A stretch of DNA of 64,000 nucleotides. Origin: Janibacter melonis (GTDB taxonomy: Bacteria > Actinomycetota > Actinomycetes > Actinomycetales > Dermatophilaceae). The translations under genes were made by a program, and so were the position numbers. The stretch covers positions 62,001 through 126,000 of the forward strand of contig NZ_JAJBZM010000002.1 in the NCBI RefSeq assembly GCF_020567375.1, written 5' to 3'. The notes below the pieces were generated by a model. That model was given only the letters and a program-made list of their open reading frames with translations. It had not been told where the DNA came from and ran no database searches. Below, piece by piece: positions 1 to 64,000 of the stretch; position 1 is the stretch's first letter; each line of letters starts with the position of its first letter.

Positions 1-1821
1 GAGCAGGCCTTCGCCCTGCTCATCGGCGCCCTCGCGGTCGTCCACACCTCCGACACCGTCTCCGCGGTCCTCCTCGGCGCACCCGGGTCGGCCTCCGCGA
101 GCGTGACGATGCTCGACGGCTACGCCATGGCCCGCAAGGGCGAGGCGAAGCGGGCGCTCTCGCTCGCCTTCCTCTCCTCGATGGCCGGCGGTCTCATCGG
201 CGCGCTCGGCCTCACCCTGGCCATCCCGCTCGCCCGACCGCTCGTCCTCTCCTTCGCCAGCCCCGAGCTCTTCATGCTCACGGTGCTCGGCGTCTCGCTC
301 GCCGCCGTCCTCTCGCGCGGCAACGTCGTCAAGGGCCTCCTCGCCGGTCTGCTCGGCCTGCTGCTCGGCTTCGTCGGCACCTCGCCGACGACCGCCGAGG
401 AGCGCTTCACCGGTGGCAGCCTCTTCCTCGGCGACGGCCTCTCGCTCGTCGCGGTCGCGCTCGGCATCTTCGGCCTGGCCGAGATCGCCTCGCGCGTCGG
501 CCAGCGCACCGTCGACCGCGACATGGTCAGCCTCGGCGGCGGCTGGATGTCGGGCATCAAGGAGTGGGTCACCCACTGGACCCAGGTCATCCGCGGCTCG
601 CTCATCGGCATCTGGGCCGGCGTCCTGCCCGGCGTCGGCGCGACCGCCGGCACCTGGCTCGCCTACGGCCAGGCCGTCGCGACGGCCAAGGACAAGCGCA
701 AGTTCGGCAAGGGCGACCCCCGCGGCATCGTCGGCCCGGAGAGCGCGAACAACTCCGTCGAGGCCGGCGACCTCATCCCGACGCTGCTCTTCGGCATCCC
801 CGGCGGCGTGCCCTCGGCGATGCTCCTCGGCATGCTGCTCACCTACGGCATCCAGCCGGGGCCGGCGATCGTCACCGAGCACCTCAACCTCATGTACCTC
901 ATCGTGTGGTGCTTCGCGATCGCGAGCATCGTCGGCGCCTTCTTGTGCTTCCTCGCCACCCCCGGTCTGGCCAAGCTGACGAAGGTCCCCTTCGCCGTCC
1001 TCGGCGCCGGCCTGCTCGTCATCATGCTGCTCGGCGCCTTCCAGGAGGGTGGCCAGATCGGTGACCTGTGGATCATGGTCGCGCTCGGCGCGGCCGGCTG
1101 GCTGATGAAGGCCACCGACACCCCGCGCGCGCCCTTCCTCATCGGCTTCGTCCTCGCGATCCCGATGGAGCGCTACTACTACCTCACGGACTCGCTCTAC
1201 GACGGCGTCGGCTGGCTGACCCGCCCGGGCGTCCTCGTCTTCCTCGCCGTGCTCGTCGGCCCCCTCGTGTGGGGGCTCGTCAAGCGCACGCGTCGCAACC
1301 GCGACCAGGCGGCCGACCTCGGCCACCGCGGCGAGGCCGACCTGCGTCACGACGACGACGAGGACACCGAGCAGGGCATGCTCAAGGACTCGCCGTGGTC
1401 GCTGGGCTTCGCGGTCCTCACGACCGTCGTCTTCGCGGTCGCCCTCGGGGTCAGCCAGACATTCTCCCCGGAGGCGCGGCTCATGCCCCAGCTCGTGAGC
1501 GCCGGCGGTCTGATCATGGGTCTGGTCCTCGTGTGGGCCGAGCTGCGCACGCGTCGCGACGGGGCGGCCCCTCGCCCCGGGTGGACCCACGACGTGACGA
1601 TCGCGGTGAGGATGTTCGGCGCGATGGCGCTCTTCCTCGTGCTCGTCATGCTCGGCGGCTACCTCGTCGCGGTGACCCTCTTCGTGCCGGGCTTCCTGCT
1701 CTACGTGGCCCGGGCGCGGCCTCGCACCGCGATCGTCTACACACTGGTGCTGTGCCTCGTGCTCGCCGCACTGCCCTCGATCCTGCCCGTGGACCTGCCG
1801 ACCGGTCTGCTGCAGGGCTGA
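1..1821 (+). CDS. Tripartite tricarboxylate transporter permease TctA, fused to a TctB-like tail (5' partial)
   Basis: Large permease of a TTT-type secondary carboxylate transporter in the cytoplasmic membrane, normally working with a small permease (TctB) and a periplasmic binding protein (TctC). The frame is open from base 1, so the N-terminus lies outside the window; the first ATG at 103 is internal. The conserved TctA segment with GAPGSAS and LDGYAMARKG is visible near the beginning, followed by many hydrophobic segments and the GIPGGVPSAMLLG stretch. After a charged linker rich in Asp/Glu (about base 1320-1390), a further four-helix hydrophobic block of about 140 residues resembles TctB. 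A natural A-B fusion is my inference. The stop is 23 bases before the UspA gene, suggesting one transcript. Substrate cannot be read from the sequence. Confidence 0.85.
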   Translation, partial: EQAFALLIGALAVVHTSDTVSAVLLGAPGSASASVTMLDGYAMARKGEAKRALSLAFLSSMAGGLIGALGLTLAIPLARPLVLSFASPELFMLTVLGVSLAAVLSRGNVVKGLLAGLLGLLLGFVGTSPTTAEERFTGGSLFLGDGLSLVAVALGIFGLAEIASRVGQRTVDRDMVSLGGGWMSGIKEWVTHWTQVIRGSLIGIWAGVLPGVGATAGTWLAYGQAVATAKDKRKFGKGDPRGIVGPESANNSVEAGDLIPTLLFGIPGGVPSAMLLGMLLTYGIQPGPAIVTEHLNLMYLIVWCFAIASIVGAFLCFLATPGLAKLTKVPFAVLGAGLLVIMLLGAFQEGGQIGDLWIMVALGAAGWLMKATDTPRAPFLIGFVLAIPMERYYYLTDSLYDGVGWLTRPGVLVFLAVLVGPLVWGLVKRTRRNRDQAADLGHRGEADLRHDDDEDTEQGMLKDSPWSLGFAVLTTVVFAVALGVSQTFSPEARLMPQLVSAGGLIMGLVLVWAELRTRRDGAAPRPGWTHDVTIAVRMFGAMALFLVLVMLGGYLVAVTLFVPGFLLYVARARPRTAIVYTLVLCLVLAALPSILPVDLPTGLLQG

Positions 1822-1844
1822 CCACCACCTGAGAGGACACGCTC

Positions 1845-2222
1845 ATGACCATCGTCGTCGCCTACGCGGACACCCCACCGGGTCACGCCGCGCTGCGGGC
1901 AGCCGCCCGCGAGGCCGTCCTTCGCTCCGAGGAGGTCGTCGTCGTCCCCGCGACCGCGGACCTCGACCCCACGACCGACTCGCTGCGGGCCGTGCTCGAC
2001 GGGGCCGAGGGGCTCGACTCCTCGGGCGTCTCGCTCGAGGTGCGCACCTCGGAGCTGCACGACCCGGCGGACGCCGTCATCCAGGTCGCCCAGCAGCTCG
2101 AGGCCTCGCTCATCTGCCTCGGTCTGCGCCGCCGCTCCCCCGTCGGCAAGCTCCTCATGGGCAGTACCGCCCAGCGGGTCCTGCTCGACGCGACCTGCCC
2201 GGTGCTCGCGGTCAAGCCGTAG
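1845..2222 (+). CDS. Universal stress protein, UspA family
   Basis: Single-domain Usp protein of 125 residues, near the lower end of family length. The C-terminus has the ATP-binding type motif of the family: a Gly, then RRRSPVGK, then LLMGSTAQRVL, ending in the usual hydrophobic strand CPVLAVKP. Such proteins bind ATP or nucleotides and modulate stress responses. The gene follows the TctA gene by 23 bases with an AGAGGA-type ribosome site, so it is probably co-transcribed; UspA partners of carboxylate transporters are common and may act on transporter regulation (inference). Confidence 0.85.
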   Translation: MTIVVAYADTPPGHAALRAAAREAVLRSEEVVVVPATADLDPTTDSLRAVLDGAEGLDSSGVSLEVRTSELHDPADAVIQVAQQLEASLICLGLRRRSPVGKLLMGSTAQRVLLDATCPVLAVKP

Positions 2223-2500
2223 CGCGCGGCTGCCGACGCCCCCTTCGCCCGACCGGGTGGGGGGGGCGTCGCCGTCCCCGTCCCCCTTCGCCCCCTCCCC
2301 TCCCTGCCGCGCTCCTCCCCCTTCGCCGCTCCCCCTTCGCCGAGCACCGCTCGTCGTCCGCGAACCCCGGTCATCGCCGGCCCGCGACGACCGTCCCTCA
2401 CGGACCACGAGCGGGGCTCGGCGCATCGGGGGGGTGTGGCGGAGGGGGGCGGGCGAAGGGGGCGAAGGGGGCGGGCGAAGGGAGGTGGAGGCGGAGGGGG
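2223..2500. terminator. Convergent intergenic region with a very large purine/pyrimidine inverted repeat
   Basis: No gene is visible here. The left part (about 2270-2340) is almost pure C/T with several CCCCTTCG copies; the right part (about 2425-2500) is almost pure G/A with CGAAGGGG copies, so the two can pair. Inside them, 2341-2360 and 2401-2420 form a second, nearly perfect 20-bp stem. The two flanking genes converge, so a bidirectional terminator is the simplest reading. Confidence 0.6.
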
Positions 2501-3184
2501 TCAGCGGGGGCGGGCGGGCGACTCGGGCCAGAACTCGAGCAGGTCGCCTGGGCCGAGGCCGAGCGCGCGCTCGATCTCCGCGGGGGTCGTCTGCTGGAGG
2601 TGGGTCGAGACGTTCGTCGTGAGGTCGCGCCAGTACCCGCGCAGGGTCGACTCCGACAGGTAGAGCTGGGTGCTCAGCTCGGCGTAGGTGAGCCCGCGGG
2701 CGCGACCGGCGAGCACCTGGCGCTGGCGCTGCGAGAGGATCGTCAGGCTCTTGCGGCGCACGAGCACCTCGATGAGCCCGATGATCGCCTGCGGCACGAC
2801 GACCCTCCCGGCCGCCGCGTCGACGAAGGCCTCCTGCGCCTCGGCCGTGGGCGCCGACTTCGAGACGATGCCGGTCGCCCCCGCCGCCATGCACGCCGCG
2901 AGCACGAAGCGGCGCTCCTCCTGGCTGTACACGCACACCCGGTAGCCCGCGTCGACGAGCATCCGCACCGCCGCGACGCCCTGGCGCGCCGAGGGCTGCG
3001 TGCTGTTGACGAGGTGCAGGTCGAGCACGACGACGTCGGCAACCGGCCGGTCCTCGAGCAGCGTCTCTACCCTCGAGTACTGCCCCACGAAGTCGATCCC
3101 CGGCATGAGCGCCGGCATCGACTCGCGGATCACGGTCGCGTCGTCGACGACGAGCGCGCGCACCCGTGGCTGGTCCTGCGTCAT
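2501..3184 (-). CDS. LuxR-type response regulator
   Basis: Two-component transcription regulator of 227 residues. The receiver domain has the acidic pair D14-D15, phospho-acceptor D55 (in VVLDLH) and the conserved Lys in GIVSKSAP; the C-terminal part (about 148-210) is a NarL/FixJ-type helix-turn-helix with LSQRQRQVLAG and YLSESTLRGY. Its start overlaps the stop of the upstream sensor kinase gene by four bases (ATGA), so the two are translationally coupled and form a cognate pair. The signal and target genes are not evident. Confidence 0.9.
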   Translation of the reverse strand: MTQDQPRVRALVVDDATVIRESMPALMPGIDFVGQYSRVETLLEDRPVADVVVLDLHLVNSTQPSARQGVAAVRMLVDAGYRVCVYSQEERRFVLAACMAAGATGIVSKSAPTAEAQEAFVDAAAGRVVVPQAIIGLIEVLVRRKSLTILSQRQRQVLAGRARGLTYAELSTQLYLSESTLRGYWRDLTTNVSTHLQQTTPAEIERALGLGPGDLLEFWPESPARPR

Positions 3185-4437
3185 CCCTGCTCCACCCCGA
3201 TCTCCATGGTGCCCATGCGCACCGTCGTCCCGATCCCGGGCTCGGAGTCGATGTCGACCCCGATCCCCCGGCTGGCGAGCTCGCCGACGACGACGTCGCC
3301 GAGCCCCACCCCCCTGTCCGTCACCTCGGGGTCGAAGCCGACCCCGTCGTCGTGCACCGAGAGCACCCAGCGAAGGGGGGTCCCCTCACCCCCGCGGGCA
3401 GGCCCGTCGTGCGCGTCGTCGTCCCCCTCGTCCGAGTCGAGGTGGACGACGACGAGCGAGGCGGCGGCGTGCTGGCGCACGTTGAGCAGCACGCTCGCGA
3501 GCGCCTGCTCGACCGCCTCGGTGTCCTGCGCCGTCAGGCGGACCTGCGCCCCGAGGTCGAGCGAGGTCTCCAGGCGCAGGTCGACGAAGCGCTCGCACAC
3601 GGCCTGGACCCGGCCGGCGAGGGCGACCTCGCCCTGCGCCGGGGTCGCACCGGGCGCCGGCCCCTGGAGGTAGGCGCGCATCCGGCGCGACTCGACGAGG
3701 GCCTGCTGGCGCAGCCGCTCGCGCGTGCTGTCGTCGACGTCGTCGTCGGTGAGCAGGCGCATCACCGCGGCGCCGTTGTGGATCGCCACCCGGGCGCGGT
3801 GCTCCTCCTCGCGCCGGCCGAGCTCGGCGGCGAGCGCGCGGGCGCGGTCGGCGTCCTGGGCCAGACGCAGGTTGTAGCCGACGAGCAGACGCCCGACGAT
3901 GCCCAGGGCGATGTAGGTGAGCAGGTTGCCCAGGACCGTGCTCGGGTGGGTGCGCGTGCCGTCGGCCATGTACACCGAGGCGGAGGCGACGACCGCGGTC
4001 ATCGCCCCGAGCCACAGGACGTGGCTGCGCAGGGCGCTCGCGGTGAGCAGCACCCCCAGGGCGTACCCGGGCTGGAAGCCCACCCACGTCCCGACGCGGA
4101 AGTCGTCGGGCACGGTGAGCGGCCCGAGGACGAGCAGCACGCAGGCGACGGCGAGGTCGACGGCGGTCCACGCCGTCGACAGCGGTCCGCGGGTGGCGAT
4201 CATCCGCACGCACACCGCGACGGTCATGACGAGAGCAGCCAGCCACGTGAGCGCGGCGGCCCGCTCGTCGGGAGCCACCCGCAGCGCGGAGGTGAAGGAC
4301 GGCGCCATCTGCACGAGCGTGCCGACACGCGCGCCCATGACGAGCAGGGCGATGCCCCACAGCGCCCCGGCCTGAGTCGTCGGCAGCGAGTCCGGCCACC
4401 ACCACCGGCGGCTCGGGGCAGGGCTGTCGTCGGTCAC
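3181..4437 (-). CDS. Membrane sensor histidine kinase
   Basis: The first roughly 190 residues carry about six hydrophobic segments with almost no extracellular domain. A helical region with a candidate phospho-acceptor His in AIHNGAAVMRLL follows, then a HATPase_c domain with N-box LLNVRQHA (N319), G1 box DDGVGF (363-368) and G2 box GVGLG (376-380). The N-box and G1 box are separated by an unusually acidic loop. Overall this is a NarX/DesK-like arrangement, consistent with the NarL-type regulator encoded immediately downstream with an ATGA overlap. Ligand unknown. Confidence 0.88.
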   Translation of the reverse strand: MTDDSPAPSRRWWWPDSLPTTQAGALWGIALLVMGARVGTLVQMAPSFTSALRVAPDERAAALTWLAALVMTVAVCVRMIATRGPLSTAWTAVDLAVACVLLVLGPLTVPDDFRVGTWVGFQPGYALGVLLTASALRSHVLWLGAMTAVVASASVYMADGTRTHPSTVLGNLLTYIALGIVGRLLVGYNLRLAQDADRARALAAELGRREEEHRARVAIHNGAAVMRLLTDDDVDDSTRERLRQQALVESRRMRAYLQGPAPGATPAQGEVALAGRVQAVCERFVDLRLETSLDLGAQVRLTAQDTEAVEQALASVLLNVRQHAAASLVVVHLDSDEGDDDAHDGPARGGEGTPLRWVLSVHDDGVGFDPEVTDRGVGLGDVVVGELASRGIGVDIDSEPGIGTTVRMGTMEIGVEQG

Positions 4438-4573
4438 GCGTCGATGATCCCCGACGGATCACCCCAGGTCACCCCGCGAAAAGCGCGGAGCCCGCCTCCC
4501 GAGCGCGAATCCCGGTGTCAGGTCTGCGATTTCGTGGGGTGTTGCGACGCCGAGGGGTCGACGACACTGGCAG

Positions 4574-4603
4574 CGGTGTGCACCGCTGCAGGGGGCGGTG
4601 CAC
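4574..4603. promoter_or_regulatory. Inverted repeat upstream of the lipoprotein gene
   Basis: GTGCACCGC and GCGGTGCAC flank a short G-rich spacer. The repeat lies in the leader just before the chosen GTG start at 4625, and could be an operator or an mRNA hairpin. No matching regulator is identified. Confidence 0.35.
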
Positions 4604-4624
4604 CCATCTACCGAGAGGCAGCCC

Positions 4625-5290
4625 GTGCAGATCCGCACCGTCACCGCGACCGCCGCCGTCGCCGTCCTGCTCACCGCGTGCGGGGGTGGCGAGTCCGAGA
4701 GCGGCACGACGCAGTCCGCGAGCACGTCGAGCAGCACGAGCGAGAGCACGCCGTCCGAGAGCAGCGCGTCCGAGTCGGAGAGCCCCGAGAGCACCGAGAC
4801 AGAGAGCTCCGAGACCGAGGCCTCCGAGAGCGAGTCGGGCTCGGCCGCCGGCGGCGAGATGGAAGAGGTCGAGGTCGGCGAGAGCGTCGAGGACCCCGAG
4901 CTCGGCAACACCGTCGAGGTGACGAAGATCGTGCGCGACTTCGCCTCGGAGGACTTCGCCAACATCGCCGAGGACGGCGGCGAGATCGTCCTCGTCGAGA
5001 TCGACGCGAAGGCCGGCGACGAGTTCAGCGGCGGCGTCAACGGCCCCTTCACGCTCCGCGCCGACGGCACCGACTCCTCCTCGACGAGCATCGTCGACGA
5101 CGAGCTCGAGGCCGCGGGCATGACCCCCTTCGACGGCCCGAGCCGTGGCGAGGAGGCCACGGGCTGGCTCGCCTTCCAGGTCAACACCCGCGCGGACTCC
5201 TACGAGTTCGTCTACACCCGCCTCGCGGCGAAGGTCATCGGCTCCGACAAGACCTTCCCCAAGGAGGAGTGGACGATCGAGCTCCCGTGA
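4625..5290 (+). CDS. Secreted lipoprotein with Ser/Glu-rich linker and DUF4352-like domain
   Basis: A short signal peptide ends in the lipobox LLTAC, so the mature protein should be lipid-anchored. A linker of about 60 residues consists mainly of Ser, Glu and Thr, followed by a globular domain of about 140 residues with features of telokin-like DUF4352 domains (short strands, conserved VGESVEDPELGNTVEVTKI beginning, end VIGSDKTFPKEEW). I chose the GTG at 4625 because GAGAGG lies at the right spacing and it gives a normal 19-residue signal; an ATG at 4598 is in frame but lies inside a hairpin. A strong terminator follows. Function unknown. Confidence 0.75.
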   Translation: MQIRTVTATAAVAVLLTACGGGESESGTTQSASTSSSTSESTPSESSASESESPESTETESSETEASESESGSAAGGEMEEVEVGESVEDPELGNTVEVTKIVRDFASEDFANIAEDGGEIVLVEIDAKAGDEFSGGVNGPFTLRADGTDSSSTSIVDDELEAAGMTPFDGPSRGEEATGWLAFQVNTRADSYEFVYTRLAAKVIGSDKTFPKEEWTIELP

Positions 5291-5301
5291 GCGAGCGGTG
5301 A

Positions 5302-5335
5302 CGAAGGGGGACCACCGTGAGGTGGTCCCCCTTCG
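5302..5335. terminator. Perfect 15-bp hairpin built on CGAAGGGGG
   Basis: Arms 5302-5316 and 5321-5335 pair perfectly around a GTGA loop. It lies 12 bases past the lipoprotein stop and before fhaA. There is no U-tract, as is common in actinobacteria. Confidence 0.8.
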
Positions 5336-5416
5336 CCCGTCCCAGGCTGCGCCCAGGCTGGTGGTTAGGATCGATGACGCACCCAGCCCGCACGCAGACG
5401 AAGGGAGGGCCTCGGC

Positions 5417-6430
5417 ATGAGTCTCTTCGAGCGCATGGAGCGCAAGCTCGAGCGCACGGTCAACGGCGTCTTCGCCAAGGCCTTCCGCTCCGAGGTCCAG
5501 CCCCTCGAGCTGGCCTCCGCCGTCCGGCGCGCCATGGACGACCGCGCGACCCTCATCGGGCGCGGCCGCACCGCGGTGCCCAACCTCTTCACCATCGAGC
5601 TCTCGCCCGGTGACTACGACCGGCTCACCGAGTACGACGAGGAGCTCGAGGACGAGCTCATCGCCGCGGCCCAGGAGCACGCCGAGACCCAGCGCTACCG
5701 CCCCGGCGGGCCGCTGCAGGTGATCTTCGAGTCCGACGACGAGCTCGAGACGGGTGTCTTCCGGGTGCGCCCGGCGACCGCCCGGCAGCGTGTCGAGGAC
5801 CCCTCGGCGGTGCGGGAGTACCGCGAGGAGTACGTCGAGACCGAGGGCGAGGACTACGACGAGTACTCCGCGCCCGTGCCGCAGGGTCGGGCCCAGGCCC
5901 CGGCCGCCCCCACCCCCGCCCCGGCGCAGGCCGCGCCCTCGGCAGACGAGTGGTGGGACGACGACGTCGAGGACGACGAGTGGGAGGTGCCGACCTCCGC
6001 GCGCGGTGCAGCCGCCGCCCCGGCGCCGGCTCCCGCCCCCGCACGCGCCCCTCAGCCTCGTGCTCCCGAGCCTCGCGCCCCCGAGCCCCGTACCCCGGAG
6101 CCCGCTCGTGCGGCCGCCCGCCGGCCGCGGGTGCAGGACCTGCCCTGGCTCGAGGTCGACGGCGAGCGCTACCCGCTCATGAGCGCCATGACCGTGCTCG
6201 GCCGCGACGAGAGCGCCGACGTCGTCCTCGACGACCCGGGCATCTCCCGCCGCCACGCCGAGGTCCGCGTCACGAACGACGGACCGCACCAGGTCGCCCA
6301 CCTGCGCGACCTCGGCAGCACCAACGGCTCGTACGTCAACGGCGAGCAGGTCGACGCCTGCCCCCTCCACGACGGCGACCGCATCACCGTCGGGCGCACG
6401 AGCGTGATCTTCCGGCTGGCGCGTCGCTGA
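5417..6430 (+). CDS. fhaA: FhaA-like protein (DUF3662 plus FHA domain)
   Basis: 337 residues. The N-terminal DUF3662 domain (about 1-125) begins MSLFERMERKLERTVNGVF; a Pro/Ala-rich disordered linker (about 150-235) follows, then a C-terminal FHA domain (about 250-335) with GRDESADVVL, SRRHAEV and GSTNGSYVNG, the phosphothreonine-binding signature. FhaA docks on phosphorylated MviN/MurJ and Pkn substrates at sites of peptidoglycan synthesis. It is the first gene of the conserved fhaA-fhaB-pstP-rodA-pbpA-pknB block and follows a terminator, so a promoter probably lies in 5336-5416. Confidence 0.93.
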   Translation: MSLFERMERKLERTVNGVFAKAFRSEVQPLELASAVRRAMDDRATLIGRGRTAVPNLFTIELSPGDYDRLTEYDEELEDELIAAAQEHAETQRYRPGGPLQVIFESDDELETGVFRVRPATARQRVEDPSAVREYREEYVETEGEDYDEYSAPVPQGRAQAPAAPTPAPAQAAPSADEWWDDDVEDDEWEVPTSARGAAAAPAPAPAPARAPQPRAPEPRAPEPRTPEPARAAARRPRVQDLPWLEVDGERYPLMSAMTVLGRDESADVVLDDPGISRRHAEVRVTNDGPHQVAHLRDLGSTNGSYVNGEQVDACPLHDGDRITVGRTSVIFRLARR

Positions 6431-6511
6431 GGTTCGACGACTACCCTGCCCACCTGCGGCCACCCGCGCCGCGGCCATCCCGTCCGACCGCGACATCTCG
6501 AGAGGAGCCCC

Positions 6512-6994
6512 ATGAGCGAGCTGACCGTCACCGTGCTGCGCCTCGGCCTGCTCATCCTGCTGTGGGCCTTCGTCCTCTCCCTCGCGGGCGTGCTGCGCTC
6601 CGACCTCTACGGCACGCGCGTCATCGCGCGGCAGGGCTCGGCCTCGAGCCGGCGCTCGCGCAAGGAGAAGCGGGCGGCCGACACGCCGCGCCGCAACCCC
6701 CGCACCCCGACCCACCTCGTCATCACCAGCGGCGCGCTCGCCGGCACCTCGCTGCCGCTGCGCGACAAGGGCGTGCTCATCGGTCGCAACCCCGAGTGCA
6801 CCCTCGTCCTCGACGACGACTTCGCCTCGGGGCGTCACGCCCGGATCATCCGCGGTGACGACGGCTGGTACGTCGAGGACCTCGGCAGCACGAACGGCAC
6901 CTTCATCGGCGAGTTCCGCGTCGGTGAGGCGGTCCCCGTCGAGGCCGGCACGACCGTGCGCATCGGCAAGACCCGCCTCGAGCTGCGGAGCTGA
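6512..6994 (+). CDS. fhaB: FhaB/FipA-like membrane FHA protein
   Basis: 160 residues: one N-terminal transmembrane helix (about 5-27), a basic linker and a C-terminal FHA domain with GRNPECTLVLDDD and GSTNGTFIGE. FHA proteins of this type recognise threonine-phosphorylated partners and link Ser/Thr kinase signalling to division and elongation. GAGAGGAG precedes the ATG by 7-8 bases. The stop is three bases before pstP. Confidence 0.92.
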   Translation: MSELTVTVLRLGLLILLWAFVLSLAGVLRSDLYGTRVIARQGSASSRRSRKEKRAADTPRRNPRTPTHLVITSGALAGTSLPLRDKGVLIGRNPECTLVLDDDFASGRHARIIRGDDGWYVEDLGSTNGTFIGEFRVGEAVPVEAGTTVRIGKTRLELRS

Positions 6995-6997
6995 CGC

Positions 6998-8242
6998 ATG
7001 GCCATCGGACTGAGGTACGCAGCGCGCTCCGACGTCGGGCTGGTCCGCTCGGACAACCAGGACTCGGGGTACGCCGGGCCCCACCTGCTCGTCGTCGCCG
7101 ACGGGATGGGCGGGCACGCCGGGGGCGACATCGCGAGCGCCACGGTGATCACCGAGCTCGTCGAGCTCGACCACGACTCGCTCGGCGCGTCCGAGGCGAG
7201 CGCCCAGCTCGGCAAGGCCATCCGCCGGGCCAACCGCGAGATCGCGCGCATCGCCGAGGAGCGCAAGGAGCTCTCGGGCATGGGCACGACGACGACCGCG
7301 CTCATGCGGGCCCGCAACAAGCTCATCCTCGCCCACATCGGCGACTCCCGCGCCTACCTCCTGCGCGACGGCACCGTCACCCAGATCACGACGGACCACT
7401 CCTTCGTCCAGACCCTCATCGACGAGGGCCGGATCACCGAGGAGGAGGCCTCGACCCACCCCCAGCGCTCGGTCGTCACCCGCGTCCTCACCGGCGACGA
7501 GGACGACGACCCGGACGTCGGCGCCCGCGAGGCCCGTCTCGGCGACCGCTACCTGCTGTGCTCCGACGGCCTGTCCGGCTTCGTCGCCCGCGACACCATC
7601 GCCGAGCAGCTCTCCTCGGGACGCACCCCCGCCGAGACCGCCGACGACCTCGTCGCCCTCGCCCTGCGCGCGGGCGCACCCGACAACGTCACCGTCATCG
7701 TCGCCGACGTCGTCGACAGCGCCGACGGGACCCCGCCCTCGACCCAGCCGCAGGTCGTCGGGTCGGCCTCGATGCGCTCGAGCTCGACGCGCGCCATCCC
7801 GACCACCCCGGCCGAGAAGGCTGCCGCCCTCGTGCGGCCCGAGACCCCCGAGCCCGACCTCGAGCTCGCCGAGGAGGGCTCGACCCGGCGGGGCCGCTGG
7901 CTGCGACGGGTCGCCGCGCTCGGCGTCGTCGCGCTCGTCCTCAGTGCGATCCTCTACGGCGCGTGGGCGTGGACGCAGCAGCAGTACTACATCGCCGGTC
8001 AGGACGGCCGCGTGACGATCTACCGCGGCATCGCCTCCGACCTCGGCCCGATCCCGCTGTCCTCCGCGGTCGAGCAGACCGACGTCATGCTCTCCGACCT
8101 GCCCGACTTCTACCGCAGCAGCATCGAGGAGAGCGTGAGCGTCGACTCCGAGCGCGACGCCCAGAAGAAGGTCGACGACCTGCGCGTCGCCGCGAAGCGG
8201 TGCGCCGAGCTGCGCAGCGAGGGTGAGCCGTGCGGTCGCTGA
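6998..8242 (+). CDS. pstP: PP2C-family Ser/Thr protein phosphatase
   Basis: 414 residues. The cytosolic PP2C domain (about 1-235) shows the metal-binding motifs VVADGMGGHAGGD, GDSRAYLL and APDNVTVIVADV. A Ser/Pro-rich linker, a transmembrane helix (about 300-325) and a small extracellular tail of about 85 residues follow. It reverses phosphorylation by the PknB-type kinase encoded three genes later and its substrates. The 3' end overlaps the next gene by 13 bases. Confidence 0.93.
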   Translation: MAIGLRYAARSDVGLVRSDNQDSGYAGPHLLVVADGMGGHAGGDIASATVITELVELDHDSLGASEASAQLGKAIRRANREIARIAEERKELSGMGTTTTALMRARNKLILAHIGDSRAYLLRDGTVTQITTDHSFVQTLIDEGRITEEEASTHPQRSVVTRVLTGDEDDDPDVGAREARLGDRYLLCSDGLSGFVARDTIAEQLSSGRTPAETADDLVALALRAGAPDNVTVIVADVVDSADGTPPSTQPQVVGSASMRSSSTRAIPTTPAEKAAALVRPETPEPDLELAEEGSTRRGRWLRRVAALGVVALVLSAILYGAWAWTQQQYYIAGQDGRVTIYRGIASDLGPIPLSSAVEQTDVMLSDLPDFYRSSIEESVSVDSERDAQKKVDDLRVAAKRCAELRSEGEPCGR

Positions 8243-9615
8243 AGACGATCACGACGATCGCCCCGAAGCGCGGCCGCAACGTCGAGCTGCTGCTCGTCGC
8301 GCTCGCGATCGGCGTCGTCGTCCTCGCGTACATCAACGTCGAGGTGGCGGCCAACGGCTCGGTCCCGCCGGACCTGCTGGCCCACACCGGCATGCTCGCG
8401 GCCATCGCGCTCGTCTTCCACGTCGTGCTGCGCTGGCGCGCGTCGTACGCCGACCCGCTCGTGCTGCCGATCCTCACCCTGCTCAACGGCATCGGCCTGG
8501 TGATGATCCACCGCCTCGACCTGGCGGCCGGGCGGGACTTCAGCGAGGGCTACGCCCTCAAGCAGCTGCAGTGGACGGCCCTGGGCGTGGCCCTCGCCCT
8601 CACCGTGCTCGTCGCCCTGCGCGACCACCGCGTCCTGCGCCGCTACACCTACACCGCCGGCCTGCTCGGCCTCGTGCTGCTCCTCCTGCCGCTGCTGCCG
8701 ATCATCGGTCACGACGTCTACGGCGCGAACATCTGGATCAAGATCGGGCCCTTCACCTTCCAGCCCGCCGAGGTCGCGAAGATCTGCTTCGCCGTCTTCT
8801 TCGCCGGGTACCTCGTGCAGACGCGTGACGTCCTCGCCCTCGCCGGGCGCAAGGTCCTCGGGCTCACCCTGCCGCGCGGGCGCGACCTCGGGCCCATCCT
8901 CGTCGCCTGGGTCGCCTCGGTGCTCGTCCTCGTGCTCGAGACCGACCTCGGCACCTCGCTGCTCCTCTTCGGCCTCTTCGTCTCGATGCTCTACGTCGCG
9001 ACCGAGCGCGTCAGCTGGATCGCGATCGGCCTGAGCCTGGCGGCCTTCGGCGCCTTCGTCGCCTACCGCCTCTTCCCCCACCTGCAGACGCGCGTCCTGT
9101 GCTGGGTCGACCCCTTCAGCGAGGAGGGCACCCGCCAGTGCGGCCAGCTCGTGAGCGGTCTCATGGGGCTGTCCGCGGGCGGGCTGCTCGGCACGGGGCT
9201 CGGTCGCGGGCGGCCGTGGTCGACGCCGCTGCCGGAGACCGACTTCATCTTCAACAGCCTCGGCGAGGAGCTCGGGCTCGTCGGCATCATGGCGATCATC
9301 GCCCTGTACGCGATCCTCGTCGAGCGCGGCCTGCGCTCGGCCATCGGCCTGCGCGACGGCTTCGGCAAGCTGCTCGCGACGGGTCTGGCCTTCACCGTCG
9401 CGCTCCAGGTCTTCGTCGTCGTCGGCGGGGTCACCCGGGTCATCCCGCTCACCGGTCTCACCCTCCCCTTCGTCGCGTACGGCGGGTCCTCGCTCCTCGC
9501 GAACTGGACCCTCGCCGCGATCCTCCTGCGCATCAGCGACCACGCGCGCCGTCCCGAGCCCGAGCTGGACCCGGCGTCGATGGACGCCCCGACCGAGGTG
9601 GTGAGCACCCGATGA
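8230..9615 (+). CDS. rodA: SEDS-family peptidoglycan polymerase (RodA/FtsW)
   Basis: 461-residue polytopic membrane protein of the SEDS family, which polymerises glycan strands from lipid II with a partner class B PBP. About ten or more hydrophobic segments are seen, with the family stretches QPAEVAKI in the middle and VTRVIPLTGLTLPF near the C-terminus. RodA rather than FtsW is inferred from its place between pstP and pbpA. The GTG start at 8230 lies inside the pstP 3' end and the stop overlaps pbpA by ATGA, so it is tightly coupled. Confidence 0.92.
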   Translation: MRSLKTITTIAPKRGRNVELLLVALAIGVVVLAYINVEVAANGSVPPDLLAHTGMLAAIALVFHVVLRWRASYADPLVLPILTLLNGIGLVMIHRLDLAAGRDFSEGYALKQLQWTALGVALALTVLVALRDHRVLRRYTYTAGLLGLVLLLLPLLPIIGHDVYGANIWIKIGPFTFQPAEVAKICFAVFFAGYLVQTRDVLALAGRKVLGLTLPRGRDLGPILVAWVASVLVLVLETDLGTSLLLFGLFVSMLYVATERVSWIAIGLSLAAFGAFVAYRLFPHLQTRVLCWVDPFSEEGTRQCGQLVSGLMGLSAGGLLGTGLGRGRPWSTPLPETDFIFNSLGEELGLVGIMAIIALYAILVERGLRSAIGLRDGFGKLLATGLAFTVALQVFVVVGGVTRVIPLTGLTLPFVAYGGSSLLANWTLAAILLRISDHARRPEPELDPASMDAPTEVVSTR

Positions 9616-11066
9616 ACGAGCCCATCCGACGCCTCTCGATGCTCGCGGCGCTGCTCTTCACCGCGCTGCTCGTCTCCTCGACCTGGCTGCAGGTCGTCGG
9701 GGCCGAGGCAATCAACGACCGCCCCGACAACCGCCGCACCGCGCTGAAGAACTACGGCCAGGAGCGCGGCCAGATCCTCCTCGGCGGTCAGCCGATCGCG
9801 CGCTCGGTGCCCTCCGACGACGAGCTGCAGTGGCAGCGCGTCTACGCCTCGCCCGAGACCTACGCGCACATCACCGGCTACTACTCCTTCGAGTACGGCG
9901 CCGGCGGCGGGCTCGAGGGCGCCGCGAACTCCCTGCTCAGCGGCACCGACGACACGCTCTTCTACGGCCGGGTCTCCGACATCCTCTCCGGCAAGGCCTC
10001 GAAGGGGGCCTCGCTCGAGCTGACCATCGACCCGCAGGCCCAGCGGGCCGCGAAGGAGGCGCTCGGCGACCAGCGCGGCGCCGTCGTCGCCATGGACCCG
10101 CGCACCGGGGCGATCCTCGCGATGTACTCCTCGCCGACGTACAGCCCGACCCCGCTCGTCAGCCACGAGCAGGGCACGGCGGCCAAGGCGTGGGAGAGCC
10201 TCAACGCCGACTCCTCCCGCCCCCTGGTCAACCGCGCCATCGGCGGCAACCTCTACCCGCCCGGGTCGGTCTTCAAGGTCGTCACCGCGGCCGCCGCCAT
10301 CGAGTCCGGCGACTACGACGAGAGCTCGTCGATCCCCGGGCCCGCGGTCCTCGACCTGCCCCAGACCGACGTCGGCCTGCCCAACAGCCACCCCGGCGCG
10401 TGCGGCCCGAACGACCGCGTCACCCTCGCCGTGGCGATGCAGGACTCGTGCAACACCGCCTTCGGCTGGCTGGGCATGGAGCTCGGCGGCGACACCGTCG
10501 GCGACCAGGCGAGCAAGTTCGGCTTCGGCGACAAGCTCGAGATCCCCATGGACGTCACGCCCTCGACCTTCCCCACCGGGCTCAACCCGCCGCAGGAGGC
10601 GCAGTCGGCCATCGGCCAGTACGACGTGCGCGTCACGCCCCTGCAGGTCGCGATGATGAGCTCGGCGGTCGCCAACGACGGGGTCGTCATGCGCCCCTAC
10701 GTCGTCGAGCGGGTCCAGGGCGACGACCTCTCGGTCATCTCCGACACCAAGCCCGAGCAGCTCTCGCGGGCGATCGACCCGGAGACCGCCACCGAGCTCA
10801 CCGACATGATGAAGCTCGTCGTCGAGCGCGGCACCGGCACCCAGGCCGCGGTCCCCGGCACGAGCGTCGCCGGCAAGACCGGGACCGCCGAGCACGCCGA
10901 GGGCGCGGCCCCGCACGCGTGGTTCACCGGCTTCGCCCCCGCGGACAACCCCAAGGTCGCGGTCGCGGTCGTCGTCGAGGACGGCGGCCGGGCGGGCAAC
11001 GAGGCGTACGGCGGCTCGGTCGCCGGGCCGATCAGCGCCGCGGTGATGAAGGCGGTGCTCGAGTGA
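9612..11066 (+). CDS. pbpA: Class B penicillin-binding protein PbpA
   Basis: 484-residue transpeptidase with an N-terminal membrane anchor (about 10-27). Catalytic motifs are present: SVFK (S219, K222), SCN (279-281) and KTG (422-424). It cross-links peptidoglycan as the partner of the preceding SEDS polymerase. The start at 9612 overlaps the rodA stop by ATGA; longer open frame upstream is discarded because it lies inside rodA. The family dimerisation region between anchor and catalytic domain is short, as usual for actinobacterial PbpA. Confidence 0.94.
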   Translation: MNEPIRRLSMLAALLFTALLVSSTWLQVVGAEAINDRPDNRRTALKNYGQERGQILLGGQPIARSVPSDDELQWQRVYASPETYAHITGYYSFEYGAGGGLEGAANSLLSGTDDTLFYGRVSDILSGKASKGASLELTIDPQAQRAAKEALGDQRGAVVAMDPRTGAILAMYSSPTYSPTPLVSHEQGTAAKAWESLNADSSRPLVNRAIGGNLYPPGSVFKVVTAAAAIESGDYDESSSIPGPAVLDLPQTDVGLPNSHPGACGPNDRVTLAVAMQDSCNTAFGWLGMELGGDTVGDQASKFGFGDKLEIPMDVTPSTFPTGLNPPQEAQSAIGQYDVRVTPLQVAMMSSAVANDGVVMRPYVVERVQGDDLSVISDTKPEQLSRAIDPETATELTDMMKLVVERGTGTQAAVPGTSVAGKTGTAEHAEGAAPHAWFTGFAPADNPKVAVAVVVEDGGRAGNEAYGGSVAGPISAAVMKAVLE

Positions 11067-11133
11067 GCGCTGGACCCCTGACCAGGTCAGACGTCGTGTC
11101 GGCCACAATGGCGGCACAGGAAGAGAGGACGTC

Positions 11134-13065
11134 GTGACGACAAGCACCCCCCGGCTGCTCGGAGGACGGTACGAGCTCGGCGAGCTCATCGGTCGAGGCG
11201 GCATGGCCGAGGTCCACCGTGGCTACGACACCCGTCTCGGACGACCCGTGGCGGTGAAGATCCTGCGCAGCGACCACGCGCGCGACACCTCCTTCCTCCA
11301 CCGCTTCCGCCGCGAGGCCCAGTCGGTCGCCGGGCTCAACCACCGCTCGATCGTCGCGGTCTACGACTCCGGCGAGGACCGCACGACCGAGTCCGGCGGC
11401 GCCGGCCTGTCCGTGCCGTACATCGTCATGGAGCTCGTCGAGGGCCAGACCCTGCGCGAGGTCCTCAACGACCAGGGCCCGCTCGCACCGGCCGAGGCCG
11501 CACGGATCTGCGAGGGCGTCCTCGACGCGCTGTCCTACAGCCACCGCATGGGCATCGTCCACCGCGACATCAAGCCCGGCAACGTCATGCTCACCGCCGA
11601 CGGCACGGTCAAGGTCATGGACTTCGGCATCGCCCGCGCGGTCGCCGACACCCAGGCCACGATGACGCAGACCGCAGCCGTCATCGGCACGGCGCAGTAC
11701 GTCTCGCCCGAGCAGGCCCGGGGCGAGACCGTCGACAACCGTAGTGACGTCTACTCCGTCGGCTGCCTGCTCTTCGAGCTCATGACCGGGACGACGCCGT
11801 ACACCGGCGAGCCGATCAGCCTCACCTACCAGCACGTCAACGCGCCGATCCCGCTGCCGAGCTCGCTCGAGCCCACGGTGTCGAGCGATCTCGACGCCGT
11901 CGTCGCCGCCGCGCTCACCAAGGACCGCGACGAGCGCTACCAGGACGCCTCGGACATGGCCGACGACCTGCGCGCCGTCCGCGCCGGCCGTCCGGTGAGC
12001 GAGCTCGCGCAGGGTGCCCTCGCGGCCGTCGCGGGCGCCGGCGCGCTCGAGGCCGACCCCACGGTCGCCCTCGCAGCGGCCGCCCCGGCGCAGCACCTCG
12101 GTGACACCTCGACCTTCCGCCCGATCCAGGACCCGCCCACCCCGCTCGAGCCCGAGCGTCGCCGGCGCGGTGGCCTGGGCTGGCTGCTGGCGCTCCTGCT
12201 CCTCATCCCCGTCGCCGCCCTCGGGTGGTACGTCTGGGACTCCAACCAGCCGCCGGAGATCGTCCGGGTCGCCGCGCCGCAGCTCGTCGGGCTCGACGAG
12301 GACGCGGCGGAGGCGAAGCTCACCGACCTCGGTCTCGACGGTGATCGGGCCGAGGCCAACAACGCGGCCCCCGAGGGCGAGGTCTTCGAGCAGAGCGTGC
12401 CCGAGGGCGAGATGGTCGACGAGGGGTCGACGATCGCCTACACCGTGTCGCAGGGCCCGGAGCAGGCCACCGTGCCCCAGGTCGTCGGTCAGAGCCGCGC
12501 GGATGCCGAGAAGGCGATCCGCGATGCCGGCCTGGAGGTCGGCGACGTCACCTTCGAGGACAGCAACGAGCAGAAGAAGAACCGCGTCATCTCGGTGAGC
12601 CCCGGGCAGTCCGAGCAGGTCGAGGCCGGCAGCACCGTCGACCTCGTCGTGGCCAGCGGTGACGTCCAGCTCCCCGACTTCGTCGGTCAGCCGATCAGCG
12701 ACGCACGACCCGAGATCTTCGCCCTCGGGCTGCTGACCGAGGAGGTCACCGTGCCCTCCGACGAGCCGGCCGGTCAGATCCTCAGTCAGGACCCGGGCGC
12801 CGGGAAGGTCGCCCAGGGCCGCACGGTGAAGATCGAGATCGCCGGGCCCCAGGACAAGACGGAGACGACGACGGTCACCCCGCCGCCGCCCTCGACCTCC
12901 GAGACGACTCCTCCGGAGACGAGCGACCCGAGCACGACGAGCCCGCCGGAGGAGACGACGGACCCGGGCGACGGCGAGGAGGGCGACCAGGGAGACCAGA
13001 CGCCGGGTGGCCCGGCCAGCCCGTCGACGCCGAACCCGCGCTCGACGACGGCGCAGACGCCGTAG
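11134..13065 (+). CDS. pknB: PASTA-domain Ser/Thr protein kinase PknB
   Basis: 643 residues. Kinase domain (about 10-275) with GRGGMAEV glycine loop, VAVKIL lysine, HRDIKPGN catalytic loop and MDFGIARA. A single transmembrane helix (about 346-367) leads to three extracellular PASTA repeats (about 375-570) that bind muropeptides or lipid II, then a Thr/Pro/Ser tail. It phosphorylates growth and envelope proteins; PstP and the FHA proteins are encoded in the same operon. The gene uses GTG. Only one kinase is present here, whereas mycobacteria have pknA and pknB at this place. Confidence 0.94.
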   Translation: MTTSTPRLLGGRYELGELIGRGGMAEVHRGYDTRLGRPVAVKILRSDHARDTSFLHRFRREAQSVAGLNHRSIVAVYDSGEDRTTESGGAGLSVPYIVMELVEGQTLREVLNDQGPLAPAEAARICEGVLDALSYSHRMGIVHRDIKPGNVMLTADGTVKVMDFGIARAVADTQATMTQTAAVIGTAQYVSPEQARGETVDNRSDVYSVGCLLFELMTGTTPYTGEPISLTYQHVNAPIPLPSSLEPTVSSDLDAVVAAALTKDRDERYQDASDMADDLRAVRAGRPVSELAQGALAAVAGAGALEADPTVALAAAAPAQHLGDTSTFRPIQDPPTPLEPERRRRGGLGWLLALLLLIPVAALGWYVWDSNQPPEIVRVAAPQLVGLDEDAAEAKLTDLGLDGDRAEANNAAPEGEVFEQSVPEGEMVDEGSTIAYTVSQGPEQATVPQVVGQSRADAEKAIRDAGLEVGDVTFEDSNEQKKNRVISVSPGQSEQVEAGSTVDLVVASGDVQLPDFVGQPISDARPEIFALGLLTEEVTVPSDEPAGQILSQDPGAGKVAQGRTVKIEIAGPQDKTETTTVTPPPPSTSETTPPETSDPSTTSPPEETTDPGDGEEGDQGDQTPGGPASPSTPNPRSTTAQTP

Positions 13066-13078
13066 CCGGACCCGCCGG

Positions 13079-14158
13079 TCAGGGCGCGGTCGAAGGGGGA
13101 GCCTCGGCTCCCCCTTCGTCGTCCTCCGGGACCTCGGGGCGCGGCCGCTCGAAGCTCACGGAGATCTTCTCGAAGCCCTTGAGCCGCTGCGCCCGGGCCT
13201 GCCCGCGGTAGGCGCGGCGGTCGGCGTCGGTCAGCTCGACGTCGTCGGTGAAGATCGTCAGGAGCGCGCGCGGCCATAGCCGCTCGGCGAGCACGACGTT
13301 GATCTCGACGCACAGGAGGATGACCACGGCGTTGCTGTAGATGAAGATCAGCAGGCCGAGGACGATCGCGAAGACCGAGCTGACGTTGCTCGCGCGGCTG
13401 ACGACCGTGCCGACGTACAGGACGCCGACGTTCTGCAGCAGCAGGAAGAGGACCGAGGCGATGACCGCGCCCGGCAGCACCTGGCGCGGCGTGGGGGCGC
13501 GGGTCGTCGAGATGATGAAGAGGAAGGTGAAGACGCCGGCGTTGAGCACGACTGACCCGAGGTCGACCGCCAGGCTCTGCCAGGCGCCGACGACGAGCCT
13601 GTTCGCCACCTGCGTGAGCACGCTCGTCGCGACGACCGCCAGCCCCGCGGTGAGGATGATCATCAGGCCGCGGGCCCGGGAGAGGAAGGGGTTGGGCCGC
13701 GAGTTGCGCGGGACCATCCACGCGGTGTTCATCGCGTACTGAAGCGCCTGGGCCACGCCGAGCCCGCCGTAGATCGCGGCGACCGAGCCGATGATGACGC
13801 CGAGCGTGCCGCCGCCGAGGGTGCCGGTCTGGCGCAGCTCGTCGCCGACGATCGGGAACTCCGACAGCGCGGAGTCGAGGATGCGCTGCTGCCACTGCGG
13901 GTGCCCCTCGAGGACGATGCCGAGCAGGGTCGACAGGAGCAGCAGCAGGGGGAAGAGCGAGAGGAAGCCGTAGTAGGTGATGAGCGCTGCGAGGTACCCG
14001 CCGAAGTCGTCGAAGAACTTGTAGACCACGGCGATCGGCATGCCGAGGACCGGGTGCTCGCGCTGGAAGCGGTCGACCGGGCCGACCCGGGGCCGCGCGT
14101 CCTCTCCCCCGCCCTGCCCGCTGTCGCTGCCCTGCTGCGTCGTCACCCCCGCGCTCAC
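13079..14158 (-). CDS. YihY/BrkB-family membrane protein
   Basis: 359 residues with about six transmembrane helices and the YihY/virulence-factor-BrkB pattern (VVYKFFDDFGGYLAALITYYGF at the beginning, AIYGGLGVAQALQYAMNTAW in the middle). The family is annotated as inner-membrane proteins of uncertain transport role; it is not an RNase despite old naming. The C-terminal 50 residues are charged and poorly conserved. It converges on pknB with 13 bases between stops. The GTG start at 14158 is 12 bases past the pabA stop, so it is in an operon with pabA. Confidence 0.85.
   Translation of the reverse strand: MSAGVTTQQGSDSGQGGGEDARPRVGPVDRFQREHPVLGMPIAVVYKFFDDFGGYLAALITYYGFLSLFPLLLLLSTLLGIVLEGHPQWQQRILDSALSEFPIVGDELRQTGTLGGGTLGVIIGSVAAIYGGLGVAQALQYAMNTAWMVPRNSRPNPFLSRARGLMIILTAGLAVVATSVLTQVANRLVVGAWQSLAVDLGSVVLNAGVFTFLFIISTTRAPTPRQVLPGAVIASVLFLLLQNVGVLYVGTVVSRASNVSSVFAIVLGLLIFIYSNAVVILLCVEINVVLAERLWPRALLTIFTDDVELTDADRRAYRGQARAQRLKGFEKISVSFERPRPEVPEDDEGGAEAPPSTAP
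13091..13118. terminator. Hairpin built on CGAAGGGGGAGCC, inside the yihY 3' end
   Basis: Left arm 13091-13103, right arm 13106-13118, perfectly complementary. It lies 26 bases past the pknB stop and within the last codons of the convergent yihY gene, so it probably ends pknB transcription. Confidence 0.65.
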
Positions 14159-14170
14159 GGTCGGTGCGCC

Positions 14171-14827
14171 CTAGCCCGCGGCGACCATGCGGGCGACGCC
14201 CTCGGCGTCGCGCACGAGGGGGCTCAGCCCCTCGGAGCGGGCGACCGCGCCGTCGTCGCCGAGCAGCTCGAGCCAGTTGGCGAGGATGCGGTGACCGCCC
14301 TGGGTGAGGACGGACTCGGGGTGGAACTGCACGCCGTGCAGGGGCAGGTCGCGGTGGTGCGCGGCCATGACGATGCCGCTCGCGGTGCGGCCGTTGGGCA
14401 CGAGCGTGTCGGGGATCGTCTCGGGCTCGATCGTCAGCGAGTGGTAGCGGGTGGCGGTGAAGGGCTCGGGCAGCCCGGCGAGGACGCCGGTGCCGTCGTG
14501 CTCGACCTGGCTCGTCTTGCCGTGGAGCAGCTCGGGCGCGCGACCGACGGTCGCGCCGCACACCACGCCGAGGGCCTGGTGGCCCAGGCACACGCCGAGC
14601 ATCGGCTGGGCGCGCTCGGCGCAGGCCTCGATCATCGCCATGGAGACGCCGGCCTGCTCAGGGGTGCCGGGCCCCGGCGAGATGAGCACGCCGTCGAAGT
14701 CGGCGCCGTCGGCGGGGCTCACGGCGTCGTTGCGCACGACGGTCGTCTGCGCGCCGAGCTGCTGGAGGTAGCCGACGATGGTGAAGACGAAGCTGTCGTA
14801 GTTGTCGACGACGAGGACGGTGCTCAC
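14171..14827 (-). CDS. pabA: Class I glutamine amidotransferase, anthranilate/aminodeoxychorismate synthase component II
   Basis: 218 residues. Triad residues are visible: Cys80 in GVCLGHQ, His169 and Glu171 in QFHPES; N-terminal DNYDSF is typical of the TrpG/PabA family. It supplies ammonia from glutamine to a chorismate-using synthase for folate or tryptophan. No component I gene is adjacent. The location next to crgA, DUF881 and pknB is the standard actinobacterial pabA locus. TrpG cannot be excluded from sequence alone. Confidence 0.9.
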   Translation of the reverse strand: MSTVLVVDNYDSFVFTIVGYLQQLGAQTTVVRNDAVSPADGADFDGVLISPGPGTPEQAGVSMAMIEACAERAQPMLGVCLGHQALGVVCGATVGRAPELLHGKTSQVEHDGTGVLAGLPEPFTATRYHSLTIEPETIPDTLVPNGRTASGIVMAAHHRDLPLHGVQFHPESVLTQGGHRILANWLELLGDDGAVARSEGLSPLVRDAEGVARMVAAG

Positions 14828-14846
14828 ACGTGCAGTATGCCTGCGA

Positions 14847-15635
14847 TCAGCGCGCAGCCCGGGCGTGCGCCAGCTGGCTCTGCCCGGCGTAGGCGGGCAG
14901 CGTCGTCTCCTCGCTCGACGTCACCTCGTAGCCCAGCCCGATCTGGTCGACGTACTCGCGGTAGATGCTCACCGTCGGGTCCTCGTCGAGCGAGGCCCGC
15001 AGGGCGTCGCGGTCGCCGATCGCGGTGATGACGAAGGGGGGCGAGTACACCCGGCCCTGGAGGATGAGGGTGTTGCCGACGCAGCGCACGGCGCTCGTGG
15101 AGATGATCCGCTGGTCCTGGATCATCATCGCCTCGGCCCCGCCACGCCACAGCGCGTTGACCACGCCCTGCACGTCCTGCTGGTGCACGACGACGTCGTC
15201 GACGTCGAAGCCCTCGGGGATCTGGTCGGCGTCCAGCGGCGCGTCGTCGAGGCTCACCGAGACCGACGGCCCGCGGACCTCCTCGAAGCCGGCCTTCGGC
15301 GCGGCGTTGGCCGTGTCGCGGCTGATCCGGTCGATCTCCTGGTTGCCCGGCGAGCGCTCCTTGGTCAGCGCGGTGACGGTCGTGCGCAGCTCCTCGGCGC
15401 GCCGGGCCTTCACGGCGTTGTCGTGGGTGCGCTCACGGATGAGCGCGGGAAGCGTCGTCACCTCGGAGCGGAGGTCTCCGCCGCGCGCGGTCGTGCCCGA
15501 GACGGAGAAGAGCAGCCCGGCGCACAGGGCGATGACGGGCACTCCCGCCGACCACCGGGTGGGCCGGTGGTCGAGATACCAGCGCACCAGTCGACGCGGT
15601 CCGTGCGGACGGGTCGGGGCCTCGTGCTCCCCCAT
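14847..15635 (-). CDS. DUF881 family envelope protein
   Basis: 262 residues with a cytosolic basic N-terminus, one transmembrane helix (VPVIALCAGLLFSVSG) and an extracytoplasmic DUF881 domain with a coiled region (about 60-110) followed by the conserved FVITAIGD and VEMI-like segments. Function unknown; the family is linked to division genes crgA and pabA in actinobacteria. I chose the ATG at 15635, which has GGGAGG eight bases upstream; a GTG at 15644 in frame is possible. crgA is divergent, about 100 bases away. Confidence 0.82.
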   Translation of the reverse strand: MGEHEAPTRPHGPRRLVRWYLDHRPTRWSAGVPVIALCAGLLFSVSGTTARGGDLRSEVTTLPALIRERTHDNAVKARRAEELRTTVTALTKERSPGNQEIDRISRDTANAAPKAGFEEVRGPSVSVSLDDAPLDADQIPEGFDVDDVVVHQQDVQGVVNALWRGGAEAMMIQDQRIISTSAVRCVGNTLILQGRVYSPPFVITAIGDRDALRASLDEDPTVSIYREYVDQIGLGYEVTSSEETTLPAYAGQSQLAHARAAR

Positions 15636-15733
15636 GGCGGGCACCTCCCTTCGTCACCGGTGCTCAGACCTCTACGCTAAGGCACTGACCCGGCGCGTCC
15701 GCGCGCCTCCCCGTGACGAGGAGCACTGACGAC

Positions 15734-16084
15734 GTGGCGCCGTCGAAGAAGAACGAGGACGAGCTCGAGCAGACCGAGAAGGTCGCGAGCACCAGCACGA
15801 GCGCGGGCAGGCGCTCGGGCGACCCCCGGCGCCGCGCGGAGGCGGAGGCGGAGGCCGACAAGCCCGTCAAGGCCAAGCGCGAGAAGGTCAAGGCGCAGAA
15901 GATCGGCAACCCCAGCTGGTACGTGCCGGTGATGCTCGGCCTGATGATCCTCGGGCTCATCTGGGTGGTCACCTTCTACATCACCCAGCAGGAGTACCCC
16001 GTCGCCGCGTGGGGCCAGTGGAACCTCGGCGCCGGCTTCGCGCTGATGATGGCGGGCTTCGTCATGACGACCCGCTGGAAGTAG
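15734..16084 (+). CDS. crgA: Cell division protein CrgA
   Basis: 116 residues: a long Lys/Glu/Ala-rich cytosolic N-terminus and two transmembrane helices at the C-terminus (about 60-105) with the family motif NPSWYVPVMLGLM before the first helix. CrgA recruits division and peptidoglycan proteins to the septum. GTG at 15734 is chosen because GAGGAG precedes it by about 10 bases; a GTG at 15713 would add seven residues. Confidence 0.9.
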   Translation: MAPSKKNEDELEQTEKVASTSTSAGRRSGDPRRRAEAEAEADKPVKAKREKVKAQKIGNPSWYVPVMLGLMILGLIWVVTFYITQQEYPVAAWGQWNLGAGFALMMAGFVMTTRWK

Positions 16085-16413
16085 CCCCGGCCGCCTCAGC
16101 TTTCCCGCCCAGGGCGGGAACATTCGACCTCGGGCAAGAACATTTCTTTCCCGAGGTCGAGCTTTCCCGCCCAGGGCGGGAAAGCTGGGACTGGCGCACC
16201 GCCCGATCGTCTCGTCTGGCCCTCTCTAGCATTCGCGCTAGAGGGGGCCAGATGCGTTCATCGACAGGTCGCGACGTCCCCGCCACCCACAGCCCTGTGG
16301 ACAACTCCACCCGGCCTGTGTGTGGAGATCGGGGTTTGTCCACAGGCTTGTGCACACCTGGGGATGAATGACACGCGTGTAACACGGGCGAAGGGGGACC
16401 CGGCCCGCCGGCG
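16085..16413. repeat. Intergenic palindrome cluster between crgA and the rhomboid gene
   Basis: A 22-base element, itself palindromic (AGCTTTCCCGCCCAGGGCGG plus two bases), occurs at 16098-16119 and again at 16160-16181. Between the copies, CGACCTCGGG (16125-16134) and CCCGAGGTCG (16150-16159) form an inverted repeat. A separate 16-bp hairpin follows at 16215-16252 with a single G-T pair and loop ATTCGC. No gene is visible. The hairpin may end crgA transcription; the nested element looks like a mobile or REP-type palindrome. Confidence 0.7.
16296..16356. promoter_or_regulatory. Cluster of three DnaA boxes outside oriC
   Basis: TGTGGACAA at 16296-16304 and TTGTCCACA at 16336-16344 match the actinobacterial DnaA box exactly; TTGTGCACA at 16348-16356 differs at one base. 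They lie upstream of the minus-strand rhomboid gene, some 41 kb from oriC. Titration of DnaA or DnaA control of the neighbouring genes is possible. Confidence 0.6.
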
Positions 16414-17277
16414 TCAGGCGATGGGGATGACGACGGCCGGCGCGAGGACGACGTACTTGACGACGAAGAGCGCAAGAGTCAGGCCCGCGACGGCGCCGAG
16501 GGTGCCCCACGCGATGGCCGGTGCGCGGCGCTGACGGGCGAGCGCGAAGCCGGCCGCGATGGCAGCACCGGCGACGAGCCCGCCGAGGTGGGCCTGCCAG
16601 GCGACGTTGGGGATGACGAAGCCGAGGACGGCGTTGATGGCGATCGTGCCGACCATCGCCGAGCTGTCCCGGCCGAGGTGGCGCTGCAGCACGACGAGCG
16701 CGCCGAAGAGGCCGAATACCGCGCCGGACGCGCCGACGACGCCCTGGGTGGAGCCGACCGGCTGGAAGAGCAGGTAGGTCACCGAGCCCGCGAGCGCGGA
16801 GACGAGGTAGAGCCCGAGGAAGCGGGCGCGCCCGAGCAGGCCCTCGAGGTAGGGCCCGACGAACCACAGCGCCATCATGTTGAAGACGATGTGGAAGATC
16901 TGCGACGGCGAGTGCAGGAAGGCCGAGGTCAGCAGGCGCCACGGCTGGTCGACGGCGAGGAAGGCCGCGAGCGCGCCCTCGCCGTAGACCTGCGGGGTCG
17001 CGAGCTCGCCGAGGTAGACGAGCACGCAGATCGCGACGATCGCCCGGGTGAGGTAGGGGGTGTCGCTGCGCGAGGCCCGGCCGCCGAGCGGCGTGAGCGT
17101 CGGTCGGTCGGCACGGGCGGCCTCGCGCACGCAGTCGACGCACTGCACGCCGACCGCAGCGGGGCGCTGGCAGTCCGAGCACGCCGGCCTGCCGCACCGC
17201 TGGCAGCGGACGTAGCTGACCCGGTCAGGGTGACGGGGGCAGGTCGGCGGGGGCCCGGAGAGGGGCTGCTCGGACAT
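16414..17277 (-). CDS. Rhomboid family intramembrane serine protease
   Basis: 287 residues. The N-terminus has a small cysteine-rich zinc-ribbon/B-box-like region (C13, C25, C28, C33, C36, C46, C49) before six or seven membrane helices. The catalytic pair is Ser184 in VGASGAVFG and His230 in WQAHLGGLVAG; HIVFNMMALW is the conserved oxyanion/His-Asn helix. It cleaves transmembrane substrates within the bilayer; substrates unknown. Position next to crgA and the cyclophilin gene is conserved in actinobacteria. Confidence 0.9.
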   Translation of the reverse strand: MSEQPLSGPPPTCPRHPDRVSYVRCQRCGRPACSDCQRPAAVGVQCVDCVREAARADRPTLTPLGGRASRSDTPYLTRAIVAICVLVYLGELATPQVYGEGALAAFLAVDQPWRLLTSAFLHSPSQIFHIVFNMMALWFVGPYLEGLLGRARFLGLYLVSALAGSVTYLLFQPVGSTQGVVGASGAVFGLFGALVVLQRHLGRDSSAMVGTIAINAVLGFVIPNVAWQAHLGGLVAGAAIAAGFALARQRRAPAIAWGTLGAVAGLTLALFVVKYVVLAPAVVIPIA

Positions 17278-17301
17278 GCGCAGCGCGAAGGGGGAGAGTC
17301 G

Positions 17302-17820
<519 letters not shown>

Positions 17821-17965
17821 GTGGCGAGTTTGGCACAGCGACCCGTGCGTGCGGTGAGAGCCCCGGATTCCCTGGACGCCGACGGCGTATCGCCAGGCGA
17901 TCCGGGGCAGGATGGGTCGTAAGCACCACGCACGAAGCACCACCCACGACATTCGAGGAGGACCG

Positions 17966-19087
17966 GTGTTCCGCACGGAGAGCAAGGTCGAGAAGGGCCG
18001 CGTCGCCGCCCACGAGGGCGCCGAGTCGGGTGTGGCCAAGATCCACACCCTCATCGACAAGGTCGCCGAGGGCGCCGAGACCGGCTCGGACCGGGCGGCA
18101 GGGCTCGGCGCAGCAGCGAGCGCGAAGAGCGCCGACCTGCGCGCCCAGGCCGCCGACGCGAGCAAGGACGTCCGCAAGGACGCGAAGAAGACCGGCAAGC
18201 AGCTGCGCAAGGACGCCTCGAAGAGCACCAAGCAGCTGCGCAAGGACGCGAAGAAGGCCGGCAAGCGTGCCGGTGACGGCGCCCACGACCTGCGCGACAC
18301 GATCGTCGACGACGTCCTGCCGAAGGTCGTCGCCACCGCGACCGGCCTCGCCGCCACCGGCGCCGCGACGACGAAGTCGGTCGCGGACGAGGCGGGCAAG
18401 CGCGCTCCCGAGGCCTTCCACGCGCTCAAGGACGACCACGACACCCATGCCGCGCTCGCCGCGATCAAGGGCGAGACCCGCCGCTCGGGCCGCAGCTGGA
18501 AGGTCCTGCTGCTGGCTCTCGTCGCCGGTGGTGTCGCCTTCTACGTCGCGAAGAAGCAGCAGAAGCCGAAGAAGGACCCGTGGGCCGTGCCCGCCGGTGA
18601 CCCGTACAAGGCCCCCAGCACCGGGCGCGCCTCGAGCGTCACCCCGGCCGCCCCGGTGACCGACGGCGCCGCGGCGACGAGCCAGACGCCGATCGCCGAC
18701 GAGGTCGTCGCGGACGAGGTCGTCTCGACCGACGACGTGCCGGTCGCGGGCTCCGCGGCCCCCCCGCTCGACGCCGGTGACGGCCCCGTCCTCGGCGAGG
18801 GCGACACGACCCACGCCGCGATGACCGGCCACCCGGACGGCGTCAGCGACCAGGGCGCGTCCTCGACGAGCACCTCGGCGACCACGGGCTCGGGCGACAC
18901 CGGTCTCGGCGAGACCCGCCCGCTGTCCAACGAGGAGATCGACGAGCTCGCCTCCGACGACCCCACCCAGGCCCACGTCGGCTCCCCCGACGAGACCGCT
19001 CAGACCAACGGCGAGGGCGGCGACGCCTGGAGCAGCGCCCGCGACTGGGCTGACGACGGCCAGAACCCCGACGACAAGCGGGGCTGA
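17966..19087 (+). CDS. Lys-rich single-pass membrane protein, DUF5324-like
   Basis: 373 residues from the GTG at 17966, which has GAGGAGG at the right distance. The N-terminal half is a predicted long helix with repeated Lys-Asp-Ala-Lys-Lys patterns (about 50-105), a transmembrane helix (WKVLLLALVAGGVAFYVA), the motif KKDPWAVP just after it, then a long acidic Ser/Thr/Asp-rich tail. The location beside ppiA, rhomboid and crgA matches that of DUF5324 proteins in Streptomyces, but the similarity is weak. Function unknown; a hairpin terminator follows. Confidence 0.7.
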   Translation: MFRTESKVEKGRVAAHEGAESGVAKIHTLIDKVAEGAETGSDRAAGLGAAASAKSADLRAQAADASKDVRKDAKKTGKQLRKDASKSTKQLRKDAKKAGKRAGDGAHDLRDTIVDDVLPKVVATATGLAATGAATTKSVADEAGKRAPEAFHALKDDHDTHAALAAIKGETRRSGRSWKVLLLALVAGGVAFYVAKKQQKPKKDPWAVPAGDPYKAPSTGRASSVTPAAPVTDGAAATSQTPIADEVVADEVVSTDDVPVAGSAAPPLDAGDGPVLGEGDTTHAAMTGHPDGVSDQGASSTSTSATTGSGDTGLGETRPLSNEEIDELASDDPTQAHVGSPDETAQTNGEGGDAWSSARDWADDGQNPDDKRG

Positions 19088-19102
19088 CCCAGCACGACCC
19101 AT

Positions 19103-19145
19103 GACGAAGGGGTGGCCACGGCAACAGCCGTGACCACCCCTTCGT
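19103..19145. terminator. Hairpin with GACGAAGGGGTGG arms
   Basis: GACGAAGGGGTGG pairs with CCACCCCTTCGTC, with an inner CCACGGC/GCCGTG stem and a small loop. It begins 16 bases past the preceding stop. Confidence 0.8.
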
Positions 19146-19182
19146 CGCGTCTTGGGGTTGAGATGCGAGCGCCAGCCCTGTC

Positions 19183-19227
19183 CTGAGGTGCGACGAAGGA
19201 GCCTCGAAGGGGAGCCTCGAGACCACC
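19183..19227. repeat. REP-like palindrome of the GAGGTGCGACGAAGGAGCCTCGA family
   Basis: Contains GAGGTGCGACGAAGGAGCC followed by TCGAAGG and then AGCCTCGAGACCAC, clearly the same family as the copies at 28951, 42048, 42097 and 63404-64000. An A-rich tract (19243-19263) follows, ahead of the DUF4397 gene. Confidence 0.6.
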
Positions 19228-19355
19228 ACTCACGACCCCAGATCGAAAAAACTTGAAAAAAGTCTTCGGACAGCTGCATCCGACCCCGCCTCTCCACGGG
19301 AAGTACGAGATGACAGGGCGCACAGGGCGTCCTCACTCGAAGGAGAGGTAATCCA

Positions 19356-20177
19356 ATGTCTGCCACCACTCGCGCCATGGGAGTCACCGCAGCGATGGCC
19401 CTCGTCGGGCTCTCCGCCGCCGCGCCGGCACACGCCGCCGACGACGCGCACGTCTCGATCCTCCACGCCGTGCCCGGCGCCACCGTCGACGTCTACGTCA
19501 ACGGCGACGCCCTGCTCACCGACTTCAAGCCCGGCACCCTCACCGACCCGCAGGCCCTGCCCGAGGGGCAGTACGACCTCAAGGTGACCGCCGCGGGCGC
19601 CGGTGCCGACGGCGACGCGATTGTCGAGGCCAACGACGTCGACGTCCCCGCCGGTGCGAACATCACCGTCGTCGCCCACCTCGACGCCGACGACCAGCCG
19701 GCGCTCACCCCCTTCGTCAACGACACCAGCGCGATCGACGCCGGCAAGGCCCGCCTCACGGTGCGCCACACGGCCGCCGCCCCCGCGGTGGACGTCCGCG
19801 CGAACGAGGAGGTCGTCTTCTCGAACCTCACCAACCCCAACGAGGAGAGCGCTGACGTCGCGGCCGGCACGGTCTCGGCGGACGTCGTCCTCGCGGGCAC
19901 GGACACCGTGGCGATCGGCCCGGCGGACCTCAACCTCGGTGAGGGCACGAACACCATCGTCTACGCGTGGGGCAGCGCGAAGGACAAGAACCTCAAGCTG
20001 GCCACCCAGTCGATCTCGGGCATGCACTCCTCCCCCAACGGGGTCCCGAGCGGTTCGGGCGGTCAGGTCGCGGCGGCTGACGAGACCGGTCGCTACGCGA
20101 TGGCCACCCTGGGCGCACTCGCGGCCGGCGGTCTGGTCTTCTTCGCGGGTCGCCGCAAGTCCCGGGTCCAGGCCTGA
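19356..20177 (+). CDS. Secreted DUF4397 surface protein with C-terminal anchor
   Basis: 273 residues. Signal peptide about 1-28 (ends APAHAA). A DUF4397 beta-sandwich fills about 30-225, with VSILHAVPGATVDVYVNG at the start and an internal second half beginning LTVRHTAAAPAVDV. A Gly/Ser linker, a hydrophobic helix and a basic end GRRKSRVQA form a wall-sorting-type tail, although no clear LPXTG is visible. It is the first gene of an operon with a sortase, an ECF sigma factor and an anti-sigma factor, so it is the likely sortase substrate (inference). GAAGGAGAGG precedes the ATG. Confidence 0.83.
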   Translation: MSATTRAMGVTAAMALVGLSAAAPAHAADDAHVSILHAVPGATVDVYVNGDALLTDFKPGTLTDPQALPEGQYDLKVTAAGAGADGDAIVEANDVDVPAGANITVVAHLDADDQPALTPFVNDTSAIDAGKARLTVRHTAAAPAVDVRANEEVVFSNLTNPNEESADVAAGTVSADVVLAGTDTVAIGPADLNLGEGTNTIVYAWGSAKDKNLKLATQSISGMHSSPNGVPSGSGGQVAAADETGRYAMATLGALAAGGLVFFAGRRKSRVQA

Positions 20178-20182
20178 TCCTG

Positions 20183-20920
20183 ATGACCCGGGCGCGGCAC
20201 CCACGAGGGCGCGTGATCGGTCTCGCCGCCGTCACCGCGCTCCTCGTGGGTGCCGTCCTGCTCTTCCTCACCCGCCCGTCGGCCGACGACGCCGGCACCG
20301 TGGACGCGGCCCTGTCGGGGCCGTCGACGACGGGCGGGTCGGGCAGCACCTCGACCGCTGCTCCCTCACCGACGTCCTCCGGGACGTCACCCTCACCGGG
20401 CTCGACGAAGGCCGCGAAGGCCCCCCGGACCGCCGTCGCCACGGCGCCCGCCACCCCTTCGGCCGCCCCTCCCGCACCCACCTCGGTGAGCGTGCCCGAG
20501 CTCGGCGCGACGCTCCCGGTCCGCCCGGTCGGCGTCGACACGACCGGGGCGATGAGCATCCCCGAGGACCCGAAGCAGGCGGGCTGGTACAAGTTCGGGT
20601 CCGCCCCCGGGCAGGACGGAGCGACGGTCATCACCGCGCACGTCGACACCAAAGAGCTCGGTCCCGGGCCGTTGGCCCGTCTCGACACCCTCTCGAAGGG
20701 GGATGCCGTCACCGTGAGGACGTCGGCCGGGACGACCACCTACCGCGTGCGCGAGGTCGTGCTCGCCCGCAAGACCGAGCTCGACCTCGACGCCCTCTTC
20801 CGCCGCTCCGGGCGGCCCGCGCTGCACCTCGTGACGTGCGGCGGAGCCTTCGACCCGAAGACCGGGCACTACGAGGACAACGTCGTCGCGATCGCCGAAC
20901 CCGTCGCAGGGCGTGAATAG
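20183..20920 (+). CDS. Class F-type sortase
   Basis: 245 residues: a membrane anchor (about 10-30), a Ser/Thr/Pro-rich linker and a sortase domain (about 105-240). Catalytic His in ITAHVD and Cys in LVTCGG are clear, and the GWYKFGSAPGQDGA region is the class F signature. After the Cys the usual Arg is not obvious: TGHYEDNVV has Glu where I would expect a basic residue. It would attach proteins such as the adjacent DUF4397 protein to the wall. It starts five bases after that gene and overlaps the sigma-factor gene by eight bases. Confidence 0.85.
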   Translation: MTRARHPRGRVIGLAAVTALLVGAVLLFLTRPSADDAGTVDAALSGPSTTGGSGSTSTAAPSPTSSGTSPSPGSTKAAKAPRTAVATAPATPSAAPPAPTSVSVPELGATLPVRPVGVDTTGAMSIPEDPKQAGWYKFGSAPGQDGATVITAHVDTKELGPGPLARLDTLSKGDAVTVRTSAGTTTYRVREVVLARKTELDLDALFRRSGRPALHLVTCGGAFDPKTGHYEDNVVAIAEPVAGRE

Positions 20921-21509
20921 GATCGGCGATGTGCCCCCGTCGACGCCTCCGCACCGGGACCTCGCTCCCGAGGAGCGTGAAGCCATGGCTGTGCAGCTGA
21001 GCGAGGGCCGGCCGTCCGCGATCGAGGCGGCCTACCGGCACTACTCCCACCTCGTCTACACGATCGCGCTTCGTGCGCTGGGTGACCGGCAGGACGCCGA
21101 GGACGTGACGCAGCAGGTCTTCCTCGCCGCATGGCGCGGGGCGGAGAACCTCCGTCCGTCGCCCACCGCGCTGCCCGGCTGGCTCGTCGGCATCGCCCGG
21201 CACAAGATCGCCGACGTGCTGCAGGCCCGCGGGCAGGAGTCGCGGCGGCTGCGTGCCGTCGCCGACGAGACGGGTCGGATCGGCCCAGCGACCTCGCGCG
21301 ACCACGCGCTCGAGATCGCGGTCATCGCCGAGCTCGAGGCGATGGGCGACCCCCGTGGGCAGATCCTGCGGATGACGATCATGGAGGGGCTGAGCCACAG
21401 CGATGTCGCCGACCGGCTCGACCTGCCGCTCGGGACCGTGAAGAGTCATGCCAGACGAGGGCTGATCCACCTACGACAGGTGCTCAAGGAGGTGCGAGAC
21501 GATGACTGA
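20913..21509 (+). CDS. ECF RNA polymerase sigma factor
   Basis: 198 residues. Region 2 with YRHYSHLVYTIALRALG and the -10 recognition helix DAEDVTQQVFLAAWR; region 4 with LSHSDVADRLDLPLGTVKSHARRGL, a helix-turn-helix for the -35 element. The start is uncertain: GTG at 20913, GTG at 20931 or ATG at 20985 are all in frame. An anti-sigma gene overlaps its 3' end by eight bases, so the pair is translationally coupled and the factor is probably held inactive until a signal releases it. Confidence 0.9.
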   Translation: MNRIGDVPPSTPPHRDLAPEEREAMAVQLSEGRPSAIEAAYRHYSHLVYTIALRALGDRQDAEDVTQQVFLAAWRGAENLRPSPTALPGWLVGIARHKIADVLQARGQESRRLRAVADETGRIGPATSRDHALEIAVIAELEAMGDPRGQILRMTIMEGLSHSDVADRLDLPLGTVKSHARRGLIHLRQVLKEVRDDD

Positions 21510-22323
21510 GACCATGCGATGGACCGATGGCCACCCGGACGAGGAGGCCCTGGCCGACCATGCCTTCGACGTGCGCGACGGTCTGCCCGGTGATCTCGAC
21601 GTCGTCGCGCACGTCGCCGGGTGCGCGCAGTGCTCGGCCGACCTCGCAGAGCTGAGCGACCTGGCCCGTGGTCGGGTGCCGGGCGAAGGGGGGCCCCTCG
21701 CCCGCGCGGTCGACGACCGAGGCGAGATCGCCTGGCAGTACCCCGACGAGCGGGTGTGGCACGCGATCGCCGCCGAGATGGGCACGCCCGCGCTCACGGT
21801 GGTCGGCGAGGAGCGGCCGGCCCGTGCCGTGCCGGCCCCGGCCGACCGGGCGGGCGACGGCCCGACCCCTGCTGCGGAGCGGTCCGCCGGCGGCTTCAGC
21901 CTGCGGCGCACGGTGCCCTGGCTCGCCGGTGTCGCCGCGCTCGTCGTCGGCCTCGCCCTCGGGCGCGGCATCGGCGACCCGAGCCCCGAGGTCACCGAGG
22001 TGGCCCGGCTCAGCACGGTCGACGACGCGAAGGAAGCGCGCGGCCAGGCCGAGCTCGTGCGCGCCGGCGACGGCCTGCAGCTGCGGGTGCAGCCGCAGTC
22101 TCTGCCGAAGGGGCCCGGCTACCTCGAGGTGTGGCTGCTCAACACCGACGGGTCTCGCATGGTGTCGGTCGGTGTCCTCGACGGTGACTCGCCCCAGGAC
22201 TACACGGTGACGCAGGACCTCATCGACGAGGGCTACACGGTCGTGGACATCTCGCGCGAAGCCTTCGACGACAAGCCGGAGCACTCCGGCGACTCGCTGG
22301 CCCGAGGGACCCTCGGGGCCTGA
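21502..22323 (+). CDS. Zinc anti-sigma factor, RskA-like
   Basis: 273 residues. The cytosolic N-terminus carries the zinc anti-sigma motif (H37, C41, C44 in HVAGCAQC), one transmembrane helix lies at about 138-158 and the extracytoplasmic part (about 165-265) is the anti-sigma-K-type domain with GYLEVWLLN and DGDSPQDYTV. It should sequester the ECF factor encoded just upstream and be removed by proteolysis at the membrane; the signal is unknown. With the DUF4397 protein and sortase it forms an envelope-stress-like regulon in one operon. Confidence 0.88.
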   Translation: MTETMRWTDGHPDEEALADHAFDVRDGLPGDLDVVAHVAGCAQCSADLAELSDLARGRVPGEGGPLARAVDDRGEIAWQYPDERVWHAIAAEMGTPALTVVGEERPARAVPAPADRAGDGPTPAAERSAGGFSLRRTVPWLAGVAALVVGLALGRGIGDPSPEVTEVARLSTVDDAKEARGQAELVRAGDGLQLRVQPQSLPKGPGYLEVWLLNTDGSRMVSVGVLDGDSPQDYTVTQDLIDEGYTVVDISREAFDDKPEHSGDSLARGTLGA

Positions 22324-22338
22324 GGTTCGCTGCCGGCG

Positions 22339-22701
22339 TCAGACGAGTCGGCTGCCGTCGGGCACCGTGCTGGCCGTCGTGGCGAGGACGATGCGGCCCT
22401 CGTCGTCGGGCGCCCCGGTCACGAGCACCTCGGACACGACCCCCGCGATGCGCTTCGGCGGGAAGTTGACCACGCACAGCACCTGCCGGCCGACGAGGTC
22501 CCCGGGCTCGTAGAGGTCGGTGATCTGAGCGCTGGAGGTCTTGGTGCCCAGCGGCCCGAGGTCGATCTGCAGGACGTAGGCCGGCTTGCGGGCCCGGGCG
22601 TTCGGCTCGGCCGCCGTGATGGTGCCGACCCGCAGGTCGACCCGCTCGAAGGTCGCCCAGTCGAGGGGCTCCGGAGTCTGTGCGTCCTGGGGCTCGTCCA
22701 C
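22339..22701 (-). CDS. csaA: CsaA-like tRNA-binding domain protein
   Basis: 120 residues from a GTG at 22701. A single EMAP/CsaA-type OB-fold: [11 protein letters not shown] near the start, [11 protein letters not shown], then [14 protein letters not shown] and the late [11 protein letters not shown]. Homologues bind tRNA or nonnative proteins (secretion chaperone CsaA in Bacillus). Length fits CsaA (about 110) plus a short extra N-terminus. Upstream open frame has no similarity and is left out. It converges on the anti-sigma gene with 15 bases between stops. Confidence 0.85.
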
Positions 22702-22751
22702 GGGGGTGATGCTCGCACGCCGGTGACTGGATGGGGCGTCCCGTGCGTGCG

Positions 22752-23588
22752 TCAGCGGGTGAGGGTCGCGAGCCGGCCGGCGAGGACCTCCCGGGACCAG
22801 GTGGCGGTGAGGTGGTTGGAGACGCCCCGGTAGACCTGGACCGGCCCGTCGGTCCCGGTGTGGACGGGCGAGTAGGTCGGGCCCGACCCGCGGGCGGCGA
22901 TGGGCGTGAGGTCGAGGACGGAGATGCGTGGGCTGGCCTGCCGGGCGGCGGTGAGCGTCGCGGACCGTCCGGCGTCCGCGTCGGTGAGGCGGAAGCGGCA
23001 GCGAGTCGTCGGGCTGCTCGACGCGACGACGCACGAAGGGAGCGTCGCGACGTCTGCGGGCAGCGGCGACGCCGTCACGAGGTGGACCGTGGCGCCGTCG
23101 GCTCGCAAGCGCCACACGGTCGACCGGATCTGGGTGCTCGTGCCGAGCCCTCGTCCGGCGAGCACGACGATCGGCCGACGGCCGTCGCGGGCCTTGGCCC
23201 GGATCTGGCTGCGGACCCGGGCGGACCACCGGCCCGAAGGGGAGTCGCCTGCCGGCAGTCGGAAGATCCCGCCGGACTTCGTACGGGGGAGCAGGGCGCG
23301 GTGCTGGCCCGCGGTCGACCGACGCAGGCCATCCGCCAGCTGGCCGGCCATCGAGTCACCGACGAGGAAGACCGGTCGCCCGTACCCGTAACGACGCGTC
23401 GTCGGGACCTCGCGCGCGCCCGTCAGGTGATCGCCGGTGGCGTAGTGGAAGGGCTCGTCGAGCTGCGTGGCGCGCACGGTCGACGGGTCGACGCCATCGG
23501 CCGACGCGGCGGAGGGAGCGGCGACGAGCATCGCGGCGGCGACGAGTGCGGGTGCGACCAGCAGGCGGGTGGCGGACATGCTCAGCAT
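22752..23588 (-). CDS. Secreted SGNH-fold hydrolase-like protein
   Basis: 278 residues. Signal peptide about 1-30 (ends APSAASA). The domain has the block I motif [10 protein letters not shown] (Ser79), Gly- and Arg-containing VVLAGRGLG in place of block III, and block V-type [12 protein letters not shown] near the C-terminus, as in the SGNH domain found at the end of acyltransferase-3 O-acetylases. A role in modifying a surface glycan is inferred. ATG at 23588 has GGAGG at 5 bases; ATG at 23579 is the alternative. The last gene before the low-GC island. Confidence 0.75.
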
Positions 23589-24149
23589 GGTCCTCCGCCT
23601 CGCCCAATCCCTCCACCAACGATCGCCGGGCGCTCGAAAGGCGCCCGAGTCAATGAGACGGCGCAGGCTTTGCGGCTGGTGAGATGTGGGGCGACTGCGC
23701 ACTCGTCTTGACGACCCCGACACGCTGACCCAGTCAACCCATACGACTGCAACCGAAACTTCACGCTCCGCGACGTCAAAGCAGGGGTGCACGGTCATTT
23801 CGGTTCGCGCGACCCGTCGGGCAGGTTGGTCGCGGCGAGAGCGATCCGTGTGGTCATCCAGGCAACCCGACGGATCCCCGCGAGCCCCCTCGCCGACCTC
23901 GCCATTCGCCCGCGCGCCGCGACGGCAGTCCCACGCCACAGCCGAATAGGCCTCAGAATGAGGATCTACGCCCACGTCTCATCGAACTCCATTCAGCACA
24001 CACCCAGGCGCCTAGGGCGGCGAACTGGCCAACCCTCCATGAAGCCAGCGGCGTCGCGGCATCTCATCTGCGTCCTCGTGTCGTAACTCCTAGCCACCGC
24101 TCGACGCGAACAACGTCGCAGTTTGTGACCAGATGCTTGCTGCCGCCGC
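23589..24149. other. Gene-free left flank of the accessory island
   Basis: Composition falls from very GC-rich to mixed at about 23.69-23.75 kb. I see no credible gene, tRNA fragment, integrase remnant or clear repeat. It is upstream of the SGNH gene and downstream of the receiver-kinase gene, so the SGNH promoter lies at the left edge. Confidence 0.5.
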
Positions 24150-25568
24150 CTATAGCTCGGCGAGCCGGCGTGCCGCAGAGCGTGCGATCGCTAGTGCCCG
24201 TCCCAGTACGACCTGGTCGTCCTGCACATCCTTAAAGTTTAACTGCCTAACAGCGAAAGCTAACGTTAACGCCCACTGCTCCCGCTCACTCTGCACGGTG
24301 CTAGCGCACCACCGTTGGGATGCGCTGGTCCACATCGGAATTGGGCACCCGTCCAAAAACTGTTCAGAAAAGACATCTAGACACTGGTCTGCCAGCGGCC
24401 ACTCTTGCGACCTGATTGGCGAGGTTTCGTGGAAAAGCGGTGCGAGAAGCGCCGTTACAGCGTCCAACGCCATGGAACCTTCGGTCTCACTATCAAAATC
24501 GATCAGGACCGGATTTCCGTTCACTTCCAGTATGTTGCCCGGATGCATGTCTCCGTGCTGAGCGCCCACCCGGGTGGTCGCCGTCAGAGTCCCACGTGGA
24601 GCATCAATCTCGTACTTAAGCATCAGTTCACTCAGCTTGGCCCAGTTGACCAGCGGCTCCGCTAACTTGGCCACCGTCACCTGCGACGGCCTCCCCTGGA
24701 GATGGGTGCCCTCCAACTCCGCGATCTTCTCAAGATTTCGTGCTGCACGGTTGTCGTCGTCTTTAAGAAGGGACATGGCAGACACCGGCGCACTGTCTGC
24801 GCTCTGCATAACCAGTAGTCGTTTTCCGAAACACAGCCCAGAAATCTCCGCAATGGGCGCAGCGATGAATGGAGAGGGTAGAAGTGTGTGCAGACCACCG
24901 GGCGCCAAAGACTTGCGACCACTTGTCTTCTTCACTACGACAGATGCAATCGGCCGCGCCTTCTCATCCGTCACACGACAGTGCCACACTGCTAATCCCT
25001 TAACCCCTCCCGCCAAGGCCGTTGCCTGCAGCGCAACGCCTTCGAAGTGAAGCGCGACGCGAGCCAGAAGCTGCCGGTCAATCTTTGCGTCGTCGCCACT
25101 GCTGTCCAACCCGACCACCTCGACGTCAGAAATGCCGTCGATTAGGAACGAGAGGCGCTGTACAAACTCACTGAACTCAATTGCCTGACTTTTTTGAAAC
25201 GGAGTGACTCGATCGATCGTGTCCCCGGGAGCGCCGACGCTAATGGTTCCGCGATTGCGCGTCGAGAACTGGAGGTGTTCGATACTTGTATATCCCGTGA
25301 AGATGATGAACGGCGTGTCGGAAAAGCGCGTGGTCCAGTCATTCAGTAGGTCGTCGCCATGATTATCAACAGGTTCATCGAGCGCTGTCACCGGCAGTCG
25401 ACGATCAAGCACCACCACGTCAATCGGGTGTTCCACTGATCGGATCTGAGCGCGAGCGGACTCGATGTCAGTGAAATGAACGGTGTCAAATCCCGATTCG
25501 GCTAGGACCGCCTTGCTGAACTCTGCCTGTTCGATATCGTCCTCAACCAAAATGGCAAACTTAGCCAT
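24150..25568 (-). CDS. Receiver domain fused to an aminoglycoside phosphotransferase-type kinase fold
   Basis: 472 residues. Residues 1-145 form a CheY-like receiver: acidic E9/D10/D11, phospho-acceptor D55 in VVVLDRRLP, T91 in IIFTGYT, Lys126 in PFQKSQ. Residues about 165-470 have APH/choline-kinase motifs: Lys213-Lys214 in ASVVVKK (ATP lysine), HGDMHPGNIL (catalytic D340, N345) and IDFDSETEG (metal-binding D357). No DNA-binding output. The start overlaps the upstream histidine kinase gene by eight bases, so that kinase is the probable phosphodonor and the kinase fold the probable effector. Codon use and GC are clearly lower than in the flanks. Substrate unknown. Confidence 0.85.
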   Translation of the reverse strand: MAKFAILVEDDIEQAEFSKAVLAESGFDTVHFTDIESARAQIRSVEHPIDVVVLDRRLPVTALDEPVDNHGDDLLNDWTTRFSDTPFIIFTGYTSIEHLQFSTRNRGTISVGAPGDTIDRVTPFQKSQAIEFSEFVQRLSFLIDGISDVEVVGLDSSGDDAKIDRQLLARVALHFEGVALQATALAGGVKGLAVWHCRVTDEKARPIASVVVKKTSGRKSLAPGGLHTLLPSPFIAAPIAEISGLCFGKRLLVMQSADSAPVSAMSLLKDDDNRAARNLEKIAELEGTHLQGRPSQVTVAKLAEPLVNWAKLSELMLKYEIDAPRGTLTATTRVGAQHGDMHPGNILEVNGNPVLIDFDSETEGSMALDAVTALLAPLFHETSPIRSQEWPLADQCLDVFSEQFLDGCPIPMWTSASQRWCASTVQSEREQWALTLAFAVRQLNFKDVQDDQVVLGRALAIARSAARRLAEL

Positions 25569-26430
25569 ATCGTTTCCCTCTCAGCGTGAAGTTGGCGGTG
25601 GACCCCACCGCGCGCAGTTCCACCTTGTAACCCAGTCGGCCAGCAGCCAATTGCATGACACGTGTGCCCAACCCTCTGTGTCCGACCTTGCTCGTGCGGC
25701 CGCTAGCTGCGACGGAGTCGAGATCGAAAGCAGCACCCACGAACCGGTTACTGATAGCTAGCCAAAACGAATCCTCGCTAGTTCCTGTAGAAACGAGAAT
25801 TTGACCTTCCTCCGGAGCCAGTGGCCGCGACGCATCCGCTGCATTCTGCAGTGCATTTGACACGATCAGTGACAGCAGCCCGGGGTCCGTAAGAATTTCA
25901 TCAGACCCTTCCGTCGAGATCTCAAAAGAAAACATCGCACGTGGGTATTCCGAGGAAAGGGAACCCGTTACTACTTCCGCAAGTGAAATAAGTCTCATTT
26001 CGGGGAGCCGTTGTGCGTTGGCTAACTTCACCAGTCCGTCAACCCGGCGACGGAGGCCTTCGACCGCGCGATTGGTTGCACTAGCGCCGAACTCGCGAAC
26101 TTCTTGATTGGCGGCGTGACGGATCCATCCGATGGCCGGTTCCATCTCATGCTGAATCAAACTTCCCAGATCTTGAAGCGTTGCTTGCAGTGACTCCTGC
26201 GGGTCCAACTCCACGGCGCTGATCGCAGGTGCTGACTTAGCGAGATCCGTGTTCCGTAATGCGGCGCTAAAGGCATCGCGGATCCGGGGGACCCTCTCCC
26301 GAGAGAGTGCCTCCGTCACAAGTCGCCGTTGTTCGTCGTCTAGAGTGTGCGATACAGCCCACTCGGCTGCCTTCATTCGTTCGGAAGGAAGACCCGACTG
26401 AAGGTTTTCAAAAGCATTCGACGCAATCAC
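25561..26430 (-). CDS. Soluble HEAT-like/HATPase sensor histidine kinase
   Basis: 289 residues with no membrane segment. Residues 1-60 look like one or two HEAT repeats (SERMKAAEWAVSHTL, RVPRIRDAFSAALRN). A dimerisation helix with candidate phospho-acceptor His94 in LIQHEMEPAIGW follows, then an ATPase domain with N-box SNALQNAADA (N192), a degenerate G1 region (WLAISNRFVG) and G2 HRGLGTRVMQ (251-260). Overlaps: four bases (ATGA) with the ATPase gene upstream and eight bases with the receiver-kinase gene downstream. A cytosolic sensor that may be controlled by the ATPase partner (inference). Confidence 0.85.
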   Translation of the reverse strand: MIASNAFENLQSGLPSERMKAAEWAVSHTLDDEQRRLVTEALSRERVPRIRDAFSAALRNTDLAKSAPAISAVELDPQESLQATLQDLGSLIQHEMEPAIGWIRHAANQEVREFGASATNRAVEGLRRRVDGLVKLANAQRLPEMRLISLAEVVTGSLSSEYPRAMFSFEISTEGSDEILTDPGLLSLIVSNALQNAADASRPLAPEEGQILVSTGTSEDSFWLAISNRFVGAAFDLDSVAASGRTSKVGHRGLGTRVMQLAAGRLGYKVELRAVGSTANFTLRGKRYG

Positions 26431-28265
26431 GGCGTTATACCGTGAGTCCGATAAAACATCGCGCGTTTGCGGAATGCTTCCTCTCCTCCCTCCATAACGG
26501 TAGTGATCGCGGTGACGATCGAATCGTCATCATACGACCCCTGATTGCTGACATATCCGCGTCGGCCATTGCTTTCCATCGAGAGAACTGAGGCTGCGGA
26601 GCCGAGCACTGGGATGTTCGCGTTATGGGTGGCGACTATCGTTTGCGCCTGGGCGGAGCTGCGATTGTTCAGACCGACGACCACATTATCCACGAGGTAC
26701 GCGTTATCTAGGTGATCCTCTGGCTGATCCAACACGAGCGTTCTCTCATGCTCTGTCAGCAAGATGGGAAGGGTCACGGCGCATTTCTGGCCCGTAGACA
26801 ATTCTTCAACACTTTTTAGCGAAGACCCATCAAGAAGTAGGAAGTCCGCCCGGTCAGCCAACCGCACAAGGGAGAGCGCGCTCAGCGTTTCGGGATTTGC
26901 CATCCACTGGAACGCTCTGCTGACCCGGTCCGCAGGAAGATTCGTTAACAGTGAGGCGCGATCCCAGTCCCGTTCTTCAATCAATTCGAGAAGCTGGCGG
27001 GGGAGGAGGTGCCGTGAGAAGGCGTCTGCAACAGCTGTGTACTTCAATCCCGAACCCTGGAGGGCGCCGCCGAGGAATTTCCGGAACTCTCCGGCATCAG
27101 CGAGATGCTCAATGGAAACGGTCACTCGAGACGACAAATTTCGAGATACATTATCCGCGACAGCGACCCTCGCCAGATACTGCTGCTCACTCTGAGTTTC
27201 AGCCCGCGTGAGCAGGTCAGTCCTTCTATCCTGGGTTTCGGCGTACCGCCGCCTAAGAACTTCAAGTCGCTCCTGCTTTTCCCCCAGCCTTGCGATCTGA
27301 CTCCGCAGGTTCCGTGCGCGGGCTGTTAGTTCGCCGAGGCCGCGCTCCGCTTCATTAAGTTGAGTCCGTATGGGTTCGGCCAAAGAGCGCAACTCCGGCT
27401 CTCTGGTACGCCGGGACTGTCGCTCCCGGTCCAGCAAACGAGAAACGGACTCAAGCTCGAGACGGTACCGCGTCAGAGACTGCTTCGCCACGTCCAAGTG
27501 GCCCGCTACTTTTTCCTGCAGTTCTGTCGCCAGCGGGAGAATCGTTAGTTCATTAAACGCAGTAGCGGCAATAGAATGAGTTGCGAGCGACTTGGACAAG
27601 TGTTCTTCGAAGGAGTGCGCTTGATTCAGATCTGCCTGCAGCTGCAGTAACTCACCTTCGAGCCGGTGCAGCAGTTGCCTGTTTTCACTCAACTCGAGGG
27701 TGGCTTCGCTCATCAGCGAGGCCTCTTGAGCAACCATCACCTCAAGGTCAGCTTGGAGTGCTGGCCGTTGTGCCACGTCTTCAGCCAGCTCGTCAATCTG
27801 ATCACGCAACTCGGCCAAGAGGCTAGTCACCTCCGCGACCTCTGGGTCCACTTGTGACGATGAGGTCAGCTGGGCCCTCAAGTCGATGAGCCTCAGCCGA
27901 CTGTCAGCGTTGGACGCGATGCTCTCAAGTTCGTTCTGTCCCAGGAGTAGCGCCACATTCGCCATCTCGACCCTGCGGCCCCCACCGTGCGCGTCTACTA
28001 CCAGTCGGTACGACTGGCGGTCACCCTCGATATCGAGCACTACTTCGCCATCGCCAAGGAGGTAGAAGATCCGCCGCTCTTCGGCCTCCCTTCTGGACGG
28101 GTCCGCGTGCTCCGCGCCGAGCCCGTGTCGGATCAGCTCCAGCAGGGTGGTCTTGCCTGAGCCCCGTGGCCCGATGATCACATTGAGGCCACGCTGGAAC
28201 GACACGTCGAGACCAGTCAAGAAGCCTCCGGTTACTCGAAGCCGCGATATCCACACGCGGCTCAT
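26427..28265 (-). CDS. SMC/RecN-like coiled-coil ABC-type ATPase
   Basis: 612 residues from the ATG at 28265. Walker A GPRGSGKTT (32-40), a long coiled coil (about 140-390), ABC signature LSTGQK (489-494), Walker B TLVLDQPED (509-517) with the acidic residue of the D-loop and switch His547 in ATHNAN. The architecture resembles the ATPase parts of TrlF-type, RecF/RecN and other SMC-like proteins often found in defence loci; no nuclease or PHP domain is attached. First gene of the three-gene island operon, upstream of and coupled to the histidine kinase. DNA- or RNA-end sensing is a reasonable inference but is not shown. Confidence 0.85.
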   Translation of the reverse strand: MSRVWISRLRVTGGFLTGLDVSFQRGLNVIIGPRGSGKTTLLELIRHGLGAEHADPSRREAEERRIFYLLGDGEVVLDIEGDRQSYRLVVDAHGGGRRVEMANVALLLGQNELESIASNADSRLRLIDLRAQLTSSSQVDPEVAEVTSLLAELRDQIDELAEDVAQRPALQADLEVMVAQEASLMSEATLELSENRQLLHRLEGELLQLQADLNQAHSFEEHLSKSLATHSIAATAFNELTILPLATELQEKVAGHLDVAKQSLTRYRLELESVSRLLDRERQSRRTREPELRSLAEPIRTQLNEAERGLGELTARARNLRSQIARLGEKQERLEVLRRRYAETQDRRTDLLTRAETQSEQQYLARVAVADNVSRNLSSRVTVSIEHLADAGEFRKFLGGALQGSGLKYTAVADAFSRHLLPRQLLELIEERDWDRASLLTNLPADRVSRAFQWMANPETLSALSLVRLADRADFLLLDGSSLKSVEELSTGQKCAVTLPILLTEHERTLVLDQPEDHLDNAYLVDNVVVGLNNRSSAQAQTIVATHNANIPVLGSAASVLSMESNGRRGYVSNQGSYDDDSIVTAITTVMEGGEEAFRKRAMFYRTHGITP

Positions 28266-28538
28266 CCTGTCAGACGACTCAGTGCATGTGACTGCGGTGA
28301 CAGCGAGCAACCTGAATCGGAGGCCCCTACCGACCAGCCCACGCCCTGGAGTCCACCACGCGATGGGCACCCCCGCTTACGACGGGTCTCACACCTGTCC
28401 GCTGTTCCCGACCTGCCGATGATGGCCACGTGGCAAGCGCGCTGGTGCCGCATGCCCTCTTCGGGCACAGCGGTACTCGTTTCGCGCAAAGACTCGAAGG
28501 ACGCCACTCCCTACAACATAGAAAGGGGCTCTGACTTG
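28266..28538. other. Gene-free right flank of the accessory island
   Basis: 273 bases between the ATPase start and tRNA-Ala, intermediate in GC. It should hold the promoter of the three-gene operon. No second tRNA-Ala 3' end (expected attachment-site copy) or integrase remnant is seen here or at the left flank. Confidence 0.45.
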
Positions 28539-28614
28539 TGGTGGAGCCAAGGGGACTCGAACCCCTAACCCCCTGCTTGCAAAGCAGGTGCGCTACCAAT
28601 TGCGCCATGGCCCC
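28539..28614 (-). tRNA. tRNA-Ala (UGC)
   Basis: Read on the minus strand the gene begins GGGGCCATGGCGCAATTGG and pairs with TGGCTCC at the 3' end. The anticodon loop CTTTGCAA gives anticodon TGC, and the T-arm has GGTTCGAGTCC. CCA is encoded at the 3' end (28541-28539). It lies at the right edge of the low-GC island. Confidence 0.95.
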
Positions 28615-28638
28615 TGGATGTGAAGTTGTGCGATCCCG

Positions 28639-28821
28639 TCAGGCGCGGGAGTCGGTGGCCGCGGCCCACACGTCGCGCGGCGGGGCGGACGCGGTGCCTC
28701 CGCGCTGGCCACCGGCGGCAGCTGCGGCGTAGAGGTCCTTCTCCGAGCGCTGCGCCTCGATCTTGCGGCGGGCGTACGCGGCTCCTGCGGCAACGGCAGC
28801 GAGGGCGAGGATCTTCTTCAT
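28639..28821 (-). CDS. DLW-39-type small protein
   Basis: 60 residues: a hydrophobic N-terminal helix (MKKILALAAVAAGAAYARRK) and a charged segment EAQRSEKDLY followed by Ala/Gly-rich tail. Position between tRNA-Ile, tRNA-Ala and gyrA and the opening sequence match the actinobacterial DLW-39 family, here with DLY in place of the namesake DLW. Function unknown. Confidence 0.7.
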   Translation of the reverse strand: MKKILALAAVAAGAAYARRKIEAQRSEKDLYAAAAAGGQRGGTASAPPRDVWAAATDSRA

Positions 28822-28859
28822 CGGCTGCTCCGTGGTCGGGCATCGAAGGGGGGATCGGG

Positions 28860-28933
28860 TGGGCCTAAGAGGACTTGAACCTCTGACCTCTTCCTTATCA
28901 GGGAAGCGCTCTAACCGTCTGAGCTATAGGCCC
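28860..28933 (-). tRNA. tRNA-Ile (GAU)
   Basis: On the minus strand: GGGCCTATAGCTCAGACGG start, anticodon stem-loop TTCCCTGATAAGGAA with anticodon GAT, T-arm GAGGTTCAAGTCCTC, acceptor end TAGGCCCA. CCA is not encoded (CCC follows). The usual partner of tRNA-Ala downstream of gyrA in actinobacteria. Confidence 0.95.
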
Positions 28934-28950
28934 GTGTGCGACCGGATGCG

Positions 28951-28995
28951 TGGTTTCGAGGCTCAGGCCGTGAGGGCCTTCGCACCTCAACCACC
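28951..28995. repeat. REP-like palindrome between tRNA-Ile and DUF3566
   Basis: TGGTTTCGAGGCTC and GCACCTCAACCACC arms around GGCCGTGAGGGCC, the same family as the 63-64 kb cluster. It sits just upstream of tRNA-Ile and may also end gyrA-operon transcription. Confidence 0.6.
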
Positions 28996-29074
28996 GTGGC
29001 TGACGCGACGCCCGAGGTTACCCCACGGCTGGCGTCGCGGCCAAAACGCGGGGGTCCCTGGGGTCGTGCAGCCC

Positions 29075-29532
29075 TCAGTCGTCGGTGAGGGTGAGGTGGA
29101 GGCCGCCGACGAGACTGGCGACGATGTTGTACAGGAAGGCGCCCAGGGTGGCCAGGGCGGTCAGCAGGACGACGTCGACGACCGCGACGACGACCGACAG
29201 CGAGACGACCCGGCCGAAACCGAGGAAGTCCATGATGTCGAAGGTCTGGCCCGAGCCGTCACCGATGATCTGGCTAGCCAGGGAGTTGATGGAGTCGAAG
29301 ACCCCCATCGCCGACATCAGACTCCACAGCACCGCGCTCATGACGACCATCGCGATGCCCAGGGCCACGGAGAGGAGGAAGCCGACCTTCATCGCCGACC
29401 ACGGGTCCACCCGGGAGACCATGAGCTTGACCCGACGACCACCCCGAGCGGGTCGGGACGCCGCGGGACGGGGGGCGCCCGCCCCCTTCGCACCCTCGCT
29501 GCCGCGAGAGGCCTGCATCACCGTCGTGTCGC

Positions 29533-29536
<4 letters not shown>
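29075..29536 (-). CDS. DUF3566 transmembrane protein
   Basis: 153 residues. A basic, disordered N-terminus, then [25 protein letters not shown] with the family DPWS motif, and two transmembrane helices; the middle loop has [11 protein letters not shown]. Found after gyrA in most actinobacteria and thought to act in division or envelope processes. It overlaps the gyrA stop by ATGA. Confidence 0.9.
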
Positions 29537-32130
<2,594 letters not shown>

Positions 32131-32180
32131 GTCGTCCTCTAGCTCGCAAGTTCGGGCGAAGGGGGGTGCTCGGGCCCCGG

Positions 32181-34403
<2,223 letters not shown>

Positions 34404-34509
34404 TCAGTCTACCGCCCGAGCGCGACAACGCACGCACGTGCGCGCCCGTGGCGGCCGATCTGAGCGCCAGAACTCCCCGTCGAGGACTCCCGGTATGGCT
34501 CCTACCCCC

Positions 34510-35409
34510 TCAGCGGCTGTGAGAGGCCTTCTCGCAGCGCCCGCCCGGGAGGTCCCCCGCGTGCTCCTCGAGGACCTCCGCCAGCTCGTCCCCCAGCGCG
34601 CTGCCGCGCTCGTAGCTGCTCGTCCGGATCGTCATGGTCACGGCGACGTGCTCCCCCTTCGCACCCCTCATCACCCCGAGCTGACGGGCGACGTAGCCGT
34701 CGTCGGTCGGCCCCCACCCGCCCTTGACGAGGGAGCCGTCGAGCCGGCCGACGCCCCACGCCTGCCAGTCGAGGACCCGACCCATGGGGTCGGTGACGGT
34801 CTCCGCGTCGCGCAGGCAGACCGCGCCGGCGACGAAGCGCGCCTGGTCCGAGGCGCGCCACCGCGTCTGCCCGAAGGGGGAGAAGCCCGCCACGGTCGAG
34901 CGGCGCTGGACCGTCGTACGACGGTCGCCGCCGTCGGCGAGGACGTCCTCGACCGCCCGCTGCGCCCGGCTCGGCGAGCCCAGCCCCTGCCACAGCCGCA
35001 GCGCGGCGTCGTTGTCCGAGGCGGTGAGGGCGAGCTCGACGTCCGCCTCGACCGAGCCGTCGTCCGGGGCCGCGCGGGTCGCGGCGAGCGCGAGCGGCAC
35101 CTTGATCGTCGACCAGGCGGGCAGGGCCTCGTCGCGACCCATGACAGCGGGGGCGCCCGAGCCCCCGACCGGGGCGACGGCCAGGCTCACCTGCTCGTCG
35201 GGGTGGCGGGAGATGACTGCCCGCAGGTCACGCCGGGTGGCCGCGTCGAGCGTCGCCCGCTCGGGGGCGGGCGACGCGGACCGCGTCGCGGTCGGGCTCG
35301 GTGAGGCGGAGGTCGTCGTCGGCCCGGGGTCGACGGGGCTCGCCGTGCACCCCGCGAGGGCGAGCGCGGCGACGACCGGGACGAGCGCCCGGCGGGCGCC
35401 GCGGCTCAC
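34510..35409 (-). CDS. Lipoprotein with class A beta-lactamase-type serine hydrolase fold
   Basis: 299 residues. Lipobox LALAGC (Cys21), Thr/Ser/Pro linker to about 50, then a serine-hydrolase domain: STIK (S100, K103), SDN (131-133) and KGGWG as the third box. No clear ExxLN omega-loop motif, so true beta-lactamase activity is uncertain; a PBP-like or inactive binding role is possible. Starts just after the poly-Ser membrane protein gene, so the two are likely co-transcribed. Confidence 0.82.
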   Translation of the reverse strand: MSRGARRALVPVVAALALAGCTASPVDPGPTTTSASPSPTATRSASPAPERATLDAATRRDLRAVISRHPDEQVSLAVAPVGGSGAPAVMGRDEALPAWSTIKVPLALAATRAAPDDGSVEADVELALTASDNDAALRLWQGLGSPSRAQRAVEDVLADGGDRRTTVQRRSTVAGFSPFGQTRWRASDQARFVAGAVCLRDAETVTDPMGRVLDWQAWGVGRLDGSLVKGGWGPTDDGYVARQLGVMRGAKGEHVAVTMTIRTSSYERGSALGDELAEVLEEHAGDLPGGRCEKASHSR

Positions 35410-35416
35410 CAGCGGC

Positions 35417-36364
35417 CTAGTAGAGGACGACCGAGGCGTCGTTGCCCCCGGTGCACGTCGTCACCGTCGCGCCGGAGCAGCGCATCGTGTACGTCTGGTC
35501 GGTCACCGGGCTCTTGACGAGCAGGGTGGCCGAGCCGTCGCTGCCGGGCGTGTCGGCGAGGTAGGCGTCGCGGACCGCCTCGGCGAAGGGGCACGACGTC
35601 ACCTCGGTCGCGGTGCCGGCCCGAAGGCCCTGCTTCGCGGTGCCGCACGCGGTCGCGCCCTCGGGCAGCACGCCCGCGCGGGTCGGCGAGGAGGAGCTGC
35701 TCGAGCTGCTGCTCGAGCTGCTGCTGGAGCTGGACGACGAGGGCTGGCCGCCGTCCGCGGACGAGGAGGTCGGCGCGGGCGAGCTCGCGGTGCTGCTCGG
35801 CTCGTCGTCACCGAGCAGACGCAGCCCGGCGACGGCCAGGAGCGCACCGGCGACGAGGGCGCCGACGAGGAGCAGGACGAGACCCGCGGTGCGGCCGCCG
35901 CCCGAGCGCTGCGGCGCCCGGGGCAGCGGCGCGGGGGCCGCGCTCTGCGGGTGGTGCTGGGGGCCGGGCTGGGGCGGCGGCGCCTGGTACGCGGCTGCGC
36001 CGGCACCGCCGACGGCGGCACCCGTGCCGGCCGCGGGGGAGACCCCGGTGCTCGGGTCGTCGGGGTGGCGCTCGTAGCCGGGGCGGTAGGCCGCCCACTG
36101 CTGCGGGGTCTGCTCAGGGGTCTGCGGGGTGGCCGCCGACCGGCCGGCGGGGGTCTCGGACCCCCCTTCGTCCTCGGTCCACCAGTGCGTCGGGACCGCG
36201 TCGGAGGTCGCCTGCGGGGGGCGGGCCATGACCTGCGTCGGGGTGTCCTCGCCGTCCTCGACGCGCGGCAGCTCGGTCGTCGCGTCCGCGCCGTCCTGGG
36301 CGCGCTCGGGGTCGCCGAAGAGGACGTCGTCCAGGGGTGTGGGCTCCTCGCCGTCGCGGCTCAT
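35417..36364 (-). CDS. Single-pass membrane protein with a poly-Ser linker
   Basis: 315 residues. A Pro/Gln/Ala-rich cytosolic N-terminus, one transmembrane helix (GLVLLLVGALVAGALLAVAG), an extracytoplasmic linker with an uninterrupted run of about 18 Ser, and a C-terminal domain of about 85 residues with four Cys that may form disulfides (ACGTAK, SCPFAEAVRDAY, RCSGATVTTCTG). ATG at 36364 has GGAGG; 14 extra residues upstream are not needed. No family recognised. Confidence 0.7.
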   Translation of the reverse strand: MSRDGEEPTPLDDVLFGDPERAQDGADATTELPRVEDGEDTPTQVMARPPQATSDAVPTHWWTEDEGGSETPAGRSAATPQTPEQTPQQWAAYRPGYERHPDDPSTGVSPAAGTGAAVGGAGAAAYQAPPPQPGPQHHPQSAAPAPLPRAPQRSGGGRTAGLVLLLVGALVAGALLAVAGLRLLGDDEPSSTASSPAPTSSSADGGQPSSSSSSSSSSSSSSSSSSPTRAGVLPEGATACGTAKQGLRAGTATEVTSCPFAEAVRDAYLADTPGSDGSATLLVKSPVTDQTYTMRCSGATVTTCTGGNDASVVLY

Positions 36365-36433
36365 CGTCGCCCTCCTCTCGTCTCGGGCAGTCGTCCAGCC
36401 TGCCAAGGATCGCCGGAGTTGTCACAACGCAGA

Positions 36434-36467
36434 CGTCCCGGGCACGCGTGACGTGTGCCCGGGACGA
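36434..36467. terminator. Hairpin ending the dmp-like operon
   Basis: GTCCCGGGCAC and GTGCCCGGGAC arms around a GCGTGAC-type loop, 22 bases past the aldehyde dehydrogenase stop. Confidence 0.8.
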
Positions 36468-36488
36468 CCCCTGAGGAGGGTGCTGCGG

Positions 36489-37937
36489 TCAGGCGCTCGT
36501 GCGGTCGATCTGCATGACGACGGCCTTGGGCTCGGTGAAGAACTCACGGCTGAAGTCCCCGCCCTCGCGGCCGACGCCGGAGTCGCCGACACCGCCGAAG
36601 GGGGTGCGCAGGTCGCGGATGAAGAAGCAGTTGACCCACACGGTGCCCGCCTTGAGCCGGGAGGAGACCCGGTGGGCCCGCGAGAGGCCCTCGGTGAAGA
36701 GCATCGCGTTGAGCCCGTAGCGCGTGTCGTTGGCGAGGTGGACGACCTCGTCCTCGGTCGAGAAGCGGTTGACGACGCACACCGGCCCGAAGATCTCCTC
36801 GCAGTACGCGGGGGCGTCGAGGGGCAGGTCCTCGATGATCGTCGGTCGCACGAGCCAGCGGCCCTCGCCGTCGACGCCGCCGGTGCGGATCGTGCCGCCC
36901 GTGGCCTCGACCCCTTCGACGTAGCCGACGACCTTGTCGTAGTGGCGCTTGGAAGCCAGGACGGAGAACTTCGTCTCGGGGTCGAAGGGGTCGCCGATCG
37001 GCAGCGCCTCGGCCGCGGCCTGGAAGCGCTCCATGAACTCGTCGTAGATGCCGTCCTGGACGAAGAGGCGCGAGCCGGCCAGGCAGATCTGCCCGGAGTT
37101 GCGGAAGATCGCCTCGACCGCCCAGTGGACCGCGTTGTCGAGATCGGCGTCGTCGAAGACGACGTTCGCGCCCTTGCCGCCGAGCTCGAGGGAGACCGGG
37201 GCGAGGTGGGTCGAGGCCGAGGCCATGACCGCCTTGCCGGTCGTCGAGGAGCCGGTGAAGGTCACGCGGTCGACGCGGTCGTCACCGGTGAGGGCGGCGC
37301 CGGCGGGCGCCCCGTGGCCGTTGAGCACGTTGAGGACACCGGGCGGGAAGCCGGCCTCGACCGCGAGCCGACCGAGGAGGGTCACCGAGGCGGGGGTGTC
37401 CTCGCTCGGCTTGATGATGCACGTGTTGCCCCACGCGATGGCGGGCGCGATCTTCCACGTCGCCATCATCAGCGGGAAGTTCCACGGCGAGATCGCCGCG
37501 ACGACCCCGACGGGGCCGAACTCGCTGTACGTGTGGTGGCCGCTGTCCATGGGGAAGACCGAGCCGACGTGGTCGCGCTGGTGGTCGGCGAAGAAGCGGA
37601 AGTTGTCGGCGGAGCGGGCGACGTCGTGCTTGGCCTGGGCGAGGGGCTTGCCCATGTTCGTGCTGTCGAGGGTCGCCAGCTCGTCGGTGCGCTCCTCCAT
37701 GAGGTCGGCGAGGCGGTGGATGAGCCTTGCGCGCTCGACGCGGCCCATGCGGGGCCACGGGCCCTCGTCGAAGGCCGTGCGGGCGCTCGCGATCGCGCGG
37801 TCGGCGTCGGCCTCGCCGCCCTCGGCGGCCTGGGCCCAGACCTCCTGCGTCCACGGGTTGTAGACGTCGAAACGGCCGCCGTCGAGCGACTCGACCTCGA
37901 CGCCGTCGATGATGTGACCGAAAAAGGTGTCGCTCAT
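36489..37937 (-). CDS. dmpC: 2-hydroxymuconic semialdehyde dehydrogenase (DmpC/XylG-like)
   Basis: 482 residues of NAD-dependent aldehyde dehydrogenase. Visible motifs: WNFPLMMATWKIAPA, FTGSSTTGKAVM, ELGGKGANVVF (general base Glu) and GQICLAGSR (nucleophile Cys). It oxidises the catechol ring-cleavage product to 2-hydroxymuconate, feeding the oxalocrotonate branch (tautomerase I and decarboxylase H, encoded just upstream). ATG 37937 overlaps the tautomerase stop by ATGA; longer frame upstream belongs to another gene. Last gene of its operon. Confidence 0.9.
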   Translation of the reverse strand: MSDTFFGHIIDGVEVESLDGGRFDVYNPWTQEVWAQAAEGGEADADRAIASARTAFDEGPWPRMGRVERARLIHRLADLMEERTDELATLDSTNMGKPLAQAKHDVARSADNFRFFADHQRDHVGSVFPMDSGHHTYSEFGPVGVVAAISPWNFPLMMATWKIAPAIAWGNTCIIKPSEDTPASVTLLGRLAVEAGFPPGVLNVLNGHGAPAGAALTGDDRVDRVTFTGSSTTGKAVMASASTHLAPVSLELGGKGANVVFDDADLDNAVHWAVEAIFRNSGQICLAGSRLFVQDGIYDEFMERFQAAAEALPIGDPFDPETKFSVLASKRHYDKVVGYVEGVEATGGTIRTGGVDGEGRWLVRPTIIEDLPLDAPAYCEEIFGPVCVVNRFSTEDEVVHLANDTRYGLNAMLFTEGLSRAHRVSSRLKAGTVWVNCFFIRDLRTPFGGVGDSGVGREGGDFSREFFTEPKAVVMQIDRTSA

Positions 37938-38158
37938 GACGAGCTCCTCTCTGCGGAGGCGTCCTGCGACGCCAGCCGCTCGGCGATCGTCACGTCGCCC
38001 GCCGCGAAGTGCTCGCGGGGGATCTCGGTGACGAGCACGCGGATGTTGGACTTGGGGGCGACCTCGGCCTCGACGATCGCGTCGGTGACCTTCGAGATCA
38101 TCGAGCGGATCGCCTGCGGCGAGCGGCCCTGGGTGAGGGTGATCTGGACGACGGGCAT
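37934..38158 (-). CDS. dmpI: 4-oxalocrotonate tautomerase
   Basis: 74 residues beginning MPVVQITLTQGRS, so Pro1 becomes the catalytic base after Met removal; family length is 60-70. It isomerises 2-hydroxymuconate to 4-oxalocrotonate. It overlaps the decarboxylase stop by one base and the dehydrogenase start by four. Arg11 in GRSPQ is the second expected active-site residue; Arg39-like arginines are present in NIRVLV. Confidence 0.9.
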   Translation of the reverse strand: MPVVQITLTQGRSPQAIRSMISKVTDAIVEAEVAPKSNIRVLVTEIPREHFAAGDVTIAERLASQDASAERSSS

Positions 38159-38961
38159 CAGGCGTCCCCCTTCGTCCCACCGCTGATGAAGACCGAGCCG
38201 AGGTTGCTGAAGTGGCAGGCCACGCTCGACCCGGGCGGCGCGAAGACCGCGTCGGTCATGCCGCCGGTGAGCACGACCCAGCCGGCCTCGATGGCGTGGC
38301 CGCGGGTCGCGAGGTCGTTCGCGGCGAGCGCGAGCGCCTCGCCGGGGTGACCCTGGACCGCGGCGCCGGTCGCCGAGTCGACGACCTCGCCGTCGACCTC
38401 GACGAGGACGGCCTCGAGGGAGAGGTCGACCTCGCTCGGGGCGAGCCCGAGCCCACCGGTGACGAAGGCGCCCGAGCTCGCGTTGTCGGCGATGACGTCG
38501 CCGGCGGCGAACTTGAAGTCCTTGTACCGGCTGTCGATGACCTCGGCGCCGCCGTGCACGGCGGCGACGGCCGCCATGGCCTGCGCGCCCGTGACACCGG
38601 GGCCCTCGAGCCGCTCGCCCATGACGAAGACGAGCTCGGGCTCGATGCGGGGGTGGATGAGCGCGTCCTGGGGCACGGGGTCGCCGGCGGGCAGGATCAT
38701 CGCGTCGGTGAGCCAGGCGACGAAGGGGGTGTCGACCCCCATCCGCTGCTGCTTGGCGCGCGAGGTGAGGCCGAGCTTGACCCCGATGAGCTTCTCGCCG
38801 CGCTCGAGGCGCTTGGCGAGGGTGAGGTCCTGGATCTCGTAGCCGGTCGCGACGTCGAGCTCGGGCCACTCGTCGGTGAACTTCACCCGGTCACGACGCT
38901 CGTCCTCGCAGGCGAGCAGCTCGGCGGCGACGGACTCGACGTCCCACTGCTGGGCGGCCAT
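38158..38961 (-). CDS. dmpH: 4-oxalocrotonate decarboxylase (DmpH-like)
   Basis: 267 residues of the hydratase/decarboxylase superfamily: IGVKLGLTSRAKQQ, IHPRIEPELVFVMG (metal-binding Glu pair) and [14 protein letters not shown]. Assignment as decarboxylase rather than hydratase rests on its place directly before the tautomerase and dehydrogenase; the paralogue at 41056-41850 is next to F and G and is read as the hydratase. Product is 2-hydroxypenta-2,4-dienoate. The ATG at 38961 overlaps the aldolase stop. Confidence 0.85.
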   Translation of the reverse strand: MAAQQWDVESVAAELLACEDERRDRVKFTDEWPELDVATGYEIQDLTLAKRLERGEKLIGVKLGLTSRAKQQRMGVDTPFVAWLTDAMILPAGDPVPQDALIHPRIEPELVFVMGERLEGPGVTGAQAMAAVAAVHGGAEVIDSRYKDFKFAAGDVIADNASSGAFVTGGLGLAPSEVDLSLEAVLVEVDGEVVDSATGAAVQGHPGEALALAANDLATRGHAIEAGWVVLTGGMTDAVFAPPGSSVACHFSNLGSVFISGGTKGDA

Positions 38962-40049
38962 CAGGAGGTCGCCCCGAGCGCCTGGAGGTCGCCCATGTCG
39001 ATCTCGTGCTGCTTCTGCAGCTCCAGCGCCACGTCGATGATCATGTCCTCCTGGCCGCCGACGTAGCCGTACTCGCCGACCTTCGACAAGATCGCGTGGG
39101 CCGGCACGCCGTAGCGCTCCGAGGCCCGCTCCGCGTGGATGAGGAAGGAGCTGTAGACGCCCGCGTAGCCCTGGGTGATCGAGGAGCGGTCCATCCACGG
39201 CAGACGGCGGATGTAGGGCCGCACGACGTCCTGGGCCGCGCCGAGGATGCCGTCCATGTCGACCCCGGTGGAGATGCCGAGGCGCTCGAAGGCCACGGCG
39301 AGGACCTCGGTGGGGGAGTTGCCCGCCCCGGCGCCGAGCGCGCACAGCGAGCCGTCGATCTGACGGGCGCCGGCGCGGTAGGCGAGCACGGAGTTCGCGA
39401 CGCCGAAGGACATGTTCTGGTGGCCGTGGTAGCCGACCTGGGCCTGCGAGCCGATCTCGGAGACGAGGGCGCTCACGCGCTCGGAGACGTCCTCGAGGAT
39501 GAGGGCGCCGGCGCTGTCGACGACGTAGACGCACTGGCAGCCGGCGTCGACCATGATGCGCGCCTGCTTGGCGAGCTCCTCGGGCGTGACCATGTGGCTG
39601 AGCATGAGGAAGCCGACGGTCTCCATGCCGAGGTCGCGGGCTGCGCCGAAGTGCTGGATCGAGACGTCGGCCTCGGTGCAGTGCGTGGCGATGCGAGCGA
39701 TGTCGGCGCCGTTGTCGCGGGCCTGGTGCAGGTCGTGGACACGGCCGAGACCGGGCAGGAGGAGGACGGCGATCTTGGCCCGCTCGGCCTCGGCCCGGGC
39801 GGCCTTGATGAGGGACATCTCGTCGACGGCGGAGAAGCCGTAGTTGAAGCTCGAGCCGCCGAGCCCGTCGCCGTGGGTCACCTCGATGACCTGGACGCCG
39901 GCCTGGTCGAGGGCGCGGACCGTCGTGCGGACCTGCTCCTCCGTGAACTGGTGCGACATCGCGTGCGAGCCGTCGCGCAGCGTCGTGTCGGTGAGGCGCA
40001 CGTCGACGCCGCCGGAGAACTCCGGGATGGGGTGGGTCATCTCGCTCAT
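38961..40049 (-). CDS. dmpG: 4-hydroxy-2-oxovalerate aldolase
   Basis: 362 residues, HMGL-type TIM barrel: [15 protein letters not shown] (metal Asp, catalytic His), [12 protein letters not shown], and metal site [10 protein letters not shown]. It splits 4-hydroxy-2-oxovalerate into pyruvate and acetaldehyde and channels the aldehyde to DmpF. ATG at 40049 overlaps the dmpF stop by ATGA, matching the physical enzyme complex. Confidence 0.94.
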
Positions 40050-41041
40050 GCCGAGACCTCCTGCTGCTTCGTGTCGGGCGAAGGGGTGGTGGCCGGGTCC
40101 TCGGAGACCCAGCCGGTCTCGACGCCGAGGCGGTGGGCGACCATCATGTCGCCGACCCGGGCCGCGGCCGCGGTGATGATGTCGAGGTTGCCGGCGTAGT
40201 CGGGCAGGTAGTCGCCGCGACCCTTGACCTCGACGGGGACGGTGACCCGCGCCATGCCGTTCCACAGGTCACGGGCGTGGTCGAACTGCGGCTCGGCGCG
40301 CAGGTGGTAGCCGGGGACGTACTCCTGGACGCGCTCGACCATGGCGGCGATGGACTCGCGGACCCGGTCGTTGAGCTCGCCGGCCTCGGCGGCCTCCTCG
40401 GGGATGGCGCAGAAGACGGTGTTGCGCATCATCAGCGGGGGCTCGACGGGGTTGAGGATGATGATCGCCTTGCCCTTCGTCGCGCCGCCGACGACCTCGA
40501 GGGCCTCCGAGGTGGTCTCGGTGAACTCGTCGATGTTGGCGCGGGTGCCGGGGCCGGCGGACTTGCTCGAGATCGAGGCGACGATCTCGGCGTAGGGGAC
40601 CGGGACGACGGAGGAGACGGCCGCGACGATCGGCGTCGTCGCCTGACCACCGCAGGTGATCATGTTGACGTTCGTCGCGTCGAGGTTGAAGTCGAGGTTG
40701 ACCGGCGGGCAGAGGTAGGGGCCGACGGCGGCCGGGGTGAGGTCGACGGCGAGGATGCCGGCCTCGGCGTAGCGCGGCGCGTTGGCCTGGTGCGCCTTGG
40801 CCGAGGTGCACTCGAAGACGACGTCGGGCAGCTCGTCCTGCGCGAGGAGCCAGTCGACCCCTTCGTGGCTGGCCTCGAGACCCAGGGTCTTCGCGCGGCG
40901 CAGGCCGTCGCTCGCCGGGTCGACGCCGATCATGTAGCGCGGCTCGATGATCTCGGAGCGGCGCATGAGCTTGAACATCAGGTCGGTGCCGATGTTGCCG
41001 GGGCCGACGATCGCGGCGGTCCCCTTCGTGCGTGCAGTCAT
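40046..41041 (-). CDS. dmpF: Acetaldehyde dehydrogenase (acylating)
   Basis: 331 residues. Rossmann start [14 protein letters not shown] and nucleophile Cys in [12 protein letters not shown] are characteristic. It turns acetaldehyde, NAD and CoA into acetyl-CoA, in complex with the DmpG aldolase. It sits 14 bases downstream of the hydratase gene. Confidence 0.94.
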
Positions 41042-41055
41042 GTCTGTCTCGTCTC

Positions 41056-41850
41056 TCAGCTGTGGGCGAAGCGGGCCGTGACGCTGCCGAGCCCGGCGAA
41101 GGTGGCGGTGAAGGTGTCGCCCGGGGCGACCGGGCTCATGGCGGTGACGGAGCCGGGGAGGATGACCTCGCCCGCCTCGAGGGTCGTCCCGAGCGCGCCG
41201 AGGGTGTTGGCGAGCCAGACGAGCGAGGTGATCGGCGAGCCGAGGACGGCGCCGCCGGCCCCAGTCCCGATGACCTGGGCGTTGCGGTGGAAGACGCAGC
41301 CGACGAGGCGCAGGTCGACCTCGTGCAGGGGGGTCGGCGTCGAGCCGAGGACGTAGCCGCCCGAGCTCGCGTTGTCGGCAATGGTGTCGGCGAGGGTGAT
41401 CTTCCAGTCCGCGACGCGGCTGTCGACGACCTCGAGGGCCGGGAGAACGTAGTCGACCGCGGCGATCGCCTGGGTCACGGTGACGCCCGGGCCGGCCAGC
41501 GGAGACTTGAGGACGAAGGCGATCTCCGGCTCGACCCGCGGCTGCAGGAAGCGGTCGGCGGGGATCGGCTCGTGCTCGGCGTAGACGAAGTCGGCGAAGA
41601 GGTGGCCGAAGTCGGGCTCGGTGACCCCGAGCTGCTTCTGCATCGCGGCGGAGGTCAGCCCGACCTTGTGCCCGACGACCGTGCGCCCGTCCTCGGTCCA
41701 GCGGCGCACCTGCTCGAGCTGGATGCCGTAGGCGTCCTCGACCGTGAGCTCGGGGTAGTCCGCGGTGAGCGGCGGGATCGGGGTGTGGGTCTCGTAGGCC
41801 CGCAGCAGGCGCTGCGCTGCCTCCTGCTGGACCTGGCTCGGCTCGCCCAT
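41056..41850 (-). CDS. dmpE: 2-keto-4-pentenoate (2-hydroxypentadienoate) hydratase
   Basis: 264 residues of the same superfamily as Dmp[32 protein letters not shown] and [13 protein letters not shown]. It adds water to 2-hydroxypenta-2,4-dienoate. Read as hydratase because it leads the E-F-G order. The ATG at 41850 has GGAG seven bases upstream. First gene of the transcript dmpE-F-G-H-I-C; a GTTC-N8-GGAAC palindrome lies 66 bases upstream of its start. Confidence 0.87.
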
Positions 41851-41915
41851 GGGTCTCCTTCGACGGTGCGGACTTCGATCAAAACTAGGGATGTCGGGGG
41901 CGCGGTGGTCGGCTC

Positions 41916-41932
41916 GTTCCCTTCGGTGGAAC
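41916..41932. promoter_or_regulatory. Putative operator GTTC-N8-GGAAC upstream of dmpE
   Basis: GTTCCCTTCGGTGGAAC, an imperfect 17-bp palindrome 66 bases ahead of the dmpE start. The same pattern occurs upstream of the phenol hydroxylase operon and of the dmpQ-B operon, so it is a candidate binding site for one of the local IclR or AraC regulators. Confidence 0.55.
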
Positions 41933-42047
41933 GTGCGCCGGGTGCGTCCCGCAGCGACCTCACGAGGCTCCCGCACCCACCCCGGCCAGGGCTACGAAAC
42001 CGTCCCGATCAGCGGGACACCCCCGCCGCGGATGGTCGAGGGCCCTG

Positions 42048-42131
42048 CTGGTCGAGGTGCGACGGAGGAGCCTCGAGACCAGGCCCCAGCCGTTTGCTGG
42101 TCGAGGTGCGACGAAAGAGCCTCGAGACCAC
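42048..42131. repeat. Two REP-like palindromes
   Basis: CTGGTCGAGGTGCGACGGAG to CTCGAGACCAG at 42048-42082, and a near-identical copy with CGAAAGAGC at 42097-42131. Each can fold on itself and belongs to the dispersed family seen at 19183, 28951 and 63404-64000. Confidence 0.75.
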
Positions 42132-42147
42132 ACCCCCCCCCCAACTG

Positions 42148-42461
42148 CTCGAGAAGCTGGCAGCCGCGCGGGTTGCAACCCGAGCACCCGCCACCATCTC
42201 GAGGAGGCGGGGTCCCCCTTCGCCCGGGTCGAGGTGATCCCACGACCCCCAGCACACCCAGATACCTCGACCCGCGCCGCACCCCTCGATGACCGAGGTG
42301 CGAGGGGCGCCAGGCCCGAGCCTCGAGACCACACCGCCCGAGAAGCTGGCAGCCGCGCGGGTTGCAACCCGAGCACGCGCCAACATCTCGAGGAGGCTGG
42401 ATCCCCCTTCGCCCGGGTCGAGGTGTCGCCGCGACCCCCAGCACGCCCGGACACCTCGACC
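42148..42461. repeat. 125-base imperfect direct duplication
   Basis: Copies at about 42148-42272 and 42338-42461 share GAGAAGCTGGCAGCCGCGCG, then GGTTGCAACCCGAGCAC, ATCTCGAGGAGGC, CCCCCTTCGCCCGGGTCGAG and CGACCCCCAGCAC. Each copy has inner palindromes. No reading frame of note. Confidence 0.75.
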
Positions 42462-42548
42462 AGCGCATCCCCGTCGCCCGAGGAGCAGGCCACGACAGGG
42501 CAGACCCCCGCCACCTCGCGAGGTGACGGGGGTCCGGGGGGTGGCGGG

Positions 42549-43361
42549 TCAGTGGGTCTGGCGGCCGATCCGGCGGGCGGCGGCGCGCAGCAGGGGGACG
42601 ATGCGGTCCTCGCGGGCGACGACGGACTCGCTCGGCCCGAAGACCGAGATCGAGGCGACGGCGAGCTCGCCGCGCAGGACGGGCACGGCGATCGAGCTCA
42701 CCCCGTCGAAGGACTCGTCGACGGCCATGGCGTACCCCTTCGAGCGCACCCCGGCGAGCTCGTGCGCCCAGTCCTGCTCGGTGCGCACGGTGCCGCGCAC
42801 CCGCGGCGGGAAGCCGGCCTCGCGGCGGGCCCGGTCGACGGTGAGGCTGAAGGCGGCGATGGCCTTGCCCGAGCTCGTCACGTGGGCGGGGAAGCGTCGG
42901 CCGGCGTGACCGAGGATGTGCTCGCCAGCACCGAGCGCGATGCGCTCGAGGAAGACGACGTCGGCGCCGTCGGGGACCCCGAAGTTCACGGTGAGCCCGG
43001 TCTGGGTGGCCACCTGGCGAAGGGTGGGCAGCGCCCGGTGGCGCAGCTCGTGGCGCCCGATGGTCAGCTCGCCGAGCTCGTACAGGTGCAGCCCGAGACG
43101 GTAGAGGCCGGTCTCGGGGTCCTGCTCGATGAAGCCACGCCCGGCGAGCGTCGTGAGGACGCGGTGCACGGTGCTCTTGGCGATGCCGAGCCGGCGGGCG
43201 ATGTCGGAAACCCCGAGCTCGCCGTCGGCGGCGAAGCACTCGAGCACGTCGAGAGCCGTCGTCACCGAGCGCAGGCCACCGCCGTCGGACGGCTTGCGGC
43301 GCAACGGGGTCGACGCGCACCAGGCGGTCTCGACGGGCTGGATGACGGGCTGTGCTGACAT
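42549..43361 (-). CDS. IclR-family transcription regulator
   Basis: 270 residues. N-terminal winged helix-turn-helix with LRSVTTALDVLECFAADG and SDIARRLGIAKSTVHRVL; C-terminal IclR ligand domain with LTVNFGVPDGADVVFLERI and FPAHVTSSGKAIAA. ATG 43361 has GAGGAG. It is divergent from a second IclR gene with about 78 bases between starts. Lies in the middle of the phenol cluster and probably controls part of it. Confidence 0.9.
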   Translation of the reverse strand: MSAQPVIQPVETAWCASTPLRRKPSDGGGLRSVTTALDVLECFAADGELGVSDIARRLGIAKSTVHRVLTTLAGRGFIEQDPETGLYRLGLHLYELGELTIGRHELRHRALPTLRQVATQTGLTVNFGVPDGADVVFLERIALGAGEHILGHAGRRFPAHVTSSGKAIAAFSLTVDRARREAGFPPRVRGTVRTEQDWAHELAGVRSKGYAMAVDESFDGVSSIAVPVLRGELAVASISVFGPSESVVAREDRIVPLLRAAARRIGRQTH

Positions 43362-43439
43362 GGTGCTCTCCTCGGCAACGACGGTGTCGTGAGGTCTGTT
43401 GTGTCGACGATCCCGCCGCGTGTGCGGCATGATCAAGGA

Positions 43440-44192
43440 ATGCGTCCCGATGAGCGGAACACCGCTGACGACGGCGTCATCGCCCGTGCCAGCGCGATCC
43501 TCGACGCCGTCGCGAAGGGGGCGTCGGGGGTCCGGGCGATCGCCCGCGCGACCGATCTCCCGGTGAGCTCCGTGCACCGGCTCGTCGCCCAGCTCGTCGA
43601 GGTCCAGGTGCTCGAGCGTCTCGACGACCGCATCCGCCTGGGGCCCAAGCTCTTCGAGCTCGGCACCCAGGTGCCGGCCCATCGCGACCTGCGCGACGCC
43701 GCCGACCCCGTCATGGAGGACCTGCGAGCGGCGACCCACCACCGCGTGCACCTCGCGATGCTCGACGGCGTCGACGTCGTCTACCTCAAGATCCTCGGCC
43801 CGAACCTCGGCCTGGACTCGCGGCTCGGGGGTCGCCTGCCGGCCCACGCGACGGGGGTGGGCAAGGTGATGCTCGCGTACTCGCCGATGGCGACCGTGCG
43901 GGCTCGCGTCGAGGCCGGGCTGCCGCGCTTCACGCCACGGACGATCACCACGCCGGGCCAGCTGACCCAGGAGCTGCGCAAGATCCGCAGCGTCGGCATG
44001 GCGCTCGACCTCGAGGAGTCGACGGTCGGCGTCTCGTGCGTCGCGGCACCGGTCTTCGGCTCCGACCGCAAGATCCGCGCGGGCCTGTCGGTGACCGGGC
44101 CGACCCGCTCGATCGACCCGGCTCATCTGGGCATCGCCGTGCGCACCGCGGCCTTCACCCTCAGCCGGACCCTGCGCGACTCGGGGCTCTAG
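43440..44192 (+). CDS. IclR-family transcription regulator
   Basis: 250 residues from the ATG at 43440 (a GTG at 43389 would give 267). DNA-binding part GVRAIARATDLPVSSVHRLV; ligand domain with RVHLAMLDGVDVVYLKILG and LPAHATGVGKVMLAYS. The only plus-strand gene inside the catabolic block besides the AraC gene. The 3' end overlaps the hydrolase gene stop on the opposite strand by four bases. Start uncertain. Confidence 0.88.
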   Translation: MRPDERNTADDGVIARASAILDAVAKGASGVRAIARATDLPVSSVHRLVAQLVEVQVLERLDDRIRLGPKLFELGTQVPAHRDLRDAADPVMEDLRAATHHRVHLAMLDGVDVVYLKILGPNLGLDSRLGGRLPAHATGVGKVMLAYSPMATVRARVEAGLPRFTPRTITTPGQLTQELRKIRSVGMALDLEESTVGVSCVAAPVFGSDRKIRAGLSVTGPTRSIDPAHLGIAVRTAAFTLSRTLRDSGL

Positions 44193-45064
44193 CCCGGCTG
44201 CTGGTCGAGGAAGTCCAGGACCAGCTCGTTGAAGGCGGCGGCGTGCTCGATCTGCGTCCAGTGCCCGCACCTGCCGAAGACGTGCAGCCGCGCGTCGTCG
44301 ATCCACTCGAGCATCGTCAACGAGGTCGACAGCGGGATGACCTTGTCGTCGCGCCCGTGGACGAGCAGCACCGGGGCCTCGATCCCGCGGATCGAGCCCT
44401 CCGGGTGGGCCATCGCGTCGACCCACCGCTGGCGGGGCGCGGGGAACATCGAGGAGAAGGCCTCCATCGTCCCGCTGCGCGTCGAGGCGGCGTACCGGCT
44501 CGCGACGAGCTCGTCGGTGATGAGCGAGCTGTCGTACGCGAAGGTCTCGCGCATGAGCCGGCCCATCGTCTCGACCTCGGGCTCATAGCCCCACACCGCG
44601 TCGAGCCCCTCGGTGATGGCGAAGGGGACGCCGACGCTGCCCATGAGGACGACCGAGCGCACCCGCTCCGGGTGGTGGATCGCGAGCGCGAGGGCCATCG
44701 ACCCGCCGAAGGAGTTGCCGACGACGTCGACCCGGTCGACCTCGAGGGCGTCGAGGAGGTCGACGACCTGGCGCAGCCACACCTCGCGGCTGTACTCCTG
44801 GCCCTCCGGCACGTCGGTGAAGCCGAAGCCGGCGAGGTCCGGCGCGATGACGCGGTGCCGCGCGCCGAGCGCGGGGATCTGCAAGCGCCAGTTCGCGAAG
44901 GCGCTCACCCCCGGTCCGGACCCGTGGAGGAGGAGGACGGTCCCCCCTTCGCCCCCCGTCGGGGGACCGCTGTCGTGGTAGTTCGTGCGTAGCTGCCCGG
45001 TCTGGACGGACCGACCGATCTCGGGGTTCGTCGGGGCGGCAGTCGGGGTCGTCGTGCTCGTCAC
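44189..45064 (-). CDS. dmpD: 2-hydroxymuconic semialdehyde hydrolase (DmpD-like alpha/beta hydrolase)
   Basis: 291 residues. LLLHGSGPGVSAFANWR oxyanion region, nucleophile Ser in VVGNSFGGSMA, acid in VHGRDDKVIP and His in GRCGHWTQIE. It cleaves 2-hydroxymuconic semialdehyde to formate and 2-hydroxypentadienoate (the hydrolytic branch). GTG at 45064; GTG at 45076 overlapping the dmpP stop as GTGA is the alternative. Last gene of the hydroxylase operon. Confidence 0.9.
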   Translation of the reverse strand: MTSTTTPTAAPTNPEIGRSVQTGQLRTNYHDSGPPTGGEGGTVLLLHGSGPGVSAFANWRLQIPALGARHRVIAPDLAGFGFTDVPEGQEYSREVWLRQVVDLLDALEVDRVDVVGNSFGGSMALALAIHHPERVRSVVLMGSVGVPFAITEGLDAVWGYEPEVETMGRLMRETFAYDSSLITDELVASRYAASTRSGTMEAFSSMFPAPRQRWVDAMAHPEGSIRGIEAPVLLVHGRDDKVIPLSTSLTMLEWIDDARLHVFGRCGHWTQIEHAAAFNELVLDFLDQQPG

Positions 45065-45072
45065 TGCTCGGA

Positions 45073-46167
45073 TCACCTCTTGATCAGGGGGGACTTGAGA
45101 CCGCCGTCGACCTTGTCGGCCTCGTTGAAGAAGTCCTCGCGGTAGATGTCGCGGGGGAAGAGCCGCTTGGACATGAGGACCTTGAGCGCCGACTCGACCA
45201 TGAGCGGCGGGCCGCACAGGTAGCCGGCGCAGCCGGAGAGCTTGTCGTGATCGGCGGCGATGACGTCGGTCACCAGCCCGTATCCGTAGCGGTCGGGGTC
45301 GTCCCCCGAGGCGGCGACCTCCTCCGGGGTCTCGTCGGACAGGCACGGGCGGAAGGTGAAGCCCTCGTGCTCCTCCTCGAGCGCCCGGAAGAAGTCGACG
45401 TCGTAGAGCCAGGCGCGGGAGCGGCCGCCGGCGTAGAGGGTCAGCTCGCCCTCGTACTCGCCGTTCTCCAGGGCGTGGCGCACCATCGACTTCATCGGGG
45501 CCATCCCGGTGCCGCCGCCGACCATGATCCCGTGGCGGTCGTCGCCGGTCTTGAGCACGAAGCGCCCGTACGGCCCGGAGAGCGCGATCTGCTGGCCGAC
45601 GGCGAGGTCCTTGAAGACCCAGCCGTCCGACCCGCGCCCGCCCTCGACCTTGCGGATGTGGAACTCGAGGGTCTTGGTCTGCGTGGGCGGGTTGGCCATC
45701 GAGTACGTGCGGTCGACCTCGGGGCCGTCGGCGCACGCGGGGACGAGCAGCTTCATGTACTGCCCGGCGTTGAAGCCCATCTCGCGGTCGAGCTCGACGA
45801 CGAGACGGCGGGTGTCGGTCGCGATGTCCTCGAGCACGGTGACCGTGCCCGTGTAGTCGTCGACGGGGAAGACCTCGAGGTCCTCGTCGACGTCGAGGTC
45901 GGCCTCGATCGTCACGTCGGAGCGAGGCTTGGCGCAGCAGGTGAGCAGCTTCTCCTCGCGCTCGAAGTCCATGAGCGCGAAGGAGCTGGCCTCGCCGTGG
46001 TCCACCTCACCGTCGAGCCACTCGCTCTTGCACGTGGCACAGGTGCCGTGGGTGCACGAGTGGGGCAGCCACACGCCGTTGCGCAGGCAGGCCTCGAGGA
46101 TGGTCTGGTCCTCGTCGCACTCGATCTCGCGACCGAGCGGCTCGACGGTGATGGTGTACCGCGTCAT
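45073..46167 (-). CDS. dmpP: Phenol hydroxylase reductase component P5
   Basis: 364 residues. Plant-type [2Fe-2S] domain (about 1-90) with CTHGTCATC and a later Cys in LLTCCAKP; FAD domain with RTYSMANPP; NAD domain with VGGGTGMAPMKSMVR and the end CGPPLMVESAL. It carries electrons from NADH to the diiron hydroxylase. It follows dmpO by 42 bases. Confidence 0.95.
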   Translation of the reverse strand: MTRYTITVEPLGREIECDEDQTILEACLRNGVWLPHSCTHGTCATCKSEWLDGEVDHGEASSFALMDFEREEKLLTCCAKPRSDVTIEADLDVDEDLEVFPVDDYTGTVTVLEDIATDTRRLVVELDREMGFNAGQYMKLLVPACADGPEVDRTYSMANPPTQTKTLEFHIRKVEGGRGSDGWVFKDLAVGQQIALSGPYGRFVLKTGDDRHGIMVGGGTGMAPMKSMVRHALENGEYEGELTLYAGGRSRAWLYDVDFFRALEEEHEGFTFRPCLSDETPEEVAASGDDPDRYGYGLVTDVIAADHDKLSGCAGYLCGPPLMVESALKVLMSKRLFPRDIYREDFFNEADKVDGGLKSPLIKR

Positions 46168-46209
46168 GACAGTCCTCGCTCTTCGTGGGTACCGCCGGGG
46201 CGGCCGCGA

Positions 46210-46548
46210 TCAGGCGGCCGCACCCCGCATGGACAGCGTGGCCTTGTGGGCGATGCCGAGGTCGGCGAGCGACTTCTGCGGGTCGGGGGCGAAGGGCTCG
46301 CCCCCGAGAGTCCACTCGAAGTCGCTCCAGTCCTTGCCCTCGGCGAGCTCGGGGTCGGTGCCGGCCCACGGCACGAGGACCTGCGACCAGAAGTCGCCGA
46401 AGGTCATCGAGCGCGGCGCCCGCTGCGTCACCGCGGCGCAGAACCACGGGTTGTCGCGCCACCACACGTGGACCATCTGGTCCTCGCCGTAGAGCTCCTG
46501 GCGCGAGCGCGACGGGAAGTCGTACGCGCCGATCGTCTTCAGAGCCAT
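46210..46548 (-). CDS. dmpO: Phenol hydroxylase subunit P4
   Basis: 112 residues with KTIGAYDFPSRSRQELYGED at the start and MVHVWWRDNPWFCAAVTQRA in the middle, typical of the gamma (DmpO/TomA4) subunit of the hydroxylase. It starts one base after the dmpN stop. An Ala-rich end follows. Confidence 0.92.
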   Translation of the reverse strand: MALKTIGAYDFPSRSRQELYGEDQMVHVWWRDNPWFCAAVTQRAPRSMTFGDFWSQVLVPWAGTDPELAEGKDWSDFEWTLGGEPFAPDPQKSLADLGIAHKATLSMRGAAA

Positions 46549-46549
46549 C

Positions 46550-48148
46550 TCAGCTCCTCCCCTCAGCGGCCACGGCGGCCGCGTCGTCGTTGACGGCAGC
46601 TGTGGCGTCGGCGGCGGTGCCGTCGTCGGCGGCGGTGCCGCGGCCGTGCCACTTCTCCCAGTTCTGGTGGTCGACGGAGCCGATGTACTCGCCGCCGTCG
46701 CCCTCCTGCAGGCCGTACCAGTCGAGGACCTCGGGCACGCTCGGACCGCCGCACGCGCCCTGGAAGATCTGGTGCACGGGCAGCCAGGCCTGGACGTACT
46801 TCTCGGGCTCGCGCTCGAAGATCCACTGGCAGCCGTCGGAGCAGGTGTTGTACAGCTCGCCCTCGTGCTCGGACTCGCGCTGGACGATCTCGTCCGAGCC
46901 GTCGGTGGCGCGGAAGAGCATCGGCACCTGGCAGACCTGGCACAGCTGGGGCAGCCCGCGGTAGAAGGTGCGCCCGCCCTCGGCGACGATCTTCTTCTCC
47001 TTCTCCCACAGCGGGAGGAAGTCCTTGGTGAAGGCCTCGCCGTAGTTGTCGGAGAGCCACTGCAGGTGCTCGTCGTCGGGGACGGTCGTCGTGAAGGACG
47101 CGGCGAAGGCGAACTGGTAGAGCGTCCAGTAGACCTCGTGGCTGAGGATGTCCTTCTCGGCGATCGCGTCGTCGACGTGCTTCGGCGGGCGGATCCCGTA
47201 GAACTCGAGGTCCTTGAAGAGACCGTTGAGCATCTGCTCCTCGAAGTAGAGCTCGAAGCTCTCCTTCCAGCTCATGACCTTGCGCGGGAGCATGTAGTCG
47301 AGCATCTGGGCGATGAGCGCCGTGACGCGGTAGCCCCGCCAGAACCACTTGTCGACCCACGCCTGGACGATCGGGACGTTGTCCTCGTCCTGCTCGAGGA
47401 TGAACTTGATCGCCTCGAGGCCGAGCGTCATGTGCCGCGACTCGTCGGACTGCGCCGAGAAGCCGAAGGTCATCGTCGGCAGGTCGCCGTTGAAGGACGC
47501 CCCCGACATGAAGGGCACGAAGAGCAAGTTGGTCAGCAGGTACTCGAAGGAGAAGCCGACGGCGATGAGGAACTCGAAGGGGCCGGCGGTGAGGGCGTCG
47601 TCGAAGAAGGACTTCGGGACGGAGAGGTACCAGACGCGGTCGTGCATCTGCACGTAGTTGTGGAAGCCGCCGTAGTACTTGTTGTAGTTGCTCAGCGTGT
47701 GCGTCTCGGTCTGGAAGTGACGCATCTCGTCGATCGACTGGCACATGGCCGCGAAGCGCGGCCCGGGACCGGCGAGGTGACGCGCGAGGAAGGAGAAGTG
47801 GCGGTGGGCCGCGTACTCCAGCGGCGCGACCCCCTGGATGAAGAGCTTCATCGCGTTGAGGTAGTTCGCGTCGGTGAGGGAGAGGTGGCCCTGCCCCTGG
47901 GCGAAGCCGTCGAGGACGGCGTAGAGGCGCTTGTCCTTCTCGGCCTGGTACTTGCAGTACGCGTCGATCGTCAGGCGGAAGGGGTCCTCCCAGGCCGCCC
48001 AGTCGTGGATCTTGATCCCCTCGAACTCGAGGTAGGGGAACATCTCGTCCTTCTCGACGTAGCTCGGCTCCCAGTCCAGGTCACGGGTGAGCGCCTGGTA
48101 GCGGGACTTCATCGAGAGCTTGCGGGTCTTCTTCGGTGCGATGGTCAT
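46550..48148 (-). CDS. dmpN: Phenol hydroxylase large (alpha) subunit P3
   Basis: 532 residues, bacterial multicomponent monooxygenase alpha subunit. Diiron ligands: EYAAHRH and DEMRHFQ (first E-x-x-H pair), and the later DESRHMTLG. C-terminus has QLCQVCQVPMLFR and an N..CSDGCQWIFEREP zinc-like region typical of phenol hydroxylases. It inserts one oxygen atom into phenol to give catechol. Part of the L-M-N-O-P order with 14 bases after dmpM. Confidence 0.96.
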   Translation of the reverse strand: MTIAPKKTRKLSMKSRYQALTRDLDWEPSYVEKDEMFPYLEFEGIKIHDWAAWEDPFRLTIDAYCKYQAEKDKRLYAVLDGFAQGQGHLSLTDANYLNAMKLFIQGVAPLEYAAHRHFSFLARHLAGPGPRFAAMCQSIDEMRHFQTETHTLSNYNKYYGGFHNYVQMHDRVWYLSVPKSFFDDALTAGPFEFLIAVGFSFEYLLTNLLFVPFMSGASFNGDLPTMTFGFSAQSDESRHMTLGLEAIKFILEQDEDNVPIVQAWVDKWFWRGYRVTALIAQMLDYMLPRKVMSWKESFELYFEEQMLNGLFKDLEFYGIRPPKHVDDAIAEKDILSHEVYWTLYQFAFAASFTTTVPDDEHLQWLSDNYGEAFTKDFLPLWEKEKKIVAEGGRTFYRGLPQLCQVCQVPMLFRATDGSDEIVQRESEHEGELYNTCSDGCQWIFEREPEKYVQAWLPVHQIFQGACGGPSVPEVLDWYGLQEGDGGEYIGSVDHQNWEKWHGRGTAADDGTAADATAAVNDDAAAVAAEGRS

Positions 48149-48162
48149 GGTGATCGGTCCTC

Positions 48163-48453
48163 TCAGTGGTCCCAGGCGATGACGATCTCGTCGTCATCCC
48201 ATTCCTGGATGTGTCCGAAGTAGCTGACGATGGCCATCTGGAACTCGTGGGTCTCCCACGGGCGGCCGAGCTTCTCCTCGACCGTGGCCTGCTGGATGAC
48301 GAGCCGGCCGGGGGCGGCGATGCGCACGAGGCCGGGCGAGTGGGTGAGCTCGGCCTCGGGGTTGTCGGCCTCGATCGCCTCGATGACCCCGCGGTTGTTC
48401 TCCGACTCCTGGATGTCGACGCCGACCTTGCGCGTCTGGGTGGTCTCGCTCAT
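48163..48453 (-). CDS. dmpM: Phenol hydroxylase coupling (activator) protein P2
   Basis: 96 residues, MmoB/DmpM family: VGVDIQESENNRGVIEAIEA near the start and VRIAAPGRLVIQQATVEEKLG. No cofactor; it docks on the hydroxylase and controls oxygen activation. Between dmpL (11 bases) and dmpN. Confidence 0.94.
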   Translation of the reverse strand: MSETTQTRKVGVDIQESENNRGVIEAIEADNPEAELTHSPGLVRIAAPGRLVIQQATVEEKLGRPWETHEFQMAIVSYFGHIQEWDDDEIVIAWDH

Positions 48454-48464
48454 GGGGTGCCTCC

Positions 48465-49472
48465 TCAGGCGGTCGTGGGGACGACGTGGGCGGCGCGCAG
48501 CTGCTCGGCCTTGGCGTCGAGAGCCTCGCCGGCGCCGGCGTCGAGCAGGCGGTCGATCTTCTTGGCGACCGGGCGAAGGGCGATCTCGGCCTTCGCGAGG
48601 GCCTCCTCGACGGTCGAGGCGAGCAGCTCGGCGTTCTTCTCACCGGTCTGCGGGTCCTCGCGCCACGTGGCGAAGAGCTTCTCGATCCACGTGCGCTGCT
48701 CGGCCAGCCAGCCGGCGAGGTGCTGCATCGCCAGCGAGTACGCCGGGGCCCCGCCGGTGACGGCCTTGTCCTCGAGGTGCACGTAGAGCAGGTCGTAGAG
48801 CATCTCGTCGAGGACGTAGAGGGTGACGAGCCCGACGCCCCAGTCGTCGACGCAGATCGTCTTCTCCATGTGCTCGCGCAGCGGCTGCAACGCGTCGTCC
48901 TCGAGCCACGTCGTCTTCGCCGTCGCGAGCTGGTCGGCCGTGCCGCCGCCCAGTGCGATGCCGATCCGGGAGATGACCTGGGCGTTGCCGGTGCGGTCGA
49001 AGCCGGCGTAGCTGAGGCACTGGGCCAGGGCCGAGCCGTTGCTGAAGCGGGCCGCCGCCGTGAGGATCAGCTGCGCGCCGCTCTCGTAGTGGCGCATCGG
49101 GATGACGACCTCGGAGACGACGTCCTTCCAGTCCTGGGGCAGCCGGCCGAGCAGGTCGCGGTCCTCGATGTAGTCCAGCGAGGTCTTGAAGCTGTCGTAG
49201 GCCTCGGCGCGGTTGGCGACGTACGGCGCGTAGTAGTACTGCCGCGGGTCGAGGAAGGCGTTGGGGTCGCTGAGGACGAAGGCGCTGAAGTCGTCGCCGT
49301 ACAGCTGGGCCTGCGGCGCCCACATCGGGGCGTAGTGGAAGTTCTCCTTGGGCTGGATGTCGACCGAGCCCTCCTGGTACCGGGTGGCCGGCCGGTCGCC
49401 GAAGATCGCGGCGATGTGGTCGAAGGTGTGGCGCTGGGTCTCGATGACCTGCGTCTTCAGCTCGTACTGCAC
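48465..49472 (-). CDS. dmpL: Phenol hydroxylase beta subunit P1
   Basis: 335 residues of the monooxygenase beta-subunit fold, diiron-like helices without metal ligands: QRHTFDHIAAIFGDRPATRY, RQYYYAPYVANRAEAYD and the Arg/Trp-rich end. It forms the structural (alpha-beta-gamma)2 hydroxylase with N and O. 24 bases after the upstream unknown gene. Confidence 0.94.
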   Translation of the reverse strand: MQYELKTQVIETQRHTFDHIAAIFGDRPATRYQEGSVDIQPKENFHYAPMWAPQAQLYGDDFSAFVLSDPNAFLDPRQYYYAPYVANRAEAYDSFKTSLDYIEDRDLLGRLPQDWKDVVSEVVIPMRHYESGAQLILTAAARFSNGSALAQCLSYAGFDRTGNAQVISRIGIALGGGTADQLATAKTTWLEDDALQPLREHMEKTICVDDWGVGLVTLYVLDEMLYDLLYVHLEDKAVTGGAPAYSLAMQHLAGWLAEQRTWIEKLFATWREDPQTGEKNAELLASTVEEALAKAEIALRPVAKKIDRLLDAGAGEALDAKAEQLRAAHVVPTTA

Positions 49473-49496
49473 GGTGTCCTCCTGGGTGGGCGTGGG

Positions 49497-49937
49497 TCAG
49501 GAGGCGACGGGGCGCTGCGCCCCTGCCTCGACGATGAGTCGGACGAGCAGGTCGGGCAGGGCATCCGCGCTGTCGAGCTCCTGGGGGAGCTCGCTGTCGA
49601 AGCCCTGGCCGACGAGGCGCCCGTAGGCGATGCCGTCCTCGAAGGTGGTGGAGATGCGGGCGGCCCGCTCGTCCATGCGCACCTCGAAGGCGAGCTCGCT
49701 GGGCAGCGTCTCGTCGACGAGGGAGAGGTGGTGGCGCTGCGGGCCGAGCACCGCGTTGGCCTCGCACAGCAGCTGCTCGGCGAGGGAGCGGATGGCGACG
49801 TGCCGGTCGGCGCCGGTGCCCGTGGAGATCCGCTGGCTGATGCGGGTGGTCGGCATCGGCGCGATCGCGCCCACGTCGGGCTGGTCGTCGGCGTCCACAC
49901 CGACCACGTCTGCCACTCGGAGCATGAAGGGGGTCAT
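49497..49937 (-). CDS. Unknown protein in the position of dmpK
   Basis: 146 residues. The ATG at 49937 has GAGGAG at about 11 bases. It is the first gene of the phenol hydroxylase operon, where DmpK/TomA0 (about 70-95 residues, hydroxylase assembly) is expected, but it is longer and I do not see clear DmpK similarity. Mixed alpha/beta, no Cys-rich or membrane segment; hydrophobic strands LSLVDETLPSELAFEVRMD in the middle and a helical end DLLVRLIVEAG. A small hydroxylase-associated or ligand-binding protein is possible. Confidence 0.65.
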   Translation of the reverse strand: MTPFMLRVADVVGVDADDQPDVGAIAPMPTTRISQRISTGTGADRHVAIRSLAEQLLCEANAVLGPQRHHLSLVDETLPSELAFEVRMDERAARISTTFEDGIAYGRLVGQGFDSELPQELDSADALPDLLVRLIVEAGAQRPVAS

Positions 49938-50243
49938 CGTGCTGACTCCTCGGTCCGTTGCGTTGCGTGGCTCCCGGCGAGGGGAGGGCACGTCGCCGGC
50001 GTCGTTGCACGGCGTGGGAGGGACGTTATGAGCGCGTCGGCGCGGGCACGATCCGCTGAGCGCAGCGGCTATCCGGGGAGCGCACCCACCCTCTCGGGTG
50101 GGCTCGCCGCCCCCTTCGCGCCGGGGATCTGGGCCCGGCGAAGGGGGGTCCACGGCGTTCCGCGCTGCGGAACGCTTCTCGTCGGCGGCTTCCCGACGGC
50201 CCCCCGGGTGCGCATACTCACGAGACGAAGGAGGTGAGGTGCG
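49938..50243. promoter_or_regulatory. Divergent control region of the phenol hydroxylase operon and the AraC gene
   Basis: 306 bases without a gene. It contains the 17-bp GTTC-N8-GGAAC palindrome at 50157-50173, a second palindrome CCGCTGAGCGCAGCGG at about 50053-50068, and converging CCCCTTCG/CGAAGGGG copies. The AraC gene has a strong AAGGAGGTGAGG ribosome site. Confidence 0.6.
50157..50173. promoter_or_regulatory. Putative operator GTTC-N8-GGAAC upstream of the phenol hydroxylase operon
   Basis: GTTCCGCGCTGCGGAAC, a perfect palindrome around a central base run. Shared pattern with 41916-41932 and 53203-53219. Confidence 0.6.
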
Positions 50244-51182
50244 ATGCGGCACCTCCATGAGAGCACGCCCACCTTCTCCGACTGGGAGGGCGTGCACGAC
50301 GCGGTCGCCGACGCATACTTCCCGCATGCCCTGCGGCCGCGCTCCGAGGGCTCTGCCGCCCGCTCCGAGCTCGAGGTCGTCGACCTCTCCCTCGTCCGCG
50401 TCGCGCACATCCGCTTCGGCGCGACCGTCGACATCTCGACCGACCACGCCGGTGCCGTCGCGATCAACCTCCAGCTGCGCGGCTCGATGGAGTCCGTCCT
50501 CGGCGGCACGTCGGTGACGACCGAGCCCGGCCAGGCCGCGATCTTCCCCGCGGACACCCCGGCCCGGTTGCCGGCGTGGACCCCCGACAGCGACGTGCTC
50601 GGGCTCCGCGTCGACGAGGACTACCTCGCCCGAGAGAGCGAGCGGGTGCTCGCCCGCAAGGGCCTCGTCCTGCCCCGGGTCGTGGACCTCAGCGGGCCGG
50701 AGGGGCGCGCCTGGGTGGCGATGGCCCGCACGACCCTGCGCAACGCGCGCGACTGCGGCGGCGTCCTCTACCGCGACCCCCGCGTCGCCGAGTCGGTCTC
50801 GAGCATGCTCGTTACCGGGCTGCTCCTCGCGGCGGTGCCCGAGGACTCGCTGACGAGCACCCGGCCGCGCCCGGTGCACCGCGCCGTCGAGGCGATGGAG
50901 GCCGACCCCGCGCGGCCGTGGTCCCCCGCGGACCTGTCCGAGATCGCCGGCTGCAGCGTGCGCCGGCTGCAGCAGGCCTTCCGAGAGCACGTCGGGACCT
51001 CGCCGCTGGCCTACCTGCACGACCTGCGCCTCGACCGGGTGCGGGTCGACCTCGCCGCGGGCGCGGGGCCCGTCACGGATGTGGCGATGCGCTGGGGCCT
51101 GCACCACATGGGCCGTTTCGCCGCCGACTACAAGCGCCGCTTCGGCGAGCTGCCGAGCCAGACCGCCGCCCGCGCCGCCTGA
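50244..51182 (+). CDS. AraC-family transcription regulator
   Basis: 312 residues. N-terminal sensor region of about 200 residues of the AraC-binding-like type (AINLQLRGSMESVLGGTS, PGQAAIFPADTPARL), and a C-terminal double helix-turn-helix (LSEIAGCSVRRLQQAFREHVG, MGRFAADYKRRFGELPS). Divergent from the hydroxylase operon, it is the probable activator that responds to phenol or a metabolite. A hairpin terminator follows. Confidence 0.9.
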   Translation: MRHLHESTPTFSDWEGVHDAVADAYFPHALRPRSEGSAARSELEVVDLSLVRVAHIRFGATVDISTDHAGAVAINLQLRGSMESVLGGTSVTTEPGQAAIFPADTPARLPAWTPDSDVLGLRVDEDYLARESERVLARKGLVLPRVVDLSGPEGRAWVAMARTTLRNARDCGGVLYRDPRVAESVSSMLVTGLLLAAVPEDSLTSTRPRPVHRAVEAMEADPARPWSPADLSEIAGCSVRRLQQAFREHVGTSPLAYLHDLRLDRVRVDLAAGAGPVTDVAMRWGLHHMGRFAADYKRRFGELPSQTAARAA

Positions 51183-51245
51183 CCCCTTCGCCCCCTCCGC
51201 CCCTTCGCCCGCCCCACCCCTTCGCGCAGCCCACCCCGGGCATGC

Positions 51246-51280
51246 CGAAGGGGACCCACCACCTGGTGGGTCCCCCTTCG
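51246..51280. terminator. Hairpin with CGAAGGGGACCCACC arms
   Basis: 15-bp stem with one bulged C on the right arm. It lies between the converging AraC and GlcG-like genes. Confidence 0.75.
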
Positions 51281-51323
51281 TACGTCATGGGTCGCGATGC
51301 CCCCCGCTCTGCCGCGGGTACCA

Positions 51324-51357
51324 CGCAGTACTGGTCGTGATCGCGATCAGTACTGCG
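51324..51357. repeat. Inverted repeat CGCAGTACTG...CAGTACTGCG
   Basis: Perfect 10-bp arms at 51324-51333 and 51348-51357 around a spacer that itself contains GATCGCGATC. It lies 24 bases before the GlcG-like stop; operator or element end not decided. Confidence 0.5.
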
Positions 51358-51380
51358 CCGTAGCGCGGGGGCGAAGGGGG

Positions 51381-51818
51381 TCAGCGCACGGCGTCGGCGC
51401 CGGCCTGGGCGACCTGCTTGTCCTGCGCCGCGCTGCCGCCCGAGGCGCCGACGGCGCCGACGAGCTCGCCGTCGACGACGACCGGGACTCCGCCGCCGAA
51501 GGCCGCGACGCCCTCGCGACCGCCGATGCCGTCGCGGACCGCGGGCTCGCCCTCGATCGCCGCGTACAGCTCGTCGGTCGGGGCCCCTCCGAAGGAGACG
51601 ACGGTGCGGGCCTTGTCCCTCGCGATGTCGCTGGATCCGGCGAAGGCCCCGTCCATCCGGGCGAAGGCGAGCAGGGCGCCGCCGGGGTCGACGACCGCGA
51701 CGTTCATCGCCGCCCCGATCGAGGCGGCCTGCGACAGCGCGGCGTCGACCGCGGCCCGGGCGCCAGCGAGCGTGAGCGTCGCCGACGTCCGGGTGTGCGC
51801 GTGGTGCGCCCCGCTCAC
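51381..51818 (-). CDS. GlcG/HbpS-family protein
   Basis: 145 residues from GTG at 51818, which overlaps the dioxygenase stop as GTGA. Motifs: LTLAGARAAVDAALSQA, VAVVDPGGALLAFARMDGA, FGGGVPVVVDGELVGAVGASGG. The family includes heme-degrading/binding HbpS and GlcG, often found in aromatic and glycolate catabolic operons. A role in protecting or reactivating the dioxygenase (a job the ferredoxin does in Pseudomonas) or binding a pathway compound is conjecture. Confidence 0.8.
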   Translation of the reverse strand: MSGAHHAHTRTSATLTLAGARAAVDAALSQAASIGAAMNVAVVDPGGALLAFARMDGAFAGSSDIARDKARTVVSFGGAPTDELYAAIEGEPAVRDGIGGREGVAAFGGGVPVVVDGELVGAVGASGGSAAQDKQVAQAGADAVR

Positions 51819-52744
51819 GTGAGGACGGTGGTGAAGCGCTCGTTGAGCTCGCGGGAGTGGTAGAAGATCCCCTTGCCGATCTGGTCGACCGTCCACACCG
51901 TCGTCGGGCGGTCCGGGAAAGCGAGGTAGCCGCCGGAGAAGACCTCGTTGCGGTTGCCCGACGGGTCGAAGAAGTAGACCGTCTGGCCGCGCGTGATGCC
52001 GTGGCGGGTCGGGGTCACGTCGATCGGCACGTCGTCCATCGACATGAGGTCCGCCGCGCGGCCGACGTCGTTCCAGCTGTCGAGGCGGAAGGCGAAGTGG
52101 TGCAGCTTGCCCTGCGGGCCGCCGATGACAGCGAGCTGGTGGATCTGGTTGTTCGAGGTCATCCACGTGCCGACGAGGTCGTGGTCCTCGTCGAGGCTGG
52201 TCTGGACCCGCTCGGTCGCGTAGAAGCCGAAGACGTCCTTCAGCATCCGCTCCATGAGCTTCGGGTCCTCGGTCGTGATGAGCGAGTGGTCGAGAGCGGG
52301 GGCGCCGACGCCGACGAGGTGACGGGGGAAGGCGTCGGGGTTGTGCGTCCCGACCTCGGTGCCGTACGCCGTGGCCTGGTGGTAGACCTCGAAGACGTGC
52401 TCGCTCGGGGTGGTGAAGCGGATGCCGTCGCCGATCTCGGGGTTCTCCCCCTCCGCCATCCGCTCGACGGTCAGGCCGAAGGCCTTCGCCTTGGACTCAA
52501 TGTCGTCGATGTCGGACTCGTGCTCGACCTTCCAGCCGTACTTGACGACGCCGACGCCACCCTCCTCGAGGACGAGGGAGTGGTGGTCCCACTCGTCCCA
52601 GCCCTTGTAGAAGGTGCGCTTGGCACCGTCGGCGGCCGTGTCCGAGTGGGTCTCGTACAGGCCGAGCGTGCTCGCGTAGTGTTCCTTGGCCTCGGCCATG
52701 TCGGTGACGCGCACGTGCGCATACCCCAGACGCATGATTCCCAT
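51815..52744 (-). CDS. dmpB: Catechol 2,3-dioxygenase
   Basis: 309 residues, type I extradiol dioxygenase with two vicinal-oxygen-chelate domains. Iron ligands are in the C-terminal domain: His in LDHSLITT, His in LHHFAFRL and Glu in NRNEVFSGG. It opens catechol next to the hydroxyls to form 2-hydroxymuconic semialdehyde. ATG at 52744 has AAGGAG. It sits two bases past the ferredoxin gene, as in dmpQ-B operons. Confidence 0.95.
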   Translation of the reverse strand: MGIMRLGYAHVRVTDMAEAKEHYASTLGLYETHSDTAADGAKRTFYKGWDEWDHHSLVLEEGGVGVVKYGWKVEHESDIDDIESKAKAFGLTVERMAEGENPEIGDGIRFTTPSEHVFEVYHQATAYGTEVGTHNPDAFPRHLVGVGAPALDHSLITTEDPKLMERMLKDVFGFYATERVQTSLDEDHDLVGTWMTSNNQIHQLAVIGGPQGKLHHFAFRLDSWNDVGRAADLMSMDDVPIDVTPTRHGITRGQTVYFFDPSGNRNEVFSGGYLAFPDRPTTVWTVDQIGKGIFYHSRELNERFTTVLT

Positions 52745-52746
52745 GG

Positions 52747-53115
52747 TTACTCCTTCTCGGTGCCGGCCGCCAGCGCCCGGGCGCGCTCGCGCGCCTTGGC
52801 GTTGATCTGGCGGAGGATCGGGTTGACCAGACGCAGCTCGCTCTGGCGCATCTGGATGGTGATGTCCGAGTCCGGGACGGCTCGGCAGCTCAGGCAGGTC
52901 CCGTCGGTGCGCTCCTCCGCGCTCACGACGGAGTCGGCGACCGGCCGGTTGTAGGTGAAGTCGCCCTCGAGGACGTCGAGCTTGCAGATGCCGCAGCCCC
53001 CCCGCTTGCACCCCACGGTGTAGGCGTACCCGGCCTTGTACAGGCCGGACAGCACCGTCTCGTCCGGCTCGAGGTACACGACCTCGTCCAGCGCGGGGAT
53101 GGACACGTGGGGCAC
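52747..53115 (-). CDS. dmpQ: [2Fe-2S] ferredoxin, DmpQ/XylT-like
   Basis: 122 residues from GTG at 53115 with AAGGAG upstream. Cys ligands in GCKRGGCGIC (pattern C-x4-C-x2-C) and in GTCLSCRA. In Pseudomonas this ferredoxin re-reduces inactivated catechol dioxygenase, matching its place ahead of dmpB. First gene of the dmpQ-dmpB-GlcG operon, preceded by the operator-like palindrome. Confidence 0.92.
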   Translation of the reverse strand: MPHVSIPALDEVVYLEPDETVLSGLYKAGYAYTVGCKRGGCGICKLDVLEGDFTYNRPVADSVVSAEERTDGTCLSCRAVPDSDITIQMRQSELRLVNPILRQINAKARERARALAAGTEKE

Positions 53116-53202
53116 CGGCGCTCCTTCGCGGTCGGTCGACGGCGGCTCCAGCGCCGCTCTCCCCGTGAGAGTGCCCGGGCGAAGGGGGGAGCCTCCACGC
53201 GC

Positions 53203-53219
53203 GTTCGCGCGTGCGGAAC
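53203..53219. promoter_or_regulatory. Putative operator GTTC-N8-GGAAC upstream of dmpQ
   Basis: GTTCGCGCGTGCGGAAC, about 88 bases upstream of the dmpQ start. Third member of the shared palindrome set. Confidence 0.55.
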
Positions 53220-53267
53220 GTCGGGCCAGGACCGCCTCCGTGGGCGGCGACCGGCGGCTCGCCCGGC

Positions 53268-53903
53268 TCAGCCGTAGGTGTCGCGCGGGCCCCGCATGCC
53301 CGGGGCGCGGCGCGGGCCCTTCTTCCACGACGGTGCGCTCGGCCCGACCACCCGCAGCTCGACCACCGTCTCGGGGCCGACCTCCTCGGCGAGCCGGCCG
53401 AGGAGGCTCGAGGTGAGCAGCCGCAGCTGGGTGGCCCACGCCGTCGAGTCGGCGCGCACCGTGAGGACGCCGTCCTCGAAGGACACCGGCGCGCTGTGCT
53501 CGGCGACCTGCGACCCGACGAGATCCGGCCAGCGCGACATCACCGACCCGGCCGCGACGTCGGTGCGCCACCCGCGGTCGGCGATCATCCGCTCGATCTG
53601 GTCGCCGAGCAGCTCTGGGTCGCGCCCGGTGGGGATCGCCGACCCTTCCGGCTCCATCCCCCGACGCACCCGGCGCCGGCGCGGCTTCATGCCCGGGCGC
53701 AGCCCGCGGCCCGCGGCGACGGCCCGCGCCCGCGACAGGGCCGTGGCCGCGGCGTCCTCGACCTCGCCGAGCGCCTCGTCCTGCGCGGCACCCTCGTCCT
53801 GCGCGGCGTCGTCGTGACCGGCGCCGTCGTGACCGGCGCCGTCGTGACCGGCGCCGAGACCTCCGTGCGCCCCGGCCCCGGGCTCCTCGCTCGACCCGCT
53901 CAT
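53268..53903 (-). CDS. DciA-type DUF721 protein
   Basis: 211 residues. The N-terminus has a repeat [16 protein letters not shown] encoded by three exact 15-base units (53811-53855); the C-terminal DUF721 domain (about 110-200) has [29 protein letters not shown] and [11 protein letters not shown]. Such proteins load the replicative helicase (DciA). The start overlaps the recF stop by ATGA. End of the origin block on this side. Confidence 0.87.
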
Positions 53904-55108
53904 GCCGGGCTGACCTCCCCCTTCGTCACCGCGAAGCGGGCACCGCTGAGCTCCTCCGGCACGTCGGCCCCCACGGCGGCGGTGATGAGCACCTGCTCGG
54001 AGCCGGCGACGAGACCCGCGAGGCGGGTCCGGCGGCCCGAGTCGAGCTCGGCGAAGACGTCGTCGAGGACGAGGACGGGGTCGTCGTCGAGGTCGTGCTG
54101 GAGCAGGCGGTAGGCGGCGAGGCGCAGCCCCAGGGCGAAGGACCACGACTCGCCGTGGCTCGCGTACCCCTTCGCCGGCATCTCGCCGAGCGCCAGGGTG
54201 ATGTCGTCGCGGTGCGGCCCGACGAGGCTCACGCCGCGGTCGAGCTCCTGGTCACGGACCTGGGCCATCCCGTCGAGCAGCTCCTCGCGCAGCCGCTCGA
54301 CAGGCGGCACGTCCTGCGCGCTCTCGAAGCCCTCGGCGAGCGCCTCGCCGACCGGGCCCGGGATCGAGGAGCGGTAGCGTGCGGTCGCCTCGCTGACGCT
54401 GGCGCTCACCTCGCCGTAGGTCTGGGTGAGGTGGGGGACGAGGTCGGTGAGCAGGCGCAGGCGGGCGTAGAGCAGCTGTGCCCCGACGGTGGCCAGCCGG
54501 TCGTCCCAGATGTCGAGGGTGCGCATCGCCTCCTCCCGGGCGGCGCCCGGGTCGACGCCCGCGGGCACCCGGGCCCGACGGCCCCGGCCGCGCTTGTCGG
54601 CACCGGCCTGCTTGAGCAGGGCGGAGCGCTGGCGCACGACCTTGTCGTAGTCGCCCCGGACCCCCGCCCAGCGCGGCTGGCGCTGGACGAGCAGGTCGTC
54701 GAGGAAACGGCGGCGCTGGTCGGGGTCGCCCTTGACGAGGGCGAGGTCCTCGGGGGCGAAGAGCACGGAGCGCACGGTGCCCAGGACGTCCCGGGTCCGG
54801 GGGAGCGGCGAGCGCCCGAGCTTGGCCCGGTTGGCCCGGCCCGGGTTGATCTCGAGCTCGACGACCTGCTCACGACCGTCGCGCACCACCGCGGCACGGA
54901 TGATCGCCCGCTCGGCACCGACCCGCACGAGCGGCTGGTCGGTGCTCACCCGGTGGCTCGAGAGGGTCGCGAGGTACCCGACCGCCTCGACGAGGTTGGT
55001 CTTGCCCTGGCCGTTGAGCCCGACGAGGGTCGTGATGCCCGGCTCCAGGGCGAGATCGGCCGCCGCGTAGCTGCGGAAGTCCCCGACCGTGAGGTGCCGG
55101 ACGTGCAC
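53900..55108 (-). CDS. recF: DNA replication and repair protein RecF
   Basis: 402 residues, SMC-like ATPase without a long coiled coil: Walker [14 protein letters not shown], signature region [13 protein letters not shown] and Walker [15 protein letters not shown]. It loads RecA onto gaps. The start is one base from the gnd stop, in the order gnd-recF-dciA. Confidence 0.95.
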
Positions 55109-55109
55109 C

Positions 55110-56210
55110 TCAGCTGGAGCTGCGGGTGGAGCGGGTGCCCGACGTCGGGCCCTTCGAGCCGCCGGTGCTGCCGCTGCCCGAGGAGGGGCCCGCCGAGGCG
55201 GCCTTGCGCCCCTTCGCCTGCGCGGTGCCGGCGTCCTTCGTCGGCTTCTCCTTCTTCGCGGCCTTGCGCTGGGTGCTCTTCGCGTCCTTCGGACCGGTCG
55301 CGGCCTCGGCGCGCAGCTGCTCGCCCTCGGCGGTCGTCATCACCTGGTGCCCGCCGAACTGGCCGCGCAGCGCGGCGACGGCCTGCATCGTCGGGCTGGA
55401 GTCCTGGCGCGAGGCGAAGCGGGCGAAGAGCGAGGCCGAGATGACCGGCATCGGCACGGAGTTGGCGATCGCCTCCTCGACGGTCCACCGGCCCTCACCC
55501 GAGTCGGCCGTGTAGTCGGAGACGTCGTCGAGCGTGGGGTTCTCCTCGAGCGCCTTGACCATGAGGTCGAGCAGCCAGGAGCGCACGACGGTGCCACGGC
55601 TCCACGCCTTGAAGGCACCGGGCACGTCGGTGACGATGTCCTTCTTCTCGAGCAGCTCGTAGCCCTCGGCGTAGGCGTGCATGAGGCCGTACTCGATGCC
55701 GTTGTGGACCATCTTCACGTAGTGGCCGGCGCCGACGGCACCGGCGTGCACGAAGCCCTCGTCGCGCGGGCCCTCGGGGCGCAGCGCGTCGAAGATCGGC
55801 ATCGCCCGGGTGACGTGCTTCTTCAGCCCGCCGACCATGAGGCCGTAGCCGTTCTCGAGACCCCAGATGCCGCCGGACACCCCGCAGTCGAGGTACCCGA
55901 CGCCCTGCGCCTTGAGCATCTCGGCGTGCACGGCGTCGTCGCTGAAGCGGGAGTTGCCGCCGTCGATGACGAGGTCGCCCTCGTCGAGGCGCTCGGCGAG
56001 GTCGGCGACGACGGAGCGGGTGATCTCACCGGCCGGCACCATGACCCACACGACCCGGGGCGCCTCGAGCTGGTCGATCATGTCCTGGACGCTCGTGCTG
56101 TCCGAGATGGACTGGTCGCGGTCGTACCCGACGACCTCGTGACCGGCGCGGCGGATGCGCTCGCGCATGTTGCCGCCCATCTTGCCCAGGCCGATGAGTC
56201 CCAGCTGCAT
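55110..56210 (-). CDS. gnd: 6-phosphogluconate dehydrogenase (decarboxylating)
   Basis: 366 residues. Rossmann [14 protein letters not shown], substrate loop [10 protein letters not shown], catalytic [10 protein letters not shown]. This is the short actinobacterial type. The last 60 or so residues are Lys-, Ala- and Ser-rich low-complexity and are not part of the family fold. Gives ribulose 5-phosphate, CO2 and reduced cofactor in the pentose phosphate pathway. Placed between dnaN and recF, the standard actinobacterial order. Confidence 0.93.
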
Positions 56211-56291
56211 GAGGTGCTCCTTGGTGTGTCGACGTTCGGGTCGGGGGTGCGGGGTGCCCCGCCCGCGCGCGGCGGGCCGGGCGAAGGGGGG

Positions 56292-57425
56292 TCAGCCGGC
56301 GAGTCGCACGGGCTGCAGGACGTAGCGGTAGGTCGTGTCGAGCTCGCCGTCCTGGCTCGTCTGACCGGTGATCATCGCGGCCTTGAGCGCGCCGGTGAAG
56401 GACATCCGGGTCCACTCGGTGCCGAGCACCCCGAGCCCGTCGAGGAGGTAGCCGGGGTTGAAGGCCACGGCGATGTCCGGGCCGGTGACGCTCGCCTCGA
56501 GCGCCTCGGAGGCCTGGGCGTCCTCGCCGGTGCCGGCCTCGATGGCCAGCTGGCCCTCGGAGAAGCGCAGGCGCACCGGGGTCGTTCGCTCCGCGACGAG
56601 GGCGACGCGCTTGACCGCCTCGATGAGATCCGCGGTCGCGATGACGGCCTCGGTCTCGCTGCTCGTCGGGAAGATCTTGGCGACCTTCGGGTACTCGCCG
56701 TCGAGCAGACGGGAGGTCGTGCGGCGCTGCCCGGCCTCGAAGCCGACGAGCCCGTCACCGCCTGCCGCGCTGCCGAGGGCGACGTCGATCGTGCCGACGG
56801 CGCCGAGCGAGCGGGCGGTCTCGGAGAGGGTCCGTGCCGGGATGAGGGCGACGTGGCTGGCGTCGGAGGTCCTCGGCGACCACGTGATCTCGCGCATCGC
56901 GAGGCGGTAGCGGTCGGTGGCGAGCAGGGTCATCCGGTCGCGGTCGACCTCGACGCGCACGCCGGTGAGGATCGGGAGCGAGTCGCCGCGGTCGGCGGCG
57001 ATGGAGACCTGGGCGACGGCCTGGGTGAAGACGCTGCCGTCGATCGAGCCCGAGCCCTCGGGCGCGGTGGGCAGCGTGGGGTACTCGTCGGCCGGCATCT
57101 GCAGGAGGGCGAAGCGGGAGCTGCCGCACGTCACCTGGACCTTCGTGCCCTCGGTGGAGACGTCGACGGGTCGGCCCGGGAGGTTGCGGGAGATGTCGGC
57201 GAGCAGACGGCCGAGCACGAGCACGGTGCCGGACTCCTCGACGTCGGCGGCGACGGTGATCCGGGCGGAGACCTCGTAGTCGAAGGCCGAGAGGGTGACC
57301 GTCCCCCCTTCGTCGGCGGAGACGAGGACACCGGCGAGGACGGGGACCGGCGGGCGGGCCGGCAGACCACGAGCAACCCAGGTGACCGCCTCGGCGAGGA
57401 CGTCACGCTCGACGCGGAACTTCAC
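56292..57425 (-). CDS. dnaN: DNA polymerase III beta clamp
   Basis: 377 residues, three clamp domains; MKFRVERDVLAEAVTWVARGLP at the start and YRYVLQPVRLAG at the end. It forms the sliding ring for the polymerase. It lies immediately past oriC on the same strand as dnaA. Confidence 0.96.
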   Translation of the reverse strand: MKFRVERDVLAEAVTWVARGLPARPPVPVLAGVLVSADEGGTVTLSAFDYEVSARITVAADVEESGTVLVLGRLLADISRNLPGRPVDVSTEGTKVQVTCGSSRFALLQMPADEYPTLPTAPEGSGSIDGSVFTQAVAQVSIAADRGDSLPILTGVRVEVDRDRMTLLATDRYRLAMREITWSPRTSDASHVALIPARTLSETARSLGAVGTIDVALGSAAGGDGLVGFEAGQRRTTSRLLDGEYPKVAKIFPTSSETEAVIATADLIEAVKRVALVAERTTPVRLRFSEGQLAIEAGTGEDAQASEALEASVTGPDIAVAFNPGYLLDGLGVLGTEWTRMSFTGALKAAMITGQTSQDGELDTTYRYVLQPVRLAG

Positions 57426-58117
57426 GAGTACCTACCCATTTCCCGCGCGGAGCCTCCGCGCGTGTGCGATGACAAGTGTGTCACCCGTCTCGGCTCGCAT
57501 GATCACCGCACGGGAGCCCAACCCTAGATCCACAGCAGGCCGGTCCGCCATGCGTGGGGACGGGAGATGAGGTGGAGAGGACTCATCGTTGTCATAGGTC
57601 GTGTGGACAGTGGGGACAACCCGCGGCGAGTGGCCTGCAGCCCGCTCGTGGGGCGGATCTGCGTCCGCGGTGGGGTGTGGACGACCTGTCGACGCAGCTG
57701 TGCACGACCGGGTGGGGGGTGTGGACGGCGCAGGGGCGTCCTCATGCGCTCCCGGTCCGTCCACAGCTGTCCACAGGCTCGTCCGCAGGGATGTGCACCG
57801 ATCTCGTGGCGTCCGGGGCCCTCGACGGTGGCGACGGCTGTCCACAGGTGTGTGGACACGTGCGGTTCATGGCGCGGTTGTGGACGGGACCGGGCGTGTT
57901 GCGTGCGTCTGCACCGCGATCGCTGGGTGCACAGAGTTGTCCACAGCCTGTGGATCTGTGGACAACTTGGGGGACAACGTGCCTCGACCCGGTCGCCGGC
58001 GGTGGGGACGGCGCAGGAGGGGCACTCTTCACACAGGTGTGGACAACTGCTGTGGACAGGGTCGCCAGGACGGCCGCGACCCGTCGTCGGGTCTCGCGGC
58101 GGCGCCGGCACGGCGGT
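57426..58117. other. Chromosomal replication origin oriC
   Basis: 692-base gap between dnaN and dnaA with many DnaA boxes. Exact TTGTCCACA at 57937-57945 and its complement at 57957-57965 and 58038-58046; near-consensus boxes at about 57602, 57757, 57768, 57838, 57851, 57877 and 58051. Boxes occur in both orientations, as in Streptomyces and Mycobacterium oriC. A moderately AT-rich stretch lies near 57540-57600. Confidence 0.9.
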
Positions 58118-59614
58118 CTAGCTGTTCGCCTGCTGCTTGATGCGGTTGGTTAGCTCGGTGACCTGGTTGTAGATCGCGCGCCGCTCGGCCATGAGCTCGC
58201 CGATCTTGCGGTTCGCGTGCATGACGGTCGTGTGGTCGCGCCCGCCGAAGAGCTTGCCGATCTGGGGCAGCGAGGCATCGGTCAGCTCGCGGCACAGGTA
58301 CATGGCGATCTGCCGGGCGGTCACGAGCACGCGGCTGCGCGAGGCGCCCTGGAGGTCCTCGATCGTCAGGCCGAAGTAGGCCGCGGTCTGGGCCATGATC
58401 GTCGCCGCGTCGATCTCGTTGGGTGCCTCGTGGGGGATGAGGTCCTTGAGCACGATCTGGGCCAGACCGAGGTCGACCGGCTGCCGGTTGAGGCTGGCGA
58501 AGGCGGTGACGCGGATGAGCGCGCCCTCGAGCTCGCGGATGTTCGTCGAGATCCGGCTCGCGATGAACTCGAGGACCTCGTCGGGCACCGACAGGCGCTC
58601 CTGGATGGCCTTCTTGCGCAGGATCGCGATCCGCGTCTCGAGGTCGGGCGGCTGGACGTCGGTGAGCAGCCCCCACTCGAAGCGGCTGCGCATGCGCTCC
58701 TCGAAGCCCTGGAGCAGCTTGGGCTTGACGTCGCTGGTGATGACGACCTGCTTGTTGGCGTTGTGCAGCGTGTTGAAGGTGTGGAAGAACTCCTCCTGCG
58801 TCTGCATCTTCCCCGACAAGAACTGGATGTCGTCGATGAGCAGCACGTCGACGTCGCGGTAGCGGGCCTGGAAGGCGGCCGCCTTGTCGTCGCGGATGCT
58901 GTTGATGAAGTCGTTGGTGAACTCCTCGGAGTTCACGTAGCGCACCTTGACGTGCGGGTAGAGGTTGCGCGCGTAGTGACCGATCGCGTGGAGCAGGTGG
59001 GTCTTGCCCAGACCGGACTCGCCGTAGATGAAGAGGGGGTTGTACGCCTTGGCCGGCGCCTCGGCGACCGCGACCGCGGCCGCGTGGGCGAAGCGGTTGC
59101 TCGAGCCGATGACGAAGGTGTCGAAGAGGTACTTCGGGTTGAGCCGGGTCAGCTCGACGCTCTCGGGCTGGGTCGCCCCGCGCCCGGCCCGTCCCGCGCT
59201 GGCGGCCGCCGTCTCGCGTGTCGTCATCGGGTCGCCGACCGGCAGCGGGTCCTGCGTGGCCAGACCCTGGCGAAGGGGGAGGACGTCCGCCTCGTCGCGC
59301 GGCGACCCGTCGGCAGAGGACTCGGGCAGGTGGTCCTCGCCGTCCTGGTGCAGGTCCGGGTCGACGGTCACCGCGATCCGCACCTCCTGCCCCAGCTGGG
59401 CCGACAGGGCCTGGGTCAGCTGCATCCGCAGGCGCTGCTCGACGAACTCCTTGCTGAAGTCGTCGGGCACGGCGATGAGGGCGGTGCTGTCGAGGAGACC
59501 GACGAGCTGGGCGTGGGTGAGGAAGGCGCGGCGGCCCACGGGCACGCCGTCGGCGTCGAGGGAGTCGAGGGTGGAGCGCCAGACCTGTGCGAAGTCCATG
59601 TCGGCGTCAGCCAC
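58118..59614 (-). CDS. dnaA: Chromosomal replication initiator DnaA
   Basis: 498 residues. Domain I at 1-90, Pro/Glu-rich linker, AAA+ domain with Walker A GESGLGKTH and Walker B LLIDDIQFL, and the C-terminal DNA-binding motif GGRDHTTVMHANRKI. It binds oriC boxes and opens DNA. GTG at 59614 has GAGGTGG. The gene is transcribed toward oriC; boxes in its upstream region suggest autoregulation. Confidence 0.97.
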   Translation of the reverse strand: MADADMDFAQVWRSTLDSLDADGVPVGRRAFLTHAQLVGLLDSTALIAVPDDFSKEFVEQRLRMQLTQALSAQLGQEVRIAVTVDPDLHQDGEDHLPESSADGSPRDEADVLPLRQGLATQDPLPVGDPMTTRETAAASAGRAGRGATQPESVELTRLNPKYLFDTFVIGSSNRFAHAAAVAVAEAPAKAYNPLFIYGESGLGKTHLLHAIGHYARNLYPHVKVRYVNSEEFTNDFINSIRDDKAAAFQARYRDVDVLLIDDIQFLSGKMQTQEEFFHTFNTLHNANKQVVITSDVKPKLLQGFEERMRSRFEWGLLTDVQPPDLETRIAILRKKAIQERLSVPDEVLEFIASRISTNIRELEGALIRVTAFASLNRQPVDLGLAQIVLKDLIPHEAPNEIDAATIMAQTAAYFGLTIEDLQGASRSRVLVTARQIAMYLCRELTDASLPQIGKLFGGRDHTTVMHANRKIGELMAERRAIYNQVTELTNRIKQQANS

Positions 59615-60057
59615 GCTCTACCACCTCGGTCGGTCCGGCCGGTCTCGCCGCGGGGGCGACGGACATGTCGTCGTCATCCTCGCGTCCACGGCAGACCGGT
59701 GTCCACACGCTTGTCCACAGGCTGTGGGTACCGAGGGGGATGAGGGCCGACGCTAACAACTCGACGTCCCCCCGGCAAGCCGGTCGGCACAACTGCGAGA
59801 TGTCGTCGGCGTGTCGCGGGTGCGGCCGAAGCCGGTGCTGGCACCCTGGGGTGTTTGTCGCTCCCGCGCGTGCTCCCTCGCGTGGTTTGACCGGGTCGAG
59901 CGGGCTGCCGTAACCTGGCAGACGGCCTGATCGGCCGCTTTCGCATGCCCATGATCGCGCGTCCCTCGCGGACGAGCCACGTGGGCCTCCGATCGCGGCT
60001 GATCCACGAACCCCACCCGGACGTGCCCGATCGTCCGACGACACATGGAGTACCGCG
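59615..60057. promoter_or_regulatory. Divergent dnaA-rpmH control region
   Basis: 443 bases without a gene. An exact DnaA box TTGTCCACA lies at 59711-59719 with a related GTGTCCACA at 59699-59707, close to the dnaA start. A promoter-like pair TTGACC (59887-59892) and TAACCT (59911-59916), 18 bases apart, points toward rpmH. Confidence 0.65.
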
Positions 60058-60195
60058 ATGAGCAAGCGCACCTTCCAGCCGAACAACCGTCGCCGCGCCA
60101 AGACGCACGGCTTCCGTCTGCGCATGCGCACCCGCGCCGGCCGCGCCATCCTGGCCAACCGCCGCGCCAAGGGGCGCGCCAAGCTCTCCGCCTGA
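60058..60195 (+). CDS. rpmH: 50S ribosomal protein L34
   Basis: 45 residues: [19 protein letters not shown], then [20 protein letters not shown], and end RAKLSA; a full-length L34. Divergent from dnaA and followed by rnpA, the universal order. Confidence 0.97.
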
Positions 60196-60207
60196 GCAGA
60201 CCCTCCC

Positions 60208-60585
60208 GTGTTGCCCGCGCAGCACCGGCTGACGGAGCGCGGGGAGTTCACGGCGACGGTCCGTGGCTCCGGCGCTCGACGCCAGGGCTCGCGGCTGCTC
60301 GTGGTCCACGCCCGTCACACCGACGCGCGGTCGGCACTGCCACCGCGCGTCGGTGTCGTCGTGTCCAAGGCCGTGGGCAACGCGGTCGTGCGCAACCGGG
60401 TCAAGCGTCGGCTGCGCGCCCAGGTGGCGCCCCTCCTGCCGGCCGTGCCGAGCGGGACCGACCTCGTGCTGCGGGCCAACCCCGCCTCCGCGAGCGCCAC
60501 CTCCGCGCAGATCGGCCGCACCCTCGGCTCGGCCCTGGCCTCCTTGGGCCTGACCGAGCCCTCGCCCGCGGAGCCCACGCCATGA
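60208..60585 (+). CDS. rnpA: Ribonuclease P protein component
   Basis: 125 residues. PAQHRLTERGEFTATVRGSG start and the signature VVSKAVGNAVVRNRVKRRLR. It helps the RNase P RNA mature tRNA 5' ends. GTG start 12 bases after rpmH; overlaps yidD by ATGA. Confidence 0.94.
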   Translation: MLPAQHRLTERGEFTATVRGSGARRQGSRLLVVHARHTDARSALPPRVGVVVSKAVGNAVVRNRVKRRLRAQVAPLLPAVPSGTDLVLRANPASASATSAQIGRTLGSALASLGLTEPSPAEPTP

Positions 60586-60944
60586 GCGGGAGCCGGGCTG
60601 CGGCCCCCTTCGTCCTGCTCGTCCGGGGCTACCAGCGCTACCTCTCCCCGCTCCTGCCGGCCCGGTGCCGGTACTACCCGACGTGCTCGGCGTACGCCGT
60701 CACCGCGCTGCGCCGCTTCGGGCCGGTGCGTGGTGGGTACCTCGCGGCGCACCGGATCGGACGCTGCCACCCGTGGTCGCACGGAGGTGTCGACTTCGTG
60801 CCCGACACGTGGGCCCAGCGCGGCTCGCCCGAGCTGACCCGGCCGCGGCTGGGTGACGACACCCCGGCCCTCAGCGAGGCCGATCTCCAGACCTCCCGGC
60901 GCCGCCTCGGCGCACCCCGACAGCGAAGGATCACCTCCCCGTGA
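60582..60944 (+). CDS. yidD: Membrane protein insertion efficiency factor YidD
   Basis: 120 residues: LLVRGYQRYLSPLLPARCRYYPTCSAYA with the family PTCSAY motif, RRFGPVRGGYLAAHRIGRCHPW and a longer hydrophilic tail (about 40 residues) than typical. Assists YidC-dependent insertion. It overlaps rnpA and yidC by four bases each. Confidence 0.93.
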   Translation: MSGSRAAAPFVLLVRGYQRYLSPLLPARCRYYPTCSAYAVTALRRFGPVRGGYLAAHRIGRCHPWSHGGVDFVPDTWAQRGSPELTRPRLGDDTPALSEADLQTSRRRLGAPRQRRITSP

Positions 60945-61990
60945 GCTTCAGCGACATCATGTATCCCTTCGAGTGGCTGGTCGCCTGGATCATCGTCCTG
61001 TGGCACAAGCTGCTCGTCGTCATCGGTCTGCCGAGCGACAACGGCTGGACGTGGACGCTGTCCATCGTCGGTCTCGTGCTCGTCATGCGTGCGGCGCTCA
61101 TCCCGCTCTTCGTCAAGCAGATCCACGCCTCGCGCAAGATGCAGCTCATCCAGCCCGAGATGCAGAAGATCCAGAAGAAGTACAAGGGCAAGAAGGACCC
61201 TGAGTCCCAGCAGAAGATGCAGCAGGAGATGATGTCTCTCTACCGGGAGACAGGCACCAACCCGCTCGCGTCATGCTTGCCGATCCTCGTGCAGTCGCCC
61301 TTCTTCTTCGGCCTCTTCCGCGTCCTCAACGGCCTCGACGAGATCGCCAGCGGCGAGCGTCAGCCCATCGGACCGCTGACCAAGGCCCTGGCTGCCGAGG
61401 CCGAGAAGTCGACGATCTTCGGGGCCCAGCTCTCCGACATCTTCCTGGGCGCGAACACACTCAACGTCCAGATCGTCACCGTCGTGCTCATCATCCTCAT
61501 GTCGGCGACGACCTTCACCACCCAGCACCAGCTGATGCGCAAGAACATGCCGACCGCTGCGCTCGAGGGCCCCTTCGCCCAGCAGCAGAAGATCATGCTC
61601 TACCTCTTCCCGATCATCTTCGCCGTCTCCGGCATCAACTTCCCGATCGGTGTGCTCATCTACTGGTTCACGACGAACCTGTGGACGATGCTCCAGCAGT
61701 TCTACGTCATCCGCCGCATGCCCGCGCCGGGCTCGGCCGCGGAGAAGGCGATGCACGAGCGTCGGCGCAAGGCCGGCAAGCCGCTCGACACCCCGGAGGA
61801 GGAGCGCGAGCGCGAGCACGACGCCGAGATGGCCGAGGAGCTCCGTGAGAAGGGCGTCATCTCCGGGCAGCGGGTGCAGCCCAAGAGCAAGAAGCGCTCG
61901 AAGAAGGACGGGACGAAGAAGAAGCCCGGCCCGCCCCCTGGCTCGTCGTCGACGGCGACCGCCACGAAGAACCCACGAAACGACAGCTGA
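60941..61990 (+). CDS. yidC: Membrane protein insertase YidC
   Basis: 349 residues, short Gram-positive form with five transmembrane helices; Arg in VLVMRAALIPLFVKQ is the conserved hydrophilic-groove residue; a coiled cytosolic loop (KMQLIQPEMQKIQKKY) follows. The basic end (about 300-349) resembles YidC2-type tails. GTG start overlapping yidD. Confidence 0.95.
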   Translation: MSFSDIMYPFEWLVAWIIVLWHKLLVVIGLPSDNGWTWTLSIVGLVLVMRAALIPLFVKQIHASRKMQLIQPEMQKIQKKYKGKKDPESQQKMQQEMMSLYRETGTNPLASCLPILVQSPFFFGLFRVLNGLDEIASGERQPIGPLTKALAAEAEKSTIFGAQLSDIFLGANTLNVQIVTVVLIILMSATTFTTQHQLMRKNMPTAALEGPFAQQQKIMLYLFPIIFAVSGINFPIGVLIYWFTTNLWTMLQQFYVIRRMPAPGSAAEKAMHERRRKAGKPLDTPEEEREREHDAEMAEELREKGVISGQRVQPKSKKRSKKDGTKKKPGPPPGSSSTATATKNPRNDS

Positions 61991-62046
61991 TCCCCCTTCG
62001 TCCCCCGGGCGCTGCGCCCGACTTGCCTGCGACAGGAGCACCACCC

Positions 62047-62652
62047 ATGACCGAGACCACGACCCCCGAGACGACGACCGAGGCGACGCCCGAGGAGGCC
62101 TCGAGCCAGGCGCCCGCGGGCACGCGTCAGTCCGCACTGGTGCGCGAAGGGGAGGTCGCCGCCGACTTCCTCGAGACGCTGCTCGACATCTGCGACCTCG
62201 ACGGCGACATCGACCTCGACATCGACGGCGACCGGGCCGCGGTGGCCATCGTCGACTCCGAGGACGGCCGCGTGCCTCGTCGCCTCATCGGCAGCGACGG
62301 CAAGGTCCTCGACTCGCTCCAGGAGCTGACGCGCCTCGCCGTGCAGTCGGCCACCGGTGAGCGCAGCCGCCTCATGCTCGACATCGCCGGTCACCGCGCC
62401 GGCCGTCGCGCCGAGCTCGTCGAGATCGCCCGCGACGCGGTGCGCCGCTCGCGCGAGTCCGGCGAGGAGATCTCGCTCGAGCCGATGTCGGCCTTCGAGC
62501 GCAAGGTCGTCCACGACGAGGTCCTCGCCTCCGGCCTGTCCTCGGAGTCCTCGGGCACCGAGCCGCGGCGCTACGTCGTCGTCATCCCCGAGGCCGGCAC
62601 CCAGGCCGAGGCCGACGACGAGCAGGACGCGTCGGCCGACGCCGACGCCTGA
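62047..62652 (+). CDS. Jag/KhpB-type RNA-binding protein
   Basis: 201 residues. Thr/Glu-rich N-terminus, a KH domain (RLIGSDGKVLDSLQELTRLA) and an R3H domain (HRAGRR, then PMSAFERKVVH). Binds RNA and, in firmicutes, regulates division with KhpA. ATG 62047 with CAGGAG. Between yidC and rsmG as usual. Confidence 0.92.
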   Translation: MTETTTPETTTEATPEEASSQAPAGTRQSALVREGEVAADFLETLLDICDLDGDIDLDIDGDRAAVAIVDSEDGRVPRRLIGSDGKVLDSLQELTRLAVQSATGERSRLMLDIAGHRAGRRAELVEIARDAVRRSRESGEEISLEPMSAFERKVVHDEVLASGLSSESSGTEPRRYVVVIPEAGTQAEADDEQDASADADA

Positions 62653-62659
62653 GCTGCTC

Positions 62660-63325
62660 GTGGACCACGCCCCTGAGGCCACGGAAGGCGCTCACCGGTT
62701 CTTCGCTGAGCGCCTTCCGCGCGCCACGGCCTTCGCCGACATCCTCGCCGACACCGGGGTGAGCCACGGGCTCATCGGTCCGCGCGAGGTGCCGATCCTG
62801 TGGGAGCGGCACATCCTCAACTGCGCGGTGATCGAGGACGCCTTCCCCAGCGGGGCCCGGGTCGTCGACGTCGGCAGCGGTGCTGGTCTGCCCGGCGTCG
62901 CGATGGCGATCGCCCGTCCCGATCTCGAGATCCATCTCGTCGAGCCGATGATGCGGCGCACCGAGTGGCTCGACGGTGTCGTCAGCGATCTAGCTCTGGA
63001 GAACGTCACGGTCCACCGTGCGCGGGCCGAGGAGATGCACGGGGTGCTCAGCGCCCCCTTCGTCACCGCGCGCGCGGTGGCCCGGCTCGACAAGCTGGCC
63101 CGCTGGTGCTTCCCGCTGCTCGACGATGGCGGGCAGCTCGTCGCGATGAAGGGCCGCACCGCGCAGGAGGAGCTCGACGCCGTGACGCCGACCCTGCGCA
63201 AGCTCGGCATGACCGCCGCCGCGGTGAGTGAGCACGGCGCCGCGGTGCTCCTCGAGGCCACAATGACGGTCGACTGCACCGTCACCCCCCGCAAGCCCGG
63301 GACGAAGCGCCCCCGCCGCCGCTGA
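62660..63325 (+). CDS. rsmG: 16S rRNA (guanine-N7) methyltransferase RsmG
   Basis: 221 residues from GTG at 62660. SAM motif VVDVGSGAGLPGVAMA, and the family ends VTPRKPGTKRPRRR. Methylates G527 of 16S rRNA. GTG is seven bases after the jag stop. The parS palindrome follows at once. Confidence 0.93.
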   Translation: MDHAPEATEGAHRFFAERLPRATAFADILADTGVSHGLIGPREVPILWERHILNCAVIEDAFPSGARVVDVGSGAGLPGVAMAIARPDLEIHLVEPMMRRTEWLDGVVSDLALENVTVHRARAEEMHGVLSAPFVTARAVARLDKLARWCFPLLDDGGQLVAMKGRTAQEELDAVTPTLRKLGMTAAAVSEHGAAVLLEATMTVDCTVTPRKPGTKRPRRR

Positions 63326-63341
63326 CCCCCCACCGCACCCC

Positions 63342-63373
63342 ACGGCCCGTGTTTCACGTGAAACACGGGCCGT
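63342..63373. other. parS: parS centromere site in a 32-base palindrome
   Basis: TGTTTCACGTGAAACA at 63350-63365 is the classic ParB site, exact. It sits inside a perfect 32-base palindrome extended by ACGGCCCG on one side and its complement on the other. ParB spreads from it and recruits SMC/ParA for origin segregation. The palindrome may double as the rsmG terminator. parA and parB are not in the remaining 630 bases. Confidence 0.93.
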
Positions 63374-63403
63374 CCTGCGTCTCAGGGTGGGTGGGGGCTG
63401 GTG

Positions 63404-64000
63404 GTGGTTGAGGTGCGCGGAAGAAGTCCGTGGTGGTTGAGGTGCGACGAAGGAGCCTCGAAACCACCCGACCCAGTCGCGACGGCTTACGGTCGTCACG
63501 GTCTCGCCCGTGATCCTTGCGATGGTGCCTGACGTCAGCCCGAAGATGGCGATGGTCGAGGTGCACCGAAGGGTCTCGAAGTCACGGCTCGAAGGGCCGG
63601 CCCGGTGGTCTCGAGGCCTGGGCGCGAGGCGCCCTTCGCACCTCGACCAGCAACGGTGTTGGTGGTCGAGGTGCGACGAAGGAGGCTCGAAACCACACCC
63701 TGCGCGTGATGGCGGGTGGGGCGCGAAGAGCAACCCGGTGGTGGTTGAGGTGCGACGAAGGAGCCTCGAAACCACCCGGGACGGTCGCGATGGGCTCACG
63801 GTCGACGTGCTGAGCTCCGAAGCCGCGACGGATGGTCAACACGACGCCTGTGGTCCGGTGGTCTCGAGGCTAGGGCGCGGGGCGCCCTTCGCACCTCGAC
63901 CAGCAACGGTGCTGGTGGTCGAGGTGCGGGCCGAGAGACCTCGAAGTCCCCGACCGAACGGCCCAGCCGGTGGTCTCGAGGCTCGGGCGCGGGCGCGGGC
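63404..64000. repeat. Cluster of REP-like palindromes downstream of parS
   Basis: At least seven imperfect copies: about 63431-63468, 63551-63583, 63605-63651, 63660-63698, 63737-63779, 63857-63906, 63911-63948 and one cut by the window end. Two forms alternate: GGTTGAGGTGCGACGAAGGAG to CCTCGAAACCAC, and GGTCTCGAGGC to GCACCTCGACC with a GGCGCCC loop. No gene is present. Confidence 0.75.

Follow-up and report, generated by a model that had tools for sequence, protein, structure and literature searches.

A conserved palindrome as the probable operator of an IclR-type regulator in an actinobacterial phenol meta-cleavage cluster

The phenol catabolic cluster of the 64-kb window (the whole stretch of DNA analyzed here) carries a recurrent palindrome, GTTCC-N7-GGAAC, which, judged from sequence, is probably the operator of the cluster-encoded protein IclR-1, most likely an activator, with a predicted cascade through an AraC-type regulator to phenol hydroxylase. 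The visual observation with which this began is extended here to a proposed regulon of four to five sites; a candidate binder is named, and its mode of action and the transcription starts are predicted.

Three 17-base sites described in the initial annotation were recovered in place: site 1 at 41916–41932 (minus strand, GTTCCCTTCGGTGGAAC) before the dmpE operon, a candidate IclR operator at 50157–50173 (plus strand, GTTCCGCGCTGCGGAAC) between araC and phenol hydroxylase, and another at 53203–53219 (minus strand, GTTCGCGCGTGCGGAAC) before the ferredoxin–catechol 2,3-dioxygenase operon. Site 50157 is a perfect 7+3+7 palindrome; 53203 is asymmetric (GTTCG...GGAAC). The catabolic genes behind these sites all lie on the minus strand. 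Behind site 1, the first gene encodes a dmpE-like hydratase (41056–41850; PF01557), whose best match, TIGR03220, falls below its cut-off (288 versus 408.8). The phenol hydroxylase operon opens with an ORF at the DmpK position (49497–49937), which gave no Pfam or NCBIfam match; in other loci, tblastn places counterparts of it ahead of dmpL. The hydroxylase subunits follow (46550–49472), comprising, as judged by gene position, putative DmpN (46550–48148) and DmpL (48465–49472), with a small subunit between them (48163–48453); PF02332 is found in both large subunits. Behind 53203 lie a dmpQ-like ferredoxin (52747–53115; PF00111; GTG start) and catechol 2,3-dioxygenase (51815–52753; TIGR03211, above cut-off). 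Distances from the palindromes to the first genes had been given as 66–220 bases and are 66 (ATG 41850), 88 (GTG 53115), and 220 (ATG 49937); on its other side, 50157 precedes the divergent araC gene by 79 bases, measured from the palindrome center.

The pattern GTTC-N8-GGAAC has five strand-wise matches in the window, confined to 41916, 50157, and 53203, whereas 100 dinucleotide shuffles average 0.38 and never reach five, so the three sites are not attributable to chance. Symmetric GTTC-N9-GAAC occurs at the same three places only (expected 0.57; one of 100 shuffles reaches three). In the organism's own 3.49-Mb genome, where many unrelated copies had been named beforehand as possible counterevidence, GTTC-N9-GAAC occurs at just seven places, three of them within the 11.3-kb cluster (binomial p 1.2e-6 for at least three of seven; ∼7e-4 allowing for choice of the interval). 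The four off-cluster copies have no obvious catabolic neighbors (3-kb stretches, translations read by eye) and were rejected as regulon members. Frequency is otherwise unremarkable: GTTCCGCNNNGCGGAAC with up to two mismatches is no commoner in this genome than its reversed control (17 versus 20 copies), and GTTC-N9-GAAC in the congener genome G037 numbers 4 copies versus 20 for the reversed control, such that placement and conservation, rather than counts, define the regulon. Genomes without an IclR-1 match hold 2.2 strict copies each on average.

Conservation was assessed in 80 fetched loci, 25 of which (L063–L087) were left out of regulator counts. The loci are related to each other, making p values a guide only; gene calls were mechanical, with some starts wrong, and placement and oriented-flank counts relied on tblastn with the window proteins, hence on extrapolated starts. 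Across 55 other phenol-hydroxylase loci, GTTC-N9-GAAC occurs 103 times versus 2 for the reversed control. Other spacings of GTTC...GAAC yield 6–32 copies each, all below N9, and the control palindromes GATC-N9-GATC and GAAC-N9-GTTC yield 33 and 8. That the palindromes are chance occurrences or functionless dispersed repeats might be entertained given that the region does hold such repeats (a genome-wide 9-mer and those at 42046–42466). The enrichment across genomes and the placement effectively refute this reading; further evidence against it is the enrichment in window and genome, the matrix ranking described below, and the 431 kb of L063–L087, which hold no strict copy and three relaxed ones.

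A position-weight matrix was built from 79 sites of other genomes; because GTTCC and GGAAC were the criteria for choosing them, the outer matrix positions could not vary, and composition at the center of the 79 sites is near background. When the window was scanned, the top four sites all fell in the cluster: 50157 (score 25.1), 41916 (20.3), 53203 (14.2), and 43444 (13.25). Permuted matrices at ranks 1–4 gave best scores of 25.1, 19.8, 15.6, and 12.6 and means of 10.2, 7.3, 5.7, and 4.7. The fourth site (43444–43460, minus strand, GTTCCGCTCATCGGGAC) lies between the divergent iclR-1 and iclR-2 genes, overlapping the first codons of iclR-2, and is followed toward iclR-1 by a −35-like TTGATC (43431–43436) and GATCGT (43407–43412). 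It was absent from the initial set and was recovered by the matrix from other genomes; a site at the regulator's own gene has counterparts in L101, L008, L015, L009, L014, and L105. Autoregulation is usual in the IclR family. A probable auxiliary operator before dmpE (42002–42018, minus strand, GTCCCGCTGATCGGGAC) lies 86 bp upstream of site 1. Its matrix score is only 4.3, and two places outside the cluster score higher; in the congener locus L101, however, where a site 1 counterpart is found, the matching block is kept at the same 86-bp spacing with a score of 12.4. The earlier statement that the palindrome does not occur elsewhere in the window thus holds for the exact pattern, which misses 43444–43460 and probably 42002–42018.

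The binder had been proposed to be an IclR or AraC protein of the cluster, and the comparison across loci favors the former. Three regulator genes are present: iclR-1 (42549–43361, minus strand; PF09339, E 3.9e-19, and PF01614, E 1.5e-26, both above cut-off); its divergent paralogue iclR-2 (43440–44192, plus strand; PF01614 and PF09339, searched on 43389–44192), whose product is 34% identical to IclR-1; and araC (50244–51182, plus strand; PF14525, E 1.2e-32, and PF12833, E 8.9e-22). Among loci longer than 15 kb, the strict motif occurs in 26 of 28 with an IclR match versus 3 of 12 without (p 3.7e-5), while AraC shows no association with it (4/5 with, 25/35 without; p 1). Binding by AraC, to which the position of 50157 between divergent araC and hydroxylase genes might point, was rejected as very improbable: there is no association across loci, G037 retains the IclR pair and the palindromes although an AraC search at E ≤ 0.001 finds nothing there (nor is there any PF02332 match), the 10.6-kb contig of L013 encodes AraC yet lacks the palindrome, and AraC loci have a different direct repeat in common. 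With regard to the two IclR proteins, the motif occurs in 28 of 29 loci with an IclR-1-clade member versus 9 of 26 without, counting all 55; among those nine are several short contigs; L052 and L061 carry a remote IclR-1 relative together with an IclR-2 type. That IclR-2, or both proteins jointly, bind the palindromes is unlikely, even though the two belong to the same family, diverge around one site, and share in part a recognition-helix pattern, KS[ST][AV]HR, present in 33/33 IclR-1 rows and 11/21 IclR-2 rows. The pattern is missing from the window's IclR-2; moreover, all 13 loci whose only IclR matches are of the IclR-1 type have the strict motif, and L044, with two IclR matches, both of the IclR-2 type, has none. 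IclR-1 is thus probably the binder of the shared operator, and the original proposal of a single regulon under a cluster-encoded regulator is well supported by the conserved sites and their association with IclR genes.

The arrangement of promoter elements suggests that the regulator acts as an activator. In 131 oriented flanks, a −10 element typically lies 28–29 nt beyond the palindrome (36 of 43 TANNNT hexamers at that spacing), as it does in 178 flanks without gene information (29 of 36), while no −35 consensus was detected: at least four of six matches to TTGACA were found in 4 of 59 promoters versus 3.0 in shuffles. A −10 at fixed spacing without a −35 is suggestive of activation. In the window, site 1 is followed by TAGTTT (41882–41887) at 28 nt and 53203 by CACTCT (53168–53173) at 29 nt. 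Two promoters depart from this spacing, namely araC, with CATACT (50213–50218) 39 nt beyond 50157 on the araC side, and iclR-1, with its −10 at 31 nt. Many IclR proteins are repressors. It is conceivable, if rather doubtful, that IclR-1 is a repressor released by an effector, with the fixed −10 spacing reflecting hindrance of polymerase rather than contact. The −35-like TTGATC at the iclR-1 promoter and the overlap of the operator with the iclR-2 start would fit such a role, and the family includes repressors, activators, and dual regulators (PMC8222616). Against repression, promoters of several classes have the operator at a constant distance, farther upstream than the −35 position, and the 59 promoters show no −35 consensus.

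The palindrome had been placed upstream of all three catabolic transcripts. This stands for the dmpE and ferredoxin operons; 50157, by comparison, fits araC, the hydroxylase has a repeat of its own, and the iclR site was missed. Counterparts of 50157 in L008, L015, and L104 lie 75–76 nt before araC and 158–169 nt from the hydroxylase; the window values are 79 and 228 nt. Toward araC, a −10-like hexamer occurs 27–28 nt from these palindromes, as compared to 39 nt for 50157, and no −10 was found at 28–29 nt on their hydroxylase side. Site 50157 more likely serves araC than phenol hydroxylase. The hydroxylase promoter contains a direct repeat of ∼21-bp period (50051–50084, minus strand), a probable AraC site, with TAACGT (50023–50028) 22 nt beyond. 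It has the two ∼21-bp-period direct repeats close to a promoter by which AraC/XylS operators are judged, and presumably resembles XylS-type boxes. The element CGGAT[AC]G with TANNNT 22–23 nt beyond occurs in 7/7 AraC loci scanned, and the paired repeat, by a strict pattern, in 5/8; L023, whose AraC is 32% identical, has neither.

Taken together, an IclR-1 dimer or tetramer would bind GTTCC-N7-GGAAC just upstream of promoters having a −10 and no recognizable −35, usually 28–29 nt from palindrome to −10, placing the operator center at about −49. IclR-1 would most likely be an activator that responds to a pathway effector, perhaps phenol, catechol, or a product of ring cleavage. Its predicted direct targets are the ferredoxin–catechol 2,3-dioxygenase operon via 53203, the dmpE operon via 41916 with probable auxiliary site 42002, the iclR-1/iclR-2 intergenic region via 43444, and araC via 50157. 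Phenol hydroxylase would then be activated by AraC from 50051–50084, giving a two-step cascade. A tentative generalization, which could nearly as easily prove right as wrong, is that an IclR activator regulon for phenol meta-cleavage is widespread among actinobacteria and that the hydroxylase step is plugged into it. Where AraC is present, the operator would drive araC with little change in −10 spacing, and AraC would drive the hydroxylase; where AraC is absent, the operator would drive the hydroxylase directly; and where both are lost, as in G037, the rest would remain intact. As a marker, the palindrome may help locate regulons for meta-cleavage of phenol and catechol across Actinomycetota; the cluster would be a case of an upper pathway wired into a lower-pathway regulon.

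The operator is of a kind already published, and the phenol-cluster palindrome is a further case of it. The IclR group 1 subgroup GTT-11-AAC has the consensus GTTYCRYW3RYGRAAC (Suvorova and Gelfand 2021, PMC8222616), which is likewise 17 bp long and equally spaced. Site 50157 fits this consensus except for the A/T-rich W3 center, where it has GCT, and shows no mismatch to the broader group 1 consensus with an N3 center, from which 41916, 53203, 43444, and 42002 each depart. Used as a search pattern, the N3 form finds four places in the genome versus one for its reversal; in the cluster it recovers 50157 alone and so is too stringent for the degenerate sites. A point against the assignment is that PMC8222616 reports aromatic-metabolism genes to be under-represented in the subgroup. 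Two operators of Corynebacterium glutamicum in Table 1 of that paper are close. That of GenR, ATTCC-N7(5)-GGAAT, likewise combines an actinobacterial IclR-type regulator of aromatic catabolism with a TTCC-N7-GGAA core, but serves the gentisate pathway and has A/T at the outer base where G/C occurs here; GenR both activates and represses, per the title of a paper cited there. That of PcaR, GTTCGC-N3-GCGAAC, is a 17-bp GTTC...GAAC inverted repeat with an N3 center, but serves the protocatechuate pathway and has C to G at position 5, and IclR-1 scores 119.1 against the PcaR/PcaU/PobR family TIGR02431, below the cut-off of 284.75. Literature searches, largely over openly available texts, gave among the matches listed no account of this palindrome in actinobacterial phenol clusters, and pairing GTTCCGC with IclR in a text search turned up one unrelated paper.

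The regulatory layout is reminiscent of the Rhodococcus aph cluster, in which AphR and AphQ are AraC type and AphS is IclR type, an AraC gene is divergent from phenol hydroxylase genes, and the IclR gene lies in the meta-pathway operon (PMC6710988). That cluster differs in that it serves a 4-alkylphenol pathway and its hydroxylase genes, aphAB, are not those found here; no shared operator is described in the available text of PMC6710988. Dispersed repeats are also present in the region studied here, at 42046–42466 and as a 9-mer that recurs genome-wide; a second element shared beside the operators at 50139 and 53180, CCCCCTTCG, was discarded as an operator, being such a genome-wide 9-mer.

The three 17-bp palindromes placed by the initial annotation before dmpE (41916), phenol hydroxylase (50157), and dmpQ (53203, ahead of the ferredoxin–catechol 2,3-dioxygenase operon) are present, and GTTC-N8-GGAAC is indeed confined to these places in the window (five strand-wise matches, all there; 0.38 expected). 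The 50157 palindrome is perfect (7+3+7). Across the 3.49-Mb genome, the relaxed form GTTC-N9-GAAC occurs seven times, three of them in this cluster, compared to one copy of the reversed control; the probability of such clustering by chance is ∼7e-4 after correction for interval choice. When the window was scored with a matrix built from 79 unique sites, all from other genomes, the highest values were 25.1 (50157), 20.3 (41916), 14.2 (53203), and 13.25 (43444), the fifth-best being 6.5 at a place outside the cluster. The four best scores of 200 symmetrically permuted control matrices averaged 10.2, 7.3, 5.7, and 4.7, with largest values of 25.1, 19.8, 15.6, and 12.6 for ranks 1 to 4. The earlier list of three sites, all among the top four, thus overlooked an additional candidate operator at 43444–43460, between the divergent genes for IclR-1 (42549–43361, minus strand) and its paralogue IclR-2 (43440–44192, plus strand). 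Counterparts form a conserved block on alignment in six loci from other genomes (L101, L008, L015, L009, L014, and L105). The iclR intergenic operator (43440–43460) reaches into the first codons of iclR-2, its centre lying 12 nt within the gene, as also in five other loci; iclR-2 may be transcribed without a leader, and the bound regulator may repress that transcript. A further candidate before dmpE (42002–42018) has a matrix score of only 4.3 and is a conserved block in the congener locus L101, where its spacing to the dmpE palindrome is 86 bp, equal to that in the window. A block of dispersed repeats occupies 42046–42466, between iclR-1 and dmpE: one element of 134 nt is present twice (90% alike), another of 42 nt three times.

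With the large subunit of phenol hydroxylase as query, a scan yielded 80 loci, of which 55 (L008–L062, 0.99 Mb) formed the main set, mostly Actinomycetota per record title, with two labelled Chloroflexi and two only "uncultured bacterium." In these 55 loci, GTTC-N9-GAAC occurs 103 times versus two for the reversed control, and among spacings of 3 to 15 the runner-up to N9 has 32 copies. The strict form GTTCC-N7-GGAAC has 80 copies there and none in the 25 remaining loci, which hold three of the relaxed form. With four more loci included, the strict sites number 89, and 87 of them fall −60 to 450 nt upstream of a cluster gene; the starts concerned are mainly those of DmpK, DmpE, ferredoxin, and DmpL. 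Tandem strict palindromes 47 to 84 nt apart are found in eight loci (L033, L035, L036, L047, L049, L050, L051, and L058), and L056 has a single pair separated by 146 nt; these spacings are larger than the 18 to 22 nt typically reported for tandem operators.

Of the two binders initially proposed, IclR or AraC, the former is favored. Among 40 loci over 15 kb, 28 gave an IclR hit and 26 of these carry the strict motif, versus 3 of the 12 others (p = 3.7e-5); the motif shows no association with AraC (4/5 versus 25/35; p = 1), the p values being only a guide as the loci are related by descent. Across all 55 loci, the motif is found in 28 of 29 with an IclR-1-clade hit versus 9 of 26 without; it is present in all 13 loci with solely IclR-1-type IclR hits and absent from L044, which has two IclR-2-type hits and no other IclR. 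The recognition-helix pattern KS[ST][AV]HR occurs in 33/33 IclR-1 rows and 11/21 IclR-2 rows, and the IclR-2 of the window lacks it. No strict motif is present in five loci sharing a ∼800-residue protein (LuxR-type HTH in L021, the sole one scanned) or in L024, where a LysR-type regulator adjoins the hydroxylase. The strongest case is the congener genome G037 (listed 100% complete), in which searches found neither AraC (no match at E ≤ 0.001) nor a PF02332 phenol hydroxylase, but which retains both IclR genes. Palindromes precede ferredoxin and dmpE there, with degenerate sites in the iclR intergenic region and, additionally, upstream of dmpE. In G037, the relaxed pattern numbers four copies, two within the cluster, versus 20 for the reversed control. 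In its cluster (L101; G037:C4:455500-475000), neither araC nor phenol hydroxylase stands between the genes for catechol dioxygenase and hydrolase, the remainder being syntenic; we read this as gain or loss of a hydroxylase–AraC module. Of 119 genomes sampled from the family, 23 match IclR-1 at E ≤ 1e-50; these average 4.04 strict copies and the 96 others 2.20 (Mann-Whitney p = 1.6e-5); approximately two copies per genome are background, so an off-cluster match is not to be read as a target.

In 131 flanks, each read toward its nearest cluster gene, TANNNT was found 43 times over 90 nt, in 36 cases separated from the palindrome by 28 or 29 nt; without gene information, the figure is 29 of 36 (178 flanks). 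This −10 spacing places the operator centre near −49. In 59 promoters aligned on the [TC]ANNNT hexamer, no −35 consensus was found (at least 4/6 match to TTGACA in 4/59, versus 3.0 in shuffles). From this geometry, the bound regulator is read as a putative activator abutting polymerase, the alternative being that it acts as a repressor. Candidate −10 elements of dmpE (TAGTTT, 28 nt) and ferredoxin (CACTCT, 29 nt) fit the spacing; that of araC (CATACT, 39 nt) lies about one helical turn further, and that of iclR-1 (GATCGT, 31 nt) follows a −35-like TTGATC.

The 50157 palindrome, originally assigned to phenol hydroxylase, is present, but its geometry better fits the araC side (araC, 50244–51182, plus strand); no −10 was found at 28 to 29 nt on the hydroxylase side of sites of this type. 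Its counterparts in L008, L015, and L104 are centred 75 to 76 nt from the araC start (79 nt in the window), with a −10-like hexamer 27 to 28 nt off on that side, and lie 158 to 169 nt from the hydroxylase operon (228 nt in the window). The phenol hydroxylase promoter contains a direct repeat of ∼21-bp period (50051–50084), and TANNNT lies 22 to 23 nt past its last half in all seven AraC loci scanned (window, L008, L009, L013, L015, L038, and L104); in L009 the repeat is located away from the hydroxylase genes. L023, where AraC shares only 32% identity, showed no such repeat in the stretch examined. The simplest reading is a cascade in which IclR-1 would control AraC and AraC, in turn, phenol hydroxylase.

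Its domains assign IclR-1 to the IclR proteins, but its scores are below the NCBIfam cut-offs for every family listed for it. The motif corresponds to GTTYCRYW3RYGRAAC, subgroup (ii) of the group 1 IclR operators (PMC8222616), but lacks the A/T-rich centre; the same paper describes aromatic genes as under-represented in that subgroup and gives the operator of C. glutamicum GenR as ATTCC-N7(5)-GGAAT. A literature search found no description of the regulon, −10 spacing, or araC wiring, which appear new to us, the operator type being already known.

The 9-mer CCCCCTTCG, which adjoins two operators, was rejected as part of the regulon, being repeated genome-wide: with 44 copies versus 0.95 expected (e.g., 2239, 13091/13110, 50110/50139, and 53180), it outnumbers every other 9-mer in the window, and it has 1939 copies in the genome (954 and 985 per strand) versus 20 for the reversed control. 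Massive enrichment is restricted to two of 53 family genera (7/7 genomes sampled there, 1311–1939 copies), the remaining 112 of 119 genomes having at most 80. DNA uptake sequences are known from Neisseria and Haemophilus. The equal strand distribution, copies both within and between genes, and three close inverted pairs in the window may liken CCCCCTTCG to such sequences, none of which was found described for Actinobacteria in one literature search, and it merits separate study. Adjoining the catabolic cluster, 53268–59614 is presumably the replication origin region, with translations resembling recF, gnd, dnaN, and dnaA. A RecF match also lies beside the ferredoxin gene in L101, L102, and L104.
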